Assembly (NCBI GenBank): GCA_034401795.1
Contig: CM067369.1
Span: forward strand, 190,807,159-190,871,158
Origin: Chaetoderma sp. LZ-2023a
Taxonomy: Eukaryota; Mollusca; Caudofoveata; Chaetodermatida; Chaetodermatidae
Direction of reading: 5' to 3'
DNA length: 64,000 nucleotides
Part shown: piece after piece, positions 1-64,000 of the stretch
Layout: each line of letters starts with the position of its first letter
Numbering within the stretch: position 1 is the first letter of the stretch
Program-made: the position numbers and the translations under genes
Notes under the pieces: model-generated
Databases searched by the model: none
What the model was told of the DNA's origin: nothing
The model's input: the letters and a program-made list of their open reading frames with translations, nothing else

Positions 1-588
1 GATGGGTATGACACTGATTACAGCAATGACGGCTGGAGTCCTAATGAGGAAGATGCAAATTCAAATATTAGTTCTTTGGAAGGTTTCCAGGATAGTCACA
101 CTAGTGGAGCTATTTTTCCTTCCAGTGATTTTTCTGTTCCTCCTTGTGGAAATGTGTCTACCCCTTTGGTTGACACTCTTTCTCAGGTTGCTTCAGCACA
201 GCAGCCGGCCCTCTGTTTTATGGACACTGCGGTGGCGAACCACTGTGAGTCTTCTGGTTATCCAGAGCCTCCTGGTGGTCCCTCTCCCCAGTCTCCTGTA
301 GTGAGCGTGAGTGAGTTATACAAGATGAGGGAACGTGTGGATGAGTTAATTAACCAACTGTGTGATAGTCATGCGGAGAATACAGTTCCGAAGCCAAAAT
401 CCGGGCTTGAATACAAATTTTCGTTTTCATTTACAGGATCGCCCTGTACCGTGCCTTCAAACAAGTTTTACGCGAGACAAGCAGTCTTTGAATCTGCATT
501 CAGAGAATGTAGAACCAAAGAATGCTTCTCAAATTACGGCTATGCGACCACCACCCGGTTTTCTCAATTAAATCGACCCCAGATTTAA
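1..588 (+). CDS. 3' part of an unrecognised coding region (partial at window edge)
   Basis: The frame is open from base 1 to a TAA at 586-588, about 195 codons, with no start inside the window that is clearly the real one, so this is a partial gene or last exon. The translated part is rich in Asp/Glu/Asn/Ser at the start, then Ser/Pro-rich. A short charged stretch (SELYKMRERVDELINQL) could form an amphipathic helix or coiled coil. A Phe/Ser/Lys-rich tail follows. I see no catalytic motif and do not recognise a family. An AATAAA lies 68 bases after the stop, as expected for a terminal exon. It may equally be the capsid-like ORF of a retroelement; I cannot tell a host gene from an element gene. 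Confidence 0.4.
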   Translation, partial: DGYDTDYSNDGWSPNEEDANSNISSLEGFQDSHTSGAIFPSSDFSVPPCGNVSTPLVDTLSQVASAQQPALCFMDTAVANHCESSGYPEPPGGPSPQSPVVSVSELYKMRERVDELINQLCDSHAENTVPKPKSGLEYKFSFSFTGSPCTVPSNKFYARQAVFESAFRECRTKECFSNYGYATTTRFSQLNRPQI

Positions 589-655
589 CCTCTGAACCAC
601 CACCAAAACTCGCTACAATATTCAGTTTACTAGGTTTTTGAATTTGTTTCTATTG

Positions 656-661
656 AATAAA
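656..661 (+). promoter_or_regulatory. Candidate polyadenylation signal AATAAA
   Basis: AATAAA occurs 68 bases downstream of the TAA that closes the open frame at 1-588. Its position fits a cleavage and polyadenylation signal for that transcript, but the hexamer is common in AT-rich DNA. Confidence 0.35.
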
Positions 662-1477
662 TAGCGCCTGTAGTTTGTCATGGGATAATATTTTCAGATT
701 CATAGTACTTAAAACATAACAGGATACCCATACTGAATGATAGAAATACTGAAATAGATCTATAACAGGTTCTGTTCACAGTGCTGGAATTGTAGAGTGA
801 TACAAATTCAATTCATCCATATGTTAAGTTTCAGTTTCACATAAAGATAAGTACAACACAGATTTTCAATACCCAGTTCATGTAATGTGTTATGCGTTTA
901 TGTTTCAAGTCATCCAAGTGAATGAACATTTACACTGGAACCCTCTTTCAGATGACATCTGCTGCTGATGTTACACATTATGGTCTCGCCATCAGTTCTA
1001 AATATATTTTACAATATTTACATTGTTCAGGATTTGTTGTAAATCCAGTATGTCCATCAGAGACCAGAGCTATGCAACCGGGACGATTCCAGATGATTAA
1101 TCCTGCGACTTTTCTTTCAGATCAGTACACAATTTCCTGAGTAAGTTTGTGAAAGAACCTTGTCGAAATGGACGATTGGCCACATATTTTGTGTGGGTGT
1201 CAATTACGAGTAGTGCCATCGAGTTATAAATGTTATGAACCAAATTTAACTCTTTCTCAAGATTATTGATTACATTCTCCTTAACATATCACCATACTAT
1301 GCACCGTTTACAAAGCTCTGGCTAGCATCATGAATGCACAAATTACAGCATGCTCTATGCTGAAATGTAATGTACAATTATTTGGTATTGTTAACAGGAT
1401 TGTCCGATCCATTCTACGGTTCTGGAGAAGGTGTTTTTGCGAAATTAGGTTCTCGAAAATGGCCGCCAAAGCATTTG
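662..1477. other. AT-rich non-coding stretch, nothing recognised
   Basis: No long open frame, RNA gene or clear repeat stands out. One 72-codon open frame (922-1140) has no recognisable composition and I treat it as chance. Confidence 0.5.
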
Positions 1478-1781
1478 GCTAATCAAGTTTCCTTGAACGA
1501 ACTTTGCTCAGCTTCCGCCCTTGATGATGTTTGATACGTTTTGAATTGATCTGCCAAGCGGTTTAGGAGAAGATTTAAAAAAGACGTTTTGTTTGAACTT
1601 GGATCTCTTTGCTCGAAGGATTCTTCCTATTAAATGTAATTACTATCGGGTCCATGGTTCTTGAGAAGATGTCGTAAGAGAAAAATTGATGGATGACGGA
1701 TGACAGATGAAGAACAATAAACGGCAGATGATCGCCATTCCATAAGCCGAGTTGGAACTTCCGATCAGGTGAGTTAATAAT
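1478..1781 (+). repeat. Dispersed repeat U, copy 1
   Basis: This block matches 42792-43137 over its length. Shared landmarks are CAAGTTTCCTTGAACGAACT, a GATGATGTTTGAT segment, GCCAAGCGG, and TTCTTGAGAAGA followed by a run of GATGGA-like bases. Many substitutions and small indels separate the two copies. The copy at 33530-34200 shares the TCTAGAAGAAGACG-type motif. No coding capacity is seen. Confidence 0.7.
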
Positions 1782-1880
1782 GTTGAATATTTAGACTAAT
1801 TTGACTGGGAGTTATTTCTAAATATGGCAGAAACAGATGCCAAAGATGACAAATTATTTTTTAAGTATCCATATCCGGCA
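1782..1880. repeat. Foldback hairpin family H, degenerate copy
   Basis: It starts GTTGAATATTTAGACTAATTTGACTGGG and contains ATGGCAGAAAC near the centre, the same layout as the perfect foldback at 7753-7845. The right arm is decayed. Confidence 0.5.
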
Positions 1881-2479
1881 GGTTACTTGTGCAATTCACC
1901 TTTCCAGAGTACCCACCCATCATATGACGTCATAATGAACTGCGTGATGTGTAGAATGCCATCATAATGAATGGCGTCATGAATGACGTCGATAAGTACG
2001 TCACGAACGCATATTTGAGGACGGTTTATGAGTTGTTGTACAAATTGTTTGCTTCTACTATTTACTAAATATTCAGCAGCTTTCCTGTATAGTTTTCAGG
2101 AAATTGATAGCTAGGGCATTTGGGAATCGATCAATCCCAACACGGCGAGGTGTGTGTGGAGCTTAGCTAGTGATGGGCGGGGCATAGCTAAAAATAGAAA
2201 GGTCCATTGTTGTAAAATAGATTCTCGAGGAAACGGCAGCCACAGCCACAGTCAAAGTATAGGTTCCTTGAAATTTATATTCTGGGAATTCAGGTTTCAA
2301 AGTTTCTAATTAATTATAACAACTGTATAAATCCGGCGCAGCTTGGCTAGAAATGGGCAGAGAATAACTTAGTATGGACGGAGCACAGCTAGAAAGTGGC
2401 GGAGCATCGCTAGAAATTGATCCCCTATCCACCTCATTCCCGTTGAACACTGCAGTTCCAGTATCTCAATTTCAAAATT

Positions 2480-3425
2480 TTCCACAGAATACTGCTTAAA
2501 TAGCAGCAAACATGACACGCCTGGTCTCTATGGCAGAAAGTTAAAAATATTTTGTATATCTTATTACGAGATGTTCAGGCTAGATAAAGATATAGGAATA
2601 CATTATGTGACGCAATTGCATCATCCTGTGGGCTGTGACAATGAGTAAATCAACCACGTTAAGACCAATATAAAATTGGTCTGGCAATGAAAGAAATATG
2701 TCCAACGAATTCGTAGCATAATAAAGAAATAATGAACCGCCATTTATCATTCTGCTGTAACATTCCAACATGACACGAATGCTGACTTTGTCTTTACTTG
2801 GCGAATTGTCCTAAAGTATGCTATTATACTTAATGAGAATATTGGTTTCAAGCTACTGAAATGAACTAAATATGGTATTTACCGAATATCTTCATACTAA
2901 TTTGACTGAAATCGATCCTACCATAGACATTTACGACTGCCTTATAAATTTTTGCAAAGAAATCAGGAATTGTTTTATGTTATCCACAGTCTGCTTTTAG
3001 AACTCAATATATTATCTCAGAAGCTCCCAGTGAGGAAGTCGAGACTCGTGATATGGTATGGTTGTAGGCCTGATACATTCTTCAAGCCGCAATGGTGTCA
3101 GTCGCGGTTAGAGTGCCATGATCATATTCCGTTTTGCTGGACATTGACAAACACTCACTTGTAACGACCTCACAAGCACTCACAATATCAACATGAAGCT
3201 CGTGAATGAGACATGATCGGAATTATAGACAATGTGTTTTAGAATTACCCAGCTGTTCTTTTGGACGTCGTTCACATAAAGACGTACTGTTAAAGCCTTT
3301 TTGTATCACCAAATGTTTTTTGCGTGTATTTTTTAGAATTATTTGGAAACATGGAATTTATTTTATCCTGCCACAATAAATGAGTGTGATGCATTTGTGA
3401 TATGCTTTAGTAACACTGTTACCTT
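2480..3425 (+). repeat. Dispersed repeat R, copy 1
   Basis: Non-coding repeat, also found at 10560-11545, 38440-39740, 43565-44375, 47750-47957 continuing at 62115-62560, and inverted at 36240-37160. The best conserved parts are TCTAGATAAAGATATAGGAA near the left, a GAGGAAGTCGAGAC segment, and the core GCGGTTAGAGTGCCATGATC with CATATTCCGTTTT and GGACATTGACAAAC (3107-3155). No open frame is conserved between copies. Confidence 0.8.
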
Positions 3426-3559
3426 GAATAACCGTAATCAGGGCATCTTAATGATATAATTCTTAAATCATCATCATCATTTACCACCCGAAATGTGAGT
3501 CCTATATCGTCATCATTAACCACTCCCACCCACCCAGCTAATCTCCCTTAAAGTTGCCA

Positions 3560-4660
3560 TGTTTCTGTCAGTAGGCATGTCCAAAAACTGGGATTTCCAC
3601 AAAATTGGCATTAGCATGTTACAATACGTCGACACAATTAAAAGCTAAAATATTCTAGATACACTACGCCAGGCCTGTTGTAACGAGCTACGACTAGTGA
3701 GACTACATGGAGACACCAAGCTGAGAGTATGAGTCAAGTCAATGAAGTCTGTATAGTTTGAGAAATGTCTCGGCTCCCAACAGGGAGAAAGTCTATCCCC
3801 GGTGCCTTTCACATGTGCACTGATGCTACATTGAAATCTGTGTGGGAAAATTCTACAAGACCAAACCCCACTACCACACTAGCATCAACACTGGGGACAG
3901 AAGCCCCTTGACAAACTGCTCCCAATAGCTGCAAGCAAACTAAAAATTGAGAAACTGTATGAATGAGCCCAAAACGGAGTCCAGCCTCATATACCTATTG
4001 ACAAAGCATGAAACTAAAAAAATAGCGATCCAATTCGGGGTGATGTACCATAATAGAAAAGTGCAATACTGCTGACAGTTTTTAACGCTGCTCTGTGGGG
4101 AACGTCGCTTTCTGGTCCTTCCACTCGTAGATCAATGATACCCTTGGCAAAAGACTACATTTATACAAGGCTACATGTGCATCCTTGATGCTGTATAGCT
4201 ATAGCAGCTGCACAGCTCCAAAGACAGCTCTAGACAAACTTGATGCCTGACACGACAAACACCCGCGCCACATCCCTGGGGACGGATAGCCAGACGGCAT
4301 AATATCAAACTATGCACTATGTAAGCTGTGTAAAACCATGACCGTTGTCTGGAAAATGTGCGAAGCAAAGATGGTCCAGTTTGGCCATGTGTTAAGGATG
4401 CCAGAAGACACCCCAGTATAGAAAGCCTTGAAACGCGCCTTACTGGGAGCTAGCAAATATGAAGACAAGAGAGGATGTCATTGCATAAATATGTTACGTG
4501 TACTGTGAGGTGACCTAAAAAACGCGGGACTCAATTGACTCAGATAAAGACCTGAGGAAGCTAACGACATTTGGCTGAAGACAAGACACCATGGTCAAAC
4601 GTGTAGTATGATTGATTGCAGCTGTAGGATGTTTCTACTACTACAGCCGCAGAATCCAGT
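3560..4660 (+). pseudogene. Decayed non-LTR retrotransposon reverse transcriptase remnant, copy 1
   Basis: Translated in shifting frames, this stretch gives fragments typical of a non-LTR (RTE-like) reverse transcriptase. From 3590: KNWDFHKIGI, then ELRLVRL, a box resembling QQGESLSPV near 3780, and near 4350 FGHVLRMPEDTPV followed by KALKRALLGASKYEDKRG. Stops and frameshifts lie throughout. The segment around CGAGCTACGACTAGTGAGAC (3689) recurs at 38000 and 44462, marking the same element in three places. It is a dead fragment with no promoter or ends visible. Confidence 0.7.
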
Positions 4661-5073
4661 ACTTATACATAATTGGAAGGTCTCAATTTCCAGATTTAAC
4701 ACAGCATATCACATACTGATCCTATTGGTGTAATGCTTTATGATGACTTTAATATCTGGCATAAATACTTCAAACAAACATAGTGTCAAAATATACAATA
4801 AATTATCAAATATCATCCATCAGACATGAGGTGGGAAAGAATACCAACAAATGACAGAAAAATCACAGGAGCATTGAGGGATCCTAAATGTGATTCAAAT
4901 ATTTGACTTGCTAATCAAAATAGTCCACTTGTTAGCCTTCATCACAATCAAATTATGTAGATCTATCACGAAGGTGGCAAACACCACCAGCACATTTACA
5001 AACACGTCCAATAACCAGAACATAGTTCTGCAGCATCCAACACAAGTATGCCAAAACGAACCGAATACACACA
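4661..5073. other. AT-rich spacer, nothing recognised
   Basis: No supported coding region. It leads into the CAC-type simple repeat and corresponds in position to the spacer before the other CAC arrays (about 45420-45615). Confidence 0.5.
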
Positions 5074-5576
5074 CCCACAAACACACCACAAGTACCACCA
5101 CCACCACCACCACCACCACCACCACCACCACCAACGACAACAGCAACACCACCCAACACCACCACCCAACACCACCACCACCAAGAACAACGGCGACGGC
5201 GGCGGCGGCGACGGCGGCGGCGACGACGGCGGCGGCGACGACGACCACCTCGACCACCTCGACCTCGACGACCACCTCGACCTCGACGACCACCTCGACC
5301 TCGACGACCACCTCGACCTCGACGACCACCTCGACCTCGACGACCACCTCGACCTCGACGACCACCTCGACGACCTCGATGACCACCTCGACCTCGACGA
5401 CCACCTCGACGACCTCGATGACGTCAACGACCTCGCTAACGTCAACGACCTCGCTAACGTCAACGACCTCGCTAACGTCAACGACCTCGCTAACGTCAAC
5501 GACCTCGTTAACGTCAACGACCTCGCTAACGTCAACGACCTCGCTAACGTCAACGACCTCAACAGCATGAACAGCA
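5074..5576. repeat. Compound simple-repeat tract: (CAC)n, GGC/GAC triplets, two 18-bp arrays
   Basis: A (CAC)n run at about 5096-5131 passes into CGG/CGA triplets. Next comes an 18-bp array of GACCACCTCGACCTCGAC (about 5237-5405), then a second 18-bp array of GTCAACGACCTCGCTAAC with about eight units (5418-5555). Because 18 is divisible by 3 and the units lack stops, long open frames appear on both strands. Their Thr/Ser, Asp/His/Leu and Val/Glu repeats are artefacts, not proteins. Confidence 0.9.
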
Positions 5577-5739
5577 TACCATAATCTAACATCACAATCA
5601 CAAATAACAACACCAGTATCGTCCAGACGGACAATACCATCACAAACATCACACAGTCGCCAGCACAACTAACACCATCACCATGAGCACTACAGCTCCC
5701 ACCACAAATGGGACCACAGCCTCCAGCACCATTCATGAA

Positions 5740-6650
5740 TTCACAAGACCTACTAGGAAGTCAGCCGGAACATCATCAGCAGTATTACTCTACTAGTTAC
5801 ATAAGAATTTGCATTCTTACACGTCCATATAGACGGCTATAAACACAAAGGTGCTGTGAATCATGACGATTTACTGATATAAAAACGTTTCTTCGTCCTT
5901 TTAAGCTCATAAATTTTACCATATTTTTATAACTGCCCCATAGGCGGTCATCCAATCATCATTGATCATCATAATTATCCATTGATGCTGACACGATAAA
6001 GCCGCTGGTGTAATATAGACGCACTTTAAGGAGTTTGAAAGGGGATTATTGCTTTATGATACTAATAATTACTGACCTATATGACAAACCTGATTGTCAA
6101 GTCGAGGACGGATCAATGATGGCCAGTGTGTAACCATTACTGGTCATGTGTTAGTTGTAAGGATTCAGATTTTTGCTCATTAGATGAACGAATTGTGATT
6201 ACAAATGCTCTTTACATTAGGGTCGACAGTGCCACGGTGCATTCGTCATGTTCTCTCGGCAATATGGTGACGTCTGCGGGATATGGTATAAGTATTATTC
6301 TCTGTATATACAAAAAGAATTGTCGAAGGCATTTTCGTACCAATACACACGTTTTGTAATGCCTACTTATCAACACGAATTAGTTGCTTATTAAAAAAGT
6401 AATACAATACAATCTAGCACAATATAACATGACAATGATATTTGACCTTCTTGATCAATCAAACTGTTGGGCCTTTTCTATATCATTTCCGTACTCTTAT
6501 ACCGTCAAAACATTTAAGCAGTTAAAGGGTAGTCAGTTAAAGTGGGCAGTCTCTCGTTACACATTTCAAAAACAGTTCCAAGCAAATATCTTCTCAGCGA
6601 TAGTGGAAGGATTCCTGCTGTCACTCAAGTATCAGACGTCGTGATCAAAA
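5740..6650 (+). repeat. Dispersed tail repeat T, copy 1
   Basis: This block follows a CAC array and recurs in the same place at 34670-35230, 46350-47350, 60507-61507 and 63270-64000. Shared landmarks: TTACACGTCCATATAGACGG, CATCCAATCATCATTGATCA, a GATAA-GGC-GCTG-TGTAATA segment and GTCGAGGACGGATCAATG. Short open frames (6126-6359, 6384-6644) are not conserved between copies. Confidence 0.8.
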
Positions 6651-6779
6651 TGCTGTACCTGTATCCATCATCTGACCTTGTATGACGTCGTAATCAGCTC
6701 AGTGCGTGTATGATGACGTCACAGTCGTTACATCACATATAGACCGTCATTAAATCTCAAATACTCCGACACGTTGTAT

Positions 6780-8160
6780 GAATTTATGTCTTTGTAATTC
6801 TTTGCTATTTAATAGGCAGCAACAGAGCCCAGTCAATTGAGTTTCAAAATATTCAACAGCTTACCTGTGTAGTCTTTTGGAAATTGATAGTCAGGTTGTT
6901 CAGAGATAGATCAATCCCAACACGAGCGAGGTGTGGGTGGAGCTTAGCTAGAGATGGGCTGGGAAAGGTCAATTGCCAAAGGTGCATCACAGAAGTGGCA
7001 AAGATCTGATAATAAGGCATCTTATGCCTTTTACAATTTACAAGTAATAAACAAGTAATAAACATTTTGACTTGTTGAATATTTTCAAACTAGTTTGACA
7101 GGGAACATACCTTTCAGTCAAATTAGTTTGAAATTATCCAATAGCATACCTTTATAGTTACATTGAAATTGCCATTCCAAGAACTCGTGTTTCAATGTAT
7201 TTTACAACGATTTAAAAGCGACTGCAGAGTGGGCGAGAATTATGCTATAAGTGGTCGGGGCCTAGCTATAAATGGATCATTCGTTTGTGTGTGATTCTGG
7301 TCACGTGGAGCAAAATGTTTGATGTCTAAATTCCACCGATTTTCAGTATGTCTGGGCTGAATCGCCTAACATGCGCCTGAGTACCTGTTCATTTGAAAAT
7401 CAAACACCTGAATAAATGGATCCCTACATATTACTACATCGCGGCTCTGAATAGACGGATTGGATATGTCACTCAAGTATCTGGCGTCATAATCAAATAT
7501 GTCCCAAGTTAGCTGATGTGACAATCAATATAACGCACCTCCGTCACGAAAGTCCGTCAGGAAAGTGTAAAAATTCACCTTTCCAGAGTACCCACCCATC
7601 ATATGACGTCACAATGAACTGCGTGATGTGTAGAATGACATCATAATGAATGACGGCATGAATGACGGCGATAAGTATGTCGCGAACGCATATTTGAAGA
7701 CGGTCTATGCATTGTTGTACAAAGTGTTTGCTTTTACTATTTAATAAATATTCTGTTGAATATTTTGAAACTAATTTGACTGGGCGCTGTTGTTGCCATG
7801 GGCAGCAACATCACCCAGTCAAATTAGTTTCAAAATATTCAACAGCTTCCATGTATAGTTTTCATGAAATTGATAGCTAGGGTATTTGGGGATCGATCAA
7901 TCCCAACACGGCGAGGTGTGGGTGGAGCTTAGCTAGTGATGGGTGGGGCAAAGCTAAAAATGGAAAGGTCCATTGAATATGTTTTATGAATGCAAAATTT
8001 ATAAAGATTCTGTTGAATATCTTAAAACTAACTTTTCTGAGACGTGTTATCGCTTTATGCAGCAACAGTCCCTAATCAAATTAGTATCTAAATATTCAGC
8101 AGTTTACCTGTATCGTTACCTTGAGAATTCGATTCTGGAACAGTTGGCTGAGTTTTGATA
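6780..8160. repeat. Cluster of foldback hairpins H and associated 'GGGCGGAGCTTAGCTAG' repeats
   Basis: At least four hairpin-type units lie here: a half unit near 6820-6856, imperfect units near 7065-7146 and 8010-8101, and the perfect one at 7753-7845. Each right arm is followed by a GCTTACCTGTATAG-like segment, a GATCGATCAATCCCAACAC segment and GTGGAGCTTAGCTAG. No coding region is supported. Confidence 0.75.
7753..7845. repeat. Perfect foldback hairpin (family H type copy)
   Basis: Two 32-bp arms (7753-7784 and 7814-7845) are exact reverse complements. The left arm begins CTGTTGAATATTTTGAAAC and ends TTTGACTGGG. The 29-base centre itself continues the pairing with one mismatch around CCATGGG. 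Several decayed relatives occur in the window. Confidence 0.9.
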
Positions 8161-8173
8161 GTAAAGGGCCTAT

Positions 8174-8263
8174 GATAACGCAGCTTACTGGACCGATGCT
8201 GGGTCGATACCGGGCCTATTCAGAAAGTATCGGCACAGTATCGGCCCAATATGCTGCGTCATC
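8174..8263. repeat. Foldback MITE-like unit M, copy 1
   Basis: Imperfect terminal inverted repeats GATAACGCAGCTTACTGG (8174-8191) and CCAATATGCTGCGTCATC (8246-8263) enclose about 54 bp. It is related to 9289-9383 and 32855-32946. Confidence 0.65.
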
Positions 8264-9288
8264 TGCAGCAAAATAAAATAGGTAGAAATGGATCGTCTGT
8301 TATCACAATACTGCTTACTTAGGTCAAGGAAGCATGTATCATAGGCAACCGGAGGCAAATTAAATTGGTTGATTACTCTAGCTTTATTTAGTATTTTGAT
8401 TCTCAAAATGTTTCTATTTAAGGATTATCTTTTAAGAATTCTTTCTTGGTATGTGAGATTGAGATGGGAATGACAATTAGTAAGATATGGATGAAATCCG
8501 CCAGTGGTCCTACAACATAGAAAAAATAAAAGTGATTAGAAGGTAGTGTGATGTTCACGATACAATTTGATGAATAATAGAATACTAGTGGTGAAGAGTC
8601 ATTCAGAACGACATAGACTGATGGCATGACTGTCAAGGCGGTACCATAAAATAAGCATAATCACCATTCTCCATGTACATAGATCATCTTTTATATACGA
8701 GCACCGTCTATTCTGCCAAGCAACGGCCGTGGGTACATGTCTGCAACTCGGGAACAGTCGTCTATCACCGTTATCAGTAACCATAATACACGCGTGGCCA
8801 GACAGTTCGCTGCAGATACAGCTCTCTCATCTGCAGTGTACTGTGATGTATATCTATATGTAATTTTGGTCACTTAAAGCTGATCGCATTCGAACATGTA
8901 TAGTAGCTACCCTGAGACTAATGTGATTCAGGGCAACGATTTGACAAATGAAACAATGATTTAACATCATGTGACTTTGCAATTTTAGCACAATACTTTA
9001 CTATCAAAATATCTAATCACATGACCATCAAAGTGTACCAAAATCGCTAGGCGATTGTAGGCATGTGCAGATGTTCGTGCATGTGATTATTCGAAGTCTA
9101 ATCATTGAAACAAATAGTTGCAATGCGTTGGGATTAAATTGCACCAGTCTTCCTCGAGATTTTCTAACACCTTTTATGAAGCGAATAATGATAATAATGA
9201 TGGCAACTAAGTGTTTGTTATAAATAACAAGTGATATTCTAAATACTACGATATTCATGATGCATTCCGCTCCAGTGACGACAACGAT
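8264..9288. repeat. Old dispersed repeat V, copy 1 (non-coding)
   Basis: Shares order and segments with 32000-32854 and 40590-41957: a GATATATAACTATATGTGA-like segment, GGTCAC, CAAATGAA-CAATGATTT, ATCACATGACCA and a CCGCTCCAGTGACGA end next to unit M. Scattered short open frames on the minus strand are not conserved. Confidence 0.65.
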
Positions 9289-9383
9289 GATAATGCAGAT
9301 TACTGGGCGGGTACGAGGCAACTGAATACCAGACCGTATTGGCCCGCTATTTGGCCAGTGTCAGCCAGACAACCTGCGTTATC
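9289..9383. repeat. Foldback MITE-like unit M, copy 2
   Basis: Left end GATAATGCAGATTACTGGG and right end AACCTGCGTTATC are inverted relative to each other. It sits in the same surrounding sequence (CCGCTCCAG-GACGACAACGAT) as the copy at 32855. Confidence 0.65.
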
Positions 9384-9540
9384 GAAGTAGTTTCATGTCT
9401 GATTCCTTATGTTGCTGATATCTGTCAGTGGGAATGATGCAGCATACCCACTACTTTCATTACGCTCTCATTAATATAATGTCCTTCATTGATTCAAGTG
9501 ATGAATCATTGTATCTCTTTCAATCATAACCCTGCATTTT

Positions 9541-10345
9541 CCCCGATCAATGGAGGAAAGCTCTCAGAAATAAAGTGGTGGATGACAGTCATCAGAACAG
9601 GCGGATATAAAGCGGTGGAGGGCAGCTCCCAAAACATGCCGATATAAAGCAGTGGAGGACAGCTGTCAGAATAGTTGGCTGATATACAGCGTGGAGGACA
9701 GCTCTCAGAACATGCTGATATACAGCGTGGAAGGCAGCCCTCCGAACAGGCTGGTCTAATGCTGTGGAGGAAAGCTTTCAGAAATAGAATTATATAACCG
9801 GTGGAGTGCAGCCCTCAGAACAGTTCAATATAAAGTGGCAGAGAGCAGCCCTCAGAACAGGCTGCTATAAATCGGTGGAGGGCAGCCCTCAGAACAGGCT
9901 GATATAAAGCGGTAGAGGGTGGCCCTCAGAACAGGCTGATATAAAGCGGCGAAGGGCAGCCCTCGGAACAGGCTGATATAAAGCGGTAGAGGGTGGCCCT
10001 CAGAACAGGCTGAAATAAAGCGGTGGAGGGCAGCTCTCAGAACAGGCTGATATAAAGTGGTAGAGGGTGGCCCTCAGAACAGGCTGAAATAAAGTGGTGG
10101 AGGGCGGCCCTCAGAACAGGCTGATATAAAGCGGTAGAGGGTGGCCCTCAGAACAGGCTGATATAAAGCGGCGAAGGGCAGCCCTCGGAACAGGCTGATA
10201 TAAAGCGGTAGAGGGTGGCCCTCGGAACAGGCTGAAATAAAGCGGTGGAGGGCAGCTCTCAGAACAGGGTGATATAAAGCTGTAGATGGCAGCTCTCAAG
10301 AACAGGCTGATATAAAGCGGCGGAGGCCAAACCTCAGATATAAAG
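9541..10345. repeat. 37-bp minisatellite, about 20 degenerate copies
   Basis: Tandem units such as GGCTGATATAAAGCGGTAG followed by AGGGTGGCCCTCAGAACA recur with a period of about 37 bp. The GAGGGCAGCCCTC part of each unit is itself palindromic. The later units (from about 9890) are cleaner and form a two-unit alternation (GCAGCCCTC versus GTGGCCCTC). Short related arrays occur at 33105-33345 and 42015-42085. Open frames here are repeat artefacts. Confidence 0.9.
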
Positions 10346-10559
10346 CGGGTTTGTGGTAATTATGATGTTTGCATTCATGTGCCAAGGGCCTGGTCATGTC
10401 AGGAACGTCCGGGGATGACGTCACTGTATTTGTGAATAATTCACAGACTCGTCTACACATGTAGAAAGTTGCTGCGTAGCTTAGTTAGAAATGGCCGAAT
10501 CGGAGCAAGAAATCCATCCCGCTATGCAACTCCTTCCCTTGAACACAGTATCTCGATTA
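10346..10559. other. Spacer between minisatellite and R, nothing recognised
   Basis: Contains a GATGACGTCACTGTATTT segment also found after the related minisatellite at 33420. No gene seen. Confidence 0.5.
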
Positions 10560-11545
10560 CAATATATACCACAGAATACTGCTTACATAGCAGCAAACAT
10601 GACACTCCTGATCTGTAGAGTGGAAGGTTAAACTGATTTACATTGAGTATCTTATTGTTCAGTCTAGATAAAGTTATAGTAATATATTATGCCACCAACG
10701 TGTGTCATCGTATGGGCAGTGACCCTGAGTGAATTAACCACATTAAGAACAAAATAAAATTGTTCTGGAAGTTAAATAAAAACCAGTCGCAACGAAGACG
10801 AAGCATAATAAAGAAATAATGAGCCATCAATGATCAAATACATCATTGAGCAGCTGTCATTCCAACATGATATGAACGCTAACTTTCTCTTTAGTTGGCG
10901 AATCGACATATCGCATACCATTCTAATTAATCAGAATATTGACTTCAAAAGAACTAAATATGGTATTTACTGAATATCGTTTTATTAAAATGACTGAAAA
11001 TCGGCGCTGCCATATGCATCGGGGACTGACTCATCATAAATTGCTGTTAAGACATCAGGACTGGTTTTACGTTAACATCTATTAGATGTCATCAACATTC
11101 TGCTTTTAAAACTCAATATGTTATCTCAAATTCCTGTCAGGAAGTCGAGACACATGCTATATTGTAGTTTTAAGCCCGATGAGTTCTTCAATCATTATTG
11201 CTGCCAAGCGCGGTTAGAGTACCATGATCATATTCCGTTTTACCGGACATTGACAAACTGTCACTTGTAACGAATTCACAAGCACCCGCAATATCAGCAT
11301 GAGAGTCGTGAATGTCGTGAATGAGACATAATGGGAAGTATGGACAGGGACCTCTTTCAATTACCAAGGTGTTATACTGGGAACTGTTCTCACAAGGATG
11401 TATTGTTAACGCTATTTAGCATCACCAAATGTCTTATTGCTTATATGTTTAAGAATTATTTTAATACATTTAATTAAATTTATCCTGACAGAATACATGA
11501 CCGTGATTTATATATGTGATATGTGGTAATAATATTGTTAACTTG
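10560..11545 (+). repeat. Dispersed repeat R, copy 2
   Basis: Same order of landmarks as the copy at 2480: TCTAGATAAAGTTATAG, GGAAGTCGAGACAC, GCGGTTAGAGTACCATGATC with CATATTCCGTTTT, then ACATTGACAAAC. Strongly diverged, with no conserved open frame. Confidence 0.8.
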
Positions 11546-12111
11546 GTTAAGCCTAGTCATGACCTCTTGATGGAACGGCCCTAACTCCCGATTGTCAGAT
11601 TTTACACCAGCATACCACATATAGACCACCTTCGTTTATTGCTTATGATGACTTTAATATAGAAATGGCATAGCCATTTCAATCAATCATGTTATGTCAA
11701 AATACAGACTATATTTTTAATTAACGGAGGAACGGAACAAGATCACCTCTGACTAAATACTAAAACCAGATAGTGTTTAGGAGGCTCCGGACCAATAGTC
11801 ATTCGCAACCAATATAAACAGGGAGTTGGGAAAGAATACTAGCATATGGCAGAAAGGACACAATGAGTAGGAAAAACAAAACTGGTGATGAATTTCAGTA
11901 TTGTGCTTTTGACTTTTTACAAGAGATTAATAAATGCTACACCAGGGTACCAAATTATTTATAGCTTATGCCATCCCAAACAAGTTTTGAACTCAGAGTG
12001 GCTACAATATAGTAGATAGATTTGCATTTAACATAGTCTTAAATGATTGTTTTGATGATTGAATTAGTGAATACAATATCGATTCCTAAATTATCCTAAC
12101 GGGTCACTATA

Positions 12112-12112
12112 G

Positions 12113-12144
<32 letters not shown>

Positions 12145-12176
12145 TACGTGCGTGCGTGCGTGCGTGCGTGCGTGCG
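12112..12176. repeat. (TGCG)n microsatellite
   Basis: About 16 repeats of the tetranucleotide GTGC/TGCG with one interruption (TACG) near 12145. Confidence 0.95.
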
Positions 12177-13312
12177 TCGCCACATCAGCGGGAAGTCGTT
12201 GGTGACGTCTCAACCAGATGTAGTCAGAAGTTGAAGATGTAGGCCACCAACGTTTCAACTGTATTATACACCGGTATGGTCGAGTGTAAGTGTATGCAAG
12301 TACAAATAATATGTGAAAGGGCGACACTTTCTGTGCACCATGAATTAGTTCTACAACAGTTGGCGGAATCACCAGATACACAATAAGTAAAATTTGAGTT
12401 GCTGTACCTCTTGTCAAGGGAAGAACAATAATTTCAATTACAGCAAAGTCTACCATTCAGATATGAACTAGATGATTGAATCCACATTATACGAACTTCT
12501 GCAGCTAATAGTCAGATGCATTAGTTCCTGAACATTCAGAAGTAAATATATCCATATTTACGCTAAATCAGTCTCAACGGTTTGGTCTCCAACCATTGAC
12601 AGTCTGTATCCAGATTTCATGGGTTTGATGTCTTTATTCATACTGAGCAGCTTGGTCAGATCTACCATTTCTGGTCGATCACAGTAGATGTCCCGCTTTC
12701 ATCTTAGAGCCTTGGGGTTTCCACTAGATCGGACAGTATAATGTATTCACTTTTGTTTCCTAGTAAGAAGACAACTTCTACTCTAGTCGGCTCGTGGCCA
12801 ATCATGCGCAGCCCGATTATACGGCAGCTACTAGAATCCTGTGGCTAGTTACTTACCGTCTTTCAGATCAGGCTGTATGTTATGTTTCACTTTTCAAAAT
12901 TATATATTTCGGTATTCAATCGGTTGGGTGCACCCATTGTTATTCGCTGGTTCAAGATGGAATCGCCAGTCATAGGGCAATCAACTTCAGCATTGATCAA
13001 CTCTAATTTAGTGGCACACCATCGATACTGGATTCATGTCATTTAATCACAAATGCTGTCGTGGGCTCAAGGAAATACATGGTAATAAGTCTGCACCCAT
13101 GGTCGAGATGATTCCTAACCAAGCTGGTTATTTTAAACCACTATTTACTATTGAATCATTTGGAACGTAGGCCGGCCATAAACCCAGAATTTCGCTTGAA
13201 AATAAAGTGCGTATGCCTTTAAAGGATTAATTATTTAAGCCAGAGTTATTGGTTCTTGGTTTCAATTCTGAAGTTAAAATATTTTTCCACAATTTTAATA
13301 ATAATTGTGAAG

Positions 13313-13374
13313 ATAATTTATGTATATCTAAACAGAATTATATATATAATCCTGTTTAGATATACATAAATTAT
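13313..13374. repeat. Perfect 23-bp inverted repeat hairpin
   Basis: The arm 13313-13335 (starts ATAATTTATG, ends TCTAAACAG) is the exact reverse complement of 13352-13374. The 16-base loop is almost pure A/T and can itself pair. No repeat copy was seen elsewhere in the window. Confidence 0.9.
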
Positions 13375-15458
13375 AACGGCAAATGCTAACTAAATTGTTC
13401 GCGATACATGTTGAGATTTGAGGAGGCCTGTATCAGGCCACAGAATTGGTTTGATATGGTGATTTTCAAAAGTCAATGAATGAATGGACATTGGATCAGC
13501 CGTGAGTAGTCATCTACTAATAATGGTTACTTCAATTTAGTCGCATTTAAAAAGAAGATTCTTGTTTTCACCAGATTAGTTTTGTGGGAATATTCAACAT
13601 TCTCAAAAGGGCCATAAAATTAGTTCAGGTTATAACTTTGAGATGAAACATCAGTTATATTGAGTAGCCATTCCAACAAATTAGTTTCTGCTCGAAAATG
13701 CACCGCCTTTTTAAAGCGTTTTAAAATTAGCTTGGATTATAATTTCATTAAGTATACTGCAGAGAATGTCCATAAATTTGTTTTTGCCCAAATATACAAC
13801 ATACTTTCAAAAGCTTTGCTCAGTTAATTTAAACCATCGATTGGATATGAAACATAAATTGTATTGCTGAGCTAGTGCCAGATCAGTTTTGGCCAAATAT
13901 TCAACAGAAGATTTTATAGAGAATTTAGGGACCAAAGTGTAATATAGAAGTTGAAGCAATGGTTTGTCGAAAATCGTATGAATAAATCAAAATAATATAT
14001 ATCATCTGTGCTGGAGAGCTACAAATATAGGCCTTGTCAACAAGTTATCAAGTTTGTGTAGCTCGCGGTGGTACGTGCTGGTCCATCATGTTGCCCCACT
14101 CCGTTGTACCGCATGTACAGTGTGCGCAGGAGGGCTGGTTAGCTACGGTTCTCGCGGTTACGGATTCCATATCATGACTCTCCGGAAGGTACAATAACCG
14201 GCTTCACATTCAAGTGGGGTCGTGCGACCATTGCCGCTAAAGTTGAACCTCACGGTCTCATCCCAACTGTTCATGGTATGTCGATCCATTAACTAGTTTA
14301 AAGGTCTGGGCAGGATGATAATAATTAAAAGAATAATAACTTATACAAACAATGCTACTCGTTTCCGAGTGAATGAGCAAAAATAATACAGTACATAGAA
14401 ACAACCAGTGTTCTTTCTATGTGGGCTCGCCGAAGGTACCACACAGATTCATAAATCCCCAGAGGGATCCCCGTAAGGGAGTATTGCAACGGAACTACTT
14501 GAATAGTTTAAAATAAACCAATTATACCCTAACACATACAACATAGTATTGTTGTGAGAGGAAGGTGCTTCGCGTGGGCCTCCGTCACAGGAAAATTCCT
14601 TCAACGCCGAAGTGGAGGAAAAGAGCTGGCATAAATGGCCACTCTTTTGGTCAAACAAAAAGCTATGTGCATTGGTCAATCCTAGTCAAACAATAATTAA
14701 TGTGATGCACGGTGTTTTACGTGAAGAGGGGTCGGATGATTTCCGAAGAATTCATAGGTCACCGTCTTATGTAGGTCCAAAGATACTGCATTGGTAGATG
14801 CCGCTTTATTTATGCGGAACTTCTGCTAAAGTCTGACCTACCCTTTAGTTGGTAAATATGTTTCCAAGCTTTGGCCGCAAGTGGCAGGGATTCCTACCTA
14901 TCTATTGACACATATGTCTAACTAGCGAAGATGCCCAGCTTCGCGAAGGTCGCCCCACATAGCGTCTCCCTCATAAAGACAGCGTGCATACATGTTACGG
15001 AGTGACAGCTCCCGAATCATATGACGATCCGGTCACCTTTGCACCACAACCAAATATAACATCACTAGGGGATTTTTACAGTTTCCATAAGCAATTTAGA
15101 GAGCGCAAAGGTATGTGTGGTGGGGAGTAAGAGACAGATATCCTTCGCTAGTGACATTCCCGTGATGGTGTGGTGGGTTATAAGAGCGCACCCAGTCACT
15201 ATACCGAGTCGGATGGAGATCTGCGTCTCGTCCGTCACCCGTGTGTCATGGAATTAACATTTCACCTGTCATTAGGGTTATGTTCCAGAATGGCCAGAGA
15301 AGCACTGCAGGCAGGTGTTACCGTTTTTTTATTTCTTTTCGCAGTGCTTCCTACATTGTCGCGGGAATCTAGACTAACTGGTATCTGAAGATACTGGGGG
15401 AGCATATGTAAATCAACATTTTAATTATCACCACTTGGAAACCCCAATAGTTTCCTAG

Positions 15459-15721
15459 AGTCGGATCCTGCCAAGGTGTTGATTGGGAGTCCAGACAATT
15501 ATTACGCCATGCAGCTGGATGAGTGCAGAAAGAGACAATCACTCGGTATTAATGAGCCGCCAAGGTAATTGGCCAATTTTTTACAATCTAGCCGGTGTGT
15601 GGTGTTACATATCTACTACAGCCGGAAAAGAGGCGTACACATTGTGTCTCTTACGGAGGGATTGTCCCTAACTACTTTAAACCTATGCTATTGAGCTAGA
15701 ATAGCCAGGTTTAGTCGTTCA
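15459..15721. other. Segment present in the 3' LTR only
   Basis: The 5' LTR reads straight from AATAGTTTCCTAGAG to CACATGCCAGGTTCGAGC. In this LTR the two flanks are separated by about 260 bp. It is either an insertion here or a deletion in the other LTR. No terminal inverted repeats are obvious. Confidence 0.65.
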
Positions 15722-16838
15722 CATGTCAGGTTCGAGCATGGTGAGCATGATCGGTGACCTCAGTGTAAAATTGATGCTGGGGGTAGAAGCGATGCAGATA
15801 TAATGTTGCGGTTTAGTATTGCCTAGCGTACTGCGTCCTAGAGTTTGTATATATAAACAAAACAGAATATCTAGGATGGGTACATGCCATATACATAACT
15901 AACTAATACAGTGCCGACAGTATATCAGGTCATAAGACCTTGCAGTGCTTGTTAGTTGTAAGCGCACAGAAATAAAGATAATATATACAGTATGAAACCG
16001 AAAATATAACAATGCGGTCCTTAAGACTGGGTAGGTACCTATTAGCCATCAGTACCTATTACGGAAATAACAAATAGTACAATAGTATAGTTACTTGAGT
16101 AGTATTGGTCATCAGTACAGTAAGAGTTCATAAATCATGGAAATGGATACGCTACAGTTGAATAGCACGAGATGGCACGATTCCGAAGTTGCAGGGAAGA
16201 TTTCCGCAAGCAGAACTGTTTATGCGGCTTACTCTCAAGATGGTGAAGAAGAACAGTTATAGAAAGATGTCCATTAGATAGTCAGAATAAGGGATACATA
16301 AATTTACACAGTATGTTATAAAGTTTCCATCCGGCAATCGTAGTTTGAAAATTGCCCGTAACATAGAGGGCTACAGTTGTGATTAAATATGCTTGTAAAT
16401 TAACTGGGTACACCATGTGGGATACGTCGCATAGCTCGTGGGACACACGGAGCAGAGGCCCACCAGACTGTTGTCTAAAGGTTAATTAACACACGACATG
16501 CTGCACAGAAGTTTGATACCACCTTTCAGCGTGATCTGGAAGATCCGGCGAGTTATCCACCAAGAATCACCTCGGCTCTACATCCTGTAGAAGTACATTA
16601 GGCCACAAGGCCCATCCGCAAGGAGCTCCTCTGTGAGTGTTCCCGAAAAGGGAGTTCTATTAAAATAATTTGCCCCCGGATGGCTATCCGAGAGCTTCCA
16701 AAATTGAATCGCGGATGTCCAAGACTGCTCACCGGCGCAGGAGATCTCAATTCTGAAATGCACTGCGCTGGTCCAGTAGTCTTGCTGACTCTGTCAGCTT
16801 CCTCTCCGAAGTGGTCTCGATTCTTGATTTTTAGCTCC

Positions 16839-16904
16839 TTTTATACTACTCGTGACGTCAGAGGCAGGACGCGCCAGCCAATCAGAGGGCCAGCAGTAGC
16901 CAAT
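16839..16904 (-). promoter_or_regulatory. LTR core promoter: two CCAAT boxes, CRE, TATA box
   Basis: Read on the minus strand: GATTGGCT (inverted CCAAT, 16900-16904), a second GATTGGCT (16878-16882), the palindromic CRE TGACGTCA (16853-16860), seven bases, then TATAAAA (16839-16845). This is a textbook RNA polymerase II layout. It sits only about 270-330 bp from the LTR 5' end, leaving roughly 2.75 kb of LTR downstream of the expected start. The sister LTR keeps both CCAAT boxes (30086-30090, 30064-30068) but has lost the CRE and has a weaker TATA. Confidence 0.75.
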
Positions 16905-17173
16905 CAGCGTGCAGCTAGAAAGGGTGACGTAGGGATCACGTGATCAGCTCATTCTCCATTCACCTAATACATACACACGAGTATGACGTCAACGCAATAT
17001 TTTGAACATAATTTAAGTGAATCATTTAACTCTGCCATTTCTGGTCGGATTTTACAAAGGTAAAATGTTTAGAAATCCTCGTTTCATTCCAGTCCTGGGT
17101 GATACCAAGAATGGCGAGAATAGTGTGATTTGAAGAAATCACCTGTACCAACTCGGTACACTATAAGCATACA

Positions 17174-17955
17174 CCCGTGACAAACTATTAATGCTTCACA
17201 GATCGAACGCACAGGAACACGCTTGGCAAGAATTCTCTAGTAGGTGCGTAGCTGAGAGGATCAGTGATGCGAGAGACGCGTAATTATCAGAGAAGAGCAC
17301 ATAGAAGTGTGAAAGAGCTTGGGAGGGAGGCATAGTTTTAGTTTTGATTTTTGACCTTGAAATGTTGGGTTTTTTGTGGTGTGTGCTTTTTATTTATTTT
17401 ACTAAGCTCCAACATACCTGAATCAAATATAGTTATAACAATGTATACAAGAAAAATATTTCTATGCTAAAACATACAGTAATACAGTAATAATATCATA
17501 GTTATATGAAATTACATCTGTATTCCGGATATATAAAGGGATGCATACAGTGTACAGTGCGGCCCGTTTTGGCGGGTCTACACGGATAGCTCTCGCTATC
17601 CACAATCCGTCTCAACATACTGACACGAGAAGAGAAATAATAAGAAAAATAGCATTCTAATAAAGTAAAACACTAGTTCATCAGGCAGCGCCAGCAATAG
17701 CTGGGACGGCATGACGGGAGTAAAGACATATTCGCTACGGTGTGTTGTGTACTTACGTCGCACATGACATGTTTACAACACAGGTATCCCCAGCAACTAT
17801 TTTTGTGAGACACAGCTATGCAAGAATTTTGCGTAGCTGTGTATGATGACCGTAGTCAGCCAAGGGATAGGATTTCAATTATAAAAACATATATATAATA
17901 AGAAGAAAAATATTTCAAAAATAATAAAATAATAATGGTTCCATTTTCCGCACAC
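17174..17955. other. Interior DNA between the extra ORF and the 3' LTR, non-coding
   Basis: AT-rich with no gene seen. The bases next to the LTR (GTTTGTCACGGG on the element strand) do not form the purine tract expected at a 3' LTR. Confidence 0.5.
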
Positions 17956-19296
17956 CTATTCACACATTCTGCTGCATCCACGACAATAATGTCCACAAAT
18001 ATTCGCGGAGAAATTTCCCCAGCGAGTCTGGGTTCCACGACTTATACTAGACGGTCGTGGTGGGTGGTCCTCCGCTGCTGAAATCTCATTATCTATGTTG
18101 CTTAGCTCGGTGGTACTTAAGTTGGATGAAGCTGTAGATCTATTTACGGATACACTGGTGGTGGTGATGACGACGATAGGTGTAGTTCTGACTGGTGGCG
18201 GTTCCGAGATTGTTGACATCACTGTTGTTGCGGCGGTGGTGGTGGTGCTGGCTGCAGGGAGCCTAAATGATGCGATGATGCTGGGCGTCGATGCTGCGGC
18301 AGTGATTGTGGATAAGTTTCTTATTTTCACAGCCTTGATTAGCTTACTAGCGGACATTCTGGGAACCACTCAGATTTCAGGTTGATGGGCTATTCTGCAC
18401 ATTCCCGAATATGGTCTGTCCGGCGTAGTAGTCTTTCCAATGGCAGGATCTATGGGAAGGATGGTGCTGTGCATGGATGTTGGTGTGCTGGTCTGTGGTG
18501 CAGTGGTGGTGATGACAGCTTCCATAAGGCTTATCTCCTCGTCGATAACTAAATTGCATGGAGATATTGAACGGTCGGAAATATCCTGTAAAACGGTCCG
18601 TGGATTTTCACAGGAGTTTTTATCACTACCGATATATGGCTGTCCTATCACAGACGCAGATACTGTGGTGGTGCTGTGTGCTGTCGGTTTTGTCACTGCG
18701 GGTGCTGCCGGTGTGGAAACTACAGTTGGTGTAAATACCGATGCTGCAGGTGCTGCCGGTGCTTTTCTTGTGGGTGCTGCCGATGATGTGGTGATGCGTG
18801 CTGGAGTGCTGGTGCTGGCTGGCTGTGTAGCAAATGCTGAAGGTCTAGCTAATTGTGGAAAGTCAGTTTGTCGTTGTTTGGTGAGTTTCGTTATGGCCAT
18901 TTTTCCCATTAGAATCACGGTAACTGGAAGTCTACTTTCAAAGTGTCGAGCGAGGATATCTATGTCCTCATTCTGTTCACCAGGTTTCAATGTCATAACT
19001 AACACATGATGTGTAAATGATAATGCGTGTGTTACACTGTATCGAGTACCTGAATACAAGAATTTGCAGTCCACACAGAATGCTCTCTGTAATAAATGGT
19101 CGTGATTGACGTGAAGCGTCAAGTCTGAGTTTCTGGAAAGCGCATGCTTGCGTGGCTGTCCATTGTGCGTTAGAGCTGTACAAGGATACTTCTTTCCGAT
19201 GTGAGCAGGTGTCGATTCTTCCGATTTGTCGGACAAGGCGAGATCTTCCGCAAGCGACATATTATTCCCACTTGATGGTGATTTGCGGAAATGCAT
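17956..19296 (-). pseudogene. Extra ORF with C2H2-like finger, broken by one in-frame TGA
   Basis: A 308-codon frame starts at an ATG (19296-19294) and ends at TGA 18372-18370. The same frame then stays open for 137 more codons to 17956, so the ancestral protein was about 445 residues. Residues about 74-97 have C-X2-C-X12-H-X5-H(H) spacing (CVDC...H...THH), like a C2H2 finger. From about residue 150 it is Thr/Ser/Ala/Pro-rich low complexity. It lies between integrase and the 3' LTR, where some Gypsy elements carry an env-like or accessory gene. It has no signal peptide or membrane segment, so it is not env-like. A CRE and TATA pair lies about 180 bp upstream. Function unknown; a captured or nested element ORF is also possible. 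Confidence 0.5.
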
Positions 19297-19473
19297 TAAC
19301 CTAATTTAAACTTTCCTAACTCTTCATAACTTTCCTGGCCAATATAACATAAGATAAAAGAGTAATAATAAGAAAACAGCAGAATTTGGTTTGCAACACG
19401 AAAGTAGCCTAATGCTCGATCTTCCCTAGTGTCGAGTTTGATGGGAAGATGAAATTTCAGTGCGCTCTCCTCC

Positions 19474-19495
19474 TTTTATAATTTCGGTGACGTCA
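19474..19495 (-). promoter_or_regulatory. CRE-TATA module upstream of the extra ORF
   Basis: On the minus strand TGACGTCA (19488-19495), seven bases, then TATAAAAGGAG (TATA at 19474-19480). The spacing and TATAAAAGGAG wording are the same as in the LTR promoter. The expected start (about 25-30 bases beyond TATA) would be near 19445, some 150 bases before the ORF's ATG. Confidence 0.6.
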
Positions 19496-19496
19496 C

Positions 19497-21889
19497 AGGA
19501 GGGCGGATGACCACATCCGAAGATTTTAGGGAGAGTCGGTTCTGCCAAATATGGAAATATTTAATTTTTATTCTCCTGGAGTCGGATCATATACTCCCTT
19601 CGTAGGAAGAAGGTAAATATAAATATAAGAAGGAAGGATAGCCGCTTTCATCCCTACTCGGCGGGAAATCGAGTCTCCAATCAACGTTAAAATATGGAAC
19701 TACTTATTCCTGTGGAAGCTCACCTTTTAATTAGCGTGAAACGTTTTTTTCAAGTTGGATGCTTATCAAATCTCAGGCTGGAATGCCCGAGGGGGTGTAG
19801 GAGGGCGTGATGACGTCAGCGGCTTGGCCCCGACTCACTACCTCTTGCCTCCTCCATCATGCTGTGGTAGATACGCATAGGGCGGTTCTTTTGTTTATAG
19901 ACTTTGATCCAATTTACTGGAAATTAGAAGTGATGATCACGTGATTCTTGTTTTGAAAGCAGGTGGTTGATCGGAAACTTAGGCAATCTGTATGTAATTG
20001 TGGAGTTGATGCTGCTGACTATTCGTAGTTGATGCGAAAAATGGAAATATATGTTTTCATTATTCTGTTCCTCAGAACAGCGTCCCTCTATATGCACGTG
20101 ATCTTATACATGTGCCTCCTCTTGTGTGCAGTAAATGTAGTCCAGCCCGTGTTGATTAGTGGCAGGAATATGCAGGTAAGAGAATATTTGAAATTCTCAA
20201 TGAGGTTATAATATCTACGTTTTGAGGCTGCTTCATCAGCCCGTGCACTAATGATTTGTATACACGGTAGAACAATCGTGTTCTTAATCAAAATTAGGAC
20301 AGCATCGCTGACTGTAATTTATTGTTTGGTTTAAACAGCTCCGTGTCTTGCGGAAACCAAGTCTACTGACGCCGCGAAGCTGGACTGTATTTTCCGGGTG
20401 GGTGGACTGCCAAGCATTCTCCTCCATGGGTAGGACTAGTCTCATCTTACATGGACTAAACTTAATTATCACAGCACAGCTCGAAAAATGCGTGCCTCAG
20501 TTTACAATTTGCAATATCGTCGTATGGAGATTGTGAATACAGTCATCTTGACTGTCTGTGTCTCTATCAATATGGTGAATTTGATTGATATGTGTGGCTG
20601 CGTATCTGCGGATGAGTCTTGCACTGCCGTGAAGTGTGACGTTTTTATGGCAGCGGGGCAGGAAGGCAGTTGGTTGTGTCAATTTTATCGGACATGATGT
20701 TTTTCGCTCTGTAATGGCCGAGTCCAGAGATGGGACAAAGTTACTTTAGAGTGTGGATGACCAAGAAGAGGGCTGTCATACTTGAATCAGACCATTATCG
20801 ATTTTCCGTTCGGTAGTAAATTCCTCCTTGATACAGACGACAGACTGCGGGCATCTTGCTCTCTTAATAATATTGACTGTTATTACGTGTAATTGACGTG
20901 TGATAGTTTAGCTTTTTACGTACGAGGCTTCCGGGGGTGGGGGTGGGTGGAGGTGGGAATCCCCAGTGGCATGTACCATAGATGGTGGCAGTGTTGTTCC
21001 TCCTTCCCATATGATCAGTTTTCCGCAAACCGGATAAGGTGTTGCGGAAAATGTTGACTCGTGTTGATGAGGGTAGTGTTCTGTTGTAGGGAAGCCAGGG
21101 TTGCTCTGTGATGCTGGCATAATGCGATTTGGGCAGATCCGGGTTTCCAAGCTGGGGAAAGCCGAGTTTGTTGCTATTGCGGAAAATTCGGGTTGTGGAA
21201 AGTGATGAGTTTCCTGTATTCATGCGGAAGGGAATATTGCAGAAAAAGGTGTCTCTAACTGTTTCTGTTATCAAAAGCTAGGTGCATGCTATCTATGTTT
21301 TTGATGCTGTTGAATGTCCTTGCTATACGTTTATATAACTGGGTAGGTATGTAATGTTCACCTAACGATGAATTGATGTAACCAGCCTTGCAGGCATGTG
21401 TGTTCTGTATGCTCCTGGCTTTCTGTGTCACGGTGTGTTGTTCTGACTGCTCACGTGGTGGGGGTATGGTGCCTTGGTAGGGCAGTTGTGGCCAGGGATG
21501 TACTTTGGATGGGGAGGATCATCTCCTATTACACGCTGGTTGGTAGTTTGTCATAGTTTTTAAGTACCGGGAATATTCGAGCCAGTGGGGGGTGGGGGGG
21601 GGGTTGCTGTGGTGCAGGATGCCACCTCCTCTGTAGCAGCTGACGCTCTCATATCTGGAGATTGACAGTCAACAGTGGAGTGTGAAATGGACAGGACCGA
21701 TGATGTCCGAACTTGGTGCATAGACTAGAGGCGCCAGTTGAAGTGGGGCTGGTGATGCTAACGGATGGGGTGCACCTAGGAGTGGGGGGTGGTCTGCCGA
21801 TTTGGGGGTTTGGAGGGGTACACCGAGTTGTGGGGTTTTGCTTTTCTTCAAAACAAGCCAAGACCTCATCAAGGCTCTTCACTCACCTG
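19497..21889. other. Interior DNA between integrase and the extra ORF, no supported gene
   Basis: About 2.4 kb with only short open frames on both strands (for example 20864-21274 minus, Pro/Asn/Thr-rich) and no recognisable domain. There is a G-rich tract at 21589-21603. It may hold decayed accessory sequence. Confidence 0.45.
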
Positions 21890-22912
21890 CTATTTATTAC
21901 ATGTTCCATCAACAGGAAGCATGGCCCAGAACAGCCTCAGCTTCCGCTTGTGGATATGGTAGGTCACGTCCAACTTCTTACCCACTACCACAGAGGGGCC
22001 TTTCCACTGGTAACATAGTTTACTCGACACGTTTGCAGAACATCGCGAATCATGAACCCAAAACAATTTTTCCCATCTCATGTGGGTCTCCATGCCCTCA
22101 CCGGTCATGCCATATTTTTTTACGCCAGTGTGCAGTGGATAATGTTGCTCTCATTAGGCGCATGGGTCTGTCTATCTGCTGCCGCAAGAGCTCTACGTTG
22201 AGAGATGGTGAATTTTTCTCTCTTGGAATCCTGGGCATGGCCAGACCCAGGAAAAGGCTAATTCATGGCCTAACATTAACCGAGCAGGGGTATAACCCAT
22301 GCTGGAATGTATTGAAGTGCGGTATGCCATGAGCACATATGGGAGTCATAAATCCCAATCACAACAATCAAGGCGTGTTTCCTTGGTCAACATTTCTGCA
22401 AGAGTTCTGTTGAATCTCTCCACCATCCCGTCACTTCTTGGATGATACGGGGTGGTGCGTGTTTTAACGATATGAACCGATTTTCAGAGCTCGGAGATCA
22501 GCTGGCTCTCAAAAATACTTTCTTTGTCGGAGTGCAGTTCATATGGCATACCGAAGTGGCAGAACACATTGCTTGTGAGGACCTATGCTACTGTGGATGA
22601 CTCTTGGTCCGGCAAAGCAAATTCTTCTATCCACTTCATAAAATAATCATGTAATACGAGGATGTACTTGTTTCCTTCATCCATCATATTCAAGGGTCCG
22701 AGCACATCAATAGCCAGGGGTGCGGAATGGTGCTGGCCATCAGTGCGTCTTTGGCATGGGACACATTTAGCGACCCATGCCTTCACACTATCGCGTATCC
22801 TGATCCAGTGGAATCTCTGTTTAACTCTTGTTGTTGTTCGCTCGATGGCTAGATTCCCAGCGCTATCATGTAGTTGTTCCAGAATGCTTTCATGATAACA
22901 TTTTGGGATCAC
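21890..22912 (-). pseudogene. Gypsy integrase (zinc-binding, core and GPY/F-like C-terminus), frameshifted
   Basis: Reading down the minus strand from 22912, the H2C2-like N-terminal domain shows H15 and C50-X2-C53. The second His is replaced (GNL where GHL is usual), which should damage zinc binding. The core begins at AIDVLGPLN (first Asp) with NKYILVLHDYFMKW. After a frameshift near 22580, fragments resembling the second Asp region (LHSDKESIFES) follow. The open frame 22108-21890 carries KGPSVVVGKKLDVTYHI, matching the GPY/F-type integrase C-terminus. Integrase normally inserts the cDNA; this copy cannot make an intact enzyme. Confidence 0.8.
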
Positions 22913-23571
22913 TATCCAGTTATTAATTTAGAGAATGTCGTCTTGCAATGACACTCTCCAAACCTTTGATAGTAGTATTTTGCCATCGCAGAAAGTGGTG
23001 TAACAGATTCCTTAGGATGACGTACCCCCTCCTGGATCCACGTGTATATGTTTCGTGTTTGCGCATCTGTTGATTGTTCATGAGCGACTGTCTCCGTGTT
23101 CCACTCTGTGCACCGCAATTCGTCAAATACTGGAGATGGCTGTGTAGTATAAGTCATGGTGGTGGCCACATCTTGTTCATCCTCAGGCCCGATTCTGCTC
23201 AAGGCATCGGCATTTCTATGAACAACGTTGAAGTTAAAGGCCTGCAGAGATTCCTGCCACCTCGCTACCTGGCCCTCCAGATTTTTTTGGTTTCTGAGCC
23301 AGCGTAGGGAGGTGTGGTCTGTACGCAGGGTAAATGGGTGCCCGTACAGAAAGTGTTTATAGTACTTGACGAAATGCACCGCAGCTAACAATTCCTTCTT
23401 GGTGGTCGCATAACGTTTGTCCGTTTTGGTCAGAGTACTCGAACCATAACCCAGTACCTGCTCTGTTCCACCTTCCATAATGAGAGGTAGAACTGCAGCA
23501 ATGGCATAAGCCGATGCATCAGTGTTTAGGTTGAAGTCGAGGTTAGGGTTAGGATAAGCAAGGATAAACAA
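22912..23571 (-). pseudogene. Gypsy RNase H domain
   Basis: A 219-codon open frame. The retroelement RNase H acidic residues are visible: D18 in NTDASAYA, E60 in KKELLAAV, D85 in RTDHTSLRWL, and the late HRNADALSR block. These would degrade the RNA strand of the RNA-DNA hybrid. The segment after HRNADALSR extends toward integrase (TWIQEGVRHP and following). It is read in a different frame from RT, so the polyprotein is broken even though this domain looks intact. Confidence 0.85.
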
Positions 23572-24335
23572 GAAATGGGGTGGTTGTCAAGAGTTGCTTC
23601 AGCGCCCTGAAGGAACCTTCACACACATTCGTCCACTCGAATGGTCGATCCTTTTCGGTGATCCTAAATAATGGTGATGCAATCTCACTAAATTGATGGA
23701 TTTAATGACGATAGTACTGGCAGAGACCGAGGAAAATCTGGGTGTCCGTGACTGAAGTGGGGGTCTGCCACTCTGCTACAACTTTAGTTTTTGAAGGCTG
23801 AGTAGCCATCTATCGCCGGATATGACGTATGCCAGGAACTCGATGCTCTATCTAAATAGATGACACCTTTTGGGTTTGAGCTTCAGATTGGCGGTGTGAA
23901 AGCGCATTAAAACTTTGTCTAGGTTGGACAAAGTCTGCTCAAACGAGGAGCCAAAGACGACTACGTCGTCGATGTAACAGAGACAGATCTCCCATTGCAG
24001 GGTAGTTAGTACCTGCTCAATGAGATGCTCGAACATTCCAGGGGCATTGCACAATACATAGGGCATCTTGCGGAACTGGAAAAGACCATATCTACAGACA
24101 AACGCTGTCCTCTCTCTGTCAGCCTCATCCATGGCTATCTGCCAGTATCCACTAGCTAAATCAAGGGTACAAAACCACTTGTCTCTGGACAAGGAATCTA
24201 AGGCCTGATCTATCTGGGGTAACAGATAAGGGTCTTTGATGCTAAGATCATTAAGGCAGCGGTAGTCTATACAAAACTGCACAGATCCGTCCTTTTTGCC
24301 TGCTAGTACACTGGGACTGGACCAGGGGGGGGGGG
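23572..24335 (-). pseudogene. Gypsy reverse transcriptase, frameshifted
   Basis: The open part (24282-23848) shows QFCIDYRCLND, motif A at D41 (TLDLASGYWQI), LCNAPGMFE (normally PFGLCNAPATF) and motif C CYIDDVVVF with D105 and D106, so the catalytic Asp residues survive. The thumb and connection continue out of frame down to 23572. An 11-base G run at 24325-24335 breaks the frame just before the domain, a typical slippage mutation. Family: Ty3/Gypsy. Not functional as an uninterrupted pol. Confidence 0.85.
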
Positions 24336-24562
24336 TGCTAATGGCTCTATTATACCTGCCCGCAACATGTCATTTACTTGTTGATGTGCCTCTGCCTCCT
24401 TGTGAATGGGAAGATGTCGAACAGGTTGTCGAATGGGTCAGTTGTTTCTGGTATCGATGGAGTGTCGCACGAGATGAGTTTCTCCCAAGTCCATGTCTTC
24501 AGCCGAGAAACTATCACGATACTTATATAATAATTTCCATATGTGACGTTTATGAGATTGCA

Positions 24563-25574
24563 TCAATCCAAGTGTGGCACACAGATATATGTCATGCAGG
24601 TGTTCCAGCAAATCGTCAGAAATTGTTGCTGTGTAGGTCTAGTATGGGGTGTTATGAGTATTATCACATCCGCCAGATGGCCACAACAAACTCCCGGTTC
24701 AAGGGTTATTTGGTTCGTTGTGCCATTGAATGCCTGGAATGGTATGTGATCCTTATTGGTGGTGTCCACGATCATTTGGGGACTGGCGCATTGTGAGGCG
24801 ATTATATATTCAGGGTCTGGTTCCAGCATAGCTATGTGTGTGTTGTTTCCTAACTGTGGTGCAGTGGTCCATACGATTTTCTCCTGTCCCGGGTCAACTG
24901 TGACCGTAGATACCAAAATCACTACACAAGTGTCATACAGTGATGCTTCCGGTCCAAGGGGTATACATCGGCCATGTATGTCTAATTCCTGCTGTCTGTA
25001 ATATATGATGGCTTCGCTTGTACTGAGGAAAGCAGAACCAAGCAGGGCATTGTTTTGAAAGAGGCAATGACAACTTGCGGTATAAATTGCATTTCCTCTA
25101 TCTGTATTACGAGGTTACTGTACCAGCCATGGGGACATCAGCTCCCGTAGCTGTTTGCAAAAATATATTTTTAGGTCTAAAGGGTGGCTTCTTATGAGGT
25201 GGGATGCCCTCATACAATTGCTTGTTAAAAACGCTGGTGGAAACGCCACTAAACAGACAAGCATACTTATATATTACTTTGCAGTGTGCCTGTGGAAGAG
25301 TTTCCAATGATACTGCCTGCGGGATTGTTTTTGGTGCAGTATCATCCTGTATATAGTCGGTCTGTTTCTGGATAGCTTCCGTGAGTGCAGTTGGTGGCTG
25401 AGTGAGGAAGGGGCCTTCCCCGCGGCCGCCGCTGCTGCGATTGCTTAGGCAATGACGGAGCTGGGGTGGCAGTGGTGGTGTTGTTGATGCTGTTTCCGTG
25501 TACTGTGTGTTTGTGTATACATTGTGCGGACAGGAATGGTGCAGTCGCAGATGAGGGCTACCTGTGTGATCCAC
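24563..25574 (-). pseudogene. Gypsy protease and protease-RT linker, decayed
   Basis: The frame 25574-25107 contains a protease-like YACLFSGVSTSVFN. In retroelement aspartic proteases this is D-[ST]-G-x-[ST]; here the Asp is replaced, so catalysis should be lost. ATGADVPMAGTV and, after a frameshift, GSAFLSTSEAII fit the flap and C-terminal part. The frame 24922-24563 has FQAFNGTTNQITLEPG, typical of the segment between protease and RT. Confidence 0.65.
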
Positions 25575-27451
25575 TTTTTACAATGCATCATGGGATGTTT
25601 GGTTGATGCACAGAAGAAACAATGCCAGTGCTGAGGTTTGCCATTCTTTGGACGAAGCTTCTTCTTGCAGATCCATGATGCCGAATGTTGACTGCAGTCC
25701 GTGTCACTACTGCTGCTGCAGGTTGTAGTGGGTAATGCTGTTAGGACTTGTGAATTGCAAACCACCAAGGGGCACCGGGTGTTAAGTGCCTGGCGGTGGG
25801 TCGTGGTGCTTGTATAAACACTTCATTAATCTTCTAACCTATCATGCATGCTCTGTCTATTGTTATTGTTGTGCTGGTTCCCGCATCCTGGTCCATTGTT
25901 GTGGCCCCCACCATGGGATAGGCCATGTGATTTTGACCAGTGGGGTGTCCTGACTGTGATTGCGGATCTGATGCTGATGTTGGTGCTGATGCAATGGCAT
26001 TGCCGGTGGTGGTTGCGAGGTTGTCATCGTTCACTTCAATTATAGGGTGTAGTTGTCGGCGATTATTTTTCTCCCACTCCAAGAAATTCTCAATCCGAAC
26101 CATGGTTGCTGTCAATTGTTGTAGACTACTGTGTTCTATAAGAAATAACTTTTCCTTGAGGGCGGGTTCACCACTCAATGCGTCGATGAAAGTGTCTAGA
26201 TGTAAGTCTGTGATGCCCTCGTGATTCGTGCTGTGGTAGGTGCGGATAACTAGTCACCGAAAAGGACTGGCTAACTCCGGTAGTGGTTCTCCGCCTCGTC
26301 GACACAAGTTCTTGAGTTGCAGACAACTGGTCTCACCAAGGGCCGTATCCTCGAATCTCACTGACAACGTGCTTTCCAACTCCGTGTATGTTGGTGTGTA
26401 ATCTGTGCCCAAATCTGTCAGGACTTGCAGTGCTTCCCCGGACAGCTTTGCGACCAGATACTCTCCCATTTGACGATCCGTCCACCGATTTGTACCACTT
26501 ATGATTTCAAACTGGACCTTATAATTAGCCCAATCATTCTGCCCACTAAATTCGGGAGGGAGAATGATCTGGCCATGTCCACGATAAGAAGTTATGGGGG
26601 CGAATCCAGGTGGTGGTGCTAGGAAGACTGACGTAAATGCGGATGCTGGTCTGCATGTTGATGGTGGTGGTGTTGGTGGTATTTCCTGTCGATGTCCCTA
26701 ATGGTGATGCCATGTCCGAGAGAGCGATTCCCGTCGATAGTGCTGTGCACGATATGTAGGGTCCGCCGAATACTGCGCTGATGTTGGTCCATAGACAGGT
26801 GTAGGTCTATAGACTGTTGGTGGCGTACTATGTAGACGACGTGGACGTTCTACTGGATGTTGTGACCGGTGTTCGTCGTACGGAGGCGGGGCAGGAGACT
26901 GACGAGGTGGTGTGTGCTGTGCGATGTTCTTCTGGTGTATTGTTGGAAGGGAGGTGCCACATCTTCTGGCTTATATCCTGGTACCGATGGATAGTATAGA
27001 TATGACGTACATACTGGTGGAGATGCGGGATATGGTACATGAGGTTCTGGCCATTTGTCACCCTGCGATAGAATTGGCGAACATAATGGTTGCGCAGGAA
27101 TGGTATGCCCCCCCATAGGGGTCTGTGTCGTGGTCGACCACGATCCAGCATAGCGGGTGGGTGCCTATCGTGGATATCCTACAAGGTTATGTATTGAGTT
27201 CCCGCCTAGGAGGCATCACGCAATGTCCTCTTGCTGATCGGTGAAAGCTTGTGTGAAGGCGGTGCTGGTTCTTCCACACCAGGGAAATTACTAGCATAGT
27301 CGGTAAGCATGTGTGCAGTTCTTCCATCATATGATGCTACTTCCAAATCTAGGAAGCGCTGACTGTCTGATGAAGGAGACTGAAACGTGTGTGTGTGTGT
27401 TGAGAGGTAGCATGGGTTCGTTTCTCGCTCGAGCCCCACATCGGGCGCCAC
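25445..27451 (-). pseudogene. Gypsy gag (capsid and CCHC nucleocapsid), frameshifted
   Basis: Four minus-strand frames form one degraded gag. An N-terminal part starts near the PBS (27451-27206). A Pro/His/Thr-rich stretch follows (27151-26828). A capsid-like part (26469-26254) has MGEYLVAKLSGEALQVL and YTELESTLSVRF. It continues in 26178-25834 (LSGEPALKEKLFLIEH, SLQQLTATMVRIENFL). A zinc knuckle at about 25621-25580 has C-X2-C-X4-H-X4-C spacing (CFFCASTKHPMMHC), as in nucleocapsids that bind genomic RNA. Confidence 0.8.
27433..27450 (-). promoter_or_regulatory. Primer-binding site, tRNA-Lys-like
   Basis: Two bases inside the 5' LTR, the element strand reads TGGCGCCCGATGTGGGGC. From knowledge of animal tRNA-Lys(CUU) 3' ends, the expected PBS is TGGCGCCCAACGTGGGGC, two differences. 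The resemblance continues outward into the T-arm (CTCGA). This fixes the element's orientation as minus. Confidence 0.75.
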
Positions 27452-27452
27452 T

Positions 27453-30334
27453 TGTAGCCCACAGGGGTATGCGTTGGTTCATCATGTTGCCCCACACCAT
27501 TGCACCGCATGTAAATGATGCGTGGGAGGGCTGGTTAGCTACAGTTCTCGGGGTTACGGATCCCGTATCGCAACTCTCTGGAAGGTACAAAAACTGGTTT
27601 TCTGGAGCCGGTGGAACGATCACGTTCCAGTGGGGCTGTGCGACCATTGCCGCCTAGAATTAACCTCATGGTCTCATCCCAACTGTTCACGTCACCGGTA
27701 TGTCGGTCCATTAATTAGTTTAAAAGTCTGAACATGATGATAATAATTAAAAGAATAATAACTTATTTAAGCAATGCTACTCGTTTGCTAGTGAATGAGC
27801 AAAAATATTACAGTACATAAAACCAACCAGTGTTCTTTCTATGTCGGCTCGCCGAAGGCACCACACAGATTCCTAAATCTGCAGAAGTATCCCCGCAAGG
27901 GAACATCACAACGAGGCTACTTGAATAGTTTGATATAAACCACTTATACCCCTAACACAAACAAAATATTATTGTTGCGAGAGGAAAGTGCCTCGTGTGG
28001 GCCTCTGTCACAGGAAAATGCCTTCAACGCCAAAGCAGAGGAAAAGAGCTGACAAAAAGGGCCACTCCTTTGTTCAAACAAAAAGCTATGTGCAGTGGTC
28101 AATCCTAGTGAAACCATAATTAATGTGTTGCACGCTGTTTTACACAAAAGACGGGTCGGATGATTTCCGAAGAATTCATATGTCACCGTCTTATGTAGGT
28201 CCAAAGATACTGCATTGGTAGTTGCCGCCTTATTTATGTGGGCCTTCTCCTAAAGTCAAACCCTTTAGCTGTTAGACACGTTTCCAAGCTTTGGTTGCAA
28301 GTGGCAGGGATTCCTACTATTTATTGGCACATATGTCTAACTAGCAAAGATGCCCACCTTCCCGAAGGTTACCCTGCATAGCGTCTCCCTCAGAAAGACA
28401 GCATGCATACATGTTACGGAGCGATAGCGCCAGAATTGTATGACGATTCGGTCACCATTGCACCACAACCACATATAACAACACTAGGAAAATGTGTACA
28501 GTTCACATAAGCAATTTAGAAAGCACAATAGTATTTATGGTGGGGAGTAAGAGTGACCTTCCCGTGAGGGTGTGGTGGGTTCTAAGACTGCACCCAGTCA
28601 CCATGCCGAGTTGGATAAAGATCTGCGTCTCGTCCGTCACCCATGTGTCACGGAATTAACATTTCACCTGTCATTAGGGTTAAGTTCCAGAATGCCCAGA
28701 GATGCACTGCAGGCCAGTGTTGCCTATAATTTCTTTTCGCAGTGCGTCCTACATTGGTGGTGGAACATAAACTAACTGGTATCCGAAGATACTGGGGGAG
28801 CGTATGTAAATCGACACTAGTTATCACCGCTCGGAAACCCCAATAGTTTCCTAGAGCACATGCCAGGTTCGAGCATGGTGAGCATGATCAGTGACCTCAG
28901 TGTACAATTGGTGCTGGGAGTAGTAGTGATGCGGATATAATGTTGCTGTTTAGCATTGCCTAGGGTACTGCGTCCTACAGTTTTTATTTATAAACAAAAC
29001 AGAATAACTAGGATGGCTACTTGTCATAGACATAGCTAACTAATACAGTGCTGACAGTATATCAGGTCATAAGACCTTACCGTGCTTGTTAGTTGTAAGC
29101 AGACAGAAATAAAGATATTATATACAGTATGAAACCGAAAATATAACAATGCGGTCTTTAAGACATGGTAGGTACCTATTAGTCATCAGTACCCATTACG
29201 GAAATAACCAATAGTACAATAGTATAGTTATTTGAGTACCTATTGATCATAGGTACAATAAGAGTTCATAAATCCCGGAAATGGATACACTACAGTTGGG
29301 TAGCAGGAGATGGCACGATTCCGAAGTTGCAGGGAAGATTTCCGCAAGCAGACTGTTGATGCGGCTCACTCTCAAGACGGCGAAAAAGAACAGTTATAGA
29401 AAGATGCCCATTAGATAATCAGAATAAATGATACATAAATTTACACAGTATGTTATAAAGTTCCCGTCCAGCGACGGTAGTTGGAAAGTTGCCCATAACA
29501 TAGAGGGTTTCAGTGGTAATTAAATATATATGTTCGTTAATTGGGTACACCATGCGGGATACGTCGCATAGCTCATGCGACACACTGGGCAGAGTCCCAC
29601 CAGACTGTGGTCTAAAGGTTAATTAACACACGACATGCTGCGCGGAAGTTTAATACCACCTTTCAGCGTGGTCCGGAAGTTCGGGTGAGTTATCCACCAA
29701 GAATCACCTCGGCTCTACATCCTGTAGAATTACATCGGGCCCACAAGGCCCATCCACAAGAAGCTCCTCTGTGAGTGTTCCGAAAAGGGGAGTTCTTCCA
29801 TTAAATTAATTTGCCCTCGGATGGCCATCCGAGAGCTTCCAAAATTGAATCGCGGATGTCCAAGACTGCGCACCGACGCAGGAGATCTCAATTCCGAAAG
29901 GCACTGCTGTGGAGTAGGTACAACAGTCAGTCAGTAGTTCTCCCACGTCTATCACCGCGCTGGTCTAGCAGTCTTGCTGACTGTATCGGCTCCCTCGCCG
30001 AAGTGCTCTCGATTATTGAGTTTTGCCTCCTGTTATACTACTGTCAGAGGCAGGACGCAACACCCAATCGGAGGGTGAGCAGTAGCCAATCAGCATGATC
30101 AGCTCATTCCCCATTCCCTTAATACATACACACGATTACGACGTCAAAGCAATATTTTGAAAATAATTTAAGTGAGCCATTTAACGATAACTCGGCCATT
30201 TCTGGTCCGATTTTAAAAAGGTAAAAGGTTCTGAAATCTTCGTTTCATTCCGGTCCCAATTAGCACCAAGAACGACGAGAATATTGTGATTTGAAAAGAT
30301 CACTCTTACCAACTCGGTACACTATAAGCATACA
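27453..30334 (-). repeat. 5' LTR of the Gypsy element
   Basis: It begins TGTATGCTTATAG and ends GGGCTACA on the element strand. It matches 14057-17173 with numerous substitutions and lacks the 260-bp segment at 15459-15721. It adjoins the PBS. CCAAT boxes at 30086-30090 and 30064-30068 survive, but the CRE has decayed to CTGACAGT. Confidence 0.85.
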
Positions 30335-31039
30335 CTCTCTCCCAATACTGACACATGTTGTCATGGCAGCTCTGACGCGTGCGCATGCGCGCTACACATT
30401 CTTACATTTTAACGAAACCTCTCATAGGGCTTTATACATGCGTACTACCCTACTCAAAGGGGTGGGGTGGCGTGCTTGGAATGCGTCCGGAGCAGCCGTC
30501 TCATACCCAGCTTAGCTGGGACGGTTCGTACCCATCCGGTCGATCCGTGCGATGTTTGCAAGATTGAATGAATGAAAATTATAATTAAAAAATAAAAATC
30601 TAACTTTCTTTACTGTTTCTTCACATCATAATGATTCTCCAATATTTCGATTTAAGTTCAAATACTAATACAAGTCATGCTGTCCTATATTGAGAGATGA
30701 TAAGGAAGGGCTAAACCTTACGTCAAATTGACTATGCAAAATTTCCCCGTTATAATAAGTAACACGGTTAAGTAGTCAAATGGAAATCATATCCCTATAG
30801 AGACCTGCTTATCTATTCAATTTCGGTTAAGCGTTTAGCATTAAATTATTGGGCCATCACTTGTATTAATGACATCACAATTATTGTTATCATTCACGAT
30901 TTGGTCAGAAATTCGATTGTTGTTATGCTCCATACAGCGATCGACCCACTCCAACAAACGCGATTCCGTTACCATCCCCAAACGTACATGGACTCTTTCA
31001 CATAAGCATGGCTAGGACAAGCAATCTTTCTCAAATCTA
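30335..31039. other. Non-coding DNA beside the LTR element
   Basis: Starts with a short pyrimidine run (CTCTCTCCC) directly outside the LTR, then AT-rich DNA. Two overlapping 60-75-codon frames near 30300-30560 have no recognisable content. Confidence 0.45.
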
Positions 31040-31800
31040 TTGAAATACAGCGCATATAAAAAACAAAAACATACAGCAACCGTATGTTACAGAGGCTCTG
31101 CTGAGTATTCTACAGCTACCCACACTGGAAAGCATTGCTGACTTACGTAGCGGTGATTCACGGAAGAATTAGCTTAGCCTTTTGGACCCGAAAGCCCAAA
31201 TATCAAATATCAAATATATCAAGCGATTAATCAATCCAATCAATGGAAATCGATCACGTGCTACACATCTTCAAATACGAAATAATGCCAAGCATGCGAC
31301 TGAAGACACAATGCTCTCCATCATATCGAGCACAAATGTAAGATAGTTCCTTATGTTGCTAAAGAATATTAACATTTTTGATCATGGAATGTCCAGTTGC
31401 AGACCAACAGAAGACGATTTTATGCATTTTTTCACTAGCATTATTAGTTCGCTTATCGAGCCAGTCATTCCAGTTGCAAGTTTTTAAAATAAAGATGATG
31501 AAAATAATCTTCTCTTTTCCGGAAAATCAGTTCATCAAGACTACTTAAGATGCTGTTTTATCCAGCGGGATCAATAAACATGCCATTGACAAGGGATTTG
31601 GGGCCGGTACTATACACATTTACCTCGAGAAATGACAGAAATGGCAGCTGAGAGCATTTAGATTTCAAAACTTTCCCGGGAGATAACACCCGGACTGCCC
31701 ACACCTACTCACACCCTGTTAAGTTAGATCTGGCCTTCCCATATCCAATCTCAAATTCAGAATATGTATCGGCAAGGGCTTAAATTGACACAAGCGGGTT
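31040..31800 (+). repeat. Dispersed repeat Q, plus orientation
   Basis: Reverse-complement match to about 35385-36150. Shared landmarks include the CTGCTGAGTATTCTACAG end, GGACCCGAAAG-CC, the TCAAATATCAAATAT segment, CAATGGAAATCGATCACG and the GTTAAGTTAGATCTGG-CTTCCCATA segment. It contains a short part related to the piggyBac-like MITE core (CGAGCCAGTCATTCCAGT, 31458-31475). Non-coding. Confidence 0.7.
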
Positions 31801-32854
31801 TAATAGCTCACTTCCTGCCGCAAAGATCTGCCGCATACTTGGCCAGAAAGTGAACCCAGAATACTTGAATTAGCATGTGCATCTTGGGGTTAAGGAATCA
31901 TATGGCACGGTAAATAGGGATCCACTATGGAGCATGTGCTTCCATGTGGTATAGGGATGTTATTTCTAATTTCCAGGTTAATTGTCTCAAATGTTATCGT
32001 TCCATGACTTATTTTCCATATAGTGGCATGGGCTGCGTGACTGGCTCATGGAAAGATTGCCTCGTCAAAACCAATTGACTCGTGAGTCTTGAAAACGTAT
32101 GAAACAAATGCATGCGCCAGAGTTCACGATAAATTGCATCGTGTAGATAAACCCTAATGGCCATGGATACATGTCTGCCACTCTTGAACAGTATATCACA
32201 ATTAGCATTGGCGCGTACCAAAATAGTGCATTACAGATACAGACATAATTACAGTAAAACGTAACTTATACTCTGGAACCGAGACTAACAAATCGCAGAC
32301 AATATGTATCTCAGTAATAAATGCATCTGTAGTGTACTGTGATATATAACTATATGTGATTTTGGTCACGTGTAGATGATCGGCAGTAAAACATGTTTAG
32401 TATTTGACTAATTGTTGTAGAGATTTTCACAATAACGTAGCACCCCCCCCCACCCCCTCCCGCCCACATATTCTCCAATGAGACTGTGGCGAGTTTCATG
32501 GCAAAGGTTTGACAAATGAAGTAATAATCTCTCATCATGTAACTCTGCCATTTTCACATAATAGTTTAACATCCAAATATGTAATCACATGACCAGGAAA
32601 TTGCACCAAAATAGTCAGAAGATTGTATGCATGTGCAGAGATTGTTGCGTGAGATCATTCACGGCCAATCCGTGTAGCTTATGTTTGCTATATGTTGTAA
32701 TGAATTTCCGCCAGTCTGCATCAAACTTTACGAACACTTTTTTCAATCAAATAATAACATTTGACAATTAAATGGGGTTTTTTAAATAAATAACAAGTGG
32801 TATTTTAAATAATAAAATATTCATCAGGCATTCCGCTCCAGCGACGACAACGAT
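31801..32854. repeat. Old dispersed repeat V, copy 2 (non-coding)
   Basis: From about 32000 it parallels 8600-9288 and 41230-41957: GGATACATGTCTGCCA, CTGTAGTGTACTGTGATATATAACTATATG, TTTTGGTCAC, CATGACCA and TTCCGCTCCAGCGACG in the same order. A C-rich run lies at 32442-32450. Confidence 0.6.
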
Positions 32855-32946
32855 GATAACGCAGATTACTGGGCGGGTACCAGGCCATTACCAGGCCATG
32901 ATAGCGTGCTACTTGGCTAGTACCAACCCCAGTAACCTGCGTTATC
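32855..32946. repeat. Foldback MITE-like unit M, best-preserved copy
   Basis: The 19-bp arms GATAACGCAGATTACTGGG (32855-32873) and CCCAGTAACCTGCGTTATC (32928-32946) are inverted with one mismatch. They enclose 54 bp with two TACCAGGCCAT-like direct repeats. No coding capacity, so any movement would need a transposase supplied elsewhere. Confidence 0.75.
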
Positions 32947-33104
32947 ATGATAGATTCTTTCTGCTGCAGATTATCTTATATCTGGCTACGGGCATGATAC
33001 GGCATACTCGCTACCTTCCTCACGCTCCCATTAATCTAATATTCTGTATCGATTCAAGTGATTACTGATTGTATCTCTTTTAATTATACCCCTGCATCGT
33101 CCCT

Positions 33105-33345
33105 GAGCAGTGGAGGACAGCTCTCAAAACACGCTGATATATAGTGGTGGAGGGCGGCACTCAGAACAGGCTGATATAAAGCGGTGGGAGACAGCTCTCC
33201 AAACATGCCGATATAACGGATGGATGAGATCGATATGAAGGATAGTGGACAGCTCTCTGAAGAGACTGATATATAGCGGTGGAGGACAGCTCTTGGAACA
33301 GGCCGCTGTAAAGCGGTGCAGGACAGTATTCAGAGCAGACACATG
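33105..33345. repeat. Short array related to the 37-bp minisatellite
   Basis: About six degenerate units of the GGAGGGCAGC-CTCAGAACAGGCTGATATAAAGC type found at 9541-10345, in the same context (after repeat V and unit M). Confidence 0.75.
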
Positions 33346-34211
33346 TACCGCGGATTTGTACTGATTATAATGTCTTTATTAATACGCCAAGTGTGAGGTT
33401 ATATTGGGAACACCCATGTATGACGTCACTATATTTTACAGTCATTCACAAATTCTGGACATACGGTGATTATTCATCACAGCCGTTATTTTTTAAGGAA
33501 ATGAATTGTTAACCATTTCAGCCTGAAAAACAAAGTTAAACACTCAAATATGATGTAGCAAATACAAAAGGCCCAATGGGCCTGTATCACTCACCAGGAA
33601 TGCAGTCATTTCAATTGGAAAGGCTATCGCTTGTAAGTAGAACCATATGATTTGGCCAAATTGAAATTGCAAAGAAACAAGGATGTGTCCCACAAACATT
33701 TTTTCAAAATCGGTTCAAGAGGTCTCTAGAAGAAGACGTTTTAAAGTTCATATTGCCTTAGTATGGAAGTTCTCTAGCAGGAAAATGATCCAAGTGGCCG
33801 TAAAAAACAAGTACTCAACTATGACATAAAAAATACAAATGTCCTCAGAGGCCTGCATCACTCACATGCAACATAAGCATTTCAGCTAGAAAGGTCATCG
33901 CTTATAAATAGAACCATATGGTTTGGCCAAACTGGAACAAAAACAAGGATGTATCTTACCAAATGTCATCAAAATTGGTCCAGTGGGTATCGAGAAGAAG
34001 AGGTTTCAAATTTCATATTTCTTTAGTATTGGAGATTTTGGCATGAAAAGGATAGAAAATGGCCGCCATTAATTTCGCCAAAATATACTAAGAAAATGCT
34101 CACAGTTATTTTGCAATCTTGTCTCGAGTTGTGACATGAACATTTCCCTTATATTCTAGGCCAGCCAGGTAATACATTTTTACGAGCCATTATCATTCGA
34201 GTCGATAATTT
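33346..34211. repeat. Dispersed repeat U-type block (GGGCCTGTATCACTCACC family)
   Basis: Contains two internal tandem versions of one segment. 33560-33790 and 33830-34030 share CCTGTATCACTCAC, GGTC/GGCTATCGCTT-TAA, ATATG-TTTGGCCAAA and ACAAGGATGT. 42225-42420 carries another copy. No gene seen. Confidence 0.7.
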
Positions 34212-34289
34212 TCAGCGCGCTAGGCTAATTATCTTTAGATGAGTGTCATTCATTACTCTCACATAATAACAACATCGAATGCAAGTGTA

Positions 34290-34560
34290 CCTAGAAAAAG
34301 GGACCACCATCACCATCACCACAACGAATACCACCAGCAACACCAGCACCAACAGCAACACCACAACCACCACCGCCACCACCCACACTAACAACCCCAA
34401 TAACACCAACACCAGCAAGCAACACCAACATCACTGCCTCTGGCACAGCCATCAGAATCACCAACAACATCAGAGTTAGCATAATCATCTTCATGGACAA
34501 TGCCATTATCAACGTCATGGTCACCATCACCACCAACACCAACACATTACCATCGCCAAC
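34290..34560. repeat. Degenerate CAC/ACC simple repeat
   Basis: ACCACC-, ACCAGCAAC- and CACCAAC-type triplets with many interruptions, followed by tail repeat T as in the other CAC arrays. Thr/Asn/His-rich and Val-rich open frames on both strands are repeat artefacts. Confidence 0.85.
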
Positions 34561-34669
34561 CCTAATGCATTCATATTAATAAACGTGATTATTTCCAGCA
34601 AGCACACCAGCATAGGCACCAGCAATGATAGATTCAGATTCACCTGCTAGAGACAAGCAACCTTCACAT

Positions 34670-35230
34670 CATTATCAGCATTACTCTACTACCTATACAG
34701 GAAGTGTCTTACATGTCCTATCTAGACGGCTATAAACTGCACGGTGCTGTAAATCATGACCATTAGCCGAAGAGAAGACATCCCTTCGTCCTTTGAAGCT
34801 CATAAATTATATCCTATTTTTGGTAACTGACCGTGGGCAATCATCCAATCATCATTGATCAACATAATCTTCCATTGATAGTGGCAAGATAAGGCTACTG
34901 ATGTAATATAGACACGAATAAAGGCGTCTGGCCATGGACTACCCCTTTATAAAACTAATAACTACTGACCTATATGAAAAATCTGACTCAAGTCGAGGAC
35001 GGGTCAATGATGATAAACGAAAAAGTTCTAGCACACTATAATAGAACAATGATATGTTACCTTCTTGGTCAACCAAGTTTTCGGTCTTGGCCCATGTCAT
35101 GTCGTTATTCTTATACCATAATAAACATTGTAGTGGGCAATGTATGTAATGTAAAAATGCCGTCAGCTAAACTGTGAAGACTCGTTACATATATTCTAGC
35201 GAATATTTTCTCAGTGGCAGTTGAGGGATC
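34670..35230 (+). repeat. Dispersed tail repeat T, copy 2
   Basis: TGTCCTATCTAGACGGCTAT, CAATCATCCAATCATCATTG, GATAAGGCTACTGATGTAAT and GTCGAGGACGGGTCAATGAT in the same order as in the other T copies. Confidence 0.75.
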
Positions 35231-35384
35231 CGTACTGTCACTCAAGTATCAGCCGTCGCGATCAGAATACTGCACGTGTTGGCTGACTTCACGATCAATT
35301 GCTAAAGGTACATCACGGAAGTGGCAAAGGTATGACCATCTTGCGTTAATTTAGGCTTTTACAATGTAGTAGACAGGTGCTGAA

Positions 35385-36150
35385 TTTGAGATTGGGTATG
35401 GGAAGACCAGGTCTAACTTAACAAGGTTTGTGTGTGGGTGTATGATGGAGACCTGGGTGTCATGTTCTGAGAAAGATTTGAAATCTAAATGTTCCCATCT
35501 GCCATGTCTTACATTTGTGGAGGTAACTCCAAGCTGGCTATTAAATTATGAATTTTTCACTTTTTCAACGTATTATTTCTTTTCTACAAGAATATACCAA
35601 AACCCAAATGTTGGTGTAGAGACTATAGCCCAGCCCAAACCCCCATCTATCGCCATGCTTTATGGATCCAGCTGGTCAAAACTGCATCTGCACTCGTCTT
35701 GAGGAAATTTCATTTGCTGAAAAAGAGGTTATTTTTAAAACTTACAATTGGAATGACTGATTCGATAACGGAATTAACCATTCTAGTGGCAAACATCATA
35801 AAATAGTCGTATTTCTGTTTTCAACTGCACATTACCCAAGCAAAGGTTTAAATATTCTTTGTCAACATAAGGAATCGTGGTACATTTGTGGTCATAAGAT
35901 GAGGACTAATGTGTCTTCAGCAGCATTCTTACCATCATTTCGCATTCGAAAATGTGTAGACGTGATCGATTTCCATTGACCTGATTGATTAATTCCTTGA
36001 TGATTTTAATATTTGATATTAGGTCTTTCGGGTCCAAAAGCCTGCGCCAACACCACCATTATGTACGTTAGTAATGTCTTCCAGGTTGGCGAGCAGTCTG
36101 CAGAATACTCAGTAGCGTTTCTGTAATATACGGTTGCTGTTTCTTCTTTG
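35385..36150 (-). repeat. Dispersed repeat Q, inverted copy
   Basis: Reverse complement of 31040-31800 with many differences. Together with the inverted R that follows, it marks one inverted segment inside an otherwise plus-oriented mosaic. Confidence 0.7.
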
Positions 36151-36239
36151 TTAGAGTTATATTAAAGTCATCATAAAACAATAAACGAATGGGATCTATA
36201 TCCGGATTCAGGACCCCTCCATTAAGACGGCATGATTAG

Positions 36240-37160
36240 AGTTAATCAAGTTAACATTATTTTCCCAACATATCACATATAAATCACGCTCATTTATTGT
36301 GTCAGGATAAATTTAATTCCATGTTTCCAACTAATCCTTAAACATATAAGCAATAACACATTTGGTGATACAAAATAGCGTCAACAATGTATGCTTATGT
36401 GAACACCTCCCAGTAGAACACCTTAGCAATTCAAAGAATTAAGTGTCTTTAATTCCCAGCATGTCTCATTCACGACCCTCATACTGATACGGTGAGAGTG
36501 TGTGAGGTCGTTACAAGTGACAGTTGGTCAATGTCCAGTAAAACGGAATATGATCATGGCACTCTAACCACGACTGACAGCAATAATGCGTGAAGAATGC
36601 ACCAGGCTTAAAACCACAGTATCTCACACGTCTCGACTTCCTCACCGGGATCTTCTGAGATAACATATTGAGTTCTAAAAGCAGACTGTGGATGACACCT
36701 AATAGATGGAAACGTAAAACTAGTCCTGATATTTTAACAACATTATATAATACAGTCAGTCCTTGATGCATATGTCACCATCGATTTTCAGTTAAATTCA
36801 TAAAACGATATTCAGTAAATTTCAAATTTAACTCTTTTGAAGCTAATATTCTGTAATTATTCAATAATTACAATGGCTTATGTTAGGACGATTCGCCAAA
36901 TAAAGACAAAGTCAGCATTCGTGTCGTGATGGAATGGCAGCTAGTAATTTATGTAATAGATTATTACAATGCCCAGCTATAAAATGAAATGAGACCTCTA
37001 AAAGGCAAATGGTGGCTTCGCATTTCTTTATTATGCCACGACTTCACTGCAAATATTTTTTTCATTTCCAGAACTCTTTTATATTACTTAGTGGCCCCGG
37101 CTACAGGATCGCGGAATTGTGTCGCATAATGTATTGCTTTATCTGTATCTATGCTGAACA
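36240..37160 (-). repeat. Dispersed repeat R, inverted copy
   Basis: On the minus strand it reads GAAGTCGAGACGTGTGAGAT, a GGTTAGAGTGCCATGATCAT core and CGTTTTACTGGACATTGAC, as in the plus copies. Confidence 0.75.
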
Positions 37161-37387
37161 TCTCGCAGTAAGACATTCAATGTACATCTGTTTAACCTTA
37201 CAGATTAGGCATGCGATGGTGGTGGTATGTAAGCAGTGTTTGAGATCGAGGTACTGGGGTTTCACTGTTTAACGGGAATGAGCTGTTTATAGGGTTATAT
37301 TTCTAGCGCAATGACATACTGCGCCACATTAGCGAACGCTTAAAAGATCTTGCTATTCAACAAGCAGACTCCCTAACACACTTTATC

Positions 37388-38160
37388 GTGACTGTCCAGG
37401 GAAAAGCCGAGGCGATTCGAAAATTGTTCAAGGAACAGTTCACTGACCACGGTGATGAGCCCTTGCACCCGTTCTCAGGATACCCCAGGCCATTACTAAC
37501 ACCGATTAAAACAGCAGAAGTTGAGAAGGCACTTAAAGCCCTGAAAAGTGGACGTGCATCTGGACCTGATGACATGAGCAATGAACGATTCAAATAGGTA
37601 AGTGACATTATCTCAAAACCAATCACGCACCTAATTAATTCAGCTTTTATGCACCACCTTCCCATCGGCGCTGTAGGCCCAGGCGTCCTTATCGCACTAA
37701 CCAAATCCAAGAAGCCGCCTGGCCCACCAGCCAATCTGTGGCCCATTGTGCTCCTCAACAGCATACAGAAGGTCGTATCCAATGTTACTCTATGCCACAT
37801 CCAGGACAAGATCGATGACTTCGCCGGATCATGTCAAAGTGGCTTCAAACGTGGACGTAGCTGCGCAGACATTGTATGGGCTCAACGCATGCTTGTGTCG
37901 GTAGTCATGCCCAAACACTGGGATTTCCATAAATCGGCATTGACATGTCATGAGCCTAGATGTACTACACCAGGCCAGTTGCAATGAAAATGAGCTACGA
38001 CTAGTGAGACTACTGCTTGCCATGTCCAGCAGCTTGCGTGTGAGATTGTTGGAATACAGGATTCAAAGTGCTAATAATCTGTTCTTGCCGAGAAGATGCA
38101 GGTGCAGTCCCAGTCTAGTTGCAAAAGACTCAACAGCTTAGGCCTACCTGTATTTACCTA
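37388..38160 (+). pseudogene. Non-LTR retrotransposon RT remnant, copy 2 (best preserved)
   Basis: The first frame (37388-37597) gives EVEKALKALKSGRASGPDD, the conserved entry of an RTE/CR1-like RT domain, and ends at a TAG at 37597. The continuing frame 37649-37987 gives ALTKSKKPPGPPANL, PIVLLNSIQKVVSNVTL and GSCQSGFKRGRSCADIV. These correspond to the usual K-x-G-x3-NYRPISLL and Q-x-GFRxGRS boxes. DELRLVRLLLA follows near 38000. It lacks the catalytic YADD region and any ends, so it is a dead fragment of the element at 3560-4660 and 44375-45140. Confidence 0.85.
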
Positions 38161-38228
38161 CATAAATTTAGGCTCTGGGAATTCAGCTTTCAAAGTTTCA
38201 AATCGATAGCATCATATGAGCAAAAGTC

Positions 38229-38355
38229 GGCGCAGCTCAGCTAGACATGGGCGAAGGATAGTTAAAAATGGGCGAAGCATAGTTAGAAATGGGCGAAGCA
38301 TAGTTAGAAATGGGCGACGCATAGCTAGAAATTGGCGAAGCATAGCTAGAAATGG
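38229..38355. repeat. 21-bp minisatellite (GGGCGAAGCATAGTTAGAAAT)
   Basis: Six tandem units of about 21 bp differing by a few bases (GGGCGAAGGATAGTTAAAAAT, GGGCGACGCATAGCTAGAAAT and so on). One to three units of the same word occur near 2340-2420, 43445-43510 and elsewhere. Confidence 0.9.
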
Positions 38356-38439
38356 ATCCACCTATAGAACTTATAACAGCTGGACACTAAATTCTCAACA
38401 TCTAGATTTTAAAATATTCGAGTGAATAATGCTTAAGCT

Positions 38440-39740
38440 GCAGCTAACGCGCCACATCTAATCTTTAGGGTGTAAAGGTTACACAGATTTAGCTTGAGAA
38501 TCTTATTACGAGATTTTCAGTCTAGATACAGATATAAGAAAACACTATGCGAAAAAGCAGAGGAATTCAATCTGGCGATCAAGCAGATGACGTTATGATC
38601 AATTACGTCACATGCATGCTAACGTCACAAACAACTGCGTAATGAATTACGTGGCTAAGTCCATCAGGAACTTTTAAAAGGCTGTCACTGGTTCGAATCT
38701 GATATCTTTACTATTTAATGGCCATTCTGTCGAATATTTTGAAACTACTTTGGCTGGGCCCAGTCAAATTAGTTTCAAAATATTAAACAACTTACTTATA
38801 TAGTCTTCTAGAAATTATGATTATGGGAGTGGGGGGCAAAGTTCGATCGATCCCGGCACTGGCAAAGCGTGGGCAGAGCTTAGCTAGAGATGGGTGGGGC
38901 GTAGATAAAAGTGGATTCATCAATCTATTGCGTCACCCCTTGCGGTAGTACACTGCGTAAACTAACCACATTAATATCAATATAAACTAGATCTGGAAAT
39001 GAACGAAACATCTGCAACGAATTCGTGGCATAATAAAGAAATAATGAGCCACCATTTGTCATTTTGAGGTAACAATCTATTATCCAGACGCATTGTATTG
39101 ATTCAATATATCATTGTGCATCCGTCATTCCAACGTGAAATGAACGCTGACTTTGTCTTTAGTTGGCGAATCATCCTAACGTATGCTATTGTACCTTATC
39201 AGATTATTGACTTCTAAGGAACTAAATATGATATTTACTGAATATCTTTTTATTAAATGGACTAGAAATCGATGCTGCCATAGGCCCATGCATCAAAAGC
39301 TTAATGTCTTTGAGATAGTTGTTAAGAAATCAGCGATACTTCTATGTTACTATCCACTAGATGTCATCCTGTTCATCCACAGTCTGCTTTTAGAACTCAA
39401 TGTATATACTGTGGCTTTAAGCTTGTTGCTTTCTTCAAGCCTTATTGCTGTCAGTTGCGGTTAGAGTAGTATAATCATATTCCGTTTTACTAGACAAACG
39501 CTTGTAATGACCTTCCAAACTCTCACAGTATCAGCATGAAACTCGTGAATGTGACATGATGGGAATTATAGACAATGGTGTTTAGAGGTTTTTTAAATTA
39601 TCAAGGTGTTCTAGTGGATGTTGTTCACATAAGGAGGAACAGTTACAGTTATTTTATATCCGGGTAATTTTAAAGAAATATTTGAATACATGTAAGTAAA
39701 TGTATCCTGACACAATAAATGACCATGATATACTGTAGCA
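38440..39740 (+). repeat. Dispersed repeat R, copy 3, containing a foldback H
   Basis: Shares TCTAGATACAGATATAAGAA, the TTGCGGTTAGAGTAGTATAATC core, CATATTCCGTTTTACTAGAC and the ATCCTGACACAATAAATGACC end. A foldback H with a nearly loopless centre (38727-38789, TGGGCCCAG) is inserted in its left part. Confidence 0.75.
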
Positions 39741-39839
39741 ATAATATCAACTTGATTAAAGCTATTATAAGACAATAAGACCACACAATTAGGTTAAGAA
39801 TTAGGTTAAGAAACAATGCTCAGATTTGATAGCTTGTCA

Positions 39840-39892
39840 GCACCACCACAACCACCACCACCACCACCACCACCACCACCACCACCACCACA
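39840..39892. repeat. (CAC)n microsatellite
   Basis: ACCACC/CAC run of about 50 bases. It follows R as in the other R-to-CAC successions. Confidence 0.9.
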
Positions 39893-39899
39893 GCATACG

Positions 39900-40590
39900 T
39901 CCTAGTCAAATTTGATTGAAAATATTCAACAGCTTGCCTTTATAGGTACCTTAAAATTGGGATTCCGGGAAATCGTTGTTCAATTTCTTAAAATCGATTC
40001 AAGGTCGCATACAAACTGGGCGTGGCATAGCTAGAAATGGATCTCACTGCAGCATATGGTTCTGGTCTCGTGCAACAAAATGTTTCAAGTTTAGCGACAC
40101 ATTCCAGCCATTTTCGGTATATCTCGTCGGAATCACCGCATGCGACAGCATACCAGGGCATTTGGAAATCAAATGCACAAATAAACAGAGCACTACATCG
40201 TGGCTCTCAATAGACGGATCCGTTGTGTCACTCAGGTTTCTGAGGTCATAATCAAATATATCACATGTTAGCTGACGTCACAATCAAAAGCATCTAGCTC
40301 TGTCACGAAAATCGAAACGTCTGTCAGGAAAATGCACGAATTTAATGTCGTTGACGGATTTCTAACATAATAAAGATTCTGTTGAATATCTGGAAATTTA
40401 TTTCTCAGAGAGAATCTGCCACCGGTCAAATTAGTTTCAAAATATTCAATAACTTACATTTATTTTTACCTTGAAAATTAGAAAATTCAGATTCCTAGCT
40501 TTCAAATCTATTCTAATGCGCTTAAACGGTGGGCCGAGCTAAGATAGAAATGGACGGGGTATAGTTTGAACTTGGTGCTCTATTATAACA
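39900..40590. repeat. Foldback H-associated repeat block
   Basis: Contains an imperfect foldback at about 40379-40452 (CTGTTGAATATCTGG ... GTTTCAAAATATTCAATAAC), plus AGCTAGAAATGGAT words. It parallels 7146-7560. Confidence 0.65.
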
Positions 40591-40737
40591 ATACTGCTAT
40601 TTATGTCAATGAATCATGTATCAAAGGTAACCGGTAGCAAGTTAAATATAATCTAATCACCGATAGAGCTAGATTTATTTTAGCATTTTGATGGTATAAA
40701 TGTTTCTATTTATGCATTATATATTATGAATTATTAC

Positions 40738-40975
40738 TTAACCCTTTTATGACGAAGCCGGCCCATCCCGGCCTCTGCAGTGATCTTGAGAAATGTACAT
40801 TGGCAGGCCAAGTGAAGACTATTTTTGAAAATTTACCACTAGAATGACTGGCTCGGTAACCGAGCCAGCCATTCCAGTGGTCAATCTTCAAAAATAGGCT
40901 TCATTTGGTCTGCAAACAGACATTCAATAAGCACATTTTATATTTGTTGATAAAATTTAGTCATTAAAGGGTTAA
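40738..40975. mobile_element. piggyBac-like MITE, 238 bp
   Basis: Both ends read TTAACCCTTT-ATGAC inward (40738-40753; 40960-40975 on the opposite strand) with one mismatch. TTAA is the piggyBac target duplication, and CCCTTT-type ends fit that superfamily. Inside, a second long inverted repeat is centred near 40862 (GGCTCGGTAACCGAGCC), so the whole unit can fold. No ORF. Half-copies of the interior occur near 31458, 35735 and 47517. Confidence 0.75.
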
Positions 40976-42014
40976 ACTGCGAGATGTAGATGAAATAGAT
41001 AAACACTATTACTAAAACGCAGAAGAAATCCGGCAATGATCCGATCATATCCCTACATTAACAGTTATTAGAAAGTTAGGCTTAACTTTCTGTTGTTATT
41101 CGGTCATGGTAACTATACGATCTGATTAATGATAGAACACTCACTGCTAGTGAAGAGAGTTGTTTAAAACGAAATAGCTTGAATGCATAACTGGCTAGGT
41201 GATAACATCAAACAAGCAAAATAACCATAGTCCAAGTACAGAGATCCTTCCTTTAGATATTACCACCGTTTAGATTGTTGCCTATTCCGCCCGGTAATGG
41301 CCGCGGTTACATGTCACGATATAACACATGCGTGCATAGTACATTGCAGATACAGATAAAAAATACAGCAAATTATGTCTTATAAAGCTCGGCTTTGAGA
41401 AATAATTTTAATGGCAAATCGCAGAGAATATTTGTCTCAGTAATAATTGCATGAAACACCCTCATCTGCAGTGTACTCTGACGTATAACTATGCGTGAAT
41501 TTGGTCACATACAACCGATCGCCAATTAAACTTGTTTGGTATTTGCGTAGTGATTGTAGTGAATGTGTTAGTGGGCTCATCCGGTGCGCCCTCCAGGAAC
41601 ATTGTGACGAGATTCATGGCAAAAGTTTGACAAATGAATCAGTGATTTCTCATCAGATACCTTTGCCATTTTAACAGAGTACTTTACCATTAATATATCA
41701 AATCACATGACCAGTGAATTGCATCAAAATCGCCAGGGGATGCATGCACGTACAGACATTGTTGCATGACATCATTCACAGTTCAATAACTGAAACGAGT
41801 ACTTGCCATACTTTGTGATTAACCCGTCTGCCCCGAGCTTTACTACCACAGTTTGCCAACCAAATAATGATATTTGGCATGTTTGTTATAAATAGCATGT
41901 GATATTTTATATAATAAGATAGTCATCAAGTTTGTCCGCTCCAGTGACGAGTACCATGATAAGGCAGGTTACTGAGTGGGTACTTGGCCAATACAAGCCG
42001 TACGCAGAACAGGG
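40976..42014. repeat. Old dispersed repeat V, copy 3 (non-coding)
   Basis: Parallels 8600-9300 and 32150-32880 in order of landmarks (GGCCGCGGTTACATGTC, TCATCTGCAGTGTACT, TTTGGTCAC, CACATGACCA, CCGCTCCAGTGACGA). It ends in a truncated unit M (GATAAGGCAGGTTACTGAG at 41959). Confidence 0.6.
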
Positions 42015-43137
42015 TGGTGGAAAGTCGTGGAGGACACCTCTCAGAACACGCCGATATAAAGCAGTGGAGGACAGCTGTTAGAACAGGTGACGTCACTATG
42101 TTTCAGAATCACCCACAGATTCCGAACATGCAGTGATTATTCATCACCCACGTCATCGTTTTTTTTATTAATTCTTACGCATTTCAGGCTAAAAACAAAG
42201 ATAAAGACTCAATAATGATGTAATAAATACAAAAGGCACAAGGGCCTGTATCACTCACTTGGAACCTATGCATCCCAACTAGAAAGACCATCGCTTATAA
42301 TTATAACCATATGGTTTGGCCAAACTGCAATAAAAACAAGGATGTATCCTTTCAAATTTGGTCACATTTGATCGAGTAACTCTTGAGAAAAAGACATTTT
42401 AAATTTCATATTGCTTTAATATGGGAGTGTTTGGTAGGAAAATGATCCAAGGTGGCCAGCAAACCGTGTATTTGACAGTTTCCAAAGTGCCAAATTTGAA
42501 ATCAGCATACCCAAAGACATATATAACCCCAATTTCGGCTTTAAAATGCAACAAATAACAATCCAATATGGCCGCCAACCACGCTTCTTGGTCCACGGCG
42601 ACTATGTTTTCAGCGTCACCTTCCCTTGTACTATAATTGCGCTTAGTGCCTAATGATATTTTACAAATTTCAGCCCTTTCCATTCTGTTGGTGTTGAGAA
42701 GACGTTATTTTCATGAAGACTAGGCCATTGAAGATGGCTGTCGAAGAAATTGGTCAATCACGTTGTCTTGGTCAAACTTGATTTAGCTGTTGTTCTAGTC
42801 AAGTTTCCTTGAACGAACTGTGTTCAACTATTGCCATAGATGATGTTTGATGAGTTTTGATTCGATCCGCCAAGCGGCTAACGAGAGGATTTCTAAAAAC
42901 GTTTCTAAAAATCGAGAAAATGCAAAGATCGCCGCCGACTAGATTTGCTGATCACCCTCGTTTGAACAAATTTGGATCTCTTTGGCCGAAGGCCATCTTC
43001 CTACCAAATGTAATTGAAATCGGTCCAATGTTTCTTGAGAAGAAGTAGTTAAATAAAAGGTTAATGGACGGACAGACGATGGATGGTCGCCATGGCATAA
43101 GCTCAGTTAAACCTTCAGGAAAAGTGAGTTAATAATA
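42015..43137. repeat. Minisatellite remnant plus repeat U, copy 2
   Basis: Two 37-bp-type units (42015-42085) lead into a GTGATTATTCATCAC segment, GGGCCTGTATCACTCACTTG and then the U block matching 1478-1781 (from 42792). A minus-strand frame of 94 codons (42399-42683) and a plus frame (42857-43048) are not supported by the other copies. Confidence 0.65.
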
Positions 43138-43215
43138 TTTTTTAAACTAATTTGACTGAGAGTTGTTTCTACCTATGGCAGCAACTGGTTCCAGCCAAAT
43201 TAGTTTTTAAATATC
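43138..43215. repeat. Foldback hairpin family H, degenerate copy
   Basis: TTTTTTAAACTAATTTGACTGAG pairs loosely with CCAAATTAGTTTTTAAATATCC, with ATGGCAGCAAC at the centre. Confidence 0.55.
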
Positions 43216-43564
43216 CATAGCCAGTGGGTTACATGTGTGATTGTTGTACAATTAGGATTCTCGTAATATGGGATTCAAAGTGTTAATAATCTGTTCTTGC
43301 CGAGGACGCGGCAGCCACAGCCACAGTGAAATTAGTTCCAAAACATTAAACAGAGTAGACCTACCTGTATATGTTCCTTGGAATTTAGATTCGGGGAATT
43401 CAGGTTTCAAAGTTTCAAATTGATTATAACATGTGCACAAAGCGGGCGCAGATTAGCTAGAAATGGGAGGAGCTTAGCTAGAAATGGGCAGAGCATAGCT
43501 GAAATGGGTCCCACTATCCACCTCAGTCTCTTTGAACATTGATGTCCCAGTATCTCGATTTCAA

Positions 43565-44375
43565 AATTTCTTACAGAATACTGATTAAATAGCAGCAAAC
43601 ATGACATGCCTAGTCTCTATGGCAGAAAGTTAAACAGCTTTAGCTGTATATCTTATTAGGAGATGTTCAGTCTAGATAAAGATATAGGAATACATTATGT
43701 GACGCAATTGCATCATCTTGTGGGCTGTGATGCTGAGTAAATCAACCACGTTAAGGCCAATATAAAATTGTTCTGGAAATGAAAGAAATATGGCCAACGA
43801 ATTCGTGGCATAATAAAGAAATAATGAACCGCCATTTATCATTTTGTTGTAACATTCCAACACGGTGTCTTTAGTTGGCGACGAATCGTCCTAAAGTATG
43901 CCATTATAATTAATCAGAATATTGGGTTCAAGCTACTGAACTGAACTAAATATGGTATTTGCTGAATATCTCTATACGAATTTGGCTGAAAATCCATGCT
44001 ACTATAGACTTCAACGACTGTCTTATAAATTGTTTTAAAAAAAATCAGGAATAGATTTGGGTTTCCATCTATTAGATGACATCCACAGTTTGCATTTAGA
44101 ACTCAGTATATTATCTCAGAAGATCCCGATGAGGAAGTCGAGACGAGTGATATACAGTGGATTTAAGCCTGCTGCGTTCTTCAAGCTTATTGCTGTCAGT
44201 CGCGGTTAGAGTGCCATGATCATATTCCGTTTTACTGGACATTGACAAACAGTCACATGTACGACCTCACAAAATCTTATAATATCAGCATGAGAGTCGT
44301 GAATGAGAATGGGATCGTTACTGTTAAAGGTATTTTGTATCACCAAATGTTTTATTGCGTGGATCATCTCATAGA
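43565..44375 (+). repeat. Dispersed repeat R, copy 4
   Basis: Very close to copy 1 (2480-3425) in its left part: TCTAGATAAAGATATAGGAA, and the same minus-strand 63-codon frame survives by similarity. The core GCGGTTAGAGTGCCATGATC is at 44201. Confidence 0.8.
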
Positions 44376-44554
44376 ATTAGTTGGAAACAAGGTGACATTC
44401 GACACAATAAAGAAGCTCAAAGATCATAGATGTCTTATGCAAGGCCAGTTTTAATGAGGATGAGCTACGACTAGTGAGACTACTACTTGCAAACGGCAAG
44501 CTGGGAGTACAAGTCAGTGAAATCTAGAGACTTTGAGACATCTCCCCACACACA

Positions 44555-44642
<88 letters not shown>

Positions 44643-45140
44643 CACACCATCCCATCCCCACCCACCCAACCCCTCCCCACTGTCCACGCTGGGTATCCCG
44701 CTAGAGATGAGGAAAAGTAACCCATTTACGACCTACTCCCATTAGCTGCAAGCAACAAAAAAATTGTGAATTCTTTTATGAATGAATTCAAAACAGTGTC
44801 CACCGTATACCTATGTACATGAAACTAACGAAATGGCGATCCAATTCGTTTTGATGAACCATGAAGGAAAAGTACAATCTGGCGCTCACTACTCTTCAGT
44901 ACAGCTGATATTGCTGCACGTAGCGTCATGTGGCGCATAGCTTTCATGTCCTTCAGAGAAGCTAAGGAATCGTAGATTAAAGATACTCTTGACAAAAAGA
45001 GTACGTTTATACTACACAATATGTGTATCCTTGATGCTGTATAACTATAACAGCTGGGCAGCTCCAAAGGCAGCGTTATTGATAGAATCGCGATGATGTC
45101 ATCACAATCAAATTTCCCATAATACCCTGGGAGCAATGCC
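44376..45140 (+). pseudogene. Non-LTR retrotransposon RT remnant, copy 3
   Basis: TFDTIKK near 44398 and the segment for DELRLVRLLLA near 44460 match copies 1 and 2. A (ACGC)n tract interrupts it, and the rest (to about 45140) parallels 3950-4280 of copy 1 (for example ATCCTTGATGCTGTATA). Confidence 0.65.
44549..44646. repeat. (ACGC)n microsatellite
   Basis: About 23 uninterrupted ACGC repeats. The Ala/Arg/Thr/His and Cys/Val/Arg open frames on both strands come from this tract. Confidence 0.95.
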
Positions 45141-45615
45141 ATTTTTGGAAGGGATAATTTAACATTACGAGCAATGGGCCAAGGAACCTTAATTACATTT
45201 TCTTAACTATCTTGCAAAATTCATTTCTTATTTTATGTTTTCTGATATTGGGCAGAGTTTTCACAGATTTTCAGATACAGGATTGTATGGTTTGAACTTC
45301 ATGGAAAATGTAAACAATGCATTACTATCGGCAGTGCTCTTTAGCATTTAGTAAAGTTGCCTCAAATTTAATGGCGGCCGATCACAAAATGCCAGGATGT
45401 GCGAAACTATCAATATAAACATGATTTCTGACACCGCCAACACCTTCGTACCATCACTGGACACTGATGGCCAGACAGCATAATGTCCAACGATGCATTA
45501 TACAAAATATGTAAAGCATGACCATTACCACTATTACAATCATCAGCAAGACTAGCAACCAGAACATAATGACATCATCCAGCACAAGTAGTCCAAAAGA
45601 AACTGAATACGTATC

Positions 45616-46128
45616 ACCACCACCACCACCACCACCACCACCACCACCACCACCACCACCACCGCCACCGCCACCACCACCACCACGACCACCACCACCA
45701 ACACCACCACCACCACCGCCACCTTCACGACGACTACCACCAAAACTACCTTCACCACCAACACCACCACCACTACCACTACAAGTACCACCACCACCAC
45801 CACCACCACCACCACGACCACGACCACCACCACCACCACCACCACCGCCACCACAACCACAAACACGATGACAACAACAACAACAACAACGAAAACAACA
45901 AGGCAACCACAGCCAACACCACCACCAACACAACCACTTCACCACGACTACAATCAAAACCACCACCAGCAACAAAAACACCACCTCCAACAACAACACC
46001 AATACCACACCGCCACCACCACGACCACCACCACCACCACCACCACCACCACCACCACCACCACCACCACCACCACCACCACCACCACCACCAACACCAC
46101 CACCACCACCACAACCATAACCAGCAGC

Positions 46129-46209
<81 letters not shown>

Positions 46210-46212
46210 GAA
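45616..46212. repeat. Long compound triplet tract: (CAC)n, (CAA)n, (CGA)n
   Basis: CAC runs interrupted by CGC, TTC and CAA triplets, then a long CAC run (46018-46093), a CGA/GAC run (46131-46178) and a CAA run (46179-46210). The part from 45694 recurs at 59851 with different run lengths (the CAC run shorter and the CAA run longer by about 12 bases each there). Long Gly-, Trp-, Val-, Pro- and Thr-rich open frames here are artefacts. Confidence 0.9.
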
Positions 46213-47957
46213 AGATCCGCACATTTAGCATAGTCAGCACAATCACAAATAACTTCACCATTATCATCTTCATGGACAATACCACCACAAACGTCACACA
46301 GTCGCCAGCATCACCACCACCACGACCGTTGATGAAATCACAAGAGCTGCTAGGAAATCAACCGTCACATCAGCAGCAGCATTACTCCACCAGCTATACA
46401 AGCATTTGCAGTCTTACACGTCCATATAGGCGGTTATGAACACCGATACGCTGAAATAAAAACCTCCCTTCGTCTTTTTAAGCTCGTAAATCGTATCCAT
46501 TGTTTTGCTGACCGTGGGCGATCATCCAATCATCATTGATCACCATAATTATCCATTGATGTTCACAAGATAAGGCCGCTGGTGTAATAAAGGCGCACAT
46601 TACTGAGTCTGAACGTGGATTATTGCTTGATGAGACTAATAATTACTGACTTATATGCCAACAAGTCGAGGACGGATCAATGTTGTCCAGTGTGTAACCA
46701 TCAACGACCACGTGTTAGGCATAAAGAGACACATTTTGCATTCCGCATTTTGCAGATTAGATGAAGGAGTTGTGATTACAAATGCTCTTTACTATAGGAT
46801 GGACCGTGTTTTCTTCGCAAATGATGACGTCTGCGGCGAATTGTACAAATAGTATTCTCTTTATATATAAAAGGAATTCTGTACGGCATTTTCGAAACCA
46901 TACACGCGTTTTTTAAGGCTACGGTAAATATAACTTGAATTTAGACGTGTCAAAAGGAATTAGTTGCTTATTAAAAAGGTAATCAAATAAATTGTACCAC
47001 AATATAACACAACAATTATATTTGATCTTCTTGATCAACCAGCCGTTCTGTCCTTTTCTATGTTATTTCCTTACTCTTGTATCTACACAAACATCTGTAG
47101 TGGACAATGTATTTAACGTCAACGGGTGGTTAGTTAAACTAGACAGACTCTCGTGACACATTTCAAAAACAATTCCTATCGAATATTTTCTTAGCGACAA
47201 TGGATAGATCGCTGCTGTCACTCAAATATCTGACATGACGATCAAAATACTTTACTTGTTGTCTGACCTCACAATCTATTGATAAAGGTTCATCACGGAA
47301 ATGATAATAAGGCGTCTCAATGGTATGCCTCTTATAGTTTACAAGTTAATAAACATTTTGTTTTGTTGAATATTTTGAAACTGCTTTGACAGGAAAGATA
47401 CATATCCAGTCAAATTAGTTTCAAAATATTTAATAGCTTACCTTTATAGTTATCTTAAATTTGGGATTCCATGAACTCATGTTTCAATGTATTTTAATCG
47501 ATTCGTAACAGAGCCAGTCATTTCAGTGGTAAATCTTCAAAAATCCTCTTCTCTCGGTCTGCAAATGGACATTGGCTGAGCGCAAACTTGAATTTTATGT
47601 TATCATTAACCAACGGCCCCTGCTGTTGTTATGAAAAATATCAATTTGCAAGCCAACAGAAGGCAATTTTTTGTAAATTTACAAAGAAAATAGACTTATA
47701 ATTTTCGTGGAAGATTTAAGTATCCTTTTGAGCGCTTTGAGGCGCTGTTGACACAAGAGTTGTTAATACGCGACATAAATGCTGACTTTGTCTTTAGTTG
47801 GTGAATCTTCCTAATGTATGCTACTCTAATTAATCAGAATATTGGCTCCAAATAGAAATAAATCTGGTATATGCTGAATATGTTTATAATATATTGACTG
47901 GAAAGCAAAGCTGCCATAGCCAGCAACGACTATCTTATTAATTGCTGTTAAGAAATC
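45694..47957 (+). repeat. Left 2264-bp direct repeat flanking the Penelope array (A)
   Basis: Matches 59851-62114 with a constant offset of 14157 and, by eye, no differences except CAC/CAA run lengths and a base next to the CAA run. It contains the end of a CAC array, tail repeat T, a foldback H and the first ~200 bases of an R copy. It ends where the Penelope sequence begins; the R copy resumes at 62115 after the second repeat. It therefore behaves as duplicated target DNA. Confidence 0.9.
46350..47350 (+). repeat. Dispersed tail repeat T, copy 3
   Basis: Same landmarks as 5740-6650 (TTACACGTCCATATAGGCGG, CATCCAATCATCATTGATCA, GATAAGGCCGCTGGTGTAAT, GTCGAGGACGGATCAATG). Part of direct repeat A. 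Confidence 0.8.
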
Positions 47958-48640
47958 CCTCCCTCATTCCCGCCCTTCCGTCCATCCGTTCGTCCTTCCT
48001 TCATTCTTTCCTCCCTCCCTTCCTTCCTTTCCCCCCTCCCTCCCTTCCTCCCTCCCTCCCTCCATTCTTCCTTCCTTCCTTCATCCATTCTTCCTTCATT
48101 CCTTCCTTACCTCCCTCCCTCCCTCCCTCCCTCCCTCCCTTCCTCCATCCCTCATTCCTCGATCCCCACCCCCTCCGTCCCACCATCACTCCCTCCAGCC
48201 ATCCCTCCATTCTTCCTTCCCTCCTCCCTCCCTACCTCCATTCTTCCTTCCTTCCTCCCTTCCTCCATTCTTCCTTCATTCCCTCCTTCCCTCCCTCCTT
48301 CCTTCCTCCCTCCCTCCCTCCCTCATTCCAGCCCTTCCGTCCATCCGTTCATCCTTCCTTCATTCTTTCCTTCTTTCCTCCCTCCATTCCTTCTCCCCCC
48401 TCCCTCCCTCCCTTCCTCCCTCCCTCCATTCTTCCTTCCTTCCTTCCTCCATTCCTCGATCCTCACCCCTCCGTTCCACCATCACTCCCCCCACCATCCC
48501 TCCCTCCCTCCCTCCTTCCTTCCTTCATCCGCCCCTTCTTCCTTCCTTCCTTCATCCATCCGTTCTTCCTTCATCCGTCCTTTCTTCCTTCCTTAATTCA
48601 TCCATCCTTTCTTCCTTTATCTTTCTTCTGTCACTCCTTC
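47957..48640 (+). repeat. Polypyrimidine leader, copy 1 (5'-truncated)
   Basis: Almost pure C/T with CCTTCCTCCCTCC-type words, identical to 54199-54882. The apparent Pro/Ser/Phe open frame (47942-48649) and its Gly/Arg/Glu antisense are compositional artefacts. Confidence 0.9.
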
Positions 48641-48649
48641 CTTCATTAA

Positions 48650-48803
48650 CTGGATGGATTGATGGATGGATTGATGGTTGGATTGATGGGTGGTTGGGTG
48701 GATGAACGGATGGATGGGTGGGTCGATGGATGGGTGGATGGATGGATGGGTGGGTGGGTGGATGGGTTGGTGGGTGGGTGGGTGGGTGGATGGATGGATG
48801 GAG
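48650..48803 (+). repeat. GGAT/GGTG simple repeat in the Penelope leader, copy 1
   Basis: TGGATGGATTGATGG and GGGTGGGTGGATGG words. Its G-rich runs could pair with the upstream C/T-rich tract or form quadruplexes. Same at 54892-55045. Confidence 0.85.
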
Positions 48804-48983
48804 GGAACTCGAAATTCATATTGCTCATTAAATCTTTCAAATACACTTGACTCCTACTAGTCTAAATGTTATAGACAATTATCTAATTGTTGGAAATTAA
48901 AAAATGTTCTTTCCTAAATTCGACTTCAAAAGACTTGGAAACAAAGTCCAACAACACCTTTTGAAATATAGTTCACTGTTCAA

Positions 48984-49196
48984 ATGATCAATGACCGTTG
49001 TGTGATCCCTTTGATCAATCAACAGACTGATACTAGAACCTCGTTCAGAAAGGGACACCTTCTGAACAAACAGAATCGATCTCACTGGGTTAATATGCAT
49101 GGCTTGATCTCTTTGATCAACCGCCACTCATTCATGAGAGTATTACTGGAAGCCCACTCAGAAACCTTAGAACTCAATCAACGTCAATGGATTTAG
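48984..49196 (+). CDS. Upstream ORF in the Penelope leader, copy 1 (70 codons)
   Basis: ATG-started frame between the simple repeats and the ribozyme-like region. Its product has no recognisable domain. It contains two related segments reading IPLINQQ and ISLINRH, reflecting a direct repeat of CTTTGATCAA in the DNA. As an upstream ORF it could affect translation of ORF1, or simply be chance. Identical at 55226-55438. Confidence 0.2.
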   Translation: MINDRCVIPLINQQTDTRTSFRKGHLLNKQNRSHWVNMHGLISLINRHSFMRVLLEAHSETLELNQRQWI

Positions 49197-49335
49197 ACAA
49201 TCGTTTTTTAAACATCTGTGGCAGTCCAAATCTTTGATGTGAATAGAATTTAAAATTTTCAAAGTACAATTGAACACTAATCTAAGGCCATCAATTCTAA
49301 TAAATAGACAGATTTTTGGTGGACAGGCAGATTTG

Positions 49336-49400
49336 TTCTGTGGCCTGAAGCTGACAAACCTTGTCGAAACCGGTCGCCCACTTCACGACGGTGCATAGGA
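49336..49400 (+). ncRNA. Hammerhead-like three-way junction, copy 1
   Basis: Three stems can be drawn by hand. Helix I pairs 49336-49342 with 49394-49400 (seven pairs, two of them G-U). Helix II is GACAA 49353-49357 with TTGTC 49361-49365. Helix III is 49369-49376 with 49386-49392 (seven pairs, one bulged G). The junctions read GCCTGAAGCT, then GAA with A49369 opening helix III, then G. This is the topology of a hammerhead, and CTGAAG...CGAAAC resembles its CUGANGA/GAAA core. The A after CUGAAG is C, one base is inserted, and the cleavage-site base is G rather than H, so it may be inactive. Penelope elements are known to carry hammerhead motifs. Confidence 0.45.
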
Positions 49401-49406
49401 TTATTG

Positions 49407-49487
49407 GTAATATACACAATTATCCTTTGATAGTTTATATGAATTATTTAAATATTAACATGCTTAATCATAACCTTCTTTTTTCAG
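49407..49487 (+). other. Candidate 81-nt spliceosomal intron in the Penelope leader, copy 1
   Basis: It begins TTG|GTAATA and ends with a strong acceptor, CCTTCTTTTTTCAG. TGCTTAATCATAAC, a fair branch-point context, lies about 20 bases upstream. The interior is very AT-rich. It falls between the ribozyme-like fold and the ORF1 start. Penelope elements are unusual among retroelements in retaining introns in genomic copies. Confidence 0.45.
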
Positions 49488-49636
49488 CGATAGATTTTTG
49501 ATGCGCTTGTAGATTTTGTTAGGCTTGTAATTCGATAGACTTCCCTTGGTTCACGATTCCATTAGGTCCCCTCAATTTTTTGGTATTCTTGTAGATTTTA
49601 GTGGCAGAAACATTGAATTATCTAACTAGTAACATT

Positions 49637-51154
49637 ATGGCTGGAGTTAGCAAGAGTAGAAGACGGGATGACAGGAGGTCTAACGACAGTCGCCCGCCAT
49701 CTGCCCAGGCTGCACTAACCAAGTGTTACTACATGATTATACAATGTTTTCACCACCTTGGCATCTTGAATGCTCATGTACGTAGGGGCAGTTTGCCTCC
49801 TGGATTGAGCTGGAAAGTGTCAGAGTTAGAGAGACAGAATTTCTTCTGTAAACCAGCGATGCCAAACGCCGAGGTCCGTAAGGACATCTTAGCAGCAAAT
49901 TTGAAATGGGCCATATCTTTACTCCAGGTTAACATTAGTCACTATAATTTCCAGCTTGGTCGTCTTATGTCCCTCCTCATCGAAGCTCAGTCCAAACCAA
50001 ATTTAGAATTAGGTAGAGCGAAGACCACAGCAATAAATTGGGCCCGAAATAACTATGGCAGGAAGTTTCATTCTTCATCAATTGATCAGTTTTATGATTT
50101 CATCAGACCTTTTGATCCACATTTTAGAACCTGCCATAGTACAACACCCCCTGTAGGGTCACCTGTGACCTTACCAGGAACATCAACTGCAGGGCCCTCT
50201 GTGGCCCTACCAGGCACACCGACTGCAAGGTCAGCCTTGACCGTACCAGTCATCCCACAATCAAATCGGAAACGGAATAGGTCACCCACTGAGAGTCCCC
50301 CAGTAGTTAAGCGGGTGAATAACCAGAGCTCACCAGTGTTCCCCCTGCATTCTCCTGTGGTGGATCCGCTCCTGATTCCACTGCCAGCATGGTCACCGTC
50401 AGTGTCCGCTCATGTGGATCCTAGTCAGATCCCTCTTCCGGTCTCGCCACTGTCCCCAGTCGAGTTTCCTCCCCTTCCACAGAGAGCAGCTACTGAGCGA
50501 CCTGGTCAAAAGACCAGATCGTCGACGCCGAGGTCCAAGCCACCACAACCTAAATTTACGCCCACACCTAAGCCCAAACCTACGCCTAGGGATACACCCA
50601 AAGAGCATAGGTCTTTCTACAAGTTTCGGTTCGTGGTGGATAATAAGAATGAATGGCGCCTTCCTACTCTGAACAAGAAGATTCTGCTGATTGGGTCTTC
50701 AAATTTAGCTCGTATCAATCAGACACCTCATCCAGATATGCAGGTAGCAATCTATCCAGGTGCTAAGATAAACCACATTAGGAATATGGTTAGAAAACAC
50801 AATGAGGTCTTCCAACCTCAGCGTATCATCCTTAACATCGGAATTAATGATAAGGACGAACTTCAGCATGACACCTCCCAAAGAATTGAGAATCTGTTTA
50901 GTACCATGCGTTCAAAATTTCCAAAGGCTAAAGTTCACTTTGCCAAACTAAATTATTCGAAGCACCTGACTACAACCCAGAAACGAAACATACAATTCGT
51001 TAACAGCCGTGTAGAGGCCTTAAGGGCCAAGGTCCCTATCCTGCCCAGCCTCCCCGTGTCTGAATTTCAGGTGGTTGAGGACAACATCCACTGGACTGAG
51101 TGCACTGCAAATAGGATGTATAATAGTTGGTTATCGCACCTTAATTTAAACTAA
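49637..51154 (+). CDS. Penelope ORF1: helical N-terminus, Pro-rich linker, SGNH hydrolase-like domain (copy 1)
   Basis: 505 residues from ATG 49637. I chose this ATG over the open codons upstream because those begin with GTG and this ATG has A at -3 and G at +4. Residues about 1-160 are basic then largely helical (KSRRRDDRRS). Residues about 165-325 are Pro/Ser/Thr-rich. The C-terminal domain has the four SGNH blocks: LIGSSN with S355, G375 in YPGAKI, GIND with N404, and D482-N-I-H485-W. Such esterase-like domains are known in ORF1 of CR1/L2-type non-LTR elements; in a Penelope element I consider it unusual. It may bind nucleic acid or lipid, or act as an esterase; the activity is inferred only. 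The stop codon overlaps a slippery heptamer leading into ORF2. Confidence 0.88.
   Translation: MAGVSKSRRRDDRRSNDSRPPSAQAALTKCYYMIIQCFHHLGILNAHVRRGSLPPGLSWKVSELERQNFFCKPAMPNAEVRKDILAANLKWAISLLQVNISHYNFQLGRLMSLLIEAQSKPNLELGRAKTTAINWARNNYGRKFHSSSIDQFYDFIRPFDPHFRTCHSTTPPVGSPVTLPGTSTAGPSVALPGTPTARSALTVPVIPQSNRKRNRSPTESPPVVKRVNNQSSPVFPLHSPVVDPLLIPLPAWSPSVSAHVDPSQIPLPVSPLSPVEFPPLPQRAATERPGQKTRSSTPRSKPPQPKFTPTPKPKPTPRDTPKEHRSFYKFRFVVDNKNEWRLPTLNKKILLIGSSNLARINQTPHPDMQVAIYPGAKINHIRNMVRKHNEVFQPQRIILNIGINDKDELQHDTSQRIENLFSTMRSKFPKAKVHFAKLNYSKHLTTTQKRNIQFVNSRVEALRAKVPILPSLPVSEFQVVEDNIHWTECTANRMYNSWLSHLNLN
51145..51151 (+). promoter_or_regulatory. -1 ribosomal frameshift site U UUA AAC, copy 1
   Basis: In ORF1 phase the codons are AAT TTA AAC TAA, so the heptamer T TTA AAC lies exactly in the zero frame and its last codon touches the stop (51152-51154). 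A one-base backward slip reads on in the ORF2 frame, whose previous stop (TAA, 51142-51144) lies just upstream. Downstream, GGGT (51159-51162) can pair with ACCC (51176-51179), and ACCACC (51173) with GGTGGT (51193). These alternative stems are candidate stimulators. Confidence 0.8.
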
Positions 51155-53475
51155 CTACGGGTCAGGGTACTAACCACCCAGAAATTGGCCTAGGTGGTAA
51201 TATCATTAACCTAACTGGTTCTACATTGTCTGAAGCAGAAAGATCGTTGCTAAATCTTGGTCTAACATATGTACCAACACCACGGCCCAAAGTCGACATA
51301 GATGCTCTTTTAGATAATGGCTTATGGGAAATTGAAGAATTTTCTCACCGTGTAAAATTAGCAGACTTTTTTCGAAATTCCAAGAAAAACAACTTTCTAC
51401 CTTTTGTTGAAAAAACTGGCTGGGCACCTAACTCGAAGTTGGTTGACCCTGCGATCCTTGATAGTATAAAAGCTATCAAGGAGCGTGTTGAAAATTTAGA
51501 ATTTCCTAAAAATCATCAAAATTTGTCATATCAAGAACGTTTAGCCTTAACAGGTTTGCGTAAAAACAATGACATCGTTATAAAGCCTGCTGACAAGGGA
51601 TCTGCTACTGTAGTAATGCGTAAGGTTAATTATATTCGTGAAGCACATCGGCAACTCAGTAATCTGAAACACTACCGCAAATTAGACGAACCACTCTGGC
51701 AAAATAATTGTGATAAATTTAATGGAATCCTTCAAGAAATGGCTGACAAAAAGGCCATAACGAAAAAGCAGTTTAAATACCTTACTGCTAAACGAGATTC
51801 AAATCCACGTACGTTTTACCTTTTGCCAAAAATTCATAAACCTATTGAGTCATGGTCCGACCCTATGATACCACCGGGTCGACCTATTATCTCTGATTGC
51901 GGCTCTGAATCTTATCGAATTAGTGAAATTATTGATTACCACCTACAACCAATTGCGAATAGACATTTCAGCTTTTTGAACAACACTGAGGATTTCCTAT
52001 CCGAGGTCTCCAAAATTTCTGTTCCTCCAAACTCACTCTTGATAACCCTCGACATCGATGCTATGTACACAAACATTGACATCGAAAAGGGTTTGTCTTC
52101 TGTTCGCAGAGCATTTGATAAATATCCCGATAACAATAGGCCCACTAGCGAAATATTAGCTCTCCTGGAGCTGAGTTTAAAGGGCAATGATTTCGAATTC
52201 GCTGGCGAAATCTACCAACAAATCTGTGGATGCGCTATGGGTAAACGTTTTAGTCCTAGTTTTGCCAACATCTATGTAGCTGAGTGGGAAGAAGATGCGC
52301 TTAACAAATGTCCTAAGCAGCCCTTATTTTACCGCCGTTACCTCGATGATATTTTTATGATCTGGAATCATTCGAGGGAAGAGTTTGATGAATTTTTCAC
52401 TATTTTGAACAATCACGATCCTAACATCAAACTTAAAGCCAACATTGACCAGTCGTCCGTAGACTTTTTGGACGTTACTCTCTACAAAGGTGTAAATTAT
52501 AACACGAGTGGGCTTCTTGATTACAAAGTATTCTTTAAGCCCACCGATTCCCATCAACTACTGCATAAGAAATCTTTCCATCCACCTCATACTTTTAAAG
52601 GTATTATCAAATCACAGATTATCCGGTTTCACCGAAATTCTAGTGATAGAAAGAATTTTGAATCTGCGTGTTCCATCTTATTTAAAGCCCTCAAACCGAG
52701 GGGATATTCAACACGATTTTTGCGCAAAATAAAATCCGAAACTTTACATGATTTGGAAACTATTACTGATAAGGCTGCCGATCAAAAGCCTACCAAAATT
52801 CGTCACAATCGTCCGATTATAGGCGTAGGACAATCTCAGAAATGTGGAAAGAAGAGGTGTAAATTAGACCTCTATCTACCTAATCAGACAACATTTGTCA
52901 GTTATCAGAACAAAAGCAAATTCCAACTTCAGTCTAATTTAGATTGCGATTCTAAAAATGTTATCTATTTAATATCTTGCAAATTATGCCAAAAGCAGTA
53001 TGTCGGTGAAACAAAATGCCCTTTCAGATGGCGAGCAACTAGACACCTTTGCGATATTAGACACGACGAGGACACCAACGTAGCTCAACATTTCAATCTT
53101 CCTGGTCATTCTGTCGAAAGACACTTTGAAATTATGCCTATTGAGCAACTGCCTCTTTCTGCTACGGCCGAAGAAACTGATAAACAAAGAAAACTTCGAG
53201 AATCATTTTGGATTAAGCAACTGAAAACAAAATGGCCGAGTGGCATAAACGTGGACCCTGGTCTTGCTGATCAACGTGAAATTATTCCATTCAGTTTAAC
53301 ATACAATCGAAAAAATGTTGAAATTTCAGAAATTTTGAAAGATGAATATCATAAATTGCAGGATAAAATGAAAATACCTCTCAATTTGCGTCCAGTGATA
53401 GCCTTTAAGAAAAACTCCAATCTACGTGACATCTTGGTTAATTCGAAATTAACTCTTCAAAAACCTTCAGAATGA
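51151..53475 (+). CDS. Penelope ORF2: reverse transcriptase plus GIY-YIG endonuclease (copy 1, entered by frameshift)
   Basis: 774 codons from the frameshift point. No ATG occurs before about residue 130 of the RT region, so an independent start would lose conserved sequence. RT: IVIKPADKGSATVV, FYLLPKIHKP (Penelope signature), motif A LDIDAMYTNID (first Asp codon 52051), GCAMGKRFSP, motif C YLDD (52339-52350), then FLDVTLYK. A Cys-containing linker (C...C at 52843 and 52858) leads to the GIY-YIG domain: VIYLISC, CKLCQKQYVGET (Y52999), the Arg-rich CPFRWRATRH, and VAQHFNLPGH. It should nick the target and copy RNA by target-primed reverse transcription. All key residues are present, so the copy looks active. 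Confidence 0.95.
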   Translation, partial: LTTGQGTNHPEIGLGGNIINLTGSTLSEAERSLLNLGLTYVPTPRPKVDIDALLDNGLWEIEEFSHRVKLADFFRNSKKNNFLPFVEKTGWAPNSKLVDPAILDSIKAIKERVENLEFPKNHQNLSYQERLALTGLRKNNDIVIKPADKGSATVVMRKVNYIREAHRQLSNLKHYRKLDEPLWQNNCDKFNGILQEMADKKAITKKQFKYLTAKRDSNPRTFYLLPKIHKPIESWSDPMIPPGRPIISDCGSESYRISEIIDYHLQPIANRHFSFLNNTEDFLSEVSKISVPPNSLLITLDIDAMYTNIDIEKGLSSVRRAFDKYPDNNRPTSEILALLELSLKGNDFEFAGEIYQQICGCAMGKRFSPSFANIYVAEWEEDALNKCPKQPLFYRRYLDDIFMIWNHSREEFDEFFTILNNHDPNIKLKANIDQSSVDFLDVTLYKGVNYNTSGLLDYKVFFKPTDSHQLLHKKSFHPPHTFKGIIKSQIIRFHRNSSDRKNFESACSILFKALKPRGYSTRFLRKIKSETLHDLETITDKAADQKPTKIRHNRPIIGVGQSQKCGKKRCKLDLYLPNQTTFVSYQNKSKFQLQSNLDCDSKNVIYLISCKLCQKQYVGETKCPFRWRATRHLCDIRHDEDTNVAQHFNLPGHSVERHFEIMPIEQLPLSATAEETDKQRKLRESFWIKQLKTKWPSGINVDPGLADQREIIPFSLTYNRKNVEISEILKDEYHKLQDKMKIPLNLRPVIAFKKNSNLRDILVNSKLTLQKPSE

Positions 53476-53614
53476 ATGATATATATTATTCATATTTTAT
53501 AGGCCATACCGCCTCTATCAAACAAACATAACAAATCTCAGACAATAAAATAAATAAAAAATATCTCCCAACCTTGGGAGATCCTGAGCCAGTGCGTTTA
53601 ATCATATAACCACC
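53476..53614 (+). other. Penelope 3' UTR, copy 1, with AATAAA and a terminal hairpin
   Basis: 139 bases. AATAAA at 53544-53549 lies within an A-rich stretch. A perfect 9-bp stem, ATCTCCCAA/TTGGGAGAT with a CC loop (53563-53582), follows. The element's 3' end reads ATCATATAACCACC. A 3' stem-loop may be the template feature recognised by the RT. Confidence 0.75.
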
Positions 53615-53754
53615 TACTAGCGAGTGCCAGTTCTATTGTTTTATTGTCTTCCTAACACACTAATTATTGCACCATACCGTCGTGGCAAATCTGTCTGGCA
53701 TACCATCATTCCATCAATTTAGTCTGTCTTCTTAATAATAGTTTTGATTCGTTC
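53615..53754 (+). other. 5' end of the complete Penelope copy
   Basis: TACTAGCGAGTGCCAG directly follows the 3' end of the upstream copy, so this junction defines the head-to-tail boundary. The segment up to the pyrimidine tract is absent from the truncated copy and is non-coding. Confidence 0.7.
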
Positions 53755-54882
53755 ATCATCTCCTTCCTTCCATCCTCCCTTCATTCCCTCCATCCATCCT
53801 CCCTCCCTCCCCCATCCCTCCTTCCCTCCCGCCATTCCGTCCGTCCATCCGCCCTCCCTCCCTCCCTCCCTCCCTCCCTTCCTTCCTTCCTTCCTTCCTT
53901 CCTTCCTTCAATCCTTCCTTCTTTCCTTCCTTCCTTCCTTCCTTCCTCCCTCCATCCCTCCCTCCCTTCCTCCCTCCCTCCCTCCCTCACTCCCTCCCTC
54001 CCTCCCTCATTCCCCCACGTCCGTCAATACATCCGTCCCTCCTTCCTTCTTTCCTTCCTCGCCCTCTTCCTCCCTCCCTCCCGCCCTCCGTTCCCCCCTC
54101 CCTCCCGCCCTCCCTCCATTTCTCCTTCCATCCCTCCCGCCCTCCTTTCTTCCTTCCTTCCTTCCTTCCTTCCTCCCTTCCTCCCCCCCTCCCTCCCTCC
54201 CTCCCTCATTCCCGCCCTTCCGTCCATCCGTTCGTCCTTCCTTCATTCTTTCCTCCCTCCCTTCCTTCCTTTCCCCCCTCCCTCCCTTCCTCCCTCCCTC
54301 CCTCCATTCTTCCTTCCTTCCTTCATCCATTCTTCCTTCATTCCTTCCTTACCTCCCTCCCTCCCTCCCTCCCTCCCTCCCTTCCTCCATCCCTCATTCC
54401 TCGATCCCCACCCCCTCCGTCCCACCATCACTCCCTCCAGCCATCCCTCCATTCTTCCTTCCCTCCTCCCTCCCTACCTCCATTCTTCCTTCCTTCCTCC
54501 CTTCCTCCATTCTTCCTTCATTCCCTCCTTCCCTCCCTCCTTCCTTCCTCCCTCCCTCCCTCCCTCATTCCAGCCCTTCCGTCCATCCGTTCATCCTTCC
54601 TTCATTCTTTCCTTCTTTCCTCCCTCCATTCCTTCTCCCCCCTCCCTCCCTCCCTTCCTCCCTCCCTCCATTCTTCCTTCCTTCCTTCCTCCATTCCTCG
54701 ATCCTCACCCCTCCGTTCCACCATCACTCCCCCCACCATCCCTCCCTCCCTCCCTCCTTCCTTCCTTCATCCGCCCCTTCTTCCTTCCTTCCTTCATCCA
54801 TCCGTTCTTCCTTCATCCGTCCTTTCTTCCTTCCTTAATTCATCCATCCTTTCTTCCTTTATCTTTCTTCTGTCACTCCTTC
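53755..54882 (+). repeat. Polypyrimidine leader, copy 2 (full, about 1.1 kb)
   Basis: Degenerate CCTCC/CTTCC tract. The first about 440 bases are found only here; the rest equals 47957-48640. Open frames (Pro/Ser/Phe/Leu on plus; Gly/Arg/Glu on minus) are artefacts of composition. Such a long C/U tract in a leader could bind PTB-like proteins or act in internal initiation; this is inference. Confidence 0.9.
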
Positions 54883-54891
54883 CTTCATTAA

Positions 54892-55045
54892 CTGGATGGA
54901 TTGATGGATGGATTGATGGTTGGATTGATGGGTGGTTGGGTGGATGAACGGATGGATGGGTGGGTCGATGGATGGGTGGATGGATGGATGGGTGGGTGGG
55001 TGGATGGGTTGGTGGGTGGGTGGGTGGGTGGATGGATGGATGGAG
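54892..55045 (+). repeat. GGAT/GGTG simple repeat in the Penelope leader, copy 2
   Basis: Identical to 48650-48803. Confidence 0.85.
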
Positions 55046-55577
55046 GGAACTCGAAATTCATATTGCTCATTAAATCTTTCAAATACACTTGACTCCTACT
55101 AGTCTAAATGTTATAGACAATTATCTAATTGTTGGAAATTAAAAAATGTTCTTTCCTAAATTCGACTTCAAAAGACTTGGAAACAAAGTCCAACAACACC
55201 TTTTGAAATATAGTTCACTGTTCAAATGATCAATGACCGTTGTGTGATCCCTTTGATCAATCAACAGACTGATACTAGAACCTCGTTCAGAAAGGGACAC
55301 CTTCTGAACAAACAGAATCGATCTCACTGGGTTAATATGCATGGCTTGATCTCTTTGATCAACCGCCACTCATTCATGAGAGTATTACTGGAAGCCCACT
55401 CAGAAACCTTAGAACTCAATCAACGTCAATGGATTTAGACAATCGTTTTTTAAACATCTGTGGCAGTCCAAATCTTTGATGTGAATAGAATTTAAAATTT
55501 TCAAAGTACAATTGAACACTAATCTAAGGCCATCAATTCTAATAAATAGACAGATTTTTGGTGGACAGGCAGATTTG

Positions 55578-55642
55578 TTCTGTGGCCTGAAGCTGACAAA
55601 CCTTGTCGAAACCGGTCGCCCACTTCACGACGGTGCATAGGA
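55578..55642 (+). ncRNA. Hammerhead-like three-way junction, copy 2
   Basis: Same bases as 49336-49400, including the changed core and G at the presumed cleavage position. In a tandem transcript the two junctions would be exactly one unit (6242 nt) apart, which is how self-cleavage could release unit-length RNA if active. Confidence 0.45.
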
Positions 55643-55648
55643 TTATTG

Positions 55649-55729
55649 GTAATATACACAATTATCCTTTGATAGTTTATATGAATTATTTAAATATTAA
55701 CATGCTTAATCATAACCTTCTTTTTTCAG
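55649..55729 (+). other. Candidate 81-nt intron, copy 2
   Basis: Identical to 49407-49487; GTAATA donor and TTCTTTTTTCAG acceptor. Its presence in both copies means that, if it is spliced, it was not removed from the RNA used as template, or the copies arose by DNA duplication. Confidence 0.45.
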
Positions 55730-55878
55730 CGATAGATTTTTGATGCGCTTGTAGATTTTGTTAGGCTTGTAATTCGATAGACTTCCCTTGGTTCACGATT
55801 CCATTAGGTCCCCTCAATTTTTTGGTATTCTTGTAGATTTTAGTGGCAGAAACATTGAATTATCTAACTAGTAACATT

Positions 55879-57396
55879 ATGGCTGGAGTTAGCAAGAGTA
55901 GAAGACGGGATGACAGGAGGTCTAACGACAGTCGCCCGCCATCTGCCCAGGCTGCACTAACCAAGTGTTACTACATGATTATACAATGTTTTCACCACCT
56001 TGGCATCTTGAATGCTCATGTACGTAGGGGCAGTTTGCCTCCTGGATTGAGCTGGAAAGTGTCAGAGTTAGAGAGACAGAATTTCTTCTGTAAACCAGCG
56101 ATGCCAAACGCCGAGGTCCGTAAGGACATCTTAGCAGCAAATTTGAAATGGGCCATATCTTTACTCCAGGTTAACATTAGTCACTATAATTTCCAGCTTG
56201 GTCGTCTTATGTCCCTCCTCATCGAAGCTCAGTCCAAACCAAATTTAGAATTAGGTAGAGCGAAGACCACAGCAATAAATTGGGCCCGAAATAACTATGG
56301 CAGGAAGTTTCATTCTTCATCAATTGATCAGTTTTATGATTTCATCAGACCTTTTGATCCACATTTTAGAACCTGCCATAGTACAACACCCCCTGTAGGG
56401 TCACCTGTGACCTTACCAGGAACATCAACTGCAGGGCCCTCTGTGGCCCTACCAGGCACACCGACTGCAAGGTCAGCCTTGACCGTACCAGTCATCCCAC
56501 AATCAAATCGGAAACGGAATAGGTCACCCACTGAGAGTCCCCCAGTAGTTAAGCGGGTGAATAACCAGAGCTCACCAGTGTTCCCCCTGCATTCTCCTGT
56601 GGTGGATCCGCTCCTGATTCCACTGCCAGCATGGTCACCGTCAGTGTCCGCTCATGTGGATCCTAGTCAGATCCCTCTTCCGGTCTCGCCACTGTCCCCA
56701 GTCGAGTTTCCTCCCCTTCCACAGAGAGCAGCTACTGAGCGACCTGGTCAAAAGACCAGATCGTCGACGCCGAGGTCCAAGCCACCACAACCTAAATTTA
56801 CGCCCACACCTAAGCCCAAACCTACGCCTAGGGATACACCCAAAGAGCATAGGTCTTTCTACAAGTTTCGGTTCGTGGTGGATAATAAGAATGAATGGCG
56901 CCTTCCTACTCTGAACAAGAAGATTCTGCTGATTGGGTCTTCAAATTTAGCTCGTATCAATCAGACACCTCATCCAGATATGCAGGTAGCAATCTATCCA
57001 GGTGCTAAGATAAACCACATTAGGAATATGGTTAGAAAACACAATGAGGTCTTCCAACCTCAGCGTATCATCCTTAACATCGGAATTAATGATAAGGACG
57101 AACTTCAGCATGACACCTCCCAAAGAATTGAGAATCTGTTTAGTACCATGCGTTCAAAATTTCCAAAGGCTAAAGTTCACTTTGCCAAACTAAATTATTC
57201 GAAGCACCTGACTACAACCCAGAAACGAAACATACAATTCGTTAACAGCCGTGTAGAGGCCTTAAGGGCCAAGGTCCCTATCCTGCCCAGCCTCCCCGTG
57301 TCTGAATTTCAGGTGGTTGAGGACAACATCCACTGGACTGAGTGCACTGCAAATAGGATGTATAATAGTTGGTTATCGCACCTTAATTTAAACTAA
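55879..57396 (+). CDS. Penelope ORF1 with SGNH hydrolase-like domain (copy 2)
   Basis: 505 residues, no difference from copy 1 noticed. The SGNH blocks fall at S355, G375, N404 and D482/H485. It belongs to the complete element unit, so this is the reference copy. The start is the ATG at 55879 with a favourable context (A at -3, G at +4). Its stop (57394-57396) overlaps the frameshift heptamer. The product probably accompanies the element RNA as a separate ORF1 protein in most translation events, with the RT fusion as a minor product; that ratio is inference from how -1 sites usually work. Confidence 0.88.
   Translation: MAGVSKSRRRDDRRSNDSRPPSAQAALTKCYYMIIQCFHHLGILNAHVRRGSLPPGLSWKVSELERQNFFCKPAMPNAEVRKDILAANLKWAISLLQVNISHYNFQLGRLMSLLIEAQSKPNLELGRAKTTAINWARNNYGRKFHSSSIDQFYDFIRPFDPHFRTCHSTTPPVGSPVTLPGTSTAGPSVALPGTPTARSALTVPVIPQSNRKRNRSPTESPPVVKRVNNQSSPVFPLHSPVVDPLLIPLPAWSPSVSAHVDPSQIPLPVSPLSPVEFPPLPQRAATERPGQKTRSSTPRSKPPQPKFTPTPKPKPTPRDTPKEHRSFYKFRFVVDNKNEWRLPTLNKKILLIGSSNLARINQTPHPDMQVAIYPGAKINHIRNMVRKHNEVFQPQRIILNIGINDKDELQHDTSQRIENLFSTMRSKFPKAKVHFAKLNYSKHLTTTQKRNIQFVNSRVEALRAKVPILPSLPVSEFQVVEDNIHWTECTANRMYNSWLSHLNLN
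57387..57393 (+). promoter_or_regulatory. -1 ribosomal frameshift site U UUA AAC, copy 2
   Basis: Same in-phase heptamer and abutting TAA as in copy 1, 6242 bases downstream. Confidence 0.8.
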
Positions 57397-59717
57397 CTAC
57401 GGGTCAGGGTACTAACCACCCAGAAATTGGCCTAGGTGGTAATATCATTAACCTAACTGGTTCTACATTGTCTGAAGCAGAAAGATCGTTGCTAAATCTT
57501 GGTCTAACATATGTACCAACACCACGGCCCAAAGTCGACATAGATGCTCTTTTAGATAATGGCTTATGGGAAATTGAAGAATTTTCTCACCGTGTAAAAT
57601 TAGCAGACTTTTTTCGAAATTCCAAGAAAAACAACTTTCTACCTTTTGTTGAAAAAACTGGCTGGGCACCTAACTCGAAGTTGGTTGACCCTGCGATCCT
57701 TGATAGTATAAAAGCTATCAAGGAGCGTGTTGAAAATTTAGAATTTCCTAAAAATCATCAAAATTTGTCATATCAAGAACGTTTAGCCTTAACAGGTTTG
57801 CGTAAAAACAATGACATCGTTATAAAGCCTGCTGACAAGGGATCTGCTACTGTAGTAATGCGTAAGGTTAATTATATTCGTGAAGCACATCGGCAACTCA
57901 GTAATCTGAAACACTACCGCAAATTAGACGAACCACTCTGGCAAAATAATTGTGATAAATTTAATGGAATCCTTCAAGAAATGGCTGACAAAAAGGCCAT
58001 AACGAAAAAGCAGTTTAAATACCTTACTGCTAAACGAGATTCAAATCCACGTACGTTTTACCTTTTGCCAAAAATTCATAAACCTATTGAGTCATGGTCC
58101 GACCCTATGATACCACCGGGTCGACCTATTATCTCTGATTGCGGCTCTGAATCTTATCGAATTAGTGAAATTATTGATTACCACCTACAACCAATTGCGA
58201 ATAGACATTTCAGCTTTTTGAACAACACTGAGGATTTCCTATCCGAGGTCTCCAAAATTTCTGTTCCTCCAAACTCACTCTTGATAACCCTCGACATCGA
58301 TGCTATGTACACAAACATTGACATCGAAAAGGGTTTGTCTTCTGTTCGCAGAGCATTTGATAAATATCCCGATAACAATAGGCCCACTAGCGAAATATTA
58401 GCTCTCCTGGAGCTGAGTTTAAAGGGCAATGATTTCGAATTCGCTGGCGAAATCTACCAACAAATCTGTGGATGCGCTATGGGTAAACGTTTTAGTCCTA
58501 GTTTTGCCAACATCTATGTAGCTGAGTGGGAAGAAGATGCGCTTAACAAATGTCCTAAGCAGCCCTTATTTTACCGCCGTTACCTCGATGATATTTTTAT
58601 GATCTGGAATCATTCGAGGGAAGAGTTTGATGAATTTTTCACTATTTTGAACAATCACGATCCTAACATCAAACTTAAAGCCAACATTGACCAGTCGTCC
58701 GTAGACTTTTTGGACGTTACTCTCTACAAAGGTGTAAATTATAACACGAGTGGGCTTCTTGATTACAAAGTATTCTTTAAGCCCACCGATTCCCATCAAC
58801 TACTGCATAAGAAATCTTTCCATCCACCTCATACTTTTAAAGGTATTATCAAATCACAGATTATCCGGTTTCACCGAAATTCTAGTGATAGAAAGAATTT
58901 TGAATCTGCGTGTTCCATCTTATTTAAAGCCCTCAAACCGAGGGGATATTCAACACGATTTTTGCGCAAAATAAAATCCGAAACTTTACATGATTTGGAA
59001 ACTATTACTGATAAGGCTGCCGATCAAAAGCCTACCAAAATTCGTCACAATCGTCCGATTATAGGCGTAGGACAATCTCAGAAATGTGGAAAGAAGAGGT
59101 GTAAATTAGACCTCTATCTACCTAATCAGACAACATTTGTCAGTTATCAGAACAAAAGCAAATTCCAACTTCAGTCTAATTTAGATTGCGATTCTAAAAA
59201 TGTTATCTATTTAATATCTTGCAAATTATGCCAAAAGCAGTATGTCGGTGAAACAAAATGCCCTTTCAGATGGCGAGCAACTAGACACCTTTGCGATATT
59301 AGACACGACGAGGACACCAACGTAGCTCAACATTTCAATCTTCCTGGTCATTCTGTCGATAGACACTTTGAAATTATGCCTATTGAGCAACTGCCTCTTT
59401 CTGCTACGGCCGAAGAAACTGATAAACAAAGAAAACTTCGAGAATCATTTTGGATTAAGCAACTGAAAACAAAATGGCCGAGTGGCATAAACGTGGACCC
59501 TGGTCTTGCTGATCAACGTGAAATTATTCCATTCAGTTTAACATACAATCGAAAAAATGTTGAAATTTCAGAAATTTTGAAAGATGAATATCATAAATTG
59601 CAGGATAAAATGAAAATACCTCTCAATTTGCGTCCAGTGATAGCCTTTAAGAAAAACTCCAATCTACGTGACATCTTGGTTAATTCGAAATTAACTCTTC
59701 AAAAACCTTCAGAATGA
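57393..59717 (+). CDS. Penelope ORF2: RT plus GIY-YIG endonuclease (copy 2, entered by frameshift)
   Basis: Same 774-codon frame as copy 1, in the complete element unit. All RT motifs (LDIDAMYTNID, YLDD) and the GIY-YIG motifs (VIYLISC, QYVGET, WRATRH, VAQHF) are present. The only coding difference seen is GAT instead of GAA at 59358-59360, giving Asp for Glu in the segment after LPGHSV, a conservative change after the catalytic part. No stop or frameshift interrupts it, so element and gene look recently active. Confidence 0.95.
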   Translation, partial: LTTGQGTNHPEIGLGGNIINLTGSTLSEAERSLLNLGLTYVPTPRPKVDIDALLDNGLWEIEEFSHRVKLADFFRNSKKNNFLPFVEKTGWAPNSKLVDPAILDSIKAIKERVENLEFPKNHQNLSYQERLALTGLRKNNDIVIKPADKGSATVVMRKVNYIREAHRQLSNLKHYRKLDEPLWQNNCDKFNGILQEMADKKAITKKQFKYLTAKRDSNPRTFYLLPKIHKPIESWSDPMIPPGRPIISDCGSESYRISEIIDYHLQPIANRHFSFLNNTEDFLSEVSKISVPPNSLLITLDIDAMYTNIDIEKGLSSVRRAFDKYPDNNRPTSEILALLELSLKGNDFEFAGEIYQQICGCAMGKRFSPSFANIYVAEWEEDALNKCPKQPLFYRRYLDDIFMIWNHSREEFDEFFTILNNHDPNIKLKANIDQSSVDFLDVTLYKGVNYNTSGLLDYKVFFKPTDSHQLLHKKSFHPPHTFKGIIKSQIIRFHRNSSDRKNFESACSILFKALKPRGYSTRFLRKIKSETLHDLETITDKAADQKPTKIRHNRPIIGVGQSQKCGKKRCKLDLYLPNQTTFVSYQNKSKFQLQSNLDCDSKNVIYLISCKLCQKQYVGETKCPFRWRATRHLCDIRHDEDTNVAQHFNLPGHSVDRHFEIMPIEQLPLSATAEETDKQRKLRESFWIKQLKTKWPSGINVDPGLADQREIIPFSLTYNRKNVEISEILKDEYHKLQDKMKIPLNLRPVIAFKKNSNLRDILVNSKLTLQKPSE

Positions 59718-59856
59718 ATGATATATATTATTCATATTTTATAGGCCATACCGCCTCTATCAAACAAACATAACAAATCTCAGACAATAAAATAAATAAA
59801 AAATATCTCCCAACCTTGGGAGATCCTGAGCCAGTGCGTTTAATCATATAACCACC
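59718..59856 (+). other. Penelope 3' UTR, copy 2, ending in the CAC target tract
   Basis: Same AATAAA (59786-59791) and 9-bp stem (59805-59824) as copy 1. The final ACCACC is shared with the start of the flanking repeat, so the junction is ambiguous by six bases. This suggests annealing of the element's 3' end to a nicked CAC/GTG tract during integration. Confidence 0.75.
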
Positions 59857-60273
59857 AACACCACCACCACCACCGCCACCTTCACGACGACTACCACCAA
59901 AACTACCTTCACCACCAACACCACCACCACTACCACTACAAGTACCACCACCACCACCACCACCACCACCACGACCACGACCACCACCACCACCACCACC
60001 ACCGCCACCACAACCACAAACACGATGACAACAACAACAACAACAACGAAAACAACAAGGCAACCACAGCCAACACCACCACCAACACAACCACTTCACC
60101 ACGACTACAATCAAAACCACCACCAGCAACAAAAACACCACCTCCAACAACAACACCAATACCACACCGCCACCACCACGACCACCACCACCACCACCAC
60201 CACCACCACCACCACCACCACCACCACCACCACCACCAACACCACCACCACCACCACAACCATAACCAGCAGC

Positions 60274-60366
<93 letters not shown>

Positions 60367-62114
60367 GCAAGATCCGCACATTTAGCATAGTCAGCACAAT
60401 CACAAATAACTTCACCATTATCATCTTCATGGACAATACCACCACAAACGTCACACAGTCGCCAGCATCACCACCACCACGACCGTTGATGAAATCACAA
60501 GAGCTGCTAGGAAATCAACCGTCACATCAGCAGCAGCATTACTCCACCAGCTATACAAGCATTTGCAGTCTTACACGTCCATATAGGCGGTTATGAACAC
60601 CGATACGCTGAAATAAAAACCTCCCTTCGTCTTTTTAAGCTCGTAAATCGTATCCATTGTTTTGCTGACCGTGGGCGATCATCCAATCATCATTGATCAC
60701 CATAATTATCCATTGATGTTCACAAGATAAGGCCGCTGGTGTAATAAAGGCGCACATTACTGAGTCTGAACGTGGATTATTGCTTGATGAGACTAATAAT
60801 TACTGACTTATATGCCAACAAGTCGAGGACGGATCAATGTTGTCCAGTGTGTAACCATCAACGACCACGTGTTAGGCATAAAGAGACACATTTTGCATTC
60901 CGCATTTTGCAGATTAGATGAAGGAGTTGTGATTACAAATGCTCTTTACTATAGGATGGACCGTGTTTTCTTCGCAAATGATGACGTCTGCGGCGAATTG
61001 TACAAATAGTATTCTCTTTATATATAAAAGGAATTCTGTACGGCATTTTCGAAACCATACACGCGTTTTTTAAGGCTACGGTAAATATAACTTGAATTTA
61101 GACGTGTCAAAAGGAATTAGTTGCTTATTAAAAAGGTAATCAAATAAATTGTACCACAATATAACACAACAATTATATTTGATCTTCTTGATCAACCAGC
61201 CGTTCTGTCCTTTTCTATGTTATTTCCTTACTCTTGTATCTACACAAACATCTGTAGTGGACAATGTATTTAACGTCAACGGGTGGTTAGTTAAACTAGA
61301 CAGACTCTCGTGACACATTTCAAAAACAATTCCTATCGAATATTTTCTTAGCGACAATGGATAGATCGCTGCTGTCACTCAAATATCTGACATGACGATC
61401 AAAATACTTTACTTGTTGTCTGACCTCACAATCTATTGATAAAGGTTCATCACGGAAATGATAATAAGGCGTCTCAATGGTATGCCTCTTATAGTTTACA
61501 AGTTAATAAACATTTTGTTTTGTTGAATATTTTGAAACTGCTTTGACAGGAAAGATACATATCCAGTCAAATTAGTTTCAAAATATTTAATAGCTTACCT
61601 TTATAGTTATCTTAAATTTGGGATTCCATGAACTCATGTTTCAATGTATTTTAATCGATTCGTAACAGAGCCAGTCATTTCAGTGGTAAATCTTCAAAAA
61701 TCCTCTTCTCTCGGTCTGCAAATGGACATTGGCTGAGCGCAAACTTGAATTTTATGTTATCATTAACCAACGGCCCCTGCTGTTGTTATGAAAAATATCA
61801 ATTTGCAAGCCAACAGAAGGCAATTTTTTGTAAATTTACAAAGAAAATAGACTTATAATTTTCGTGGAAGATTTAAGTATCCTTTTGAGCGCTTTGAGGC
61901 GCTGTTGACACAAGAGTTGTTAATACGCGACATAAATGCTGACTTTGTCTTTAGTTGGTGAATCTTCCTAATGTATGCTACTCTAATTAATCAGAATATT
62001 GGCTCCAAATAGAAATAAATCTGGTATATGCTGAATATGTTTATAATATATTGACTGGAAAGCAAAGCTGCCATAGCCAGCAACGACTATCTTATTAATT
62101 GCTGTTAAGAAATC
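59851..62114 (+). repeat. Right 2264-bp direct repeat flanking the Penelope array (A')
   Basis: Copy of 45694-47957. It includes a CAC/CAA/CGA tract (59851-60367), tail repeat T (60507-61507), a foldback H (61520-61591), part of the piggyBac-like MITE core (about 61670) and the start of repeat R (from about 61907), which continues unbroken into 62115. Run lengths in the CAC and CAA tracts differ from the left copy in opposite directions with zero net length change. Confidence 0.9.
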
Positions 62115-62620
62115 AGGAATAGTTTACATTACCATCAATTAGATGCCATCCACTCTCTGCGATTAAAGCTCAGCATATTTTCTCAGATGATCCCAATGAG
62201 GAAGTCGAGTCACATGATACGCTGTGGTGTTAAGCCTGGTGGGTTCCTCAAGCTTTATTGCTGTGAGTCGCGGTTAGAGTGCCACTATCATATTCCGTTT
62301 TAATGGACATTGACAAACTGTCACTTGCGACGACCTCACAATATCAGCATGAAACTCGGGAATGAGATTTGCTGAGAATTATAGACAATGGGTTCGTTGT
62401 TAATTACTGGTCTGTTCTAAGGAATTACTGTTAACCCTATTGTATTTTTAAGAAATATTGGGAAACGTGGAAATAAATTTCTCCTGACACAATAAATAAC
62501 CGTTGTTTATATCTGATATACTGTAATAATATTGTTAACTTGATTAAATCTAACGTACGCCGATAACGCCATCAGATTAGGCTAAGAGAAATGTTCAGAG
62601 TTATACTGCTATGAACCGCA
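62115..62620 (+). repeat. Dispersed repeat R, copy 5, right part (interrupted by the Penelope insertion)
   Basis: Continues R from 62114 with GATGAGGAAGTCGAG-like words and the core GCGGTTAGAGTGCCACTATC, then CATATTCCGTTTTAATGGAC and ACAATAAATAACCG. Non-coding. Confidence 0.8.
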
Positions 62621-62814
62621 CTGCAATCGTGTAACATGTTGTGACATCAAAATCCCCATATATACCAGATTAGTCAGGTAATACATTTAAGTCGAGCCAT
62701 GCTCTTCGAATCAATAATTTGCAGCATGATCAGCTAATTATCTCTAGAACAACTTCAGTGAAATTATAACACAATAACAACATCGCATAAAAGTGTACCA
62801 AGAAAAGTGGTGGA

Positions 62815-62869
62815 CACCACCACCACCACCACCACCACCACCACCACCACCACCACCACCACCACCAGC

Positions 62870-62913
<44 letters not shown>

Positions 62914-62945
62914 CGATAACGACGTCAACGAAGTCAACGACGTCA

Positions 62946-62989
<44 letters not shown>

Positions 62990-62998
62990 GACAACCAT
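62815..62998. repeat. Compound triplet tract: (CAC)n, (CAA)n, (GAC)n
   Basis: CACCAC run (62815-62866), CAA run (62867-62912), GTCAACGAC words (62922-62950), then a GAC/ACG run to about 62990. Open frames on both strands are artefacts. Confidence 0.95.
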
Positions 62999-63269
62999 AC
63001 TAACACCATCAATACGAGCCTCACCACCTCTGGCATAGTCATCGCAATCAGCAATAACATCAGTGTTATCATAAGCACCTTCACGGCAAATGCTATCAGC
63101 AACACAGCAGTCAATAGCACACCAACCACCAACACCAACCACCAACACCAACACCATCAGTACTGCTAACACATTCACAATAATAAACGTTTATTTGCAG
63201 CAAGCACGCGAGCACTGCACCAGTACTGATAATTTCGGCACAGCTTCTGCAGGTAATCAACCATCATGT

Positions 63270-63814
63270 CATTAACAACATTACCCTACTAACTACACAA
63301 GAATTCGCAGTTTTACGTGTCCAATAGATGGCTAGAAACTGCGCTGTGCTATAAATTGTGACGATTAGCTGAAGAGAAAACTGTCTTTCATCCTTTTAAC
63401 CTCATAAATTGCATACTATTTAGGTAACTGACCGCAGGCAACCATCCAATCATCATTGATCACCATAATTATACAATAATGGGGACAAGATAAGGCTGAT
63501 CGTGTAAGATAGACGCACATTAATGAGTCTGTACGAGGACTATTGCTTTATAAGACTAATACAATACTGGCCTCTGTTACAAGCATGTCTGCCAATTCAA
63601 TGGTGTTTCAATGATGGACAGTGTGTAGACATCTATGGTCGTATGTTTGCCACGATGAAGTACATTTTGCATTCTGATTAGTGCAGATTAGATGACGAAA
63701 TTTTGATTACGAATGCTATGTACTCTAGGGCCTACAGAGCCAGAATCCATTCGCCATGTTCTCTCCGCGAATTCTAAATGAGGACATCTAAGGGCGGGGC
63801 AATGGTATAAGTAT

Positions 63815-63906
<92 letters not shown>

Positions 63907-64000
63907 GGTTAAAATATGACTTGACTTTGACTTGGCAACACGAATTACTTACCTATTAAAAGAACAAATGGATTGTAGCACATTATAATATAACAATGAT
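63270..64000 (+). repeat. Dispersed tail repeat T, copy 5, with (AT)n expansion
   Basis: Same order as the other T copies (ACGTGTCCAATAGATGG, CATCCAATCATCATTGATCA, GATAAGGCTGATCGTGTAA). It includes a long (AT)n run where other copies have TATTCTCTGTATATA. Confidence 0.75.
63818..63904. repeat. (AT)n microsatellite
   Basis: About 43 AT repeats, uninterrupted. Confidence 0.98.

Follow-up and report, generated by a model that had tools for sequence, protein, structure and literature searches.

A tandem pair of Penelope-like elements in a chaetodermatid mollusc with probable programmed -1 frameshifting between ORF1 and ORF2

At the -1 frameshift sites of Gag-Pol and of coronaviruses, an RNA structure is found a few nucleotides 3' of the slip site, and non-LTR retrotransposons of the SART1 type reinitiate translation at an overlapping AUG. 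A review of recoding (PMC5009743), in the accessible parts of which the name 'Penelope' is absent, counts the heptamer U_UUA_AAC as one of the -1 sites most prone to shifting. Penelope-like elements (PLEs) have a common ancestry with telomerase reverse transcriptases, as stated in the accessible text of PMC3846280. Neptune-like PLEs encode a reverse transcriptase, a GIY-YIG endonuclease and an SGNH/GDSL esterase ORF, and the esterases of such elements from fish and molluscs are mentioned in the available part of PMC5408684. Our searches of the PMC literature, by title and opening of the abstract, returned no description of programmed frameshifting in PLEs, which may be mentioned in PLE surveys or in Repbase, and the literature searched held no description of how two-ORF PLEs express their reverse transcriptase. 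The accessible portions of PMC3846280, PMC5408684, PMC6431247, PMC11167929, PMC9004415, PMC7561263, PMC3849965 and PMC5009743 describe no PLE frameshifting.

Here, we describe a tandem pair of PLEs in a 64,000-nucleotide stretch of DNA (the window, meaning the whole stretch that was analysed) from the 2.44-Gb assembly of the mollusc Chaetoderma sp. LZ-2023a. Judging from sequence comparisons, ORF1 and ORF2 of these elements are, with high probability, joined by programmed -1 ribosomal frameshifting. The recoding signal itself is known; for this class of retroelements we found no description of one.

The element pair and its reading frames

Two PLE copies lie head to tail in the window, at a distance of 6242 bp, and each carries two ORFs.

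47956..53617, + strand: element copy 1, 5'-truncated and followed by copy 2 (self-comparison)
53618..59859, + strand: element copy 2, a full unit of about 6242 bp with approximate boundaries (self-comparison)
49637..51154, + strand: ORF1 of copy 1, 505 amino acids plus TAA, with a C-terminal SGNH/GDSL-type hydrolase domain (open frame, Pfam, alignment)
55879..57396, + strand: ORF1 of copy 2, its protein identical to that of copy 1 (self-comparison, open frame)
51145..53475, + strand: ORF2 of copy 1, 776 codons plus TGA, with a PLE N-terminal region, reverse transcriptase and GIY-YIG endonuclease
57387..59717, + strand: ORF2 of copy 2, one residue different from copy 1 (self-comparison, open frame)

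The copies are 99.965% identical across 5662 bp in the self-comparison, and therefore do not provide independent evidence for the junction heptamer described below. With copy 1 as the 5'-truncated member, the pair has the tandem or partial-tandem (pseudo-LTR) organisation of PLEs. Long CCTT/TCCC arrays lie within the element unit, 5' of ORF1, in both copies (window 53761-54859 and 47974-48617). The pair is flanked by a 2.26-kb direct repeat of host sequence (window 45694-47957 and 59851-62114, 98.9% identity), which resembles a target-site duplication of extreme length; it may also stem from a duplication event or from a fault in the assembly. The region is rich in diverged duplications, as illustrated by host segments at window 14057-17174 and 27453-30335 that are about 83% identical and in the same order.

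A first search of genome contigs returned no relatives of the element, and a pattern search returned several, with ORF2 matched by four of 113 pattern loci; the 46 of these loci that came from viral contigs gave zero tblastn matches to ORF2, and no PLE relatives were found in the viral contigs, plasmids or phages searched. The four relatives come from records filed as bacterial: L065 from a single cell of Epulopiscium, a bacterium of the fish gut, L050 from an Enterovibrio MAG, L070 from a Bathymodiolus symbiont and L112 from a Saccharibacteria MAG. All four are most likely eukaryotic contamination, in the case of L065 contaminating host DNA. L065 is itself a tandem array, with copies 5441 bp apart and both ORFs open. 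L112 was omitted from the alignment (A1) used below.

By eye, window 49344-49378 and its counterpart 6242 bp 3' resemble a hammerhead ribozyme whose core is altered, CTGAAGCT standing in the place of what we take to be the regular core, CTGANGA. Rfam gave zero hammerhead matches at gathering score in the window and nothing relevant at a relaxed threshold in window 53400-57000; in a pattern search the regular core motif was present in L065 and L050 only.

ORF1 starts at the ATG at 49637 and ends with Asn-505, followed by the stop TAA at 51152-51154. Its match to the Pfam model Lipase_GDSL_2 is weak (E=0.0047, under the curated cut-off), and residues S355, G375, N404, D482 and H485, which we take to be the catalytic-type residues of SGNH/GDSL hydrolases, are invariant in all three aligned ORF1s. 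Through this weak match and the invariant S, G, N, D and H, ORF1 corresponds to the SGNH/GDSL esterase ORF that is a trait of Neptune-like PLEs.

ORF2 is open from 51145 to 53472 (776 codons, with the stop at 53473-53475) and is 34-41% identical to the ORF2s of three relatives, with 41% for L065, which places it among the PLE-type reverse transcriptases, as its motifs presumably also do. The RVT_1 model matches three of the four aligned members, the window protein itself being the one without a match. The GIY-YIG model likewise matches three of the four; in the window protein it falls on residues 605-695 (E=0.00026, 21.7 bits, slightly below the cut-off of 22.6), in keeping with the C-terminal endonuclease of PLEs. 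A comparison of ORF2 with PDB sequences gave a single match of no use (E=0.046), and an AlphaFold model built from the four-row alignment was set aside at a mean pLDDT of 43.7.

The earliest ATG in the ORF2 frame is codon 158 (51616), within conserved sequence. Between the junction heptamer and this ATG, the other two frames contain 16 and 17 stops, and a block at ORF2 codons 21-46, INLTGSTLSEAERSLLNLGLTYVPTP, is alignable with L065, L050 and L070 far 5' of the first ATG. Across codons 1-157, dN/dS was 0.116-0.243 in all six comparisons among one copy each of four families of the host genome (A, to which the window elements belong, B, C and D; Nei-Gojobori estimates, with dS of 0.60-1.41 in part near saturation), so that the part of ORF2 preceding the ATG is, by this estimate, under purifying selection. 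Pre-ATG selection, stops in the other frames and the conserved block together indicate that codons 1-157 are translated despite the lack of an AUG in the family of the window.

These observations bear on a rival route to ORF2, in which translation restarts after ORF1 termination or begins internally, at an AUG further 3' or at a near-cognate codon; we consider this route very improbable. The window's first ATG lies beyond conserved PLE sequence and the selected codons precede it; in L065 the ORF2 frame, counted stop to stop, reaches its first ATG only at codon 392, which is 370 codons past the heptamer; no near-cognate start common to the families was seen by eye at the junction; and initiation of this kind gives the heptamer no reason for conservation. 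On the other side, an ATG stands at ORF2 codon 14 in single copies of C, E1 and E2 (the latter two forming group E) and at codon 61 in one B copy, so the missing ATG is no argument in those families, and in L050 the ORF2 start ATG shares bases with the ORF1 stop (ATGTTAG).

Conservation of the heptamer at the junction

The reading favoured here, -1 frameshifting from ORF1 into ORF2, centres on a short interval in which the two frames overlap.

51142..51144, + strand: TAA closing the ORF2 frame immediately 5' of the heptamer (frame analysis)
51145..51151, + strand: slippery heptamer T TTA AAC, copy 1 (sequence, family copies)
51152..51154, + strand: ORF1 stop TAA immediately 3' of the heptamer (frame analysis)
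57387..57393, + strand: slippery heptamer, copy 2 (sequence)

An earlier note on this DNA had proposed that TTTAAAC sits on the ORF1 stop in the phase required for a -1 shift, that the -1 frame is open from there through the reverse transcriptase and endonuclease with no ATG before conserved sequence, and that a 505-residue ORF1 protein and a fusion of about 1279 residues would result. Frame analysis bears this out: ORF1 ends ...CTT AAT TTA AAC TAA, which puts the heptamer in X XXY YYZ phase, the one needed for simultaneous slippage by both tRNAs, exactly where the two frames overlap; the 776 open codons of the -1 frame are preceded directly by TAA; their first ATG is the late one given above; and the predicted fusion measures 505 + 774 = 1279 residues. 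That note had also judged the coincidence unlikely. In our counts, heptamers of the form X XXY YYZ (with Y = A/T and Z not G) occur in phase at 366 of 127,982 codon positions of the window (0.29%; both strands, all frames). Within ORF1, three are in phase among 503 positions, namely the junction heptamer and two AAATTTA farther 5', and the interval between the two closing stops has space for a single in-phase heptamer. TTTAAAC as such is not significantly enriched in the window (20 occurrences against 14.7 expected, with 20 attained by 11 of 100 shuffles), and the signal therefore consists in place and phase.

Conservation among copies in the host genome was assessed in two ways. In the first, a search with ORF2, 58 of 24,649 candidates were scored, all of them family A copies at 99-100% identity with the 776-codon frame. 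TAA-TTTAAAC-TAA, including the 5' closing TAA, is kept in all 58, and in 41 of them ORF1 stays open as far as its ATG or the limit of the 1.5 kb fetched. Since these copies are young and were picked for a good ORF2, on their own they demonstrate only that the recently mobile form has the heptamer; the 41 near-identical copies with both frames open as far as fetched suggest recent mobility in this configuration. In the second, a pattern located 48 bases 3' of the heptamer, in ORF2, had 2031 exact matches in the genome (1045 forward and 986 reverse; 0 for a reversed control pattern). From the sites listed we took a blind sample of 60, chosen before the upstream sequence was known; all are on contig C1 and were hand-picked, with near neighbours mostly skipped and rarer pattern variants included. 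TTTAAAC stood 48 or 47 bases 5' in 52 of the 60. The eight misses comprise two sites without element sequence upstream (L200 and L204, counted as misses), one deletion and five substitutions (TTTAAAT twice, TTTAAAG, TTTACAC and TATAAAC), among which TTTAAAT would still be of slippery type. Among the 52, the codon after the heptamer is a stop in 51 (TAG 28, TAA 23, TGG 1). The triplet before it is TAA in 25, AAA in 25 and TGA in two; with AAA in 25 of the 52, the 5' closing stop is not general. In the whole assembly, these pattern matches stand beside several families, each with dozens of similar open-frame copies, and the host genome is, on this sequence evidence, one of recent PLE amplification.

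The other families, for which the letters are our own, were reached with the ORF2s of L050 and L065 as queries. After the L050 search (59 candidates scored), all ten fetched junctions had the heptamer in phase (D 6, C 3, B 1), and after the L065 search (60 scored) so did all 12 (G 11, A 1), these 10 and 12 junctions having come from the best-scored ORF2 matches. Families B, C, D and G have open ORF2 frames. In one copy, L255, the ORF1 stop following the heptamer is mutated, and two of the 11 family G junctions have no 5' closing stop. Group E, in the form of decayed copies, carries an in-phase heptamer as well.

The strongest single argument comes from the codons themselves. Over 170 nt around the junction, any two of the families A-D share 66-79% identity, and the codons TTA AAC are identical in A, B, C, D and G, taking one representative each and excluding E1 and E2 as decayed. 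Only one of 22 other conserved degenerate codons is likewise identical (1 of 13 in the last 40 codons of ORF1, 0 of 9 in ORF2 codons 4-34); with four families only, 6 of 20 conserved degenerate codons are identical, three of them in the heptamer, which leaves 3 of 17 outside it. As TTA AAC is frozen while its neighbours vary, the constraint acts on nucleotides: the slip site is conserved beyond amino-acid constraint in five families, as expected of a frameshift cassette.

The same comparison weighs on the idea that the heptamer is a chance by-product of a conserved Leu-Asn C-terminus, ORF2 being expressed in some other way. Leu-Asn is indeed the end of ORF1 in each of the families A, B, C, D and G. 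However, the other Leu and Asn codons among the final 40 vary between families whereas those of the heptamer are constant, the heptamer of L065 lies on Tyr-Leu-Asn four codons ahead of the stop, and 41 of 58 near-identical copies keep both frames open as far as fetched; we regard this explanation as extremely unlikely.

Splicing, in which removal of a short or long intron would delete the ORF1 stop and connect ORF2 to an exon further 5', is in our judgement very unlikely. The final CTAAC of the heptamer resembles the branch point consensus. In-frame donor-acceptor pairs exist on paper at the junction, but the five AG sites beside it score poorly (best -2.5, -1.8 and -1.6 against an element 75th percentile of -1.1, on a rough scale built from consensus values). 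Some PLEs do keep introns, as with the Pen5 copy with a spliceosomal intron reported in the accessible text of PMC3846280; splicing would nonetheless leave the frozen TTA AAC codons across families unexplained.

Among the distant relatives, each 5441-bp unit of L065 has a single TTTAAAC on its coding strand, placed in phase where the frames overlap, and it is the sole in-phase slippery heptamer among 609 ORF1 codon positions. As ORF1 of L065 runs four codons past the heptamer, its place is similar to that in the window, not identical. L050 (reverse strand, junction 4813-4819) has the same kind of ORF1 and ORF2 in a -1 relation, and its overlap is without the heptamer; its one in-phase site, TTTAAAT, lies about 110 codons 5' of the ORF1 stop, and to judge from the sequence L050 probably reinitiates at the ORF2 ATG. 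In L070, the open frame around the N-terminal PLE block extends far 5' of it and includes an ATG, as in single-ORF PLEs. The expression strategy thus varies among PLEs, as the arrangements of L050 and L070 indicate.

The expectation that the heptamer would be conserved in related elements was borne out in five diverged families, in the decayed group E and in the distant L065. The counterexample named in the earlier note, a related element with an ATG-started ORF2 and no heptamer, does exist in L050, while families A-D, G and L065 keep the heptamer; given L050, the frameshift strategy holds for part of the group and is not universal. Within that part, the retrovirus- or coronavirus-style strategy suggested earlier is very probably right, on the grounds of heptamer conservation and the frozen codons.

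Downstream RNA structure and a model for ORF2 expression

A short hairpin can form just beyond the junction.

51159..51179, + strand: candidate stimulator hairpin GGGU-CAG-GGU-ACUA-ACC-ACCC, 7 nt 3' of the heptamer (minimum free energy fold)

Families A-D can all adopt the form GGGY-CAN-GGY-NNNN-RCC-RCCC. For A, C and D, folding the 21 nt gives this form as the minimum free energy structure (-5.5 to -5.6 kcal/mol), and B comes close to it; the fold of E1 differs, and the stem of G is slightly shifted. Over 21 distinct sequences, 89.1% of cells pair, as against 33-62% with the partner slid. Two pairs are changed on both sides (U-A to C-G in each case, one pair in B and the other in G); 8 of 21 rows have one pair open, and 4 of 21 another. 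None of 500 shuffles attained the covariation score; 259 of them attained the count of doubly changed pairs, and 477 the count of pair types. The double changes go back to a few events that many copies have inherited, and so lend modest support to the hairpin.

Four longer windows 3' of the heptamer were not significant (z-scores of -0.08 to -0.80), and the 50 nt 3' of it are only in the top 10% of the element by folding stability. An ACCACC/GGUGGU stem seen in the longer folds was dropped, being absent by eye from families C and D. The earlier note had suggested pseudoknot prediction as a check, and a simple search with set limits found no pseudoknot in the window, leaving the short, weak hairpin 7 nt 3' with its modest covariation. 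In L065, the 50 nt starting 6 nt 3' of the heptamer rank within the top 0.4% of the element by folding stability, and the stem is stronger than that of the window (z of -0.97 for 72 nt and of -2.37 for a 41-nt piece cut by eye); pseudoknot candidates there were equalled by 8 of 200 simple shuffles. The hairpin of the window is a candidate stimulator, with the adjacent stop codon perhaps assisting.

In the model that we propose, most ribosomes would complete ORF1 and release a free 505-residue SGNH-hydrolase protein. Some would pause on T TTA AAC, the following codon being the stop and the short hairpin lying 7 nt 3'; both tRNAs would then slip one base back and re-pair on TTT and AAA, making CTA, in ORF2, the next codon. 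Slipped ribosomes would yield, at a lower level, the 1279-residue ORF1-reverse transcriptase-endonuclease fusion. We infer the slippage at the heptamer, its frequency and the help given by the hairpin. If Gag and Gag-Pol are a guide, the reverse transcriptase could be drawn into an ORF1 assembly through the ORF1 part of the fusion. It is tempting to go further, and we incline slightly towards the view that frameshifting is standard in the lineage of PLEs with an SGNH ORF1, the hydrolase serving as Gag, with many free ORF1 proteins and few fusions assembling into one particle, and that relatives like L050 switched to stop-start reinitiation.

Comparison with known recoding systems and retroelements

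From a conserved slip site one would expect hydrolase and fusion to be made at a fixed ratio and the reverse transcriptase to be covalently linked to the hydrolase, and RNP assembly in PLEs thereby becomes testable. If the model is true, viral-type -1 recoding extends to another class of retroelements lacking true LTRs.

By gene content, the element shares with Neptune-like PLEs the reverse transcriptase, the GIY-YIG endonuclease and the SGNH/GDSL esterase ORF; unlike the window element, these have no frameshift signal mentioned in the accessible part of PMC5408684. Poseidon of Anolis, a canonical PLE, likewise has a telomerase-like reverse transcriptase, a GIY-YIG nuclease and tandem copies, but a single ORF, and neither an upstream hydrolase ORF nor recoding is described for it in the portions of PMC11167929 available. 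Stop-start coupled non-LTR retrotransposons such as SART1 resemble the window element in having two ORFs and no LTRs, while their reinitiation resembles the relative L050, not the window element. Compared with Gag-Pol of LTR retrotransposons and retroviruses and with coronavirus ORF1a/1b, the proteins are unrelated, the upstream product is a hydrolase rather than Gag or a replicase, and a weak hairpin, with no pseudoknot found, occupies the downstream position; in common with these systems, the window element has an X XXY YYZ heptamer in phase close to where the upstream ORF ends, and a downstream ORF in the -1 frame.
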